DNA of 43,072 nucleotides from Clostridiales bacterium (GTDB taxonomy: Bacteria; Bacillota; Desulfotomaculia; Desulfotomaculales; VENG01). Of the stretch, positions 1 through 43,072 are shown piece by piece; the first letter of the stretch is position 1, and each line of letters opens with the position of its first letter. Both the position numbers and the translations under genes were made by a program. The stretch spans positions 1-43,072 of the forward strand of contig JAIPEW010000023.1 in NCBI GenBank assembly GCA_021736985.1, in the 5' to 3' direction. The notes under the pieces were generated by a model. It searched no databases. It was not told where the DNA came from and saw only the letters and a list, made by a program, of their open reading frames with translations.

Positions 1-130
1 TCCAAGCTCCCCCTTCGGCTTCCTTCAGACCCCACCGTTGGCCAGTGGCGCCCTTGCCTACGGGTTGTCTTCCCGCTGGTTAGGTGACATGGGTTTCTTT
101 CAACCCACCGGCTCGGCAAACATGCCGGGC
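1..130. other. GC-rich non-coding segment, possible mobile-element edge
   Basis: The first 130 bases are much more GC-rich than the following 9 kb and contain small stem-loops, for example CGGG/CCCG near 60-80 and GGGT/ACCC near 91-107. The pattern resembles non-coding ends that accompany repeated mobile elements in Clostridia, but this is from memory and no transposase or intron protein lies inside the window. A 79-aa open frame at 38-277 is not a convincing gene. Low confidence in the identity. Confidence 0.25.
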
Positions 131-162
131 AAACAAAAATTATACCGGGATGCCCCGGTATA
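131..162 (-). terminator. Terminator of the polysaccharide cluster
   Basis: Read on the minus strand, TATACCGGG and CCCGGTATA pair across a short loop (141-162) and are followed directly by ATTTTTGTTT. This is a standard intrinsic terminator shape. It lies about 60 bp beyond the last minus-strand gene (stop at 225), so it probably ends the long polysaccharide transcript. Confidence 0.65.
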
Positions 163-224
163 TTATATCTATTTTTTTGAACATACGATCAGTAAGTCGT
201 GCTTAATCGAAGTTAAAAAAGTTA

Positions 225-1049
225 TTAATAATATCTTTTTAAAATATCAATTAATTCATTTATTTCATTTCTATTAATTTCTTCTATGTTTAAAATTTCG
301 CATAATCTTTTACCATATTCAGTTAACATTAAATTATTAGGAGTAATCAAATCTATAGATTCCACAATATTACCCATACTTTTATTTTCAAAGTCATACG
401 TTCCAACCATACCCCAGTTATTGATTAAATCTAGCACTTCCTGAAGTACAGAGAGAGTTTCATAAGATATTGAATATTCTGTTTTATATAAATTAAAATC
501 TCTAAGTTTAATTCCTTCAATATCTTTAATTTTGAATAATGATAATAAGCATAATTGCCTGTATGTCAAGGATTCAGCAATTTGCATTAAATGATTAGCT
601 TCACCAATAGAAACATTACTCTTAAAAGCAATATTCACAAAAATATTAGCATTTAAGTGAATTTTCTTTTCTTCATGCTCATTTTTACATTTTAGTAGTA
701 TCCCCTCAAAGATTTCCTCTGAAGGGGATCGTGTACTAGCGCTATCTCTAGGAAAAAAACCATCATCCCTGACCTCTTCTCCCGACATTATTTTAGCTCT
801 TATTTTATCTATTACACATCGAGCACAAGCTCCAACTCGATCTTTTTCTCTTATGGACAATTCTCTGCTTGCCATATCAGATAAAAACTTATTCAAAGAT
901 TCACGTACTAACACTCCTGTTAGTTCACCTACTGCTGCTCCTCCAGGACCACCAAGTAAAAACCCAATAACCCCTCCTATAGAACCACCAATAATATCAG
1001 TACCTTTATCTAACAAATCATTTATTTGCTCACTTGAATCCATCCCCAT
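225..1049 (-). CDS. Uncharacterised protein with N-terminal glycine-zipper-like segment
   Basis: This 274-aa protein is last in the minus-strand cluster, 19 bp after the WbuB-like gene. Residues about 20-50 form a glycine/alanine-rich hydrophobic stretch (GGSIGGVIGFLLGGPGGAA) like a glycine zipper or membrane-inserting helix. The rest is soluble, with a helical region (about 115-190) containing KKIHLNANIFVNIAF and LTYRQLCLLSLF. Similar 'EKKI...NIAF...YRQL' proteins occur in many bacteria, but I do not recognise a named family. Nothing ties it to sugar chemistry. It could be a stand-alone membrane-active or defence-type protein that happens to sit at the end of the cluster. AAAGGAG lies 13 nt before the ATG at 1049; a second ATG two codons in is a possible start. 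Confidence 0.7.
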   Translation of the reverse strand: MGMDSSEQINDLLDKGTDIIGGSIGGVIGFLLGGPGGAAVGELTGVLVRESLNKFLSDMASRELSIREKDRVGACARCVIDKIRAKIMSGEEVRDDGFFPRDSASTRSPSEEIFEGILLKCKNEHEEKKIHLNANIFVNIAFKSNVSIGEANHLMQIAESLTYRQLCLLSLFKIKDIEGIKLRDFNLYKTEYSISYETLSVLQEVLDLINNWGMVGTYDFENKSMGNIVESIDLITPNNLMLTEYGKRLCEILNIEEINRNEINELIDILKRYY

Positions 1050-1068
1050 ACTTATACATTCGCTCCTT

Positions 1069-2265
1069 TTAACTATTTAAAGAATAAATATCATTATTTA
1101 AATAATTGAAGAAACTAATAAAACCATTCTCTCTATTAAAATTATCTATCACAAATTGCCTGTTGCTTTTAGCATTCCAGATAAATTCTTCCCATCGTTG
1201 TATCAAATATTTTATGCTATCAACAAGCGAATCCTCGTTTCCTGGAGCAAACACTACCCCACAGTCCAACTTTTCAATAATTTCTTTCCCTTCGCCTTTA
1301 ATGCCAGCAAGAATGGGTCTGTTATAAAGTAAATAATCAAATAATTTAGAAGGGATTGTTTTTTCCAGGGAAGGATGGTCATCAAGGGCTAAAAAAAGCA
1401 CGTCAGCACTCGCAGCGTGCTCGCCGACCTTATCCCTGGGAACAGGGCCAGTAAATTCTACTTTCTTAATCCCTTCTGAAGTAACCCGCTCTTTCAATCG
1501 CGTCAATTCAACGCCTGCACCAACCACTTTAAAATTTACATTATATATATCTTCATTTTGAAGACGAGATAATACATTTAATACATTGTCCAATCCCTGT
1601 ACTTTACCTACATTTCCTATATAAACAATATTAAGTTTACTATCATCATGATTAACTTCCGCTACTTCAGCCCCTAAAATATCATTTGAAATACCATTAT
1701 AAACTACAGTTACTTTATCGCTTGATTTACTCATTATGTACTCCCGCATAGGTTTAGACACGCATAATATCCTATCTGCCTGGCGATAAAACGATTTTTC
1801 AATCCTTAAAAAAATTTTATGCAAAATAGAACCTTGTTTAAGCATTCCAGCAGCAATTGCAGAGTCAGGCCATACATCTCTAATATCAGCTATATATTTA
1901 GCCTTTTTTATCTTAGACAATATGTATCCTGTAAAGGATAAAAAAAGTGGTGGTGAGCTCACAATAACTAAATCAAATCTTCCTCTAATCATTATTCCTT
2001 TTAAAATAGCAATAACTGCAAAGGATACATAATTACTCACGCGAGCAACAAAACCTTTTTTCCCTTCAGGTACTTTTATTCTATGTACAAAATCTTCATC
2101 ATTAATTTCTTGTCCAATCGTAACTTTATGGGGAATAGTAGTAATTATTTCTACTTCATAATTACATTTATGCAGCGCGTTAACCATATCCTGCATACGA
2201 AATGCAGCAGCAGTGATATCAGGAGGATAATATTGAGTTATTAATAATACTTTTTTCTTTTGCAT
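1069..2265 (-). CDS. WbuB-like GT4 family glycosyltransferase
   Basis: This 398-aa GT-B transferase of family GT4 probably adds a sugar to the lipid-linked repeat unit on the cytoplasmic face of the membrane. The N-terminal domain begins KKVLLITQYYPPDITAAAFR and carries the ADIRDVWPDSA segment (about 126-136) typical of WbuB-type enzymes. The C-terminal nucleotide-binding domain has the acidic EKTIPSKLFDYLLYNRPILAG motif. Length is normal. It sits 16 bp after the heparinase-like gene in the same transcript. WbuB-like enzymes often occur next to WecC-type dehydrogenases, as here. The actual donor and acceptor cannot be read from the sequence. Confidence 0.88.
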   Translation of the reverse strand: MQKKKVLLITQYYPPDITAAAFRMQDMVNALHKCNYEVEIITTIPHKVTIGQEINDEDFVHRIKVPEGKKGFVARVSNYVSFAVIAILKGIMIRGRFDLVIVSSPPLFLSFTGYILSKIKKAKYIADIRDVWPDSAIAAGMLKQGSILHKIFLRIEKSFYRQADRILCVSKPMREYIMSKSSDKVTVVYNGISNDILGAEVAEVNHDDSKLNIVYIGNVGKVQGLDNVLNVLSRLQNEDIYNVNFKVVGAGVELTRLKERVTSEGIKKVEFTGPVPRDKVGEHAASADVLFLALDDHPSLEKTIPSKLFDYLLYNRPILAGIKGEGKEIIEKLDCGVVFAPGNEDSLVDSIKYLIQRWEEFIWNAKSNRQFVIDNFNRENGFISFFNYLNNDIYSLNS

Positions 2266-2281
2266 AGTAATTACTACACCT

Positions 2282-4792
2282 TCAACCAGTATTCTTTATA
2301 ATCCAGGTAGTGTTTGAAATTTGATGTTTTTCAAGACCATCATCTACATTTACATCATAATTGGAATTAAAACTTACTTTTGTACCCCCCAATATATCTC
2401 CACTTATCAGTACAATATCATCATTAAACCATAATTCAAAATATCTCCATTTACCTTCTATATCAACAACACTATCAATTGCTAAACATGTACCCATTTT
2501 ACTAAAGAGATAGCAGGGGGTGTCTCTATTAGACCTGTAAAAAACTAATTCTCCATCTGTAATAATATTTTTAGCATTAACTTTTTCTTTTGCATAGATA
2601 ATATAATCTTTTATCTCATCTTGCTTTATTTTAAAAACTAACTCACCTGAATGTTCTTGATTTACACACTTTATCTCTGGCTTTTTATCATCTTTTTTCA
2701 CAGGAAATAATACAAAACCAGTGCACCATTCTCCATGTGCATATGTCATACATTGAAACACAGGTGCAGGTTCACATACACCATAATTATAAGAAACCCA
2801 TCCCTGTATTGATGGATTTTCCTGGCCTTTAACAATTTCATACTGCATATTTTTTTTATGTGCAGGATAAATAATTAAATTGGCGAAATCATTTTTACTA
2901 TATATACATTGATTTTCATCAATCCTGGCTTTTCCCGGAGGAAAATGAAATAAAAAATCATATTTATGTTTATCTTTTGCTGCAAAACCATCTAAAACAA
3001 CAGAATATTCATCTAACACATTTAAGACTCCCCGCCTGTGTATAACAGGATCTGGCAATCTTTTATAACCAGTATGTCCCCCCTGAATCCAGTGAACGTA
3101 CTTGCCTTTATATCTGCAAACTTCAAGAGGTTCTGCCTCTTCTGCCCAGCGAAATGTTCGGTGCGGTAATGACTGTGACTGGTCATCTACTGCTACTGTA
3201 TTATGTGCATGTGTACTCCTAAAATAATTACGCCACCGGGGATTTGCATTATATATATATGTACCCGGGTCTATTAATAAATTCGCGTCACCGGCGTACA
3301 ACTCAATATGCAGTTGATCGGCATGAGCATGATCTGCATGCGGCCCATTTTTAAGTAATAAATACGAATTATCTTGTTCCCAACCTGAACGGCTAATATA
3401 AAAACCACTTCTGGAAAAGCTCATAAACTTGTTTTCAGGCTTTTTACTTGATAGTCTTTCCCATTCTTTAACTGCATTTAGACCTAAAAGCCATATAGTT
3501 TCCTCGGAAAGTTGCCCGGCAGAATACTTAAAATCTTCACGTTCAAACAAAACTGCCCCGGTAGATAATGCAGGCCGAATATCATTGATTTCACTGCTGC
3601 ACAACCAAACTGCAGCTCCATCATCATTATCACCTGTATTCGGAGCTGTTCCCCCAGGTTTCATTATCCACATTAAAAAATCAAACATCTTCTCAAGATG
3701 TTTCCATGCTTCAACAGGGACTGTATTTCCATTTAATTGCTCCATTCTATAAACCATCAAATACAGGTATAATACAAACCGGTGATAATATATTGACTGC
3801 TCCCAGTTAACTCCATCTGAATAAACCTGTTTATAAAACTCTCCATCAAGTATTTTAAGCGCCTTATTTCTCCAGTGCTCTGCCCGATTTAATTCAGGAA
3901 AAATATGTGCAATTAATGCTAATCCAACTGCTTCACCTATAAGGTGATTGTTATGTATGCAATACCAGGAATAACTGATATTTTTTTCTAAGTGATAAGC
4001 ACTATGTATAAATGCACGTATCCAATCAAACAAAATATCTTCATCTAATGCCTCTGAATCAATAAAAAAGTGAAAGGCCCAAAGCCATGAAGTACAACGC
4101 ATAGCAACCTCTAGATTAGATTGCCAATTAATACCCAGTTCAGCTGGGTTATTTTCAAGCCAGCTTTTAAGCTGGCCGACAAACTCCCGGGCATAACGTT
4201 CATCGCCTGTCCACCAGTAAGCCCTCCCCAGGTCATAAAAATGCTGGTGGCGGTTTAGTTCCCACAGCGGCCTGACATCACCATATTTTTCAGCATCGAC
4301 TTTCAACTTACTCCAGTGTGTTAGAGGCCACTGCAAATTTTCTCCTGCGTAGTGCCAGTCTATAGCATCATCAAATAAGTATTGCTTTCCCAATACATTA
4401 AAACGATGCTGCAATATATTATCAGCTTTATTTAATAATTTTTCTTTTTGCCCTGGGAAGTTTTTATTCAAAACTTCTAAATATTCATCTTTCCCATCTG
4501 CAGGAAAGAAAAAAGTCACATTTTTTCGCGTCTTCATATATTGAACTAATTCTGTACGGGATTGATATTGATTTCCAAAAGCATGTAAGACTGCCTCATC
4601 ACTCATCCATCCCGGTTTATTAACCCACCGTTTTATCCCAGAAGCATTTTTAATAACATCCCAGCTTCTATAGAAAACTTCACCCGGGCCCATACATCTT
4701 ATGTCTTTTTTTACCTGGTTAAATCGTTTTAATACCATAGCTGTCTGTAACAACCTTTTTTTATTAATTATTTTCTTTTGGGTCACCTTCAC
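2282..4792 (-). CDS. Heparinase II/III family protein (alginate-lyase-like)
   Basis: This 836-aa protein has the two-part layout of the heparinase II/III family: an alpha-helical barrel domain (about 80-400, with NNHLIGEAVGL near 277) and a C-terminal beta-sandwich domain from about 470. The latter has HADHAHADQLHIELY near 487 and RSTHAHNTVAVD near 527, including the conserved histidines. Known members cleave uronic-acid polysaccharides by beta-elimination. No signal peptide or membrane anchor is visible: the N-terminus is lysine-rich and polar. That is odd for a lyase and suggests a cytoplasmic or editing role in polymer production. It overlaps wecC by 29 nt if the GTG at 4792 is the start. 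A GTG two codons later, or the ATG at residue 19, is also possible. Confidence 0.88.
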   Translation of the reverse strand: MKVTQKKIINKKRLLQTAMVLKRFNQVKKDIRCMGPGEVFYRSWDVIKNASGIKRWVNKPGWMSDEAVLHAFGNQYQSRTELVQYMKTRKNVTFFFPADGKDEYLEVLNKNFPGQKEKLLNKADNILQHRFNVLGKQYLFDDAIDWHYAGENLQWPLTHWSKLKVDAEKYGDVRPLWELNRHQHFYDLGRAYWWTGDERYAREFVGQLKSWLENNPAELGINWQSNLEVAMRCTSWLWAFHFFIDSEALDEDILFDWIRAFIHSAYHLEKNISYSWYCIHNNHLIGEAVGLALIAHIFPELNRAEHWRNKALKILDGEFYKQVYSDGVNWEQSIYYHRFVLYLYLMVYRMEQLNGNTVPVEAWKHLEKMFDFLMWIMKPGGTAPNTGDNDDGAAVWLCSSEINDIRPALSTGAVLFEREDFKYSAGQLSEETIWLLGLNAVKEWERLSSKKPENKFMSFSRSGFYISRSGWEQDNSYLLLKNGPHADHAHADQLHIELYAGDANLLIDPGTYIYNANPRWRNYFRSTHAHNTVAVDDQSQSLPHRTFRWAEEAEPLEVCRYKGKYVHWIQGGHTGYKRLPDPVIHRRGVLNVLDEYSVVLDGFAAKDKHKYDFLFHFPPGKARIDENQCIYSKNDFANLIIYPAHKKNMQYEIVKGQENPSIQGWVSYNYGVCEPAPVFQCMTYAHGEWCTGFVLFPVKKDDKKPEIKCVNQEHSGELVFKIKQDEIKDYIIYAKEKVNAKNIITDGELVFYRSNRDTPCYLFSKMGTCLAIDSVVDIEGKWRYFELWFNDDIVLISGDILGGTKVSFNSNYDVNVDDGLEKHQISNTTWIIKNTG

Positions 4793-6041
4793 CTAACCGG
4801 TAAACAGTAAAACCGGCTTTTTGCCAGAGTTCCCTGTCAAGTGCATTTTTAGTATCAAAAACTATTCGGTTGCGAACTAATTTTCCCAGTTCTTGAGGAG
4901 CCATAAATTTAAACTCATCGTGGTCAGTAAGCAACAGTATACAATCAACACCGTTTAATGCATCTTTTAATCCAAACAACTCGTATTCAAAATCTCGAAC
5001 GTGAGGATCATAGATTGTCACATCTATTCCTGCTTCTTTTAGATTTTGTATAATTGGAAGCGCAGGTGTTAATCTTACATCATCTATATTCCCCTTGTAA
5101 CTTACACCCAGTACAGCAATTTTCGGAGCAGGAATATTTTCTAATATTAACTTTAATCTCTGCACTACATAACCGGGCATACTGTCATTGTGCTTACGTC
5201 CCAGTTCGATCATTTTAGCAGCATCCGAGTATCGTTCGATAATAAACCATGGATCTACGGCTATACAATGCCCACCGACCCCGGGCCCAGGCTGATGAAT
5301 ATTTACCCGGGGATGCAAGTTGCTTAGCTCTATAACTTCCCAGGCACTTATACCTTCTTTTTCACAAATCACGGCCAGCTCATTAGCTAAAGCAATATTT
5401 ACATCACGATATGTATTTTCCATTAACTTAGACATCTCAGCTGTTGTACAATCTGTTAATTTTATTTCCCCTTCCACAAATACCTTATATAATTGGGAAG
5501 CTAATTGGGCAGAGTTTCTATTAATGCCCCCAATAACACGGTTGTTTTGTATTAATTCCCTTACTGTACTCCCGGGAATTACTCTTTCGGGACTGTGTGC
5601 CAGGCTAAAATCAATACCGGCTTTTAATCCAGCCTCTTCAAGTATTGGTTTTAAGAATCCATCACATGTACCCGGCGGTGAAGTAGATTCGAGAATTACC
5701 AGGTTATCTTTTTGTAATACAGATGCAATCATATGACCAGCATCACGTACAAAAGTCAAATCAGCCTGTTTATTTTCAGTAATAGGAGTAGGCACAGCAA
5801 TAATAAACACATCCGCAGACTCTATTTCCAATGTTGCCCGCAAACATCCTGATTTTACAGCTGCCTGGACCAAAGTATGCAGCCCCGGTTCCTGGATGTG
5901 GATACCGCCCTTATTTATCGTATCAACGACGTTTTGATTGACTTCCACTCCTACTACTTCAAAACCATTAGTAGCAAATATACTTGCTGTAGGTAAGCCT
6001 ATATAGCCAAGCCCTAATATGCATATTTTTTTTGCTTTCAT
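4764..6041 (-). CDS. wecC: UDP-N-acetyl-D-mannosamine dehydrogenase (WecC-like)
   Basis: This 425-aa nucleotide-sugar dehydrogenase oxidises C6 of the sugar in two NAD-dependent steps, most likely UDP-ManNAc to UDP-ManNAcA. The N-terminal Rossmann motif GLGYIGLP lies at 10-17. VPTPITENKQADLTF and the central ENTYRDVNIALANE follow, with the catalytic cysteine in GPGVGGHCIAVDPWF near 258; these are typical of the WecC/CapL branch rather than Ugd. The C-terminal domain has GVSYKGNIDDVR. A UDP-GlcNAc 2-epimerase that would make its substrate is not in the window. UDP-GlcNAc or UDP-GalNAc dehydrogenase (WbpA-like) activity is an alternative. Confidence 0.9.
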   Translation of the reverse strand: MKAKKICILGLGYIGLPTASIFATNGFEVVGVEVNQNVVDTINKGGIHIQEPGLHTLVQAAVKSGCLRATLEIESADVFIIAVPTPITENKQADLTFVRDAGHMIASVLQKDNLVILESTSPPGTCDGFLKPILEEAGLKAGIDFSLAHSPERVIPGSTVRELIQNNRVIGGINRNSAQLASQLYKVFVEGEIKLTDCTTAEMSKLMENTYRDVNIALANELAVICEKEGISAWEVIELSNLHPRVNIHQPGPGVGGHCIAVDPWFIIERYSDAAKMIELGRKHNDSMPGYVVQRLKLILENIPAPKIAVLGVSYKGNIDDVRLTPALPIIQNLKEAGIDVTIYDPHVRDFEYELFGLKDALNGVDCILLLTDHDEFKFMAPQELGKLVRNRIVFDTKNALDRELWQKAGFTVYRLGEGDPKENN

Positions 6042-6065
6042 AAGTAAACTCTCCTATTAATGTAT

Positions 6066-7085
6066 TTAAAATAATTTCCATCTCAATAGTTTTCCATCAT
6101 CTTTTTGTACTGCTTGTCCATATGCATATACATACGGGCCAGGATTGGGCCCAGCAGGTAATTGTAATGCACCATACTGAAATAATTTTTGAGGCCAGAC
6201 ATCTTTTTTCTGTTTATAAAATACCTGCCAGTTTTCACCGTCCCGGCTTGTATAAATTGCAACTTCTTTCGATGTATTAACATCACTAGGCTCTACTACT
6301 GTAGACACTAAATAATAATCTCCAACTTGAGCGGTATAAAAAGCACTGCCAGACAAAGGATGTAATCTCTCAAATTTACCTGTTTTAATATCTAACCATT
6401 GGATATAGTTTTGTTCTATAGGTGTATCAGTAGGCACTATTAGTCCATCTGCTAATGGAATTATAGAAACTGCCCGTGCCTGTTGGTTTCCTATAACTAC
6501 TGGTTCTAAACTATTAAAATTATCACCAGTAAATAAAATACGGCACTCATTGCCAAAGTCGCCAGTTAATACCCAACAACCTTTCCGGTATTTATCATAA
6601 AAAATACCATGCACGTGCCGAATACTACCTTCAGGAAAAGTGTATATTATCTTCCAGGTTTCTCCACAATCAAAAGATCCATAAATATGTACTTCATCTC
6701 TATCCGAGTTCTTAAAATACTCACCGAAACATATTTTATCATCAGGAGTACTACACAAATTTAAAGGCCTACTTCCCCTATCTATTTTAAACACCGGATA
6801 TAAGAAATTATCGTTAAAATTACGTTTAACTATAAAACCTCTAACTACACCTATTATTGTTCCGTCACGTAATGGTAATAAATAGTGAAAACCACTCCTA
6901 AATAAGCGACTTGTTAACCTGGTACTTGCCTTTAATTGATCAACAAAACATGTCATACACCTTGCAATTTTAGTATACGATAATCCAAAATCATTTGAGT
7001 ATATTAAATAATACCCGTCACTTCCCCATATGCCACCTGTTTCATCTATGTAAAGAGGTTTAAATTTATTTATTTTAGAAACCAT
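6066..7085 (-). CDS. Asp-box (BNR) beta-propeller protein
   Basis: This 339-aa protein is built of repeated beta-strands with Asp-box loops of S-x-D-x-G-x-x-W/Y type: SNDFGLSYTKI at about 30-40, SFDCGETWKII at 137-147 and SRDGENWQVF at 280-289. Such loops mark sialidase-like and related propellers. The catalytic arginine triad of true sialidases cannot be assigned. There is no signal peptide, so it is probably cytoplasmic, which is unusual for a propeller of this type. It overlaps the 3' end of the upstream sulfotransferase gene by 11 nt, so the two are probably co-translated. It may bind or modify the polymer precursor. Confidence 0.75.
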   Translation of the reverse strand: MVSKINKFKPLYIDETGGIWGSDGYYLIYSNDFGLSYTKIARCMTCFVDQLKASTRLTSRLFRSGFHYLLPLRDGTIIGVVRGFIVKRNFNDNFLYPVFKIDRGSRPLNLCSTPDDKICFGEYFKNSDRDEVHIYGSFDCGETWKIIYTFPEGSIRHVHGIFYDKYRKGCWVLTGDFGNECRILFTGDNFNSLEPVVIGNQQARAVSIIPLADGLIVPTDTPIEQNYIQWLDIKTGKFERLHPLSGSAFYTAQVGDYYLVSTVVEPSDVNTSKEVAIYTSRDGENWQVFYKQKKDVWPQKLFQYGALQLPAGPNPGPYVYAYGQAVQKDDGKLLRWKLF

Positions 7086-8049
7086 AGTTACTTTTGCCTT
7101 TCCAGATCCAATAACCTATACTTAACACCTTAAAAAATAAGTTTATAGATAATAACGAAACCCTTTGAAAAACTCCTAACTTAGATACAGATTTACTTTC
7201 TGTATATCCTATGTCCCTAACTGCAGGAATACAGACTTTTTCTATTACACCTACTTCCCAGGCTGATAATTCATTTTTCCATTTTCCAGTATTATTTTTT
7301 AATAAGGGACCCAAACTTTCCTTTTTCCACTGCATTTCATCATCTGAAACAATTTTTTTGGCAGACTCTCCAAATACCAACATAGTATGGCTATAATCTA
7401 TATTAAGTTTATTACATAATACTTTTAATTCTTCCTCGGGTTGCTCTAACATCTTTTCATATATAACTTCATGATAATTACTTCCAAAATATTTTAAACC
7501 ATCTCTTCTACCCTTTTCCATTTGCACATAATATGCAAAAGCATGCAGTAATGGACATCTACCTTTTGACCAATTTGCCTTTTTACGGGATAAATATACA
7601 TCTCTAGGATCTCTAATAACATGGATAACATGTGCATTTGGAAAACTTTTACTAATCAACGGTATATATTCAATATTTTTAGGATCCTTATCCCCCCAAA
7701 TGTTTTTACCTTGTTGAATTGAATATTTAGACATTAAATCTTTATAAAATTCAACTAACGAAAATTCTTTTTTATTTTTAACAAATGGAGATATAACTTC
7801 ATTTAAATTAATATTTAAGCGCGCAAGATATTGATCATTATTAATACATTGAATAAATTCTTTTAGGTTAATGTTATAATTATTTTTGCTAGCTATATAA
7901 AAACGAAAAAAATGGGTTTCCGGAGGGAAGCAAAGCTCAGGATGCGCATTTAGCATACTTTGCACAAGTGTAGTTCCGGATCGCCCAACACCCCCCACAA
8001 AAACTGGACTATGATAATTTTTACTTATACCTAAATTTCTACTATTCAT
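7075..8049 (-). CDS. Sulfotransferase family protein
   Basis: This 324-aa protein is a PAPS-dependent sulfotransferase. The 5'-phosphosulfate-binding loop GGVGRSGTTLVQSML lies at 19-33, followed by HPELCFPPETHFF. The 3'-phosphate-binding segment HVIHVIRDPRDVYLSR is at 140-155. Both are hallmark motifs of the family. It would transfer sulfate to a hydroxyl or amino group of a sugar, here presumably in the polysaccharide repeat unit. It overlaps the genes on both sides (8 nt upstream, 11 nt downstream), so it belongs firmly to the operon. PAPS can be supplied by cysC at the head of the cluster. Confidence 0.9.
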   Translation of the reverse strand: MNSRNLGISKNYHSPVFVGGVGRSGTTLVQSMLNAHPELCFPPETHFFRFYIASKNNYNINLKEFIQCINNDQYLARLNINLNEVISPFVKNKKEFSLVEFYKDLMSKYSIQQGKNIWGDKDPKNIEYIPLISKSFPNAHVIHVIRDPRDVYLSRKKANWSKGRCPLLHAFAYYVQMEKGRRDGLKYFGSNYHEVIYEKMLEQPEEELKVLCNKLNIDYSHTMLVFGESAKKIVSDDEMQWKKESLGPLLKNNTGKWKNELSAWEVGVIEKVCIPAVRDIGYTESKSVSKLGVFQRVSLLSINLFFKVLSIGYWIWKGKSNYGF

Positions 8050-9202
8050 TTTCTAACACATCCAACAATTCTTTCATTCGTTTTTGCCAAGTATGTTTTT
8101 CTAAAAAATCATTACGTACTTTTTTTCTTATATTTTCTCTCAAATCATCATCATTTACAGCTAACTTTATGCAATTTAAAAGAGATTCTTTAGATAAGGG
8201 ATCATATAAATAAGAATTATCCTTATGTATTAATACTTCTTTTATTTGACCAACAGATGCAGCAATTGTAGGCACTCCCAAAGACATATATTCATACAGC
8301 TTTATAGGAGAACCTATTTCGGACAAGCCTCTCGATTTATAAGGTAAAACAAATATATCTTTAGATGGATTTATTTGATCTTTTACTGTATGAAGATCAT
8401 ACCTACCGTGTAAAACAACATTATCATCCTTACCTACAATCCTGCTAATTTTTTCGTATTGAGGTCCATCACCATATATATGCAATTCAATTTTACTATT
8501 AATTTTGTTTTTAAAATCCTTAAAAACATCTATCAACATATCAAAATCATAATATGATTGCAAAATCCCCATATAAATAATTCTTTTTCTTGTTGTTTCT
8601 GCATTGTTGCTTATGAAATTATCACTGGATGATGCATTATGAAGTACTATCACTTTAGATTGAACAGGTCTAGGATAATTTTTTATATCCATAAAAAGTT
8701 TATTTGAAACAACTGTTACTAAGTTCATTTTACTTAAAATAAGCTTTTCACAAAAAAACACAGTTCTTTTTAGTTTTTCAGGCAAAGCATGTAATTGATG
8801 AAAAGCAAGGCTATTTACTTCGCAAATCCAAAAAACATTAGAAAGCATCTTTCTCATTAAATACATAAAAATACAATTACTTACTGAGTATCTAATGATT
8901 ATACATTTTGCATTTTTCTTTCTAACTAAAATTATTAATTGTATTAATAATTTTAGATTCCAAATAACACATCTTAAGCCAGGTATTTTTTTAAAAAATT
9001 TTCCTAGAGGTATTTGCAAATATTCAACTGTATTAGGTAACTCATTTTTATAATTATCTAATCCACATCCTGAAATTGCAGTAACTTTAACATTATTTTT
9101 TGCAATACCTTCCATTACACCCAAAGCATGAGTTACTCTACCTCTTCTTCCGTTTGAAAAAAAATTATATTTAGGAAGAATATAAATTATATTATTTTTC
9201 AT
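8042..9202 (-). CDS. GT4 family glycosyltransferase
   Basis: This 386-aa GT-B enzyme has the C-terminal GT4 nucleotide-sugar-binding signature GSPIKLYEYMSLGVPTIA near 295-312, after IIYMGILQSYYDFDMLI, which opens the second Rossmann domain. The N-terminal acceptor domain has no signal peptide and is very AT-rich in codon use. It overlaps the sulfotransferase gene by 8 nt. A 268-bp AT-rich gap separates it from wzy upstream, the largest gap inside the cluster. Donor sugar unknown. Confidence 0.87.
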   Translation of the reverse strand: MKNNIIYILPKYNFFSNGRRGRVTHALGVMEGIAKNNVKVTAISGCGLDNYKNELPNTVEYLQIPLGKFFKKIPGLRCVIWNLKLLIQLIILVRKKNAKCIIIRYSVSNCIFMYLMRKMLSNVFWICEVNSLAFHQLHALPEKLKRTVFFCEKLILSKMNLVTVVSNKLFMDIKNYPRPVQSKVIVLHNASSSDNFISNNAETTRKRIIYMGILQSYYDFDMLIDVFKDFKNKINSKIELHIYGDGPQYEKISRIVGKDDNVVLHGRYDLHTVKDQINPSKDIFVLPYKSRGLSEIGSPIKLYEYMSLGVPTIAASVGQIKEVLIHKDNSYLYDPLSKESLLNCIKLAVNDDDLRENIRKKVRNDFLEKHTWQKRMKELLDVLENE

Positions 9203-9470
9203 TATAATTCCTCTCTATGATTAAATAATATTTATTAATACTTTTTTAACAACGACCTGGTAAATAGCAAGTTAAAATTTTATTCTAATATAAATATATA
9301 TAATGCAATATTATTAACAACTCATGAATTGTTAGCTTATACGATAAACCCATGGCATCTTACATTAATGCTTATCCTAAACGCATCTTAAAAATAAAAC
9401 AAATTTTATTATTAAGTAATTTATATATTACTTATAGTTATTTTACAAATTATTTAGCCTATCTGTTAAC
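9203..9470. other. AT-rich spacer inside the polysaccharide cluster
   Basis: These 268 bases between wzy and the next glycosyltransferase gene are very AT-rich and carry no convincing open frame. No strong terminator or RNA motif is seen. It could hold an internal promoter or be a junction left by gene exchange. Confidence 0.5.
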
Positions 9471-10697
9471 TCAATTATAATCAGACAATTGTTTAAATTT
9501 CACCTCATTTATAAAGCTAAAACAGTAAACTATTGAAATTGTACCTATAATAAAAATTGCTCGAGAAGAGTAAAAATCATATGATTTTGAATACTCTAGG
9601 ATTAAAAGTATAAATGTACTAAATAAAGACAAAAGATACGGTTGTATCCCTTTTTGTTTTAAAGCTTTTAACAAATACCATAACGGTAATAAGAGAATTA
9701 ATATAGCCAATAATACAGCAATAAGTCCACCATCAAGCCATACTTGTAATAAAAAGTTGTGTGGATACCCCCATTCATTTCCAGCAGAAAATATACCATT
9801 TGAACCTAAACCATATCCAAATAACGGAGATGATGATATTGCCTGCCATGAATTACTCCAAAGTTCACCTCTTCCTCCAGCCATTAACTCGTGAAAGGGG
9901 GTTAACATTCTCTTTAATCTTGATGCTGTTCGTTCTACATTTAATGCTAAAAATAATAATCCCCCTAATAAGGGAAGTACAAAGAATAAGTACCTTATTC
10001 CAATTTCTTTAATTAACTTAAAGTAATTTTCTCCTTCTCCTATTGAAAAATGTAAAACAGGAAGCAAACAAAGAACAAAAATGCTAAAAATAAGGGTTCC
10101 CCTTGCTAAACTCAGACTTAAAGCAATCATTGAAAATATCGCTGCAATTACCCAAAAAAATTTATGCTTTTTAGAATAAATAGCAAATATAGTAGTTATA
10201 ATAAAAGACATTCCGATAGGCGTTGCCAAAGTTAAATAAGATTCATTAACTTGAGTATTATATCCAGAAATTTCATAAATTCCACCACTTTCCATTATCA
10301 CATAAATACCAATACCAAGCCCCAAAAAACTTAATATAACAAGAAACTTATGAATAATATTACGGTCAACTAATATTAATATCATAGCAACAACAAATAT
10401 AAGAAAAATTAATAATTGCAAATATTCTTTCCATTGTACACTTGAACAAGTCCAACTCAATGTAAATACAAGCCATGTCACAAATAAATTTACAATAAAA
10501 AAATACATGACAAGACTTTTTTTCAATCTCATATTACCCATACAACTATAAGTACATATTGTACATAATATAAATGCCAATACTACATAGATCCACTGCC
10601 CAACATCAAATATCACTCTTATAGCCCCTGTTACACATAAAACAGCTAAACAGGCAGCAATTAGATTAGATGAGACATTTTTTAAAAACAAGTACAT
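9471..10697 (-). CDS. wzy: O-antigen ligase/polymerase family membrane protein (Wzy-like)
   Basis: This 408-aa protein has about ten to twelve hydrophobic segments across its length. The Wzy_C-type motif GRGELWSNSWQAISSSPLFGYGLGSNG (about 274-300) is followed by YPHNFLLQVWLDGG, with the conserved histidine of O-antigen ligase/polymerase proteins. With Wzx in the same operon, it probably polymerises repeat units on the outer face of the membrane. A ligase role is less likely in a Gram-positive-type cell. It is 29 bp after the upstream GT2 gene. Confidence 0.85.
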   Translation of the reverse strand: MYLFLKNVSSNLIAACLAVLCVTGAIRVIFDVGQWIYVVLAFILCTICTYSCMGNMRLKKSLVMYFFIVNLFVTWLVFTLSWTCSSVQWKEYLQLLIFLIFVVAMILILVDRNIIHKFLVILSFLGLGIGIYVIMESGGIYEISGYNTQVNESYLTLATPIGMSFIITTIFAIYSKKHKFFWVIAAIFSMIALSLSLARGTLIFSIFVLCLLPVLHFSIGEGENYFKLIKEIGIRYLFFVLPLLGGLLFLALNVERTASRLKRMLTPFHELMAGGRGELWSNSWQAISSSPLFGYGLGSNGIFSAGNEWGYPHNFLLQVWLDGGLIAVLLAILILLLPLWYLLKALKQKGIQPYLLSLFSTFILLILEYSKSYDFYSSRAIFIIGTISIVYCFSFINEVKFKQLSDYN

Positions 10698-10726
10698 TCA
10701 CTCACTTTTTTAACGATATATAGTTC

Positions 10727-11557
10727 TTAATAGTTTATAGTTAATTTTCTATATAATCTTTTGATTGTTTCAGCAAGAAAATCCAACTTATTATCGACTA
10801 ACAATTTATAATATCTTTTTACCAATAAATGTTTTTCAAAACGTGAATTATATTTAATATTATATTTTTTATAAAACATTTTTTTTTCATTTTGCCACTC
10901 ATTTTTATTGTCACCACAACTTTTTGATTCATCATGATACCTGGATACACCTAGAAGCTTTTTATCATGCAACATAGGAATATTATTCAAAAATAACCTA
11001 AGAAAAAATTCATGGTCCATAGCATAATTTAGAGATTCATCTAAAAGCCCTACCTCTTTAAACACATCTTTATGTATAAATGCTGATTGATTACACATAG
11101 TCATTCCTATTGATTTATAAATATTCAAATCTGGATTTATATAAAATTGTTTTCTTAAAACTTTTTCACTAGCATTTACACAATATTTATTTCCAAAAAA
11201 CACTTTGATTGTGGGATATTTATTAACCAAGTAAGCTAATCTCCAAAAAGTTCCTTCACAGTAATAGTCATCTGAATTTTGCCAACCTATCCAATCACCA
11301 GAAGCAAATCCAATACCTCTATTTAATGCATGAGATTGCCCCCTATCTTTTTCACTTACCCAATAACCTAACTTATTATTATATTTTTTTAAAATATCTA
11401 AAGTACCATCTGTTGAACCACCATCTACTATAATATGTTCAACATTAGGATATCTTTGATTTATAACACTAAATATATTTTTTTCTAGAAAATTTGCTTG
11501 ATTAAATGAAGGCGTTATAATACTGATTTTTGGTAGCTTATTACTTTTTTGTATCAT
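10727..11557 (-). CDS. GT2 family glycosyltransferase
   Basis: This 276-aa GT-A fold enzyme begins KISIITPSFNQANFLEKNIFS. It has IVDGGSTDGTLDIL (44-57) and the metal-binding acidic segment GWQNSDDYY (91-99). These are standard features of family GT2 transferases similar to WcaA/WfgS-type enzymes. It lacks membrane segments, so it acts at the cytoplasmic face on the lipid-linked intermediate. It lies 20 bp downstream of fcl. Donor and linkage are unknown. Confidence 0.88.
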   Translation of the reverse strand: MIQKSNKLPKISIITPSFNQANFLEKNIFSVINQRYPNVEHIIVDGGSTDGTLDILKKYNNKLGYWVSEKDRGQSHALNRGIGFASGDWIGWQNSDDYYCEGTFWRLAYLVNKYPTIKVFFGNKYCVNASEKVLRKQFYINPDLNIYKSIGMTMCNQSAFIHKDVFKEVGLLDESLNYAMDHEFFLRLFLNNIPMLHDKKLLGVSRYHDESKSCGDNKNEWQNEKKMFYKKYNIKYNSRFEKHLLVKRYYKLLVDNKLDFLAETIKRLYRKLTINY

Positions 11558-11577
11558 GAATCCTCCATGTAAAAAAA

Positions 11578-12522
11578 TTATTCAAACATATTATCATTTT
11601 TTAAATCTAAATACCAATCATAAGTCATCTTAATTCCTTTTTCTAGTCCAATCTTTGAGTACCATCCAAGTTTATTAATACAACTCATATCTAACAATTT
11701 TCTCGGTGTACCATCAGGTTTATTCAAATCATACTGTACATCACCTTCATATCCTACTACCTTTTTAATAAGTCCAGCTAGTTCTTTTATTTGTAAGTCC
11801 TCACCTGTACCAACATTTATAGGCTCATCACCTTCATAATTATCCATCAAAAACAAACATGCATCTGCTAAATCATCAACATGCAAAAGTTCCCTGCGTG
11901 GTTTACCTGTTCCCCAAATTGTCACATAAGGTTCGTTATTAACTTTAGCCTCATGAAACTTCCTTATCAATGCTGGTAATACATGTGATGTTTCTATTTC
12001 AAAATTATCGTTGGGGCCGTACAAATTAGTAGGCATAACGCTTATAAAATTAGTACCATACTGACGGTTATACGCCTGGCACATTTTTATTCCAGCTATT
12101 TTAGCTATAGCATACGGTTCATTAGTCGGTTCTAACTCGCCGGTCAATAATACATCTTCACTCATTGGTTGAGGTGCATGTTTAGGATAAATACAAGAAC
12201 TTCCTAAAAATAGTAGTTTTTTGACTCCATATTTATATGCTGCATGTATAACATTGGATTGCATCATTATGTTGTCGTATATAAATTCTGCCGGATAGGT
12301 ATTATTAGCCAATATGCCACCTACTTTTGCTGCAGCAAGAAAAACGTAATCAATATTTTCATTATAAAAAAATTCATCTACTTGCTGCTGATTGCGTAAA
12401 TCAAGCTCGCTGCTGGTTCGTATAACAATATTCTCATATCCTTCACTTTGAAGTTTACGCAAAATTGCTGAACCAACCAGTCCACGATGACCTGCAACAT
12501 AAATCCTGGCTTGTTTTTCCAT
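11578..12522 (-). CDS. fcl: GDP-L-fucose synthase
   Basis: This 314-aa short-chain dehydrogenase/reductase epimerises and reduces GDP-4-keto-6-deoxymannose to GDP-L-fucose with NADPH. The nucleotide-binding motif GHRGLVG lies at 11-17 and the catalytic set is SSCIYP (108-113) plus YAIAK (Y137, K141). [14 protein letters not shown] and [17 protein letters not shown] are highly specific for Fcl/WcaG. It is directly after gmd (16 bp gap), which makes its substrate. Confidence 0.95.
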
Positions 12523-12538
12523 AATAAATTACCCCACA

Positions 12539-13636
12539 CTATTCATTATAATCAAAAGTCTGGTATCCATTTCTCCTACATAACTCATCTCTTTTAGCAA
12601 TCTGCAAATCTTCTTTTACCATTTCAGAAACTAATTCTTGAAAAGTTTTTTTAGGTTTCCACTCTAGTTTATTTCTTGCCTTTGTAGAATCTCCTAATAG
12701 AGTTTCTACCTCTGTAGGCCTGAAATAACTGGGATCTACCGACACATAAACTTTACCATTCTCCATTCCTACTTCATCAATACCTTCTCCTTGCCATTCA
12801 AGGTCAATCCCTGCTTCTTTAAATGCCAGTTCGCAAAACTCTCTCACACTATGATGTTCACCTGTAGAAATCACATAATCATCAGGGTCATCCTGCTGCA
12901 GTATTAACCACTGGGCTTCAACAAAGTCCAGAGCATGACCCCAATCCCTTTCAGCATTTAAATTGCCAAGGTAAAGCCTGTCCTGCAATCCTAGTTTAAT
13001 ACGTGCTGCTGCCCTGGTAATCTTCCTGGTTACAAAGGTTTCGCCTCTTATTGGAGATTCATGGTTAAATAATATACCATTGCAAGCAAACATATTGTAA
13101 GCTTCCCGGTAATTTACTGTAATCCAATAAGAATAAAGTTTTGCTGCTGCATAAGGTGACCTGGGATAAAAAGGAGTCTTTTCAGTTTGAGGTGTCTCTT
13201 GTACTTTACCAAAAAGTTCGCTGGTAGATGCCTGGTAAAACCGCACTTTATTTTCCATGCCTAGTATTCTAATTGCTTCTAGTAAACGAAGTGTACCCAA
13301 TGCATCAGCATTAGCAGTATATTCCGGTGTTTCAAAAGAAACCTGAACATGACTCTGTGCTGCCAGGTTATATATTTCATCCGGCTGTACTTCCTGAATA
13401 ATACGTATCAAGTTCGTTGCATCTGTTAAATCTCCATAGTGAAGTATAAAGTTGCGGTTGGATTCATGAGGGTCCTGGTACATGTGGTCTATTCTATCTG
13501 TATTAAACAGCGAAGCCCTGCGTTTTATACCATGTACAACATATCCTTTATTTAAAAGGAATTCCGCCAGGTATGCTCCATCCTGACCAGTAATTCCAGT
13601 AATAAGGGCGACACGCTGCGTTTTATTGCTGTCCAT
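12539..13636 (-). CDS. gmd: GDP-mannose 4,6-dehydratase
   Basis: This 365-aa SDR enzyme converts GDP-D-mannose to GDP-4-keto-6-deoxy-D-mannose, the first step to GDP-L-fucose or GDP-rhamnose. The motif [15 protein letters not shown] is at 14-28, [16 protein letters not shown] at 38-53, the STSE active-site segment at 137-140 and YAAAK at 162-166. [19 protein letters not shown] is a Gmd signature. A clear GGAGG lies before the ATG at 13636. The pathway's mannose-side enzymes (ManB, ManC) are not in the window. Confidence 0.96.
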
Positions 13637-13670
13637 GAAATTTTGCCTCCTAGTTGATAATTACTGCTTA

Positions 13671-14639
13671 TTAAATTGAGATGTCTTTAAGCCAATCCCA
13701 GTTTTCTTTAGCCCACTCTACAGTCCTTTTAATTCCTTCTTCTAAGCCAATCTCTGGCTCCCAACCCAAAAGAGATTGGGCTTTAGTTATATCCGCGTGT
13801 GTAGAAGGCATGTCTGCTTTGTGAGCTTCTTTATATTTAATTTGAGCTTTTTTACCCGTGTATTCTTCTATTAAACTTATCATTTTAGAAAGCTTGTCAG
13901 GATTGTTATTGCCGAGGTTTATTACTTCATATCCTACAGGTTTTAAGGCCTTTATGCTCCCATTAGCAATATCATCTATGTATGTAAAGTCTCTACTTTG
14001 GTTACCATCACCGAACACTTCCAGCGGTGTTCCTTCTATAATCCACTTAATAAACCTGAAATAACTCATATCCGGTCTTCCAGCAGGACCGTAAACTGTA
14101 AAATAGCGCAAAACTGTAACATCTAACCCGTAAAGATAATGGTAAGAGTATGCCATTGCTTCGGCAGATTTTTTGGATGCAGCATAAGGTGATATGGGTG
14201 TATTAACAGGTAAATCTTCTCTAAAAGGCATTTTTTGACCAGCATAGAGGGATGATGTAGATGCCAGTACAAACTTGGAGACTTCATATTTATTACATAG
14301 TTCCAGCAAATTCAAACAACCACCGGCATTAGTAGACAGATAAATACATGGATTCTCCAGGCTGTAACGAACACCGGCCCTTGCTGCCTCGTTAATCACT
14401 GCATCGATATCATGCATATTAAAAACTACTTCCAATGCATCTTTGTTTTCTATATCTATTTGGTAAAACCTGAAGTTACTGTTATTACTTAAATTATCCA
14501 ATCTCCACTGCTTAAGCCTAACATCATAATATTCATTAAGGTTGTCTATACCTATAACTATATATCCCTGCTTTAAAAGCATTTCTGCAACTTTATTTCC
14601 TACTAAACCTGCTGCACCGGTTACCATTATTGTTTTCAT
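13671..14639 (-). CDS. NAD-dependent epimerase, probable UDP-glucuronate 4-epimerase
   Basis: This 322-aa extended SDR enzyme has GAAGLVG at 8-14, STSSLYAG with the catalytic Ser/Thr near 127-129, and PYAASK (Y152, K156). The region IDNLNEYYDVRLKQWRL and the TVYGPAGRPDMSYFRFI stretch match the CapI/UDP-GlcA 4-epimerase group, which makes UDP-galacturonate. It lies just downstream of ugd, which makes UDP-GlcA, so substrate and enzyme fit. The open frame extends seven codons further to a TTG at 14660. The ATG at 14639, 13 nt after AAAGG, gives the normal family N-terminus, so I chose it. A UDP-glucose 4-epimerase role is an alternative. Confidence 0.85.
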   Translation of the reverse strand: MKTIMVTGAAGLVGNKVAEMLLKQGYIVIGIDNLNEYYDVRLKQWRLDNLSNNSNFRFYQIDIENKDALEVVFNMHDIDAVINEAARAGVRYSLENPCIYLSTNAGGCLNLLELCNKYEVSKFVLASTSSLYAGQKMPFREDLPVNTPISPYAASKKSAEAMAYSYHYLYGLDVTVLRYFTVYGPAGRPDMSYFRFIKWIIEGTPLEVFGDGNQSRDFTYIDDIANGSIKALKPVGYEVINLGNNNPDKLSKMISLIEEYTGKKAQIKYKEAHKADMPSTHADITKAQSLLGWEPEIGLEEGIKRTVEWAKENWDWLKDISI

Positions 14640-14688
14640 TATATATTTCAAACCTTTCAATATTAATCAGTTACTAAACAAATTATCA

Positions 14689-16044
14689 TTAGACTCCTAC
14701 ACCTATATAATTAAAACCTTCTTTTTTCAATGCTTGTCCGTCTAATATGTTGCGCCCGTCTATAATTATTTTTTGCCGCATTAATTCCCCAAGTTTTGCA
14801 TATGAAAGGCGTATGAATTCTTTCCATTCGGTAACAAGAACCAGGGCATCAGATTCAGCAGCAAGCGCTTCTGTGCTATTTACATATTCAATATCCAATT
14901 CAGGATGTGTACGGCAGCAATTTTCTACAGCAACAGGGTCATATGCTTTCACATGAGCACCTAGTTCAGTCAACCTGCTGGCTATAGTTATAGAAGGTGC
15001 ATCACGCAAATCATCTGTACCCGGTTTGAATGAGAGCCCGAGGAGTCCAATTGTACTGCCGCGGAGCACCTTAAGTACACTTTGCAATTTCTTTATAATA
15101 TCTTCCCGCTGGCGCATATTTACCTGTACTGTTGCACTGCTTAACGGCATTTCATATTCATACTGCCCTGCCGTGTGGATAAGAGCTTGTACATCTTTTC
15201 CAAAACAACTGCCGCCCCAACCTATACCAGCATTCAAATATGATATACCTATACGCCTGTCCAAACCAATCCCCCGGGCTACTTCTTTTATATCTGCTCC
15301 GACTCTTTCAGCAAGGCCAGCTACTTCATTTATGTAGGAAATTTTCATGGCCAAGAATGTATTAGCAGCATATTTTATCAGCTCAGCACTAGCAGGAGTA
15401 GTAGTAATAAATGCCGGGAGTGAATACCCATCCGGCCGTGGCAAAAACTCCGGTGGAGTAAATGTCTGTTCTAAAATAGGAGCAAACATCTCTCTTAATG
15501 TATTAATAACAGTGTTATCCGCAGCACCAACAACAATCCTGTCAGGATAAAATGTATCAAGTAATGCTACCCCCTCTCTTAAGAACTCGGGGGCAGATGC
15601 GACTCTAACCGGCATATTTATATCCCGGTTTTGAAGGTGATACTTTACTACCGATTCCACTCTCCGAGCAGAACCGATAGGTACGGTTGATTTGTTCACA
15701 ATAACAGGCATGCTATTACCGGATAAACGCTCACCTATTTCTTTTGCAACAGTTTCTACATAAGTTAGATCTGCATCCCCGTTATCTTTTCGCGGGGTTC
15801 CAACAGCAATAACTATTACATCAGAATTTTCATCAAAAGAATCCCACAAACCAAAAGACAACCGATCGTGTAGTTCATCTAACAGTTCAGCAACACCCAT
15901 TTCGTGAATGGGAACTTCGCCATTTTGGAGTGCTTTTATACGTTGTTCATTTTGGTCAATGCAATGAACATCATGACCAATATAGGCCAGTGCTACTGAT
16001 GTTGTAAGGCCAACATATCCGCACCCTATAATTGTTATTTTCAT
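14689..16044 (-). CDS. ugd: UDP-glucose 6-dehydrogenase
   Basis: This 451-aa enzyme oxidises UDP-glucose to UDP-glucuronate with two NAD+. GCGYVGLT at 7-14 binds NAD; VGTPRKDNGDADLTYV, APEFLREGVALLD and the catalytic cysteine in GWGGSCFGKDV near 277 are typical of the TuaD/Ugd branch. The C-terminal domain has GLSFKPGTDDLRDAPS. It is distinct in sequence from the WecC-like dehydrogenase of the same cluster, so the polymer probably contains at least two kinds of uronic acid. The product likely feeds the neighbouring 4-epimerase. Confidence 0.95.
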   Translation of the reverse strand: MKITIIGCGYVGLTTSVALAYIGHDVHCIDQNEQRIKALQNGEVPIHEMGVAELLDELHDRLSFGLWDSFDENSDVIVIAVGTPRKDNGDADLTYVETVAKEIGERLSGNSMPVIVNKSTVPIGSARRVESVVKYHLQNRDINMPVRVASAPEFLREGVALLDTFYPDRIVVGAADNTVINTLREMFAPILEQTFTPPEFLPRPDGYSLPAFITTTPASAELIKYAANTFLAMKISYINEVAGLAERVGADIKEVARGIGLDRRIGISYLNAGIGWGGSCFGKDVQALIHTAGQYEYEMPLSSATVQVNMRQREDIIKKLQSVLKVLRGSTIGLLGLSFKPGTDDLRDAPSITIASRLTELGAHVKAYDPVAVENCCRTHPELDIEYVNSTEALAAESDALVLVTEWKEFIRLSYAKLGELMRQKIIIDGRNILDGQALKKEGFNYIGVGV

Positions 16045-16073
16045 TGTTTTTCATTCCTTTGGAGATAAAGTCA

Positions 16074-17333
16074 TTATTTATATTTTTCACGTTCTAAAAT
16101 ATCAGCGTAAAGGTCTGCATACTGCTTAGCTACCACTTCAAGTGCAAATTCTCTTTCTACTTTTTTTCGGGAGTTTTGAGAAAGTACATTCCACCGATTA
16201 ATATCAGAAAGCACCCAGGAAATTCCCCGGGCTAAGTCATCTGCATCAAATGCTTCTGCAAGGTAGCCTGTATTATAATGTTCTATCATATCCGGCATTC
16301 CACCTATATCAAATGCTACACATGGCGTTCCACATGCTAATGATTCCACTACGGTATTTGGCAAATTATCTTGTAGTGAAGGAGCTACAAAAACATCAGC
16401 TGCAGAATAAAGCAAAGCTAAGCTAACATCATCATTAAAAGCACCTAAGTAATAACTTTTAAAGCCAAAATTAGGTGGATCTTTAGGCTCTGAGGCACCA
16501 AAAACTACCAAGTTAATATCTTTTTCTAAATTGTTTTCTGCAAGATACTGTAATGCTTGCTTTAAATACTTAAATCCTTTACGTTCATCATTTGTACTAT
16601 TTATAGCCCCAAAAAGTATTAATTCCTTATCTTGGGGCAAAGAAAGTAATTCTCGTGCTACTTTTTTATCAATAGGTTTGTAAATTGATGTATCTAAACC
16701 GTTTGGAATAACTTCTACTCTGTAATTTTTAAAAAGTGAACTGTTTTTTACACAATTAGCTAGCCAATGGCTAGGAGTAACAATTGTTAAATTAACATCC
16801 TTCCATGATTGTTTCTTTCGTTTCCATATTTTATGTGAGAGGTCATTTTTTTTACTACTACCTAAAATTGGACACTTTCCACAATATTGTGTGTATTTGC
16901 CACATTCGTTATCATAGTGACATCCACCAGTAAATGCCCACATATCATGTAATGTCCATATTATTGGTTGGTTAAGTTTTTTAAGTGTTTCAATTCTTAA
17001 AAAACCACCTGCTACCCAGTGAAGATGAATAATATCAGGATTCAATATATTTATTCTCTTTTTAAGATTATCTGGCACCCAGGCAGGAGAAAAAATTATA
17101 TTTTGACGGTTTTTATATAAAAATAAAGGAAATTTATCAATTTTCGCTCTTAAACGTCCCAAACCTTTTCTCAACTTATTACTTGGCGAATATACAAATT
17201 GATCATCACTTAACTTTTTTTCTACAAGCATTTCGGAATTTATATTAATGTGATGTAAACCTTGGTGCAAGCGATATGCTGCTCGTGCAGCTCCTCCCTG
17301 TATATCTGAAGTATTAACTAATAATATTTTCAT
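16074..17333 (-). CDS. GT4 family glycosyltransferase (WcaC-like)
   Basis: This 419-aa GT-B transferase has the N-terminal NTSDIQGGAARAAYRLHQGL (7-26), found in colanic-acid WcaC-type and related enzymes. A cysteine-rich insertion HYDNECGKYTQYCGKCP near 138-154 is also common in this subgroup. The C-terminal GT4 signature is VAPSLQDNLPNTVVESLACGTPCVAF. The gene overlaps its upstream neighbour by 4 nt (ATGA type), a sign of coupled translation. The donor is unknown; in colanic acid the related enzyme adds a hexose. Confidence 0.87.
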   Translation of the reverse strand: MKILLVNTSDIQGGAARAAYRLHQGLHHININSEMLVEKKLSDDQFVYSPSNKLRKGLGRLRAKIDKFPLFLYKNRQNIIFSPAWVPDNLKKRINILNPDIIHLHWVAGGFLRIETLKKLNQPIIWTLHDMWAFTGGCHYDNECGKYTQYCGKCPILGSSKKNDLSHKIWKRKKQSWKDVNLTIVTPSHWLANCVKNSSLFKNYRVEVIPNGLDTSIYKPIDKKVARELLSLPQDKELILFGAINSTNDERKGFKYLKQALQYLAENNLEKDINLVVFGASEPKDPPNFGFKSYYLGAFNDDVSLALLYSAADVFVAPSLQDNLPNTVVESLACGTPCVAFDIGGMPDMIEHYNTGYLAEAFDADDLARGISWVLSDINRWNVLSQNSRKKVEREFALEVVAKQYADLYADILEREKYK

Positions 17334-18478
17334 TTCTTTTCACCAAAACCATTTAAAAGCATATTATTGTACCTTTCTCCTATTCTCTCTAAGCTATAAT
17401 ATCTTTCAACATACTTTCTTGCATTTTCACCAATTCTTTTTCTTTCTCCTGGATTATTTATAAGATATATTAAAGCCCGCCTAAGTTCTATAATATTTCT
17501 TTCTTCTACAAACAAAGCACAATCTTCTTCTCTAATTACGTAAGGAATACCGCCATTTTTAGTTACAACAACAGGCAATCCACATGCCATAGCTTCTAAA
17601 TTAGCTACCCCAAAAAACTCTTCCCAATTAGATACAGAAACAGCATGATTCACAAAAACATCTGCCTGTTGATATTGTTTGACCAATTCTGAATGGGGAA
17701 CCACATCTTGAAAAAATACTTTATTTTCAATCCCGTTTTCAATAATTATTCTTTTTAATAGAGACAATAGCGGACCTTCACCAATTATTTTTAACTCTAT
17801 ATCTTCTCTTTCTCTCAAGATAGGTAAAATAGCTTCTACTATATAAAACAATCCTTTCTCAGGCACCAATCTTGAGACCACTAAAATTTTTATTTTATCA
17901 TTTTCCTTGCGTTCTCCTGGGACAAAATAGTCTGTACAAACAGGATGACCCATTATCGTAAACTTATCTGCAATTTTTTCATTAAATAAACCTATATTTT
18001 TAAAACGCTCAATACATTTTGGCACAGTTATAATTATTCCTGTTACCTTATGAATTGTTTTTTTCAATTTAACTTTCCTTTTAATTCTCCATAAGAAACC
18101 TTGTTTTATACCTGTAATAGTTAATGAAGCATCAAAGAAAACAGGTATCATCTTCTTATGTGCATAATCTATTGCAATCATCCCTTGAGGATAAATGGTA
18201 GGATCTACAGTCAAAATAATATCGCTTTTGTCAAAATAGTTTTTTATAGTATTATTTAAATTTAAGTCTGGTTTATAATAATTAAACAAAGTAATTTTCC
18301 ATGACTTTTTAGGAATCGAAACTATTTCAAATTCTGGATCCTTATAATTATCATCTTCAGACTTTACAATTATAAACTTATATCCATAATTATTTTGGAG
18401 ATATTTGTATATTAAGGCCATTGCTTCAAATGCTGTACCGTTGCTAATTACTCCAGGTCGAAAGGACACAATATTCAT
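17330..18478 (-). CDS. GT4 family glycosyltransferase
   Basis: This 382-aa enzyme has the GT4 C-terminal domain starting KILVVSRLVPEKGLFYIVEAI and the active-site motif EEFFGVANLEAMACGLPVVVTKNGG. The N-terminal domain begins MNIVSFRPGVISNGTAFEAMAL, consistent with a GT-B acceptor domain. It sits 9 bp after the next transferase gene upstream and overlaps the following one by 4 nt. Strong AT bias in codons. Donor unknown. Confidence 0.87.
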   Translation of the reverse strand: MNIVSFRPGVISNGTAFEAMALIYKYLQNNYGYKFIIVKSEDDNYKDPEFEIVSIPKKSWKITLFNYYKPDLNLNNTIKNYFDKSDIILTVDPTIYPQGMIAIDYAHKKMIPVFFDASLTITGIKQGFLWRIKRKVKLKKTIHKVTGIIITVPKCIERFKNIGLFNEKIADKFTIMGHPVCTDYFVPGERKENDKIKILVVSRLVPEKGLFYIVEAILPILREREDIELKIIGEGPLLSLLKRIIIENGIENKVFFQDVVPHSELVKQYQQADVFVNHAVSVSNWEEFFGVANLEAMACGLPVVVTKNGGIPYVIREEDCALFVEERNIIELRRALIYLINNPGERKRIGENARKYVERYYSLERIGERYNNMLLNGFGEKK

Positions 18479-18487
18479 CCTAAACTC

Positions 18488-19774
18488 CTACTCTATAATT
18501 ATATTTTTAACTTTATCCTTAACTTTACTGATCGGTGGTAATTTTAAAATTGGTACATATTTATTTATAAATCGTATAATCTCTTTCAAAAACTTATAAT
18601 TTTCAAAAGGAAATTGTTTAATAAATTTTATTTTATTCGGCTTTTCATAGTACACTTCTTCAAACAATTCTAACCATTGGTAACTTATATTTTTATAGTT
18701 AAACTTCTCTTTTATAAATTCAAAACCATTCTCACCAAATTTAGCTGCCATTTCCTTGTCTTTTAACAAATATAAAATATTATTAATTAAATTCTTATCG
18801 CTCTTTCCTAAAAAACCTGTTTTATTATTTATCACGGTATCTAATAATCCGTTGTAAGCACCAGAAACAACTGGTGTTTTGGCAGCCTGAAACTCAATAG
18901 CACTTCCTGGACAGTTTTCGGTTGCACCAGATGGATTTACAACTCCTACATCGGCTTTTTGGAGTATTTCTATTTTTTCATCGCCTAATACCCCTTTAAA
19001 ATCTACAGATTTATCTATCTCTCCATTTTCATTTCCTAAATACCTTCGCCATTCCCTTTCATAACTTTCCTCAGCAATACCCCATTTACCAAGTTTTTGA
19101 TTTCGATTATATAATTTACCACTACCAATAATTATAAGTCTTGCATCAGTTTTTCTTTTTTTTATTTCTGGCCATACTCTAGCTAAATAATGAAAACCCT
19201 TCGCTGGTATTAAGCTACCAACATATACTACATACTTACCTTCCTTTTTAACTTCCTTAGTTGGTACATACTTTCTATAGTCAAAACCATTAAATATACA
19301 TGTCGATTTGTAAAATATGTCATGGTCTCTAAGACAATCTAATTGCTCTTGAGAAACACAAACAAATCTTTTAATTTGTTTTGATTTATTAATTTTATCT
19401 AATAATTTGGGTTTTGGTGTGTTGTGCACCCATGCAATTATTTTAATATTGTAACTGTCTATTTCTTCAATAAATCTTTCTCCACTAATATCACCAGTTG
19501 GACGCCATATTAAAATATCACAATTATCTTTTTCAGCCTTTTTAGCTGCATCTAGAGCATCCTCAACTTTTATTGATTCTATGTTTTGGGGTAAATTATC
19601 AACAACATTAGCATACCATACAAATCTAACCTTATCTGGTATATATTTAAAAAAATAGTAAGGTAATGTTATAAAATTGTATTGAGTCCCCCCAATTCCA
19701 GGATTCCCATTTTCTGGCTTTGACAGATCTATGTCCCCGATATTTTTATTTTCCAAATATAAACCTATCTTCAT
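18488..19774 (-). CDS. GT4-like glycosyltransferase
   Basis: This 428-aa protein has GT-B features: KYVVYVGSLIPAKGFHYLARVWPEI opens the C-terminal domain and NPSGATENCPGSAIEFQAAKTPVVSGAYNG holds the acidic donor-binding motif. The N-terminus (DIDLSKPENGNPGIGGTQYNFITLPYYF) contains a Gly-Gly loop that would contact the donor phosphate. It is more divergent than the other transferases of the cluster. It lies 36 bp downstream of the second sulfotransferase. Confidence 0.82.
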   Translation of the reverse strand: MKIGLYLENKNIGDIDLSKPENGNPGIGGTQYNFITLPYYFFKYIPDKVRFVWYANVVDNLPQNIESIKVEDALDAAKKAEKDNCDILIWRPTGDISGERFIEEIDSYNIKIIAWVHNTPKPKLLDKINKSKQIKRFVCVSQEQLDCLRDHDIFYKSTCIFNGFDYRKYVPTKEVKKEGKYVVYVGSLIPAKGFHYLARVWPEIKKRKTDARLIIIGSGKLYNRNQKLGKWGIAEESYEREWRRYLGNENGEIDKSVDFKGVLGDEKIEILQKADVGVVNPSGATENCPGSAIEFQAAKTPVVSGAYNGLLDTVINNKTGFLGKSDKNLINNILYLLKDKEMAAKFGENGFEFIKEKFNYKNISYQWLELFEEVYYEKPNKIKFIKQFPFENYKFLKEIIRFINKYVPILKLPPISKVKDKVKNIIIE

Positions 19775-19810
19775 TTAATATCCTCCAAGATATAATAGCG
19801 CATACTTTTT

Positions 19811-20782
19811 TTAAATGATATAACCATATTCTTTTAACTTAACGTTAAATTCATTTTGTAATTTTTTATTTGATTCCGAGTAATAATTACATAACTGATC
19901 ATACAAATAATTGCTTATGTATAGTTTTTCTCTACCGCCTTTTTTTAAATTATTTAACAATTTATCTTTTAAACTCATTGGTAAATACTTACCAATACAT
20001 TTTATTTTTAAATTACGTCTCACTTTTCTATACATATTATATTTTTTAGATACTGAATGATTTTCCCACTTATTTTTTAAAATTTCATAAGTTGTACTTT
20101 TGTCTATATTCATAATCTCTGACATTTTTTCTGAAAAAATTTCTGGTGATTGAACTAATTCTTCAAAAAGCATAATATTTATATTATTTTTACCAAATAG
20201 ATTAGCATAATAATTTATCAACTCATAATATTTCAATGAATTTAGGAAATAGACACTATCGTAATTTAGTGCAATTTCTATCCACTTATGTAGTGAAACT
20301 GGTTTGCCAATTGACAAATTTCGCGGGTCAAATGGGTGATCACGATATTGTGATTTTATTAAGTCTAACTGGTTTCTAATAATAATTAATATTTTAGCAT
20401 TAGGAAATATCTCTTTTAACCTATCAGCTTTTACCTTTACATCATCATGTGAAAAATAAACAGATGCTACCCTTTCATTACTAAAAACATTTATCTTATC
20501 TTTACATAAATACTTCTTTATATATTTTTCAAACAAATTTATATTATCACTATAAAAATAATCAATGCTTGGTAACATTACAAGGTTACAGTAAAAATCA
20601 TACAAATTATTGTCTCTTAAATACACACAATTATTATCTACAACATTTGTATCAATGCCAATATTGGATGTTGGATATATACCTAAATTATTAATTTCAG
20701 GGTGCTTTTGAAATAAATGTTTTTGCAATGTAGTACTTGCTGACTTAGGATACCCTATATGAAATATTATATTTTGCCTCAT
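19811..20782 (-). CDS. Second sulfotransferase family protein
   Basis: This 323-aa protein has the PAPS 5'-phosphosulfate loop near the N-terminus (IFHIGYPKSASTTLQKHLF) and the 3'-phosphate region ILIIIRNQLDLIKSQYRDH near 127-145. It is not closely similar to the sulfotransferase at 7075, so the two probably modify different positions. The open frame reaches a GTG at 20794, but that GTG overlaps the GGAGG that serves the ATG at 20782 (4-5 nt spacing), so the ATG is the start. It lies between wzx and a glycosyltransferase, supporting sulfation of the repeat unit before export. Confidence 0.85.
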   Translation of the reverse strand: MRQNIIFHIGYPKSASTTLQKHLFQKHPEINNLGIYPTSNIGIDTNVVDNNCVYLRDNNLYDFYCNLVMLPSIDYFYSDNINLFEKYIKKYLCKDKINVFSNERVASVYFSHDDVKVKADRLKEIFPNAKILIIIRNQLDLIKSQYRDHPFDPRNLSIGKPVSLHKWIEIALNYDSVYFLNSLKYYELINYYANLFGKNNINIMLFEELVQSPEIFSEKMSEIMNIDKSTTYEILKNKWENHSVSKKYNMYRKVRRNLKIKCIGKYLPMSLKDKLLNNLKKGGREKLYISNYLYDQLCNYYSESNKKLQNEFNVKLKEYGYII

Positions 20783-20827
20783 AACAACCTCCACTGCATA
20801 AAAAAAATTCGTTTAATAATGTACAAC

Positions 20828-22150
20828 TCATCTAATAAATCTTAACAAATTAAATGTTTTTAATGGCATATAGATTAAAAATCTAGTTTCTTTAAAAAAG
20901 ATTACACTAAAATATGCTTGAATTGATACTGATAACAAGGTAGCAATTGGAGCACCAATTACACCACATGCAGATATAAGAATATAATTTAAAACTATAT
21001 TACATGTGACTCCTATCAGCGTCCTATATAATTGTATCTTTGTAATATTTTCAATAATAATATGTTTAGAAATTACAATTCCGACAAAATTAAAAATAGC
21101 TTCTATTACCAATATTTTTAAAATCAATGAACTTAACAAATATTCTGTACCATACAAAAACAAAATAATATAATCCGATAAAAATACAACACTAAATATT
21201 ATTAACAAGGCAAACATAATTATCATATCAAATAAATTCTGCAATTTATTTTTGTAATATTTTTCACCAACTTCTTTTGCCTTCACCAAATAAGGATAAA
21301 AGGTATTACTTATTGCAAAGGCTACAAAGCCCCATTGCTTAAGCCTTGTAGCAGCAGAATACAACCCAACTGAATGATCACCAAGCATGTTACCCACCAT
21401 AACATGGTCAATTTTCATATGCACTGCTACTGCAGCACTTGAAAAAATTAATGGAAGACTATCATTTAACATTTTTTTTATAACTTTTTTGTTAACTTTC
21501 CAGTCAAAAACAGATGTTTTAAGTTTTAATCTATAAAAAAATACTAAGCAAATTGATTCTAAAAGGAAACTTACACTTATCATGATAACAAATGAAAATA
21601 GAGAAGCTTTTACTACAATCAATATTACTCTCATTACACTTACTATGACTAAAGAGATAATAAGCGAAAGCGAAATATATTTTGCTTGGACCTGAGAATA
21701 AAACCAGTACTTGATAACCTCAAATGGTTTAAACAGATAACCAAGTGTCACAATAATTATAAAAAATTTTATTTGAGGAGATTTTACATCAAACAAATAT
21801 AATGTTAATAATATAACTAAATTTAGAATTATTGAGCCAAATAGCCTTAACAGAAATACTGAACCCATAACATCTTCTTTATTTTCAGTTTTTACTAATT
21901 CCCTTATAGCAATTTGTTCTAGACCTAAAGTAGAAATAAAAGCAAAGAGAGAAACGAAAGATATTGAATAGTTTAATTTACCAAAACTTGTGGGGCCTAA
22001 ATATCTTGCCACCCATGCAGTAACAAAGACACCTAATACTAATTTAATTAACTTTTCTAAAGTAATCCAATTAATGTTAAATATAATTTTCTTTATTTGG
22101 TTATCATTATTTATTTTAAGTAAAGTTTTAGATAAAACATTATTTAACAT
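20828..22150 (-). CDS. wzx: Oligosaccharide flippase (Wzx-like)
   Basis: This 440-aa integral membrane protein of the MOP/PST superfamily has about twelve hydrophobic helices. The N-terminal WITLEKLIKLVLGVFVTAWVARYLGPTSFGKLNYSISF is the family hallmark, followed by LGLEQIAIRELVK. It would move the lipid-linked repeat unit across the membrane for polymerisation by the Wzy-like protein. It is the second structural gene of the cluster, 190 bp after cysC. Substrate specificity is not predictable. Confidence 0.9.
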   Translation of the reverse strand: MLNNVLSKTLLKINNDNQIKKIIFNINWITLEKLIKLVLGVFVTAWVARYLGPTSFGKLNYSISFVSLFAFISTLGLEQIAIRELVKTENKEDVMGSVFLLRLFGSIILNLVILLTLYLFDVKSPQIKFFIIIVTLGYLFKPFEVIKYWFYSQVQAKYISLSLIISLVIVSVMRVILIVVKASLFSFVIMISVSFLLESICLVFFYRLKLKTSVFDWKVNKKVIKKMLNDSLPLIFSSAAVAVHMKIDHVMVGNMLGDHSVGLYSAATRLKQWGFVAFAISNTFYPYLVKAKEVGEKYYKNKLQNLFDMIIMFALLIIFSVVFLSDYIILFLYGTEYLLSSLILKILVIEAIFNFVGIVISKHIIIENITKIQLYRTLIGVTCNIVLNYILISACGVIGAPIATLLSVSIQAYFSVIFFKETRFLIYMPLKTFNLLRFIR

Positions 22151-22340
22151 TACGACTCCTGATTTTAACTGCTTTTGTTAATAATTAATTGGTAACTTAT
22201 TTTGTTTATATTTGCTATATTTATTCCTTTTCTTTAGAATATCCTCATAACTTTTAATTTGAGTAATTCTTTAATTTAATTATACTCTTATAAAGAATTA
22301 CTATATTTAAATAAAAAATTGTATTACTTACTAAACACCA

Positions 22341-22946
22341 TCATATATCCAAAGAGCTAATAATCTCATCCACAGACTTCTCTATACCCTGCTCGTGCGT
22401 CTGCACTGTAACTTCCGGTTCTTCTGGTACTTCATATGGTGCACTTATACCCGTGAAATTTTGTATCTTGCCGCTCCTAGCTTTTTTGTATAACCCTTTC
22501 GGGTCTCTTTTTTCACACTCATGCAGGGGGCAGTCCAGGTATACTTCTATGAATTCTTCAGGTTCAAATAGTTTTCTCGCCCGTTCACGGTCTTCTTTGT
22601 AAGGCGAGATAAATGCTGTAATCACTATGATACCGGCATCTACAAAAAGCTTTGCTACTTCAGCAATGCGCCTTATGTTTTCCCGGCGTCCTTCCTCGGT
22701 AAAACCGAGGTCTTTACAGAGTCCCTGGCGAACATTGTCGCCGTCGAGTAAATATGTATGGTATCCCATTTCGTGCAGTTTACACTCCAGGGCATTGGAG
22801 ATGGATGACTTACCAGATGCCGAAAGTCCTGTAAACCAGAGCACAAAGCTTTTATGCTGGTTTAGTTTCTGTCTATGTTCTTTGGTGATCGTGTAAGGGT
22901 GCCATACTACATTGTTTTCCGCTGCTTTTTCCAACTTACAACACAT
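22341..22946 (-). CDS. cysC: Adenylylsulfate kinase (APS kinase)
   Basis: This 201-aa kinase phosphorylates APS with ATP to make PAPS, the donor for sulfotransferases. The P-loop GLSASGKSS is at 40-48, followed by [28 protein letters not shown] and [13 protein letters not shown]. The lid region has [25 protein letters not shown]. Length matches stand-alone CysC. ATP sulfurylase genes are not in the window. Its place at the head of a cluster with two sulfotransferases argues for a biosynthetic PAPS role rather than assimilation. AAGGAG directly abuts the ATG at 22946, so the exact start is uncertain. Confidence 0.95.
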
Positions 22947-23087
22947 CTCCTTGCAAAATAGTAGACAGTTAGTCAGTAGACTGTTGGTCAGTGATCAGTG
23001 ATCAGTGATCAGTTGGTCAGTAGTCAGTTGGTCAGTTGGACTGTTGGTCAGGAGTCAGGAGTCAGTTGGTCAGTAGACTGTTGGTCA

Positions 23088-23171
23088 GGAAGAGATTACA
23101 GATCCATTCTTTTAATCAATCCAGCAAGGAGTCTTCCAACTTCGTCCATATCGTTAAATATCTTTTTATAG
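23088..23171 (-). pseudogene. Duplicated 3' fragment of the four-helix-bundle gene, copy 1
   Basis: On the minus strand these ~80 bases encode KIFNDMDEVGRLLAGLIKRMDL followed by a stop. This matches the last 20-25 codons of the intact gene at 23327-23677, with a few amino-acid changes and two extra codons at the end. The fragment has no start codon or upstream coding sequence. It ends within the repeat unit at TATAGGG, where the intact gene continues TATAGAT. Confidence 0.8.
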
Positions 23172-23205
23172 GGTCAGTAGACAGTTGGACTGTTGGTCAG
23201 CAGTC

Positions 23206-23284
23206 AGGAAAAGATTACATTCTTTTTATTAATCCACCTAGGAGTCTTCCAACTTCGTCCATATTGTTAAATATCTTCTTATAG
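23206..23284 (-). pseudogene. Duplicated 3' fragment of the four-helix-bundle gene, copy 2
   Basis: On the minus strand this encodes KIFNNMDEVGRLLGGLIKRM and a stop, closer to the intact gene than copy 1. The conserved GTCTTCCAAC motif lies at 23244, against 23131 in copy 1 and 23355 in the intact gene, giving a period of 113 and 111 bp. Each unit is therefore about 80 bp of gene end plus about 32 bp of short repeats. Confidence 0.82.
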
Positions 23285-23326
23285 GGTCAGTAGACAGTTG
23301 GTCAGTGGTCAGTAGTCAGGAAAAGA

Positions 23327-23677
23327 TTACATTCTTTTAATCAATCCACCTAGGAGTCTTCCAACCTCGTTCATTTTGTCAAATATCTTTTTATAGATTT
23401 CTTCATCTATGTACATTAAGTCTTTTGCCAACAATAACTGGTATTTTGCTTCTTCTAGTGAACCGCGTGCCATTAGCAAAAAACGTTTGTATTCTTTGTT
23501 TGAGCCTCTTGCCTTTCCTTCTACTATGTTACTCGGTATCGATACAGAGGCCCGTCGAATTTGAGATGTCAGTCCGTATATTTCATCTTTTGGAAAATTT
23601 TTTGTTATCTCATATATTTTCAGTACTAGCTCGTGTGACTTTTGCCAGACAATTAACTTGCTGGTATCGTCATACAT
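23327..23677 (-). CDS. Four-helix-bundle protein (S23 / IVP family)
   Basis: This 116-aa protein belongs to the four-helix-bundle family first seen encoded in 23S rRNA intervening sequences (PF05635 type). Typical motifs are KLIVWQKSHELVLKIYEITKNFPKDE, YGLTSQIRRASVSIPSNIVEG and EYKRFLLMARGSLEEAKYQL. The length is normal. The molecular function of free-standing members is unknown; the related Avd protein works with diversity-generating retroelements, but no reverse transcriptase is present here. GGAAAGG lies a short distance before the ATG at 23677. The gene is completely surrounded by short direct and inverted repeats, and its 3' end is triplicated. Confidence 0.92.
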   Translation of the reverse strand: MYDDTSKLIVWQKSHELVLKIYEITKNFPKDEIYGLTSQIRRASVSIPSNIVEGKARGSNKEYKRFLLMARGSLEEAKYQLLLAKDLMYIDEEIYKKIFDKMNEVGRLLGGLIKRM

Positions 23678-23700
23678 ATATTTTTCCTTTCCAACTGCTT

Positions 23701-24126
23701 CTATTAAGTTGGACTATTGGTCAGGTTTCAGTTGGCCAGAAGTCAGTTGGTCTGTTGGTCAGGAGTCAGTTGGTCAGGAAGTTCAAGGGATTTTCCTGTC
23801 TACTGTCCAACTGTCTAACTGTCCAACTATTGTCAGGATATTCTAGGGCTTTTTCTGTCTACTGGCCAACTGGCCAACTATCCTAAATTTGTCGGTCAGG
23901 AAACAGTTGGTCAGCTTTCAGTTGGTCAGGAAATTCTAGGGTTTTTTCTGTCTGCTGACCAACTGTCCAACTATCCTAAGTTTGTTGGTCAGGAGTCAGT
24001 TGGTCTGTTGGTCAGGAAGTTCAAGGGATTTTTCTGTCTGCTGTACAACTGGCCAACCATTGTCAGGATGTTCTAGGACCTGTTCTGTCTACTGTTCAGC
24101 TGACCAACTGACCAACTGTCCAACTA
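23701..24126. repeat. Inverted-repeat array, right flank of the four-helix-bundle gene
   Basis: Here GTTGGTCAG-type arms alternate with their complement (CTGACCAAC, CTGTCCAAC), joined by conserved spacers of the form TTCTAGGG or TTCAAGGG, then a T-rich run and CTGTCT. I count five such spacers, starting near 23781, 23841, 23933, 24019 and 24070. The order of the first two (TTCAAGGG then TTCTAGGG, separated by ATTGTCAGGAT) is repeated in the last two, so a larger unit has also been duplicated. Arms on either side can pair, so the region could form a row of hairpins. No open frame here is credible. Confidence 0.82.
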
Positions 24127-24230
24127 TTATTATCAAATTGTTTTCTTTTTAAACATTATACAGGGTATTCAACGATATTTTATTAATTTCCTTTAAATTT
24201 TGCATTGAAATATTCGACAAAAAACGTGGA
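24127..24230. other. AT-rich spacer after the MarR-like gene
   Basis: About 100 AT-rich bases lie between the repeat array and the stop codon of the MarR-like gene. No gene or clear terminator is seen. Confidence 0.4.
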
Positions 24231-24734
24231 TTATAGCAAGTCCATGATGTTGATTACACCAGGTTCACTCTTGTCACCCGGGCCCCACGTGATCACCAGC
24301 GTGTTCTCTCCTTTTATATCCTCAAGTGAGCTGTCATAAGAGGCAATTTCATATTTCAAGTTCAAATTCCCGGCAGCTATTTTGATTAACTCGAGTATTT
24401 CATCCCCGGGCCCGTAAAGGACCACCTTATCCCCACTGCCCATATAATCATCAATTATTTGCTTGACTGCATCATTTATTTTAATAACCTGGCGGTAGGA
24501 TCTTATCATGAACCGGTAGGTGAGCCTGGCTTTTTCGGCCATTCCCTGCGGCGTAAGGATATATCTCATTGTCCTGCCGTTTACTTTTTCCAGTTTTACA
24601 AGCCCTTTTTTGGCCATTTTTTTCAGCAAGAAGTTTACTGCCCCGGGTGAAAGGCTTGTCCCCCGGGCAATTTTGCGCTGGGTAGTTTCTTCATTCTTTT
24701 CGATAAAATTTAGTATTGCATGTTCGTTATTCAT
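24231..24734 (-). CDS. Winged-helix (MarR-like) regulator with extra C-terminal domain
   Basis: This 167-aa protein has an N-terminal winged helix (about 5-70): AILNFIEKNEETTQRKIARGTSLSPGAVNFLLKKMAKKGLV then VNGRTMRYILTPQGMAEKA. This is like MarR-type regulators associated with EPS clusters. After a linker helix (75-95), a C-terminal part beginning DKVVLYGPGDEILELIKIAA and ending TLVITWGPGD looks like a small alpha/beta sensor domain, so it may bind a nucleotide-like or sugar-linked ligand. It is on the same strand and upstream of the polysaccharide cluster but separated by the repeat block. It is a fair candidate regulator of that cluster. Confidence 0.82.
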   Translation of the reverse strand: MNNEHAILNFIEKNEETTQRKIARGTSLSPGAVNFLLKKMAKKGLVKLEKVNGRTMRYILTPQGMAEKARLTYRFMIRSYRQVIKINDAVKQIIDDYMGSGDKVVLYGPGDEILELIKIAAGNLNLKYEIASYDSSLEDIKGENTLVITWGPGDKSEPGVINIMDLL

Positions 24735-24807
24735 AATAATTCACACCTTTTGTTTAAAAAACAAACGATTAATTAATAAACATAATACTAAAATTCTCTT
24801 ATAACTG

Positions 24808-25023
24808 TCAATAAAAACCACCGGAATTCATGAAACTAGAAAAATATTTCACAAAGTTGAAAGTTACACAGGGCATATAGTCTTTGCCTTTTCTATACCA
24901 GTTTGTTGTCATTTCCATGATAGCTACCACCTCCTTCGGTGTTAGTTTTTCCAGTTCCGGCTGGAATTGTTCTTCTTCCATGCACGCCGGGCAAGCCCGG
25001 GATACTGTTTTAGTAAAAATCAT
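24808..25023 (-). CDS. Small uncharacterised ORF (71 aa, or 36 aa from an internal start)
   Basis: The frame encodes 71 residues with a CPAC motif near residue 11 and a C-terminal NWYRKGKDYMPCVTFNF. The first ATG (25023) has AAAGG directly abutting it, a poor arrangement. An internal ATG at 24918 follows AAGGAGG with 11 nt spacing and would give a 36-aa peptide starting MEMTTNWYRKGKDY and ending FMNSGGFY. I do not recognise either form. It could be a gene remnant, or a short peptide gene upstream of the regulator. Confidence 0.4.
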   Translation of the reverse strand: MIFTKTVSRACPACMEEEQFQPELEKLTPKEVVAIMEMTTNWYRKGKDYMPCVTFNFVKYFSSFMNSGGFY

Positions 25024-25117
25024 CCTTTAATTATACAGATATAAGCTGCATAAATGAAAATCCAATGTTATTTCTGCATTATCGCTTAAGAAGATAAAGA
25101 AACCGTAAATACAAATA

Positions 25118-25146
25118 TTGGTAAGCATCGTTTTTTATGATATAAT
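25118..25146 (+). promoter_or_regulatory. Sigma-A-type promoter of the HEPN/MNT operon
   Basis: TTGGTA at 25118-25123 and TATAAT at 25141-25146 are separated by exactly 17 bp. Transcription would begin near 25153, about 25 nt before the start codon at 25178, with AAAGGTG in between. Confidence 0.7.
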
Positions 25147-25177
25147 ATTTATAATCCTTACTATAAAGGTGTTTTTT

Positions 25178-25567
25178 ATGTTAAGTCAAAAAGACTACTG
25201 GATAAATGAAGCATGGGAAAGTTTAAAAACTTCACAAGTGCTAATTGAACATGGACGATTTTTAGAAGGTGCTTTTTTCTGCCACTTGAGTGTAGAAAAA
25301 ATATTAAAAGCTAAATATACTTATAACACAAATAAAATTCCCCCTAAAATACATGATTTAAAAAGATTATCCGAACTCTCAAATATAAAGGACAAATTAA
25401 ATGAAGACCAGATAGATTTTTTAGGCATCTTAAATAATTTTCAATTAGAAGGCAGATATCCCAAGTTTAGAGAAAGATTATTAAAATCTACAACCAGAAA
25501 GGATTTTAAAAACATCTTAAAAGAAACAGGTGAATTCTTACAATGGTGCTTAAGAAGAATGAAATAG
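25178..25567 (+). CDS. HEPN domain protein (toxin-type partner)
   Basis: This 129-aa protein has the HEPN fold pattern: DYWINEAWESLKTSQVLIEHGRFLEGAFFCHLSVEKILKAKYTY. The continuation is the IHDLKRLSEL segment. HEPN proteins paired with minimal nucleotidyltransferases act as RNase-type toxins or as their regulated partners. The start at 25178 (ATGTTAAGT) follows AAAGGTG. The open frame extends 20 codons upstream, but that part overlaps the promoter and is not expected to be translated. The gene overlaps the next by 25 nt, so the pair is co-expressed. Confidence 0.88.
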   Translation: MLSQKDYWINEAWESLKTSQVLIEHGRFLEGAFFCHLSVEKILKAKYTYNTNKIPPKIHDLKRLSELSNIKDKLNEDQIDFLGILNNFQLEGRYPKFRERLLKSTTRKDFKNILKETGEFLQWCLRRMK

Positions 25568-25923
25568 AAACATTAAAAAAATATATTATAGAGTTAGAAA
25601 AACATACTGACATTGATAAGGTAATATTATTTGGTTCATATGCACAGGGAAATGCCGGTGATGAAAGTGATATTGACCTGGCTGTAATTTCCAAATATTT
25701 TGGTGATAATGTCATTAATGACTTAAAAATTGTAAACAGAGCTCTATGGAATATACCATCCAATAAAATCATACAAGTCCATCCTTTTACTCCAAATGAC
25801 TTTAATGAAAATAAAGATTTTTTTATTGACGAAATTATAAAAACGGGAATTACAATTTATATGAAAAATACCGGTTTTACAGGCGAAATGCATTTAAGCA
25901 ACAAGAATCATATACATTCATAA
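25543..25923 (+). CDS. Minimal nucleotidyltransferase (MNT) antitoxin-type protein
   Basis: This 126-aa protein has the polymerase-beta-like nucleotidyltransferase core: VILFGSYAQGNAGDESDIDLAVIS, with GS at 31-32 and the metal-binding Asp pair D43/D45. In characterised HepT/MntA pairs, the MNT enzyme adds AMP to the HEPN toxin and silences it. The tight overlap with the HEPN gene and the intact active-site residues support the same arrangement here. The third acidic residue cannot be assigned with certainty. Confidence 0.9.
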   Translation: MVLKKNEIETLKKYIIELEKHTDIDKVILFGSYAQGNAGDESDIDLAVISKYFGDNVINDLKIVNRALWNIPSNKIIQVHPFTPNDFNENKDFFIDEIIKTGITIYMKNTGFTGEMHLSNKNHIHS

Positions 25924-25953
25924 AAAAAGCACCGCATTTGTTTTCTGCGGTGC
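25922..25953 (-). terminator. Terminator of the YvrJ operon
   Basis: GCACCGCA (25929-25936) pairs with TGCGGTGC (25946-25953). On the minus strand the stem is followed by seven U residues. It lies immediately after the YvrJ stop codon, so it ends the DUF1659-DUF2922-YvrJ transcript. It may also mark the end of the converging HEPN/MNT operon. Confidence 0.85.
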
Positions 25954-25954
25954 G

Positions 25955-26143
25955 TCAGCCCGTGCCGTCTATAAAGTGGCGCATGTTGTCTACGTCTATA
26001 TCTGACTGCCTGGCCACTACCATGGTGAGCAGGGTTATAGATTTTTGCAGGTCTTTTATCAGCGGTTCCATGCGTACTAACAGGTATCCTGCCACTACCA
26101 TGGGAAAGCCGTAGTTCGCCGCGAGTTTCATCATCTCGTCCAT
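25955..26143 (-). CDS. YvrJ family small protein
   Basis: This 62-aa protein contains one hydrophobic helix after MDEMMKLAANYGFPMVVAGYLLVRMEPLIKDLQKSI, the YvrJ family pattern (about 50 aa, single membrane span). Function is unknown; the fold recalls small holin-like or BhlA-like proteins. It is the last gene of a three-gene operon with DUF2922 and DUF1659 proteins, an arrangement recurrent in Bacillota. A short ribosome site (AGGAGTG) precedes the ATG. Confidence 0.85.
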   Translation of the reverse strand: MDEMMKLAANYGFPMVVAGYLLVRMEPLIKDLQKSITLLTMVVARQSDIDVDNMRHFIDGTG

Positions 26144-26172
26144 TTTAATTCACTCCTATATTATATTAATTA

Positions 26173-26194
26173 CCGGGAGGGGGTACCCTCCCGG
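26173..26194. repeat. Strong hairpin between DUF2922 and YvrJ genes
   Basis: CCGGGAGGG (26173-26181) and CCCTCCCGG (26186-26194) form a 9-bp GC stem with a 4-base loop. On the transcribed minus strand no U-tract follows, so it is more likely an mRNA-stabilising or attenuating stem between the genes than a full terminator. Confidence 0.65.
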
Positions 26195-26202
26195 TTTTGG
26201 TT

Positions 26203-26436
26203 CTACGCAGGGTCGTACAAATCGTTGGTTGTCTTATCGATTATTTTTACGTCGTACTTGGAAGCCAGGTCTCCGCCGGTAGCGCTAAACACGTTTTTGC
26301 TAATAATGGTGTCCATTACTGTTTCTACTTCTGCGGCAGTGAGATCTGTGCGGGGGCTGTCCAGGCTGATGGACATGCTGTTGCCCCCCTGGCTTTTAAA
26401 GGTCATGCGCAGGTACTTGGTGCTCGATGTAGACAT
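26203..26436 (-). CDS. DUF2922 family small protein
   Basis: This 77-aa protein has KYLRMTFKSQGGNSMSISLDSPRTDLTAAEVETVMDTIISKNVF, which matches DUF2922. Function is unknown. It has no signal peptide or membrane helix. AAAGGAGG precedes the ATG at good spacing. It lies between the DUF1659 and YvrJ genes in one operon, so the three probably act together. Confidence 0.87.
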   Translation of the reverse strand: MSTSSTKYLRMTFKSQGGNSMSISLDSPRTDLTAAEVETVMDTIISKNVFSATGGDLASKYDVKIIDKTTNDLYDPA

Positions 26437-26474
26437 GGTTTTTCCTCCTTTCTGGTAAGATTATTTTCTAGCCT

Positions 26475-26702
26475 CTAGACTTCGTTGATTAGTTCGGCAA
26501 CGTCTTCACGGGTTATGGTATCTAATGTGTTGTCTACCAGGCCGTCCAGGGCTGCGGCGATGTCGTAAAGGTCCTGGTCCAGCGCGTCGGGTTTTACGTG
26601 GTGAAGGTACTTGTTGTCAAAGATCGGGTCACCGCCTCCGTCTACGCCTACCTGGAACTTTAGTGTGACGGTAGATTCGGAAGGCACGCTGTTTACTGCC
26701 AT
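26475..26702 (-). CDS. DUF1659 family small protein
   Basis: This 75-aa protein has SESTVTLKFQVGVDGGGDPIFDNKYLHHVKPDALDQDLYDIAAAL, matching DUF1659. Function is unknown. It is first in the three-gene operon with DUF2922 and YvrJ, and has AGGAGG eight nt before the ATG. Its likely 5' untranslated region carries a very GC-rich hairpin (26731-26760). Confidence 0.87.
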   Translation of the reverse strand: MAVNSVPSESTVTLKFQVGVDGGGDPIFDNKYLHHVKPDALDQDLYDIAAALDGLVDNTLDTITREDVAELINEV

Positions 26703-27147
26703 TTTGCATTCCTCCTTATTCTTTTTTTTTGGGCGGCGGCGCGGCCGGGCCCCGCCGCCCCTTTATGAAGTTGTGTATTAAAATAAGCGGCCAGATTTAT
26801 CCCCCGGCCGCTTACAAGTTAATACTAACACCATCAAAGTGAGTGAACAAGTGTTTGTTGCTCATATTATTCAATTGATTGCATGTTACATGTGCTGTTG
26901 TGCAGCATACTTTCTTTCAACTGTTGCAGTTTGCAACTAAATGCTATAAAATATTAACTAACCTGGAAATTAACGGGCAAGAAAAAAGAGAATAATCAAT
27001 GTTATAAACTATAGAGGATCAAATACTCGGAATGCTAACTGCTGCTTGTAAAATGCGGCAGTTTTATACTTTCAGGGGTGATCGACAGGATATGACGGAA
27101 AGTACTTTTTCATATGCAAGAAAATTTTTAAAGAACCGGGTGATAAC
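26703..27147. other. Gene-poor stretch with two GC-rich hairpins
   Basis: This 445-bp gap separates divergent small genes. It holds a 9-bp GC stem (26731-26739 with 26752-26760: GGGCGGCGG/CCGCCGCCC) next to an eight-base T run, and a second stem TAAGCGGCC/GGCCGCTTA at 26784-26814. The remaining sequence is AT-rich with no gene. I see no match to a riboswitch class I know. The promoters of both flanking genes should lie here. Confidence 0.55.
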
Positions 27148-27321
27148 ATGGATGCAAAAAAAACAGGCATACTGCTGTTTATCTTGGGCGCCCTGGTTGG
27201 CATACTGGGCGGTTACTTCATGATCACCGCTGGAACAATAGAAAACAAGATCAACGGCGTCATACTCACCTTCACCGGCGGAATAACCTGCGGCTGCGCC
27301 GGCACCCTACTCCGTAAATAA
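27148..27321 (+). CDS. 57-aa two-helix membrane protein
   Basis: The frame starts at ATG 27148 after GGGTGAT and encodes 57 residues: a short charged start (MDAKKTG), a first hydrophobic helix (ILLFILGALVGILGGYFMI), a polar turn (TAGTIENKING), and a second helix (VILTFTGGITCGCAGTLL) ending RK. It is in a different frame from the longer overlapping 63-aa frame that starts at 27032, which has no membrane logic. No family recognised. Its stop codon TAA is the first part of the palindromic element that follows. Confidence 0.65.
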   Translation: MDAKKTGILLFILGALVGILGGYFMITAGTIENKINGVILTFTGGITCGCAGTLLRK

Positions 27322-27357
27322 GTTGGTGACAGTGAACTGCACCAACTTATTTTTTAC
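27316..27357 (+). repeat. Palindromic element, copy a (also terminator)
   Basis: AAATAAGTTGGTG (27316-27328) and CACCAACTTATTT (27340-27352) form a 13-bp stem with an 11-base loop, followed by a T run. This copy differs from the others in its longer loop. It includes the TAA stop of the 57-aa gene and has the form of an intrinsic terminator. Confidence 0.8.
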
Positions 27358-27433
27358 ACAGATTCATTGAGATTGATTACACGTATTTCCTTTACCTTTT
27401 GCAGTTGGCTATCATTTGAGATGAATGCTCCAA

Positions 27434-27703
27434 TTATTCCAGCCATTCTTTTTCGCGCTCCTGCTTTAATTCCTCAACCCCATTTTTCCATAAGTGTTTT
27501 CCACGCCCGGAAAGAGCACCAGTGAAATTTTGCGGCTTTCTTATAACAGTAATTGTATTACTGTTTTCATCATATTCCCATAGCAGTACATCGCCCACTT
27601 TTATTTTTACATTGTCACGAATATACGCGGGAAGTGTAACTTGATATTTTTCCCTGACAACAGTTTCCTTATCTTTATTTTCGAAATCCTCCCGGTTGAT
27701 CAT
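27434..27703 (-). CDS. AbrB/MazE-like DNA-binding protein
   Basis: This 89-aa protein has a swapped-hairpin AbrB fold core: KETVVREKYQVTLPAYIRDNVKIKVGDVLLWEYDENSNTITVIRK. The C-terminal tail (about 60-89) is charged. Such proteins are transition-state-type regulators or antitoxins. No toxin gene (MazF or PIN type) lies next to it. The frame extends to a GTG at 27721, but that contains the GGAGGTGG ribosome site for the ATG at 27703, which is therefore the start. Confidence 0.82.
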   Translation of the reverse strand: MINREDFENKDKETVVREKYQVTLPAYIRDNVKIKVGDVLLWEYDENSNTITVIRKPQNFTGALSGRGKHLWKNGVEELKQEREKEWLE

Positions 27704-27790
27704 CAAAAAAACCACCTCCACACCTGTTGGAAATAATATACCACATCTCCTACTAACTTAAAATCCGTAAGACAATCACCAACATATTCT

Positions 27791-28414
27791 TTACAATTCT
27801 CTTTTGAGCTGGCGGAGGTAGAGTTCTGCTTTGCGGGAGAGGCGGTAGTACTTGTGGTTCATGTGCTTGGTCCAGTCTTTCTGGCGGTGGTAGTTGTGCA
27901 GCATTGTGCCTTCTACTCTTTTGAGAAAGTCTTTTTTGAGCAGCACTTCGAGCCTGTGCCTGGCCTCTGATTCAGTTAGTCCCAGGTTTATTCCCAGGCG
28001 CCAGGCGTATTCGGGCCCCGCGTACTCGATAAACTTGAGTATCTCGTGGTCAACATCGTCCTCTATCTCTTCCTCTAAATAGCCGTTTTCCAGTAGAAGA
28101 TTGTATACCTCGGAGCTCAATTCCGCGCACTCTTCTTTGTATTCTTCATATAATTCTTCCAGTTCAGCGTCTTCCCCGGTTTCCGATAAAATATCTTCTA
28201 ATTCCTGCAGGTCATTTACCCTGCCCTGCAGTTTTTCTGCAGGTGCACACAGGTAATTCAAGTATTCCAGCTGCTGCGCGAGTCCCGGCATTCTTTCCGG
28301 GTCAGTGCTCACCTCCGGGCGGGAAAGAAGCTCGCGCGTTTCGTCGCGCTCTTTAATCAGATTTTCCACCCGGGCCCGGATTTCTTCACTGGTGAGATAC
28401 TTGGAGTTAAACAC
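27791..28414 (-). CDS. DUF2250-like winged-helix protein
   Basis: This 207-aa protein is highly acidic and helical in its first half (RVENLIKERDETRELLSR; ELEELYEEYKEECAELSSEVYNLL), consistent with a coiled coil. Its second half (about 120-205) is winged-helix-like: HEILKFIEYAGPEYAWRLGINLGLTESEARHRLEVLLKKDFLKRV then HKYYRLSRKAELYLRQL. This resembles DUF2250 proteins. It starts with GTG at 28414 and overlaps the methyltransferase stop by 8 nt, so the two are translationally coupled. A regulatory role for the pair is an inference. Confidence 0.7.
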   Translation of the reverse strand: MFNSKYLTSEEIRARVENLIKERDETRELLSRPEVSTDPERMPGLAQQLEYLNYLCAPAEKLQGRVNDLQELEDILSETGEDAELEELYEEYKEECAELSSEVYNLLLENGYLEEEIEDDVDHEILKFIEYAGPEYAWRLGINLGLTESEARHRLEVLLKKDFLKRVEGTMLHNYHRQKDWTKHMNHKYYRLSRKAELYLRQLKREL

Positions 28415-29348
28415 GGCCCAGCTCGTTCACCATGCATTCTATATGGCGCCAGTCCGTTCCGCAGCATCCCCCTATGATTTTAATACCCGTTTTATTATAC
28501 ACATCTGCCATTAGCCGGCCGAAATCCCCGGGTTCTTCTGCATCCAGTTCAGCTGCTTCATCGAGTTCTTCGGGAGTTTTCCTGGATGTATTGGCCTGGA
28601 AGCCCAGTATCCTCTCCCTGGCCTGCGGGGATGAGTTCGTGTCACTGGTTATAGCTTTATAAAAGATGGAACTGTGCACGCAATTGATCATGTAGCACAG
28701 GGGCCCCGGCTCTGCCCCGCTGTCAATGGTCGATACGGCCTCGTGCAGCGGCGTGCCGTCCAGCAGCGTCCCCTGCGGCCTGACTACAAAACTCAAGATA
28801 TACGGCTTGCCGGATTTTGCCAGGGCCCGGGCCATACCGAGAGCCTCAGAAGCAGCCGGCAGCGTATAAGCAATTAAAAAATCTACCCCGGTTTCGGCCA
28901 GTTCTCTAATTTGCAAAGCATGAAAACGCTCAGCTTCGCCGGAGCTCAAAGCTTCCCCGGGATCATAGGCATTGCCCCTGCACGCTATAGACCCGCCTAT
29001 GTAGACTGATCGGGCATATTCCCCGTACAGGCTGCGCAGCCCGGACAGGAACAAACAGCAGTCCCGGTTAACGCTGTTATCCTCCCCGAATCCTGCCTGC
29101 CTTAAACGCTCAGGATTTGCGCGCCACGTAGGAGTAACTACTAGTGAAGGCAGGTTATACTTATATCCAATATCCAGGTAATCCCTGTACACCTGCTCTA
29201 AATACGCCTTTCCGTCACTGTCGTATACAAGGCCTGCTTCCACAATATAATTATCCAGTTCTACGGGAAATTCCCTGTTTATTCTTTCCGTAGTCCCTCC
29301 CTCGGCAATTATGAAAGGACTCTTCTCCAGGGCAGTTTTAAAATCCAC
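28407..29348 (-). CDS. Homocysteine S-methyltransferase family protein
   Basis: This 313-aa TIM-barrel protein has the zinc-binding cysteines of the family: one in CYMINCVHSS near 212-221 and the pair in IIGGCCGTDWRHIECM near 296-311. The N-terminus IIAEGGTTERINREF matches the MetH/MmuM/BhmT N-terminal barrel. Members transfer a methyl group to homocysteine from methylmethionine, betaine or methylcobalamin; the donor is not predictable. A TTG at 29366 opens the frame, but GGGGGAGAGG lies inside those codons and 6 nt before a GTG at 29348, which I take as the start. Confidence 0.88.
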   Translation of the reverse strand: MDFKTALEKSPFIIAEGGTTERINREFPVELDNYIVEAGLVYDSDGKAYLEQVYRDYLDIGYKYNLPSLVVTPTWRANPERLRQAGFGEDNSVNRDCCLFLSGLRSLYGEYARSVYIGGSIACRGNAYDPGEALSSGEAERFHALQIRELAETGVDFLIAYTLPAASEALGMARALAKSGKPYILSFVVRPQGTLLDGTPLHEAVSTIDSGAEPGPLCYMINCVHSSIFYKAITSDTNSSPQARERILGFQANTSRKTPEELDEAAELDAEEPGDFGRLMADVYNKTGIKIIGGCCGTDWRHIECMVNELGRV

Positions 29349-29738
29349 GCACCTCTCCCCCTTCAAACATTGTTATATAAAACAATTAACTACCGCTTAC
29401 AAAATAAACGGCAGCCTCAGATTTTTAAACATATTCTATATAATTGGATAATCTCCTGCAGGTGTCAATTCACTCCTCGAGCAAATTAAGAACATAACTT
29501 ACCGCTAAACCCTACAATGACTGCCAGGAAAACAGTACATAATAAGCAATTATTCCCCATACGTTCAGTATTATTATAGCACCTCATATTTATACTATTA
29601 TTTACCTCGCCTGGAAGATTAATTCACTACATAATATCTAAAAAAAATTTCTTGTAATATTTTGTCGTCATAAAAGGAAAATTCATATAAATCAAGAAAA
29701 TCTTTAAAGTAATATAATTTCAAGTTTAAAAATGTCAA
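29349..29738. other. Gene-poor stretch upstream of the riboswitch
   Basis: About 390 bp without a gene. A TATAAT at 29713-29718 is well placed as the -10 of the promoter for the riboswitch and chemoreceptor. I see no clear -35 at the usual spacing. A 92-aa minus-strand frame (29619-29897) crosses the riboswitch and is not credible. Confidence 0.5.
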
Positions 29739-29817
29739 AATAACGGGCAAAGCGGTCGAAAGGCCGTGACGCAAAGCTTTGGGCCTAAGGTTGTTCACTA
29801 AGGCCGCCAGGCTGCTT
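29739..29817 (+). ncRNA. Cyclic di-GMP-I riboswitch aptamer (GEMM-I)
   Basis: The core reads GGGCAAAG, then a stem CGGTC-GAAA-GGCCG with a GNRA tetraloop, then the diagnostic GACGCAAAGC (29768-29777), then GGGCCTAAGG and the second arm ending GCCAGGCTGC. These segments occur in the order and spacing of the GEMM-I consensus. The aptamer binds c-di-GMP. It lies about 125 nt upstream of a chemoreceptor gene, a common target of this class in Clostridia. Confidence 0.93.
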
Positions 29818-29862
29818 ATAAGAAATCTTTTTATGAAGCAGCCTTTCAGACTGCTTTTTTTT
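29810..29862 (+). terminator. Riboswitch expression platform: alternative hairpin and terminator
   Basis: GGCTGCTT (29810-29817) can pair with AAGCAGCC (29836-29843), forming a long hairpin. Alternatively AAGCAG (29836-29841) pairs with CTGCTT (29851-29856) and is followed by a T run, forming an intrinsic terminator. The two share 29836-29841, so they exclude each other. The first hairpin begins inside the aptamer's 3' edge, so ligand binding could favour the terminator (OFF switch). That direction is inferred. Confidence 0.8.
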
Positions 29863-29870
29863 AAATTTAT

Positions 29871-29913
29871 CAATAAGTAAAAAAATGTGCCAGGCACGAT
29901 TTTTTACTTATTG
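29871..29913. repeat. Palindromic element, hybrid copy f
   Basis: CAATAAGTAAAAAA (29871 on) pairs with TTTTTTACTTATTG (to 29913) around a centre TGTGCCAGGCACGA. The outer CAATAAGT/ACTTATTG arms are the same as in copy b, but the centre is a different GTGCC-AGGCAC type palindrome. It lies between the riboswitch terminator and the chemoreceptor ribosome site, in the 5' leader. Confidence 0.7.
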
Positions 29914-29940
29914 CAAAAAAATATTAACAGGGAGGTTCAA

Positions 29941-31833
29941 ATGTTTAATACTATCAAGTTTAAAATTATTGCACCAATTTTAATAATTACCCTGCTCGGG
30001 TTTTTATTTATTATCTACCATAATTATACAAACATGGTTGATATGCAGCTGAACCAAGAAAAAAAAGAGTATAACCTCATGACAAAGTCTATTGAAAATG
30101 ACCTGGACGGCGTATTCAGTAAAACTAAAATGGCGCTTGAATCAGTAGTACAAAACCCGGCTATACAGAAAGCTTTTGGAGAACGAGATCGTGATGAACT
30201 AACGAGATTGACCTATCCTATATATAACAAAGTACACCAGCAGGGAATAGAACAATTTCACTTTCACCTTCCCAATGCTGTTTCATACTTGCGTCTACAT
30301 AAACTTAGCAATCACGGGGATGACCTGTCATCTTTTCGCAACACGGTAGTAAAATGCAACAATGACAAGAAAATTGTCATGGGCCTGGAAGAAGGGAAGG
30401 CCGGGATTGGATTCCGCGTAGTGGTACCGGTCTTTTACCAGGCCGAACATACAGGCAGCGTAGAATACGGCATGGGTTTAACCTCTTCCATGGTAGAAGA
30501 ATGGCAAAAAGACCTGGGCGGGGAATACTTTATCTACAAAAAGGGAGCTTCAGGAGTATCCTGGGACAACCAAAAAAACGGGCTGCTGGTTTCTACCATG
30601 GAAAAAGATCCTTTTGAATTAGATGAAGAAAGTCTAAAGAATATATTAGAAAATAAATCTGCAGGCACCATATACAGCAACAACAAAAATAGGGCAGCAG
30701 TAATAATTCCCCTTACAGATTACAGCAGCAAGGTTATAGGGTACGTAAAAGTTTTGAAAGACCGCACAAAAATATTAAATAATATCCACAACATATTATT
30801 TAACGCTATCTTCAAAGCTATTGCAGCTTTACTTGTCATATTGGCCGCCACTTACATTATCACCAGGCTTATATCCACCCCCTTAAATAAATTAAATTAT
30901 GCAGCCGAAGCTATTGCTCAAGGTGATTTAACTAAGGAAATAGATACCGGGATAAAAAGTAAAGACGAAATTGGCAGGTTGGATGAATCCTTTAAAAAAA
31001 TGAAAGAAAATTTGCAGCTGATGGCTGCTGACATAAAAGAAAATTCCGATAAACTTGCTTCACACAGCCAGGAGCTCGCCTCCTCCAGCGAAGAAGTAAC
31101 TGCTACCATGGAAGAAATAGCAAGCACAACCAGTGAAGTAGCATCTACCTCGAATGAAGGAGCTAACAATGCACAAACAGCGGCAGAAGAGTCAGAGCAA
31201 GTTCAGCAGGTTGCAGAAGAAGGCAACAGGGCTGTACAGGAAACAGTGAAAAAGATAAATAACATATCGCAATCAGCACAAAATGCTTCCAATACGATCC
31301 ATAATCTCGGCAAGCAGTCAGAACAAATAGGAGAAATAATAGAAACTATAACCAGCATTGCCGACCAGACAAACCTGTTGGCATTAAACGCGGCCATAGA
31401 AGCCGCCCGGGCAGGAGAACACGGAAAAGGATTTGCCGTAGTAGCAGAGGAAGTACGCAAGCTTGCAGAACAAACTTCTCAATCGACCAGTGAAATTACA
31501 GCACTTATTAATAAAATCCAGGCCGGTGCTGAAGAAGCAGTAAACGCCATGGAAGACAGCACTTCCCAGGTAAATACGGGCGTTGAAATAGCCACTAACG
31601 CGGGAACTTCACTTGAACAAATCAAAAAAGCAGTTGAAAACAACACCGCTACAATTCAGGACATAGCAAGCGGGGCCCAACAAACCAACGAGGGCACACA
31701 GCAGCTTTCTACCTCCAGCGAACAAATCACTTCTACAGTGCAGGGGGTATCAGATTCTGCTCAGGAATTAGCCAATATCGCCAGTGAACTGCAAAAAACT
31801 GCGGCCAGGTTCAAGATAAATTCCAGTTCATAA
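29941..31833 (+). CDS. Methyl-accepting chemotaxis protein with Cache-type sensor
   Basis: This 630-aa chemoreceptor has a first membrane helix (about 8-26) and an extracytoplasmic sensor region (about 30-285). The sensor includes [17 protein letters not shown] and [23 protein letters not shown], as in Cache_3/dCache-type sensors. A second helix (about 290-312), a HAMP domain (to ~365) and the signalling domain with [44 protein letters not shown] near 472-515 follow. Glutamine/glutamate pairs around the coiled coil would be methylation sites. The ATG at 29941 follows GGGAGG. The transcript is probably controlled by c-di-GMP through the upstream riboswitch. The ligand is unknown; no CheW/CheA genes are nearby. 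Confidence 0.95.
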
Positions 31834-31952
31834 GTTTCTAAAAATTAACACCGTAATCCAGTAATTCTAATTAATCAACAAGTAACATTTTAAGCGTCAT
31901 CCTCATAATATGAAATTGCAACTGAACAACGCCTAGAAAGGAGGCCATAAAC

Positions 31953-32072
31953 ATGGGTTACGGTGGTGGCAGTACTGGATGCTTCGACGGAAGCTTCATC
32001 CTTTTCTTGATCCTGATTTTACTGGTATTTAGCTGCATGCCTTTATTCGGGCCCTGCGGTACCAGCAGCTAG
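31953..32072 (+). CDS. 39-aa YjcZ-like membrane protein
   Basis: This short gene starts at ATG 31953 after AAAGGAGG. The product has a glycine-rich start (MGYGGGSTGCFDG), one hydrophobic helix (SFILFLILILLVFSC) and a short tail MPLFGPCGTSS. This layout is like the YjcZ/YhcZ-type sporulation proteins of Bacillota, although those usually lack the cysteines seen here. The clear ribosome site and terminator support a real gene. Function unknown. Confidence 0.72.
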   Translation: MGYGGGSTGCFDGSFILFLILILLVFSCMPLFGPCGTSS

Positions 32073-32118
32073 CAGGCAAAAAAATATCATAGTGTAAAGC
32101 TATTTACTTAACCAAAAA

Positions 32119-32154
32119 TCAAGCCGGGATAAATTCTGCCCGGCTTGATTTTTT
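32119..32154 (+). terminator. Terminator after the 39-aa gene
   Basis: TCAAGCCGGG (32119-32128) pairs with CCCGGCTTGA (32139-32148), followed by TTTTTTAT. A 10-bp stem with a U-tract. Confidence 0.9.
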
Positions 32155-32239
32155 ATACTCATCATGAAAAGGTATTTTGTCGATACAAGTTGAATTTTCA
32201 TAGTAATGTATAAAATAAGAGAAAGGAGGTTTTTAAATC

Positions 32240-32569
32240 ATGGAAAACAACAAAACTTCGCTGGGCATGAATGAAAACATAGAAGCTTTACTGTGTTATA
32301 TCCTGGGTTGGATAAGCGGTTTAGTTTTCTTATTAATTGAAAAGGAAAATAAGTTTGTTAGATTTCATGCAATGCAGTCTATCGTAATATTCCTGGCTTT
32401 ATTTTTAATATCACTGGTTTCCGGTATAATTCCAATTTTAGGTGCAATAATCTCTCCCCTGCTTTTCCCGGTTAGCCTGGTATTAGAAGTATTCTTGATG
32501 TACAAAGCATTTAAAGGAGAAAAATATAAATTCCCTTTTGCCGGCAATTTTGCTGAAAAGCAAATCTAA
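32240..32569 (+). CDS. DUF4870-like membrane protein
   Basis: This 109-aa protein has three predicted membrane helices: LLCYILGWISGLVFLLI, MQSIVIFLALFLISLVSGIIPI and a third within PLLFPVSLVLEVFLMYKAF. The connecting segment EKENKFVRFHAMQSI is a hallmark of DUF4870/YlqF-like membrane proteins. Function unknown. GAAAGGAGG lies before the ATG. It stands alone between terminators. Confidence 0.85.
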   Translation: MENNKTSLGMNENIEALLCYILGWISGLVFLLIEKENKFVRFHAMQSIVIFLALFLISLVSGIIPILGAIISPLLFPVSLVLEVFLMYKAFKGEKYKFPFAGNFAEKQI

Positions 32570-32709
32570 TTTCCAAGGTCACTTTTAAAATAAAATTTAC
32601 TTATTAAAGATATGAGCACGTCTTATAAATGACTGAATTTTTAGCCCGCGTGAGGTATCTTAGTATTGTCTTAAGTGACCTGGAGATTCCTGAATTGCAG
32701 CCCATAGCA

Positions 32710-32751
32710 AAAGATAATACCCCTGTTTTCTCAGGGGTATTATCTTTTTTT
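32710..32751 (+). terminator. Long-stem intrinsic terminator
   Basis: AAAGATAATACCCCTG (32710-32725) and CAGGGGTATTATCTTT (32732-32747) form a 16-bp perfect stem with a 6-base loop and a T run. It is 140 bp beyond the DUF4870 stop and upstream of the 80-aa gene. The A-rich left side would let it work on both strands. Confidence 0.9.
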
Positions 32752-32831
32752 ATTACATATTTAAAATAAACAGGGAAAAAATACTCTGAAAAGATTTATA
32801 TTTTATTGTAATATAGAAAGGAGAGAACAAC

Positions 32832-33074
32832 GTGTTCCTTACCGATAGAATAACAGAAATGTCTAATGAAATGATGAATGAACACATGGAAAATGTCAAA
32901 AATGATCCTGAAAAATATGATAAAGTTCTCCAGATGTCTATCAAGGGTATGGAACTAGGAATAATTTACTTAAGAGAAAACAAGCAATTCAGAGAAGTTT
33001 TTGCCAACCTGCATGCCGAATTCTTAAAATACCCGGAATGCAGAAAGGTTATTAATGATGCTTTTAACAGCTAG
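32832..33074 (+). CDS. Uncharacterised 80-aa protein
   Basis: This gene starts with GTG at 32832, after AAAGGAGAG. The product is helical and methionine-rich in its first half (ITEMSNEMMNEHMENVKNDPEKYDKVLQMSIKGMELG) and ends EFLKYPECRKVINDAFNS. There is no signal peptide or membrane helix. No family is recognised. It is a single-gene unit between two terminators. Confidence 0.7.
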   Translation: MFLTDRITEMSNEMMNEHMENVKNDPEKYDKVLQMSIKGMELGIIYLRENKQFREVFANLHAEFLKYPECRKVINDAFNS

Positions 33075-33272
33075 AATAATGTTCCAGGCAGTAATGTCTT
33101 TTAAATGACTGATGTTTACTCTGCTTTAATGTATTTTTAAATTACTGGCACAAGTTAATTTATCTCCTCCGTTTTAAAAAGATATGGAGATTCTAGTTTT
33201 TTTGTCTCCTAAATATCTACAGTTATCTTTTAGCGCCCCTCCGGGGGCGCTTTTACTTTTATACAGAATTAG
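33075..33272. other. Spacer with convergent terminator
   Basis: About 200 bp without a gene. GGAGA/TCTCC at about 33186-33209 and the stronger stem listed at 33232-33255 are the only structures. Confidence 0.4.
33232..33255 (+). terminator. GC-rich terminator
   Basis: AGCGCCCC (33232-33239) pairs with GGGGCGCT (33244-33251), followed by TTTT. It ends the 80-aa gene unit. The converging 55-aa gene stops at 33273. Confidence 0.8.
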
Positions 33273-33440
33273 TTAAGATTTAAAGTCTAGTTTATTGCTG
33301 TAAGGCTTAACCCAACCGTTAATTACTTTCTCCCAAAATTTTTTCCTGCTTAGTTCCGGGTCTTTGCTTTTTGCTTTTTTGTACATCAAGTTAAATACTT
33401 CCTCTGTCTCCGGCGGAAAATTAACTTTTGATAAATTCAC
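33273..33440 (-). CDS. Uncharacterised 55-aa protein
   Basis: This gene starts with GTG at 33440 after GGGGAGGTG. The product MNLSKVNFPPETEEVFNLMYKKAKSKDPELSRKKFWEKV... is small, soluble and basic at the C-terminus. The frame extends to an ATG at 33557, but that part lacks a ribosome site and overlaps the promoter of the divergent TetR gene. No family recognised. Confidence 0.6.
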   Translation of the reverse strand: MNLSKVNFPPETEEVFNLMYKKAKSKDPELSRKKFWEKVINGWVKPYSNKLDFKS

Positions 33441-33592
33441 AAAATCACCTCCCCGGGAGTAAATATATGCAGTAAGTACCCCTGGAGAGATAATTTTTTC
33501 TTGCAAACTAAATATTTGCAAAACAAACCGTCTGGATGGTATAGTAATAATATTCATTATTACTATAACTATTTATATACGAGGTATTTATA

Positions 33593-34132
33593 ATGGGAAA
33601 AAATTCAAAGAAAATTAGAATTCTTGAAGCCGCTGCCCATGTTATTCAAAACAAAGGCATATTTTATTTAACACTGGATGCAGTCGCTAAAGAAGCAGAA
33701 GTAAGTAAAGGGGGATTATTGTATCACTTTCCTTCCAAAGAAGCCTTAGTCGAAGGAATGGTACATCACTTAATCGATACATATATTAAAAGAATTAGAA
33801 CCAGTGCAAGTAATGACAACATAGATCAAGGAAAATGGACGCGGGCATTTATTCAAGAAACATTCCACCAGAATCAAACCAGTAAAGAAATGAACGCGAG
33901 TTTACTGGCAGCAGTTGCAGTAAACCCGGACCTGTTAGAACCTATGCGCAAAGCATACCGTGAATGGCAGCAGCACATAGAAAACGACGGGATTGACCCG
34001 GTTAAAGCCACGATTTTAAGACTGGCAGTGGACGGCTTATGGCTTTCAGCCTTATTTGACCTGGCTCCTTTAAATAACGATTACCAGGAAGATATTGTTG
34101 CAGCCCTGCTGCAGCAAACAGAAAAACCTTAA
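33593..34132 (+). CDS. TetR/AcrR family transcriptional regulator
   Basis: This 179-aa protein has the TetR helix-turn-helix at about 8-55: KIRILEAAAHVIQNKGIFYLTLDAVAKEAEVSKGGLLYHFPSKEALVEGMV. A C-terminal ligand-binding helical domain follows. It sits 26 bp upstream of a small multidrug-export-type membrane gene on the same strand, and probably represses its own operon. The inducing ligand is not predictable. Confidence 0.92.
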   Translation: MGKNSKKIRILEAAAHVIQNKGIFYLTLDAVAKEAEVSKGGLLYHFPSKEALVEGMVHHLIDTYIKRIRTSASNDNIDQGKWTRAFIQETFHQNQTSKEMNASLLAAVAVNPDLLEPMRKAYREWQQHIENDGIDPVKATILRLAVDGLWLSALFDLAPLNNDYQEDIVAALLQQTEKP

Positions 34133-34158
34133 TTTGCGAGGTTAAGAGAGGTTAAGAT

Positions 34159-34590
34159 ATGATAAAAAAAATTTTGGCAGTCGTACTTCTAGCAACTACT
34201 CCCTGGGGAGAATGGTTCATAGCAGTACCTGCCGGGTTATTAATGAATATATCTTTTGGAGTTTTAGTACTTGCTGCTTTTGGCGGTAACTTGCTTCCAG
34301 TTCTTATTATATGTGCTTTTTGGAGTAAATTAAAAAATTCACTGCATAAGTGGCAAAATAAACGGCAGGGCAAAGCACAAAGTTTCTTAAAGAAATACGG
34401 AATTACAGGTTTAATATTTTTTGCCCCCATGTCAGTCGGAGTATATGTTTCTACTATTACTGCTCTCTTAACAGGCCTATCATCCCGGCGTACTATACTT
34501 CTGCATATATTTTCTCTAACATTTTGGGGCATACTTATTTTTATTTTATACTTATTTGGCATAGAAGCCTGGACCATATTTGAGCAATAA
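34159..34590 (+). CDS. Small multidrug-export family membrane protein
   Basis: This 143-aa integral membrane protein has three to four helices. The N-terminal LLATTPWGEWFIAVPAGLLMNISFGVLVLAAFGGNLLPVLII and the later YGITGLIFFAPMSVGVYVSTITALLTGL match the sm_multidrug_ex (PF06695-type) family. Despite the name, transport activity is poorly established. It is co-oriented with and directly downstream of the TetR regulator, so regulated export of a toxic compound is a reasonable guess. Confidence 0.85.
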   Translation: MIKKILAVVLLATTPWGEWFIAVPAGLLMNISFGVLVLAAFGGNLLPVLIICAFWSKLKNSLHKWQNKRQGKAQSFLKKYGITGLIFFAPMSVGVYVSTITALLTGLSSRRTILLHIFSLTFWGILIFILYLFGIEAWTIFEQ

Positions 34591-34737
34591 ATATGGATAT
34601 CGACAAATTATATTAATTCCAGAAATAGAAGTTATTAACAACTGTTAGTAACTTTTAACTTTTCTGTGGATAACCCGGACATTTTTCCATTATATGTTAA
34701 TAAATATAAATTACTGGCAGCACGTCTTCGACAAAAT

Positions 34738-34768
34738 CAATAAGTTGGTGCCTGTCAACAACTTATTG
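34738..34768. repeat. Palindromic element, copy b
   Basis: CAATAAGTTGGTG (34738-34750), loop CCTGT, then CAACAACTTATTG (34756-34768). The arms are 13 bp with one mismatch. It is intergenic, away from any stop codon. Confidence 0.85.
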
Positions 34769-34952
34769 TTTTATTACCTTGTTATATAATTCTCAAGCAT
34801 TTATTTTGCTAATAGCAATTGACAATTCATCCCCCTTATGATACAGTAAATGTCAAATACAGATCACGAATTATTAATTATAAGACATTATTTGTTTAGC
34901 TATAAATTCTACTTATAGTTGCGAGTTAAATAAAATGGGGGTGTGTAATATA

Positions 34953-34994
34953 ATGTTTGGCTGGTTAAAGAAAAAATTTATAACATCTATGTAG
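34953..34994 (+). CDS. Possible 13-aa micro-ORF
   Basis: ATG at 34953 follows GGGGGTG at good spacing, and a plausible promoter lies about 35-60 bp upstream. The product would be MFGWLKKKFITSM, a short amphipathic peptide. It could be a truncated gene start, a leader peptide without a partner, or chance. Confidence 0.25.
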   Translation: MFGWLKKKFITSM

Positions 34995-35046
34995 GATATT
35001 GAGCAAAGACGCAGAGAAACATGGTGCTTTGCATGTAAAGATAAAA

Positions 35047-35075
35047 AATAAGTTGGTGCCTGTCACCAACTTATT
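35047..35075. repeat. Palindromic element, copy c
   Basis: AATAAGTTGGTG (35047-35058), loop CCTGT, CACCAACTTATT (35064-35075). The 12-bp arms are perfect. It contains the end of the metallophosphoesterase gene: the last codons ATA AGT TGG and the stop TGA are read from it. Confidence 0.88.
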
Positions 35076-35827
35076 AGAGTTATTACTGCTGCTTCGGGGC
35101 GGCACAAGAAGCGAACGGGCATTTTGCTGGTTCCGAGGCCCCGGTTTACATACATGTAACTCCCTTTTTCATAAAATAAACCCGCATCGTACTCAGGAAA
35201 CTTTCCCTGTCCAGGTGCGTATAAGGCTCCTATCCACGGCAAGCGTATTTGCCCGCCGTGGGTATGCCCGGCCAGTACCAGGTCCACCCCGTTCTCTGCT
35301 GCCTTTTTAAATATACTGGGATAATGGGAGAGCATTATTAGCACTTTTTCGCTGTACTTTTTTATACTTGTGCCGGGCCCCGCTATAACAAAATCTTTAC
35401 TCTCTACCCTTTTTCCTTTCTCCAGTACATTTACTCCCTGTTCTTCAAGCTTCTTTCTAAACTCACCGTATATCTCAATTGCCTCTTCATGATTACCAGG
35501 CACAAAATACACCGGTGCATACTTAGATGCAGCCTTTACCAGTTCCAGTCCCGGCTGTATATCCTTTTTCCGGCGGTCCACCACGTCTCCCGTTATTGCT
35601 ACCATATCCACCTGCTGGCCTTCTAAGAGGCTAAAAATCTCTTTTTGCCCTTTTCCAAAACGAGCACTGTGAAGATCAGTAAGGTGCAATATTTTATAAT
35701 TTTTCATGGATTGAGGCAGGTTTTTAACTGGCACTTCAATCCTGGTTAATTGAGGAACCTGGCTGTACCACATGATACCTCCTGCGCATAACAAAAACAC
35801 AGATATTATTCTAATCATTATTTTCAT
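35063..35827 (-). CDS. Metallophosphoesterase (YkuE/YaeI-like)
   Basis: This 254-aa protein has one N-terminal membrane helix (3-20, IMIRIISVFLLCAGGIMW) and a calcineurin-like phosphoesterase domain. All metal-binding blocks are present: LHLTDLHSARFG (D51, H53), ITGDVVDR (G80, D81), VPGNHEEA (N112, H113), LSHYP (H168) and GHTHGGQ (188-193). It is similar to YkuE/YaeI-type enzymes acting on envelope phosphodiesters. The last residues (ISW) and the TGA stop come from palindrome c, so the original C-terminus may have been replaced. It is divergent from the SNF2 gene. Confidence 0.92.
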   Translation of the reverse strand: MKIMIRIISVFLLCAGGIMWYSQVPQLTRIEVPVKNLPQSMKNYKILHLTDLHSARFGKGQKEIFSLLEGQQVDMVAITGDVVDRRKKDIQPGLELVKAASKYAPVYFVPGNHEEAIEIYGEFRKKLEEQGVNVLEKGKRVESKDFVIAGPGTSIKKYSEKVLIMLSHYPSIFKKAAENGVDLVLAGHTHGGQIRLPWIGALYAPGQGKFPEYDAGLFYEKGSYMYVNRGLGTSKMPVRFLCRPEAAVITLISW

Positions 35828-35844
35828 ATTATTTATTCTTCCCT

Positions 35845-35876
35845 ACAAAAGTTGGTGCCTGTCACCAACTTTTTGT
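35845..35876. repeat. Palindromic element, copy d, between divergent genes
   Basis: ACAAAAGTTGGTG (35845-35857), loop CCTGT, CACCAACTTTTTGT (35863-35876). It fills most of the 61-bp gap between the metallophosphoesterase and SNF2 start codons, so it overlaps or abuts both promoters. Confidence 0.88.
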
Positions 35877-35882
35877 TATAAT
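35877..35882 (+). promoter_or_regulatory. -10 box of the SNF2 gene
   Basis: TATAAT lies 6 nt before the ATG at 35889. If it is the -10, the transcript would begin at or next to the start codon (leaderless). A -35-like TTGGTG (35852) would be inside the palindrome at 19-bp spacing. No ribosome site is visible before 35889. Confidence 0.45.
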
Positions 35883-35888
35883 ATAAGT

Positions 35889-38800
35889 ATGAGTTATATG
35901 CATTCTTTAACTGAAGAAAAAATCAAAGATACGGCGACCAACTTGCAAGTTTACTTGAGAGGTCAGGAATATTACCGGAAAAAACGGGTAATCAACTTTG
36001 AATTCTCAGAAGAGAGTCTATGTGCCCGCGGTATAGTTGCAGGAAGCGATGAGTACGACGTTGAAGCATGTTTCTCCGAAGACGGAGATATTACCGGTAT
36101 GTATTGTGACTGCCCGGCATTTGCCCAGTTTAGAGGAGCTTGCAAGCATGTTGTTGCTCTTTTAGAGATGTGCCGTGTTGAAATTGCAAACAAAAAGAAG
36201 ATGCAATTTAGAGAGCAAAACATGGTAAATAACATACTGGAATATTTTGAACACAGCTCCCGGGCCCCGCAAAAAAGGCCCTTGAAAGTGGAATTCATTC
36301 TGGATTTATCTTATGATGACTTCGGGCGTGAAATTATCCCTTCCCTATCTTTGAAGCTTGGGGAAAAAAGATTATACGTTGTACGAAACTTGAAGCAGCT
36401 GCTCCAGGCAATAAAAAAGAATACAGAACTTGCCCTGGGGAAACATTTTACTTTTTCCCCGCTGCACCATACATTTCACCCGGAAGACGAGCCAGTTATT
36501 GATTTACTGAGCGAGTTATACGAAATAGAAAAAAGTACTGCTGAGAGTTATCACAGCTGGCACCAAAAATTATTTAAAGGCAAACATGTTTTTTTGCCCG
36601 GCACAACTCTGAATCGGCTGCTTTCTATTTTACCCCGGGAAAGATTTATTTTAAAGCTTTTTGGCGAGGAATATAACAATGTACAAATAGTGGAAGAGGA
36701 TCTGCCGCTGCATTTTACGTTGGATAAAGATAAAGAAAAAAACGAGCTGGTACTGCAGTGGAAGGGATTGGGCCCGGGCCCCCTGCTGCACGCAGGGGAG
36801 CACATCTTCTGCAGCGGCAAGTTTTACAAAACCTCCGAGCGGCAGAGAAACTGTTTTATCCCCCTGCTAAACGCCTTTATTGAACTGCCGGACGGTATTC
36901 GTTTTTCCCGGGAGCAGCAAGAGCGCTTCGTGACACAAGTTTTACCCGAGATAAAACAAACAGGACAGGTAGATATTTCACCGGAAGTACAAAACAGTAT
37001 ATACGATGCCGGTTTAAAAACTGAAATTTATTTAGACAGGGTTGAAGAAGCAGTTACCGCCAGTATTAATTTTGCGTACGGAGAAATCAAGATTAATCCT
37101 TATGCCAGTGATACAGGTTACCAGGCCGGAGATAAAATACTGCTGCGAGACACGGAGCAAGAAAGTGTTATTTTAAACCTATTTGAAAAGGCAAAATTCC
37201 GTGCTGCAAATAAAAAATTATATTTAGAAGAAGAGGAAAAAATATACGAGTTTGTGTATCATATCCTGCCAGAGATGCAGGAAAAGGCAGACATCTATTA
37301 CTCCGAGAAGTTTCGCAACATGCGGGTCAGGAGCAGCAATTTTACCGGAAGTGTAAACCTCAACGAAGAAAGTGAAATGCTGGAGTTTTCTTTTCAGATG
37401 GAAAATATAGACACCGGGGAACTGGCAGATATCTTTAAGGCCCTCAGGGAAAAGAAAAGATATCACCGCCTGAAAGACGGTTCATTTTTGCCGCTGGAAA
37501 ACCCCGGTTCGGATTTGCACGAGGCAGTGGAGATAGTTGATTCATTAAATATCCCGGAGCGCCAGTTGAAACAGGACGTTGTTGAAATACCCAAGAATAA
37601 AGCTTTATTTATTGACAGCGCTCTGCAGGAATCACAGCTGGAGTTAAAAAGAAATGCTGCTTTTGAAGAGCTGGTGCAGGATATCACCGGGGCCCGGCAC
37701 AAAGACTTTGAAATCCCGGAAATCTTCAAAGGTGTACTGAGAAACTACCAGGAAACAGGTTTCAAGTGGTTAAAAACACTTGCCGGGTACGGTTTCGGGG
37801 GAATACTGGCCGACGACATGGGGCTGGGAAAAACTATTCAAGCCATTGCATTTATTGTATCTGAAAGAGAAAAACAAAAGCTGCCTGCGTTAGTCATAGC
37901 ACCTACTTCCATGGTCTACAACTGGCAGGATGAAGCCCAAAAGTTTGCCCCCGGTTTAGAAGTAACAGTAGTTGCAGGAACACCCCGGCAGCGGAAAATG
38001 CAGCTGCAGGAAGCCAGAAATGCAGCCCTTGTGATTACTTCCTACGCCTTGATCCGCAGGGATATAGAAATGTATCAAGAATTTAACTTCAGCTGCTGCT
38101 TTCTTGATGAAGCACAGCACATAAAAAACCCCGGGGCCCTGGGTGCAAAAACAGTTAAACAAATAAAAGCCGGGACATGCTTTGCCCTGACAGGCACCCC
38201 GCTGGAAAACAACCTGACAGAGCTGTGGTCCATATTTGACTTTATAATGCCCGGTTACTTATTCACCCGCCGGGAATTTAGCAAAAGATATGAAAAACCA
38301 GTAGTAAAAGAGCAGGACCAAAAAGCCCTGCAAAAGCTGCAAAAACAAATAACCCCTTTTATCTTGCGCAGGATGAAAAAAGACGTGCTGCAGGAACTTC
38401 CTCCCAAGTTTGAGAGCAAAGTACCTGCTGATTTAACCACGGAGCAGAAAAAGGTTTATCTTACCTATTTGCAGCAAGCCAAAGGAGAAATAGAAGAAGC
38501 TGTAGCCAGCCAGGGATGGGAAAAAAGCCAGATTAAAATCTTGTCCGCGCTGACAAGGCTGCGCCAGGTATGCTGCCACCCGGCCACTTTTTTAGAAAAT
38601 TATACAGGTGACAGCGGTAAATTACAAAACTTGAAAGAAATCATGCAGAACGCTGTAGAAAGCGGGCACAGGATCTTGCTTTTCTCCCAGTTCACCGCCA
38701 TGTTGGGTATCATACGCCAGCACCTGGACAAAGAGAATATATCCTATTTTTACTTAGACGGCTCTACAAAGGCAGAAAAAAGAGGTGAAATGGTCCGTTC

Positions 38801-39122
38801 CTTTAACGAGGGGCAGCGCCAGGCCTTCTTGATATCCTTAAAAGCCGGGGGTACAGGCTTGAACCTGACCGGCGCTGACATGGTAATTCATTACGACCCC
38901 TGGTGGAACCCCGCCGTAGAAGAACAGGCAACCGACCGGGCATACCGCATAGGCCAGAAAAATTCAGTGCAAGTAATCAACCTGGTCACCAGGGGCACCA
39001 TCGAAGAAAAAATATACGAACTGCAGCAAAAAAAGAAAGACATGATCAACTCAGTAATCAAACCCGGAGAAACAATGCTGGCCAAAATGACAGAACAAGA
39101 AATCCGCGAACTCCTCCAATAA
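35889..39122 (+). CDS. SNF2-family helicase with SWIM zinc finger
   Basis: This 1077-aa protein begins with a SWIM zinc finger (YCDCPAFAQFRGACKHVVALL, about 72-92: C-x-C...C-x-H). A helicase-associated region follows, and then the SNF2 ATPase: DDMGLGKTIQAI (Walker A, about 641-652), DEAQH (about 738-742), LTGTPLENNLTELWS, and the C-terminal helicase lobe with GGTGLNLTGADMVIHYDPWWNPAVEEQATDRAYRIGQ near 990-1020. It is a DNA-dependent ATPase/translocase, like the bacterial SWIM-SNF2 group. The frame could begin further upstream (35772), but that part overlaps the divergent gene and encodes no domain. Its last codon CAA and stop TAA lie in palindrome e. Confidence 0.93.
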   Translation: MSYMHSLTEEKIKDTATNLQVYLRGQEYYRKKRVINFEFSEESLCARGIVAGSDEYDVEACFSEDGDITGMYCDCPAFAQFRGACKHVVALLEMCRVEIANKKKMQFREQNMVNNILEYFEHSSRAPQKRPLKVEFILDLSYDDFGREIIPSLSLKLGEKRLYVVRNLKQLLQAIKKNTELALGKHFTFSPLHHTFHPEDEPVIDLLSELYEIEKSTAESYHSWHQKLFKGKHVFLPGTTLNRLLSILPRERFILKLFGEEYNNVQIVEEDLPLHFTLDKDKEKNELVLQWKGLGPGPLLHAGEHIFCSGKFYKTSERQRNCFIPLLNAFIELPDGIRFSREQQERFVTQVLPEIKQTGQVDISPEVQNSIYDAGLKTEIYLDRVEEAVTASINFAYGEIKINPYASDTGYQAGDKILLRDTEQESVILNLFEKAKFRAANKKLYLEEEEKIYEFVYHILPEMQEKADIYYSEKFRNMRVRSSNFTGSVNLNEESEMLEFSFQMENIDTGELADIFKALREKKRYHRLKDGSFLPLENPGSDLHEAVEIVDSLNIPERQLKQDVVEIPKNKALFIDSALQESQLELKRNAAFEELVQDITGARHKDFEIPEIFKGVLRNYQETGFKWLKTLAGYGFGGILADDMGLGKTIQAIAFIVSEREKQKLPALVIAPTSMVYNWQDEAQKFAPGLEVTVVAGTPRQRKMQLQEARNAALVITSYALIRRDIEMYQEFNFSCCFLDEAQHIKNPGALGAKTVKQIKAGTCFALTGTPLENNLTELWSIFDFIMPGYLFTRREFSKRYEKPVVKEQDQKALQKLQKQITPFILRRMKKDVLQELPPKFESKVPADLTTEQKKVYLTYLQQAKGEIEEAVASQGWEKSQIKILSALTRLRQVCCHPATFLENYTGDSGKLQNLKEIMQNAVESGHRILLFSQFTAMLGIIRQHLDKENISYFYLDGSTKAEKRGEMVRSFNEGQRQAFLISLKAGGTGLNLTGADMVIHYDPWWNPAVEEQATDRAYRIGQKNSVQVINLVTRGTIEEKIYELQQKKKDMINSVIKPGETMLAKMTEQEIRELLQ

Positions 39123-39150
39123 GTTGGTGACAGGCACCAACTTATTGGAG
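39114..39150. repeat. Palindromic element, copy e, shared stop codons
   Basis: CTCCAATAAGTTGGTG (39114-39129), loop ACAGG, CACCAACTTATTGGAG (39135-39150): 16-bp perfect arms. The SNF2 gene ends CTC CAA TAA in the left arm, and the convergent amidase gene ends CTC CAA TAA in the right arm on the other strand. Both proteins therefore end in Leu-Gln from the same repeat. It may also act as a bidirectional hairpin, though no T run follows. Confidence 0.92.
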
Positions 39151-41010
39151 TTTGAAGTAGTTTGCGGCTCCTCTGGCTGCGGCTTCGGCTATTTTAGCGC
39201 GGTAAGAATCTGTTTTCATCAGATTTTCTTCGGCCGGGTTAGATAAAAACGAGCCTTCTACCAGTATTGACGGCATTGCAGCGGTGCGAAGTACTACGAA
39301 GTTGGCCTGCTTTATGCCTACGTTTTGCCGGTTTAGCAAGAGCAGCAGCTGGGATTGCACCTGCTGAGCCAGGGCCCTGTTGTCCTGCTGGGAAACTCCC
39401 AGGCCGGAGATGTTATCCCTGCGGTAATAGGTGCTGGTACCGGATGTAGAGCTTGACGGGTTAGCATTCATATGTATGCTGATAAAAATATCTGCACCAG
39501 CCTTTTGAGCAATTTGAGTACGTTCTTTCAGGCCCACGAATTTATCTGAATTCCTGGTCAAAATCACTTCGGCGCCGTTCTGGCGGAGCAGGTGAGCAGC
39601 TAACAGCGCTACGTCTAAATTTACTTCTTTTTCTTTCAAACCTGTACAGCCGGTAGCACCGTTATCATACCCACCGTGCCCGGGATCCAGCGCAATAACT
39701 TTGCCTTCGAGCTGGTCGCCCAGCTCCGGGACGTATAATTCTAAAGTAAGTTCTTCTCCCCCGTTTTTATCACGAACAGCAGTATCAAAAATCACCGGCT
39801 TTTTAACATCAAACACCAGGCGGGTGATGTCGGGGTTTTCGCTGTACTTGCTTGTCCTTATTTTTTTAACCAGATTGTTGTTTACATCTATCTCGGAATA
39901 GCTTTTATCGCCGGGTTCAACACCTTTTAAGTCGACAACTACACGCGCGGGATCGCTGAGTGTAAAGATGTCGTGTACCGCGGGCCCGGTCGTATTGATC
40001 ACGGCCAGTGTACGCCCGTCCACTTCCTGCACATCAAGCCCTGCCAGGCTTGAATCCCTGCTTCCCCGGTCAGGGACTGCAGCATCTGCGCTTTCCACCC
40101 TTACCAGCCAGTTAGCTATCCAGCCAATAGTGCCGGGTAAAAGCTTTACCTTGTACCAGCTGCCTGCTTTTTCTAATATGTTTAGCGATTCTCCAAGGTC
40201 AACGCTGGCAATAATGTCGTGGGTCTTTCCGGGCCCGCTCCGCACATTTACGTTCGCGGCGTCTACTACGCCCTGTACAGAACCAGAAATATCCTGCTCA
40301 GAACCCGTACCGCGAACTTCCACGTACCAGCCTGCTACCCAGCCGGATTCACCGCCGGGCAATTCCACCTTGTGCCAGCCCAGTTCTGAATCCTGAATAG
40401 GAAGCTCGTCCCCCTGTCTAACCTGGCCGGTTACAGGATTAGAGGACCCGGGCCCTCCGCGCACGTTTAATATACCTGCTGTCACTACTGCATTGAGTTC
40501 TTCCTCTTCTATAATGATATTAATCTGGTCATCTTTGTCTCCAGCAGGCTCATCACCTGTATCAACCGTATCTATCGAGACCGTCTTTGTATTACCATTC
40601 CAGTTAACCCGGGCCCCGACTGCCTCGCTCATAAACCTTAGCGGCACCAGCGTTCTTGAATTCATCAACTTAACCGGCGCGTCTAAAGATACTTTATCCC
40701 CGTTTACCGTCGGAGAATTGCTGCCTACCGGGGCCTTGATTATATTGCCGTCTTTTTTAATAACTGCTGCTTTTTCTTCCTGGTTCCAACCTACTTCGGC
40801 TCCCAGTTTCTCCGTTACAAATCTTAAAGGCACGTAAGTCCGCCCCGTGCTGGTATTTATAAAGGGATTCTGGTCAGTAAAAGCTGTTTGAGCGCCGTTT
40901 ACTTTTACATTAACATCATAATTAAGATTAGCTGCTGCATCTCCTGCCATAACCGGTGATACCGGAATCAACAGCAGTACAAGTAAAGCTGTTATTATTG
41001 CTGTGCGCAT
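39142..41010 (-). CDS. N-acetylmuramoyl-L-alanine amidase, secreted, multidomain
   Basis: This 622-aa enzyme cleaves the bond between MurNAc and L-alanine in peptidoglycan. A signal peptide (1-22, RTAIITALLVLLLIPVSPVMA) is followed by a copper-amine-oxidase-N-type domain (about 33-150, with TYVPLRFVTEKLGA and TLVPLRFMSEAVGA). Two bacterial SH3 domains (about 173-235 and 244-306) come next, then an AMIN domain (about 328-430). The catalytic Amidase_3 domain (about 435-622) has DPGHGGYDNGA, KEKEVNLDVA, SIHMNAN and LVEGSFLSN, which hold the zinc ligands and catalytic Glu. AAGGAGAG precedes the ATG. It is convergent with SNF2. Likely roles are cell separation or spore-related wall lysis. Confidence 0.95.
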   Translation of the reverse strand: MRTAIITALLVLLLIPVSPVMAGDAAANLNYDVNVKVNGAQTAFTDQNPFINTSTGRTYVPLRFVTEKLGAEVGWNQEEKAAVIKKDGNIIKAPVGSNSPTVNGDKVSLDAPVKLMNSRTLVPLRFMSEAVGARVNWNGNTKTVSIDTVDTGDEPAGDKDDQINIIIEEEELNAVVTAGILNVRGGPGSSNPVTGQVRQGDELPIQDSELGWHKVELPGGESGWVAGWYVEVRGTGSEQDISGSVQGVVDAANVNVRSGPGKTHDIIASVDLGESLNILEKAGSWYKVKLLPGTIGWIANWLVRVESADAAVPDRGSRDSSLAGLDVQEVDGRTLAVINTTGPAVHDIFTLSDPARVVVDLKGVEPGDKSYSEIDVNNNLVKKIRTSKYSENPDITRLVFDVKKPVIFDTAVRDKNGGEELTLELYVPELGDQLEGKVIALDPGHGGYDNGATGCTGLKEKEVNLDVALLAAHLLRQNGAEVILTRNSDKFVGLKERTQIAQKAGADIFISIHMNANPSSSTSGTSTYYRRDNISGLGVSQQDNRALAQQVQSQLLLLLNRQNVGIKQANFVVLRTAAMPSILVEGSFLSNPAEENLMKTDSYRAKIAEAAARGAANYFKLQ

Positions 41011-41139
41011 TAAGATCTCTCCTTGGTGACTAATTATTTATTTTATACAATACACACACCTTGTCTTACACTTTAGATGACACAGCAATACATTTTGTTC
41101 CCCGGTTTTACAAAATACCACAAATTACTAATTCTATTA

Positions 41140-41388
41140 TTATTTAAAAAGCTCCCTGATTAATTTCCCTTTCTCCATCCCGACATAAGAAGCAACATCA
41201 TTAAAAATATTATTTAATGTTCCAATTTTAACAGGGTTATGCATTGGTATTGTGATAATATGAGAATATCCTTTTAACTCACTTTTTAACCTTACATGGC
41301 TACCTGTTTGCCTAACAGAAACATAACCAAACTTACTTAACGCCTTGATAAGATCTTGTCCATCAACATCTCTGGGAAATCTATTCAT
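41140..41388 (-). CDS. hicA: HicA-type toxin
   Basis: This 82-aa protein has the HicA double-stranded-RNA-binding-like fold: VDGQDLIKALSKFGYVSVRQTGSHVRLKS, with the active-site histidine H31 in GSH, then HIITIPMHNPVKIGTLNNIFNDVA. HicA cleaves mRNA. It overlaps the antitoxin gene by 4 nt and lies downstream of it, which is the reverse of the most common hicA-hicB order. It is somewhat longer than typical HicA (about 60 aa). Confidence 0.9.
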   Translation of the reverse strand: MNRFPRDVDGQDLIKALSKFGYVSVRQTGSHVRLKSELKGYSHIITIPMHNPVKIGTLNNIFNDVASYVGMEKGKLIRELFK

Positions 41389-41600
41389 AAAGTAACCACT
41401 TCTTCTTTTACTATATGGAGCCTAATGATGGGAGGAATATTTTCAGGTTTATCAAAATGACAGTGCAAAGCCTCCTTTATATTTTGTTTTAATTCATCTA
41501 TATCATCACCCTCTGTAAATATGGAATTCCCCAGAGCTCTAGCATTATAACCGCCTTCCGGATCTTCTTCCACCAAAAAGATAATTTCTTTGCTGCTCAT
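41385..41600 (-). CDS. hicB: HicB-like antitoxin, short form
   Basis: This 71-aa protein has the partial RNase-H-like fold of HicB: IIFLVEEDPEGGYNARALGNSIFTEGDDIDELKQNIKEALHCHF. It ends without the C-terminal helix-turn-helix or ribbon-helix-helix DNA-binding domain of full HicB. The pair may therefore lack self-repression, or use another regulator. It is the first gene of the operon with hicA. A clear AGGGGTG site lies before the ATG. Confidence 0.87.
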   Translation of the reverse strand: MSSKEIIFLVEEDPEGGYNARALGNSIFTEGDDIDELKQNIKEALHCHFDKPENIPPIIRLHIVKEEVVTL

Positions 41601-41731
41601 AGTTAAACACCCCTTCTTGCATTATAATATACTTTATACCATACCATATTTTGTAATTAACTTCTATGAGCTTCTACGCAGCAGACTTCCTCAAATTATC
41701 ACGCTTCCAACCTCCCACATCACACTTCGCA
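41601..41731. other. Short AT-rich spacer
   Basis: The gap between the hicB start and the MBL gene stop has no gene and no obvious terminator. Confidence 0.35.
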
Positions 41732-42595
41732 TTAAACCTCGATTACTTTTCCCGAGTGAATGAGGTCAAAACTGCTGCCTAAAACGCGGCTCAATACTGA
41801 GCATGCTCTAAAGCCGGTGCAGTGCCCGGCAGCAGCCCAACCTACTTCCATGTCTTTCAAGGCTTCTGCTGTCTTCTCAATGCGCTCTTCCCCGGCTTCT
41901 ATTAAATGCAGTCCCCCGATAACACCTTCCACTTTTTCTATTCCGGTTACGCGGCGGGCATGATTGATTATGTTAACAATGCCTGCATGGCTGCAGCCTA
42001 CCAGTATTAATAAGCCCTTCCCACGCACGTTTACGACGATCGACATGTCATCCATAATGGCATCATTTTCTATACTATGGTTTACCAGGTTATAAGTACC
42101 AATCCCCTGCTCTTCAAAAGAAACTTCCCGGGGCACTTCGCCGGTAGAAATAACACCCGGCATAATTTCAAAGGGCTCTGCTGTTAAAAACATGCGCCCT
42201 CCTGCTGCCTGCACTGCCCCGGGCCCGTTTTCTTCTGTTATGCCGATGTTCCTGAGAAAAGGCTTAAAAATACAGTTTTCTCTGAAAATTTCAGGATGTG
42301 CAATCACGGGCACACTTTTATTAACAGCCTTTAATAAACCAACTAACCCCTGTGTGTGGTCATAGTGGCAGTGTGAAAGCAGCAAAGCATCCGTAGCCCC
42401 CGGGTCAATCCCCAGGTGATCCATATTGTGCAAGATGGGCCCGGCCGACTGCCCCGCATCTAAAATAATTCTTTTTTCCGAAGCTTCTAGATGCAGGGAT
42501 ATCCCGTGCTGCGCTAAAAAAGGAGTTTCATAACCTGCATGATCTTCAACCAGCACACTGATTTTTGCAGATGTTACCTCATCTACTTTTAACAA
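41732..42595 (-). CDS. MBL-fold metallohydrolase
   Basis: This 287-aa protein has the metallo-beta-lactamase motif SHCHYDH (H75, H77, D79, H80) after IILDAGQSAG. Later metal-ligand blocks are LLILVGCSHAGIVNI, GGLHLIEAG and AAGHCTGFRA. The arrangement resembles the archaeal/bacterial group annotated as dihydropterin-ribofuranosylaminobenzene phosphate synthase-like or metal-dependent hydrolases. The substrate is not known. It stands alone, with a TnpB gene upstream on the same strand. Confidence 0.88.
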   Translation of the reverse strand: MLKVDEVTSAKISVLVEDHAGYETPFLAQHGISLHLEASEKRIILDAGQSAGPILHNMDHLGIDPGATDALLLSHCHYDHTQGLVGLLKAVNKSVPVIAHPEIFRENCIFKPFLRNIGITEENGPGAVQAAGGRMFLTAEPFEIMPGVISTGEVPREVSFEEQGIGTYNLVNHSIENDAIMDDMSIVVNVRGKGLLILVGCSHAGIVNIINHARRVTGIEKVEGVIGGLHLIEAGEERIEKTAEALKDMEVGWAAAGHCTGFRACSVLSRVLGSSFDLIHSGKVIEV

Positions 42596-42654
42596 TCATC
42601 TCCGCCTCCTCGTAAAAACATAATCTTTATCCAATTATATAGTATGAAGTTCTA

Positions 42655-42730
42655 TAGAAAAATATAGAAATTAAGCTGGTAGAACTCCTTTGAACCTCTC
42701 CCTATAATCCTTAAAATAAGGATTAGACAG
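42655..42730 (-). ncRNA. Possible omega-RNA / right-end region of an IS605-type element
   Basis: The 3' end of tnpB and the ~40 bp beyond it form the place where IS200/IS605 elements carry the transposon right end and the guide (omega) RNA. A stem AATCCTTA/TAAGGATT lies near 42709-42727. The exact element end is not determined here. Confidence 0.35.
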
Positions 42731-43072
42731 GAGTAGGTCCTTAGCCGTACTATTGCGGCGTAACCGTCGCTCTAACTTGTTGGTGAATCGCTCCACCAAC
42801 AATTGAAGGACCAACTTTTTACTCACGTAAATGCTCCCAATCCTATCAGAACTTCTAACAAGAATATTGCGTGAAGCATTTACATCTGCATGCAATTTAT
42901 TGCCACAATGCCTACACCGAAAGGTTGCCTGCATAGTACGGTTATTTTTATCAACATAACCGCACTCAAAGCAAGTTTGAGAGGTGTAAGCTGGATTGAC
43001 ATAAGTAATTTTGACTCCAAACTCCTCTTTGATAGAGTCCAGCTTTTCAGCAATAATTCTTTTTCCAAAGCG
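42671..43072 (-). CDS. tnpB: TnpB (IS605 OrfB family), C-terminal part, cut by window edge
   Basis: One frame runs without a stop from the window's right edge to 42671 (134 codons visible). It reads RFGKRIIAEKLDSIKEEFGVKI, then the zinc finger YTSQTCFECGYVDKNNRTMQATFRCRHCG (four cysteines), then LHADVNASRNIL with the RuvC-III Asp. These are the last catalytic parts of TnpB, the RNA-guided DNA nuclease of IS200/IS605 elements and ancestor of Cas12. The start, the first two RuvC motifs and any tnpA lie outside the window. The C-terminus is intact. Confidence 0.93.
   Translation of the reverse strand, partial: RFGKRIIAEKLDSIKEEFGVKITYVNPAYTSQTCFECGYVDKNNRTMQATFRCRHCGNKLHADVNASRNILVRSSDRIGSIYVSKKLVLQLLVERFTNKLERRLRRNSTAKDLLLSNPYFKDYRERFKGVLPA

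Follow-up and report, generated by a model that had tools for sequence, protein, structure and literature searches.

REPs of the GTAG/CGTC type are described as short palindromes outside genes that are associated with a Y1 transposase; most lie beside gene 3' ends, where the neighbouring genes are convergent or co-directional (Nunvar 2010, PMC2817692; Di Nocera 2013, PMC3733652). Their termini often give stop codons, and they may directly follow the stop codon of the rayt gene. The supply of stop codons has already been published for the GTAG REPs, where the TAG comes from GTAG itself (Nunvar 2010; Di Nocera 2013). In TIRtrons, tyrosine transposase genes (TIRYT) lie between inverted repeats that are unrelated to GTAG (PMC3733652). 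Some of these inverted repeats are self-complementary and repeated in the genome, and only part of them carry the motif GGGGWSAS (PMC3733652). Through fold-back copying, template switching at quasipalindromes makes inverted repeats, perfects them or lengthens them, and it can also invert loops (PMC8794818, PMC7202029); the extension of stems with inversion of loops is described in PMC8794818.

The palindromes analyzed here were found in the window, the whole 43,072-nucleotide stretch of DNA from a Clostridiales bacterium. They resemble the GTAG/CGTC REPs as described in being short, extragenic, linked to a Y1 transposase, placed beside gene 3' ends and able to give stop codons from their termini. 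Unlike these REPs, the element has no GTAG/CGTC tag; its AAW/WTT ends give TAA and its interior gives TGA. A further difference from the described REPs is that about one quarter of the copies have copy-specific mirror-image flanks.

The family unit is the 29-bp hairpin AAWAAGTTGGTG-N5-CACCAACTTWTT. The five dispersed palindromes reported in a preliminary description are real. Their positions had been given for the longer arms; the cores starting at 27320, 35050, 35849 and 39121 are exact, and the core at 34742 has one mismatch. The copies and one related hairpin are as follows, without strand.

27317..27351 (core 27320-27348): element copy with an 11-nt loop; its AATAAG end supplies TAA to a 57-aa ORF
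29872..29912: solo hairpin of the C39 RAYT terminal type (AATAAGTAAAAAAATGTGCCAGGCACGATTTTTTACTTATT), compared with the RAYT flanks
34739..34767 (core 34742-34764): element copy with one mismatch (CAACAACTT), intergenic
35047..35075 (core 35050-35072): element copy at the metallophosphoesterase 3' end, giving I-S-W-stop; also scored terminator-like on the - strand
35846..35874 (core 35849-35871): element copy in the gap that separates metallophosphoesterase from SNF2, two divergent genes; gives no stop codon
39114..39150 (unit 39118-39146, core 39121-39143): element copy with perfect 16-bp arms and a mirror-image flank reaching 7 bp past the core; closes SNF2 and amidase, both with CTC CAA TAA

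Genome-wide, 34 exact copies were counted in 2.84 Mb and the reversed pattern was found 0 times; 44 copies were found when the spacing was fixed and as many as 3 mismatches were allowed. The placement and flank statistics used 45 copies. Dinucleotide shuffles of the window contained 0 pairs of the AAGTTGGTG-N-CACCAACTT type. The conserved unit takes in the AAW/WTT ends, and its loop is mostly CCTGT/ACAGG. In the pooled flanks there was no conservation past AAW/WTT and no unpaired GTAG or CGTC tetranucleotide at the element end. With a 29-bp unit in 45 dispersed, extragenic copies, the family falls within the 20-40 bp definition of REPs; it has no GTAG head and is therefore not a classical REP. 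Scattered palindrome matches occurred in unrelated taxa among the matches listed in a scan of contigs from other genomes, and the exact variant was absent from the nearest relative found (another genus of the same family). A search for known RNA families returned only a c-di-GMP-I riboswitch, located elsewhere in the region.

The transposase was sought in the genome. The window holds no Y1 transposase, as had been stated, and the preliminary description missed the RAYT-type hairpin at 29872-29912. Elsewhere in the genome there are four RAYT genes of near-full length, named here by their contigs (C59, C33, C39 and C1), an IS200-type one and fragments, and C39 has hairpins of the same architecture on both sides. 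The C39-type RAYTs (G000, two in G001, G020 and G027) form one Y1 transposase clade with support 99/98, and they bear hairpins of the AATAAGT...GTGCCWGGCAC...ACTTATT type on both sides. Ends and centre are common to the 29-bp element and these terminal hairpins; the middle arm of the RAYT hairpins is longer, and copies of the exact AAGTTGGTG variant are absent from the flanks of the C39 RAYT. The AAT AAG TAA end of the C39 RAYT itself falls in its hairpin.

The C39 protein matches PF01797 (Y1_Tnp) at 39.7 bits (cut-off 23) and contains the HUH motif GNHYHL. It scores 64.7 bits (E 8e-18) against NCBIfam NF047646, below the curated cut-off of 80, which the C59 protein passes with 80.8. Similar to TIRtrons, C39 and its clade are Y1 genes between inverted repeats unrelated to GTAG. 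The GGGGWSAS-like motif of TIRtrons marks the C59/C33 type here and is present at most C59-type genes, whereas none was found within 350 bp of the C39-clade genes, which have the AATAAGT-type hairpin instead. The copy nearest to any RAYT lies about 180 bp from the C59 RAYT; C59 was nevertheless set aside as the cognate transposase because its group bears other repeats, GGGGACGG. The element is linked to the C39 RAYT clade, and the palindromes are a RAYT-linked, REP-like family; the earlier label of a REP-like element stands in this sense, and not in that of a classical REP. The element was probably transposed by a C39-type RAYT.

Placement was compared with random intergenic positions, using stretches around the copies and simple ORF calls of at least 100 aa with no trained gene finder. 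A stop codon was found within 10 nt of 21 of the 45 copies (random mean 6.7, maximum 12), and stops were present on both sides of 8 of the 45 against 0.6 for random positions. In 9/45 copies the stop overlaps the core, so the element gives letters of the stop codon. No copy (0/45) is truly within a gene, and 5 exact copies sit between divergent genes. A location of the 35849 copy inside SNF2 was rejected, as the SNF2 start is over-extended in that reading; the ORF opens at 35772, and the in-frame ATG at 35889 is the likelier start. Stop codons lie inside the element in two reading frames, as TAA and in ATA AGT TGG TGA. Both the placement beside stop codons, which departs strongly from random, and the supply of stop codons are properties of this family. 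The tests suggested in the preliminary description (placement, transposase, orthologues) favour its interpretation. In the window the stop codons come from the element as had been claimed, in these genes:

27148..27321, + strand: 57-aa ORF, ending in the TAA at 27319-27321 that the element gives; it has no Pfam match, and the gene is therefore unproven
35063..35827, - strand: metallophosphoesterase, with ISW and TGA (35063-35065) read from the element
35889..39122, + strand: SNF2 helicase, TAA at 39120-39122 in the element, ending RELLQ-stop
39142..41010, - strand: N-acetylmuramoyl-L-alanine amidase, TAA at 39142-39144 in the element, ending NYFKLQ-stop

The gene ends were compared with the C-termini of orthologues without the element, which are mostly different or longer. 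Relatives of the metallophosphoesterase end in ITL-TDS, ITL-KSK or ITL-KSG, and the ISW-stop tail was found in two unrelated genes. SNF2 relatives end in RELFNI, REIFKA or RELFSAI, and amidase relatives in YYFAQKES, NYFARKGE and others. Gene ends bearing the element were shorter than orthologue ends (p = 0.002), in a test whose tail anchors were picked by eye and on C-termini that vary anyway. Because the element-free orthologues differ or are longer, the present stop and last residues at several sites look like consequences of the element. The comparison suggests that the ends of GalE, SNF2 and the phosphoesterase, with its ISW-stop tail, were shortened or rewritten by it. The idea that the element contributes C-terminal residues holds for this ISW-stop tail. 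For SNF2 and the amidase, the perfect palindrome and the shared CTC CAA TAA are correct, but the codons CTC CAA fall beyond the repeated element, in the mirror-image flanks specific to this copy.

Of the 45 copies, 11 had perfect mirror-image flanks, 7-12 bp long and copy-specific in sequence, where 0.38 were expected by re-pairing of flanks (maximum 4). The remaining 34 copies had no excess or partial flank pairing. Pairing ends abruptly past the mirror-image arms (18/110 beyond), and the arms touch the element with no left-over loop bases in 11/11 copies. In a second genome, of another genus, the mirror-image flanks are weaker, and 0/5000 re-pairings were as high. Among the extended copies there is an enrichment for sites in convergent gaps, or at double stops (5/8, p = 0.014). 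Selection could also explain this enrichment. Our literature search found no earlier description of mirror-image flanks beside REP-like elements. The flanks in these 11 copies, including the CTC CAA TAA of SNF2 and the amidase, appear to be new.

We prefer fold-back (template-switch) synthesis on the hairpin as the cause of these flanks, with confidence that is about evenly balanced. A short non-autonomous REP-like element would have been spread by the Y1/HUH transposase of the C39 clade, and the surviving copies would be those between genes or in last codons, where harm is least. The AATAAG end and the interior carry stops in two frames, and the element would therefore close a gene it lands in; it may also replace the last few residues of that gene. 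In about one quarter of the copies the perfect hairpin would act as the template for fold-back. Once a DNA end had been extended along the second arm, it would snap back onto the first arm and run on into the flank, so that the reverse complement of one flank overwrites the other. Convergent genes such as SNF2 and the amidase would thereby get identical last codons. Unlike the described quasipalindrome template switching, the process would recur at the copies of a mobile hairpin and change the ends of genes.

An alternative is that the element prefers to insert precisely at the centre of palindromes that were already there (cruciform or hairpin targets), with mirror flanks older than the insertion. 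A location within palindromes is reported for some REP families (GTAG-23 of T. roseum, CGTC-1 of H. neapolitanus, GTAG-15 of A. variabilis; PMC3733652), and abrupt arm ends are expected here too. However, those targets, as described, have a consensus, whereas every arm differs here. No left-over loop bases remained in 11/11 copies, and palindrome targets would therefore need to be loopless and perfect; 27 such palindromes were counted in 199 kb, or roughly one every 7 kb, and 34/45 copies have no such target. This explanation is unlikely.

Alternatively, the copies may be kept between genes for ending transcription in both directions or for forming hairpins at mRNA 3' ends, with the arms shaped by selection for longer stems. 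The hairpins are strong (z -5.5 to -10), have A-tract/T-tract ends, and lie near stop codons and in convergent gaps; the enrichment of extended copies at double stops fits as well, one copy is terminator-like, and TTTTTT follows copy L012. However, the family is one sequence and not many unrelated stems, and it includes the five exact copies between divergent genes. A terminator scan flagged only 1/5 window copies, the U-tract after the stem is missing in most extended copies, and the pairing is all-or-none, not graded. This origin of the arms is improbable.

Haemophilus USS occur as inverted pairs. A DNA uptake-sequence-like word that happens to sit in terminators would similarly explain why a 9-bp word stands at gene ends as inverted pairs, but it was rejected as hardly credible, as many unpaired AAGTTGGTG are expected and the window has only the one at 21265 plus 34742, where the second arm was lost, and the conserved unit includes more than the word.

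The whole account, in which a RAYT-spread REP-like hairpin supplies stops and has its flanks copied by fold-back, is the one we lean towards. More tentatively, fold-back, possibly as a step of RAYT-driven insertion, may let a mobile hairpin repeatedly give convergent genes 3' ends that mirror each other and new C-terminal codons that are identical. The spread of REP-like hairpins is poorly understood. The mirror-image flanks are a footprint that could tell fold-back copying apart from plain insertion, and this footprint is searchable in any genome with REP-like elements. If the account is true, a tiny mobile hairpin would edit protein C-termini repeatedly, and convergent genes would come to share their last codons.

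Exact palindromic cores, AAGTTGGTG-N-CACCAACTT, were found at 27320, 35050, 35849 and 39121, and a fifth copy, at 34742, carries one mismatch in the core, in agreement with the five sites of the preliminary description. The shuffled window sequence held no such palindrome pairs. Across the host genome, 34 exact copies were counted, compared with 0 for the reversed pattern used as a control, and the set rose to 45 when mismatches were permitted. The element unit is AAWAAGTTGGTG-N5-CACCAACTTWTT (29 bp), and in aligned flanks conservation ends 3 bases beyond the core. Most loops read CCTGT or ACAGG, each the reverse complement of the other. The loop is long in two copies (11 nt at window 27320-27348; 10 nt at L031:3001-3028, another copy locus), and in the former it folds an additional inner stem, ACAGT-GA-ACTG.

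The placement of the 45 copies was analyzed with simple ORF calls of at least 100 aa. The stop codon of the element-facing gene lies within 10 nt in 21 of the 45, compared with 1.3 expected at random positions and 6.7 at random intergenic positions (maximum 12 in 200 trials). This indicates that the location at gene ends, proposed from the window, is non-random genome-wide. Stops flank both sides of 8 copies (0.6 expected), and core letters form part of the stop codon in 9. No copy is truly within a gene; the copy at 35849 was flagged as such and rejected, as the SNF2 start is over-extended (in-frame ATG at 35889). The stop codons read from the window palindromes were also verified: TAA closes the 57-aa ORF, TGA closes the phosphoesterase (final codons ATA AGT TGG TGA, ISW*), and SNF2 and the amidase each terminate CTC CAA TAA. 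Since divergent gene pairs hold 5 exact copies, a terminator role would not by itself explain the element.

Orthologues in relatives were used as a substitute for empty sites. GalE (contig C56) terminates AWNWHRR* at the element, whereas 7 of 8 relatives run on with HPxGY or HPxGF. SNF2 ends RELLQ* versus RELFNI*, REIFKA* and RELFSAI*; the methyltransferase at locus L035 ends LWKVQ* versus LWRVDEIFT*, LWRVD* and others; GspE at L012 ends EIMRAAR* versus EIMRVSFEEG* and others. The phosphoesterase is of normal length, and its final three residues, ISW, are read from the element, which bears out the suggested contribution of C-terminal residues; ISW* also closes an unrelated gene at L032. Tails at the element are shorter than exchangeability predicts (7 families, p = 0.002); because anchors were picked by eye and C-terminal tails are variable, this is supportive of shortened tails in element-bearing genes rather than proof.

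REP-associated tyrosine (Y1/HUH) transposase (RAYT) genes were sought in the genome, and four near-full-length ones were found (contigs C59, C33, C39 and C1), plus one IS200-type gene and fragments. Two hairpins, caataagtaaaaaaatGTGCCAGGCACaaatttttacttattg and caataagtaaaaaaatGTGCCTGGCACgtttttttacttattg, bracket the C39 RAYT, whose final codons and stop, AAT AAG TAA, fall within the downstream hairpin. The same two-sided architecture is present at RAYTs of the relatives G001 (two), G020 and G027, less perfectly in the last two genomes. In a tree of 40 proteins, these and the C39 RAYT form one clade (support 99/98, in all bootstrap trees). The C39 protein passes the Pfam Y1_Tnp cut-off and is below the NCBIfam REP-associated transposase cut-off (64.7 vs 80 bits). 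The AAGTTGGTG family shares its ends (AATAAGT...ACTTATT) and centre (GTG-CCTGT-CAC) with the C39-clade hairpins, with a shorter middle arm. We infer mobilization of the AAGTTGGTG family by the C39 protein or by a sister of it since lost.

Two features stand side by side in the window.
29736-29819, + strand: c-di-GMP-I riboswitch (RF01051), 70.6 bits
29872-29912: solo C39-type hairpin
The riboswitch is directly upstream of an ORF (29887-31833), a methyl-accepting chemotaxis protein by its looks; the hairpin lies between them and overlaps the over-extended start of that ORF.

The group containing the C59 and C33 RAYTs has GGGGACGG repeats in place of C39-type hairpins. Long inverted repeats with 26-30 bp arms that include GGGGACGG surround RAYTs of the C59/C33 type (L038:1847-1907 and 4389-4451; L143:2285-2349), and they do so in many genomes of the class. 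They are a second RAYT-linked repeat family.

The exact variant was absent from the 39 relatives searched; hairpins of the form AATAAGTT...GGTGCCWGGCACC...AACTTATT are present in G001, G020, G027, G056 and G070. In G056 (L208-L210), the GGTGCCWGGCACC hairpin is embedded in a longer repeated unit, flanked by TATACTATTGTATA... on one side and ...TTTTGAGGG on the other; this unit may be a miniature element of larger size. In the host, 14 of the 45 copies are clustered inside 31 kb at the end of contig C56 (34110-64679; L028, L029), and in G001 several copies are close to a RAYT of the C39 type, on contig C41. The pattern resembles local spread from a transposase locus.

In 11 of the 45 copies, the palindrome extends 7-12 bp past the core, in sequence that differs site by site. 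When left flanks were re-paired with the right flanks of other copies, a mean of 0.38 were extended (maximum 4). Pairing ends abruptly in the 11, with only 18 of 110 positions paired beyond the end, and the remaining 34 have no excess pairing outside the element, which indicates two distinct groups. A second genus has a weaker effect (extensions up to 7 bp; 0 of 5000 re-pairings as high). In the window, the mirror-image flanks CTCCAAT...ATTGGAG are the source of the identical last codons in SNF2 and amidase. Similarly, such flanks hold the AGC TAA common to the YqeY and ABC-transporter genes of one pair (C56:56936), and also the GTTAAAA common to the GalE pair (C56:63245). At L035, the arm inside the gene encodes K-V, matching the position of the relatives' R-V, which suggests that the non-coding arm was copied from it.

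Fold-back copying on the hairpin, as in quasipalindrome template switching, would generate mirror-image flanks and would explain why the arms are unbroken and end abruptly, why their sequence is specific to each site and why gene ends are rewritten. Stem extension and loop inversion by template switching have been reported (PMC8794818), and the two commonest loops are mutually reverse-complementary. Selection of extended arms as bidirectional terminators is possible, and the enrichment of extended copies in convergent gaps (5 of 8, p = 0.014) leaves room for it. Insertion of the element into pre-existing palindromes is also possible.

According to Di Nocera and colleagues (PMC3733652), GTAG REP termini frequently provide TAG stops, most REPs in convergent gaps are no more than 20 bp from either 3' end, and TIR-flanked tyrosine transposases (TIRYTs) occur in species without GTAG REPs; Nunvar and colleagues (PMC2817692) describe REPs directly after rayt stop codons. 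Stop codon supply is thus known in kind; the present family differs in using TAA or TGA, in a hairpin without the GTAG head and in its RAYT clade. Mirror-image flanks at REP-like elements were not found in the literature searched, which is no proof that they are undescribed. The palindromes form a genuine REP-like family, linked to a RAYT, whose copies close genes. Their supply of stop codons is a new case of an already known effect, and the mirror-image flanks are the part that deserves specialist attention.
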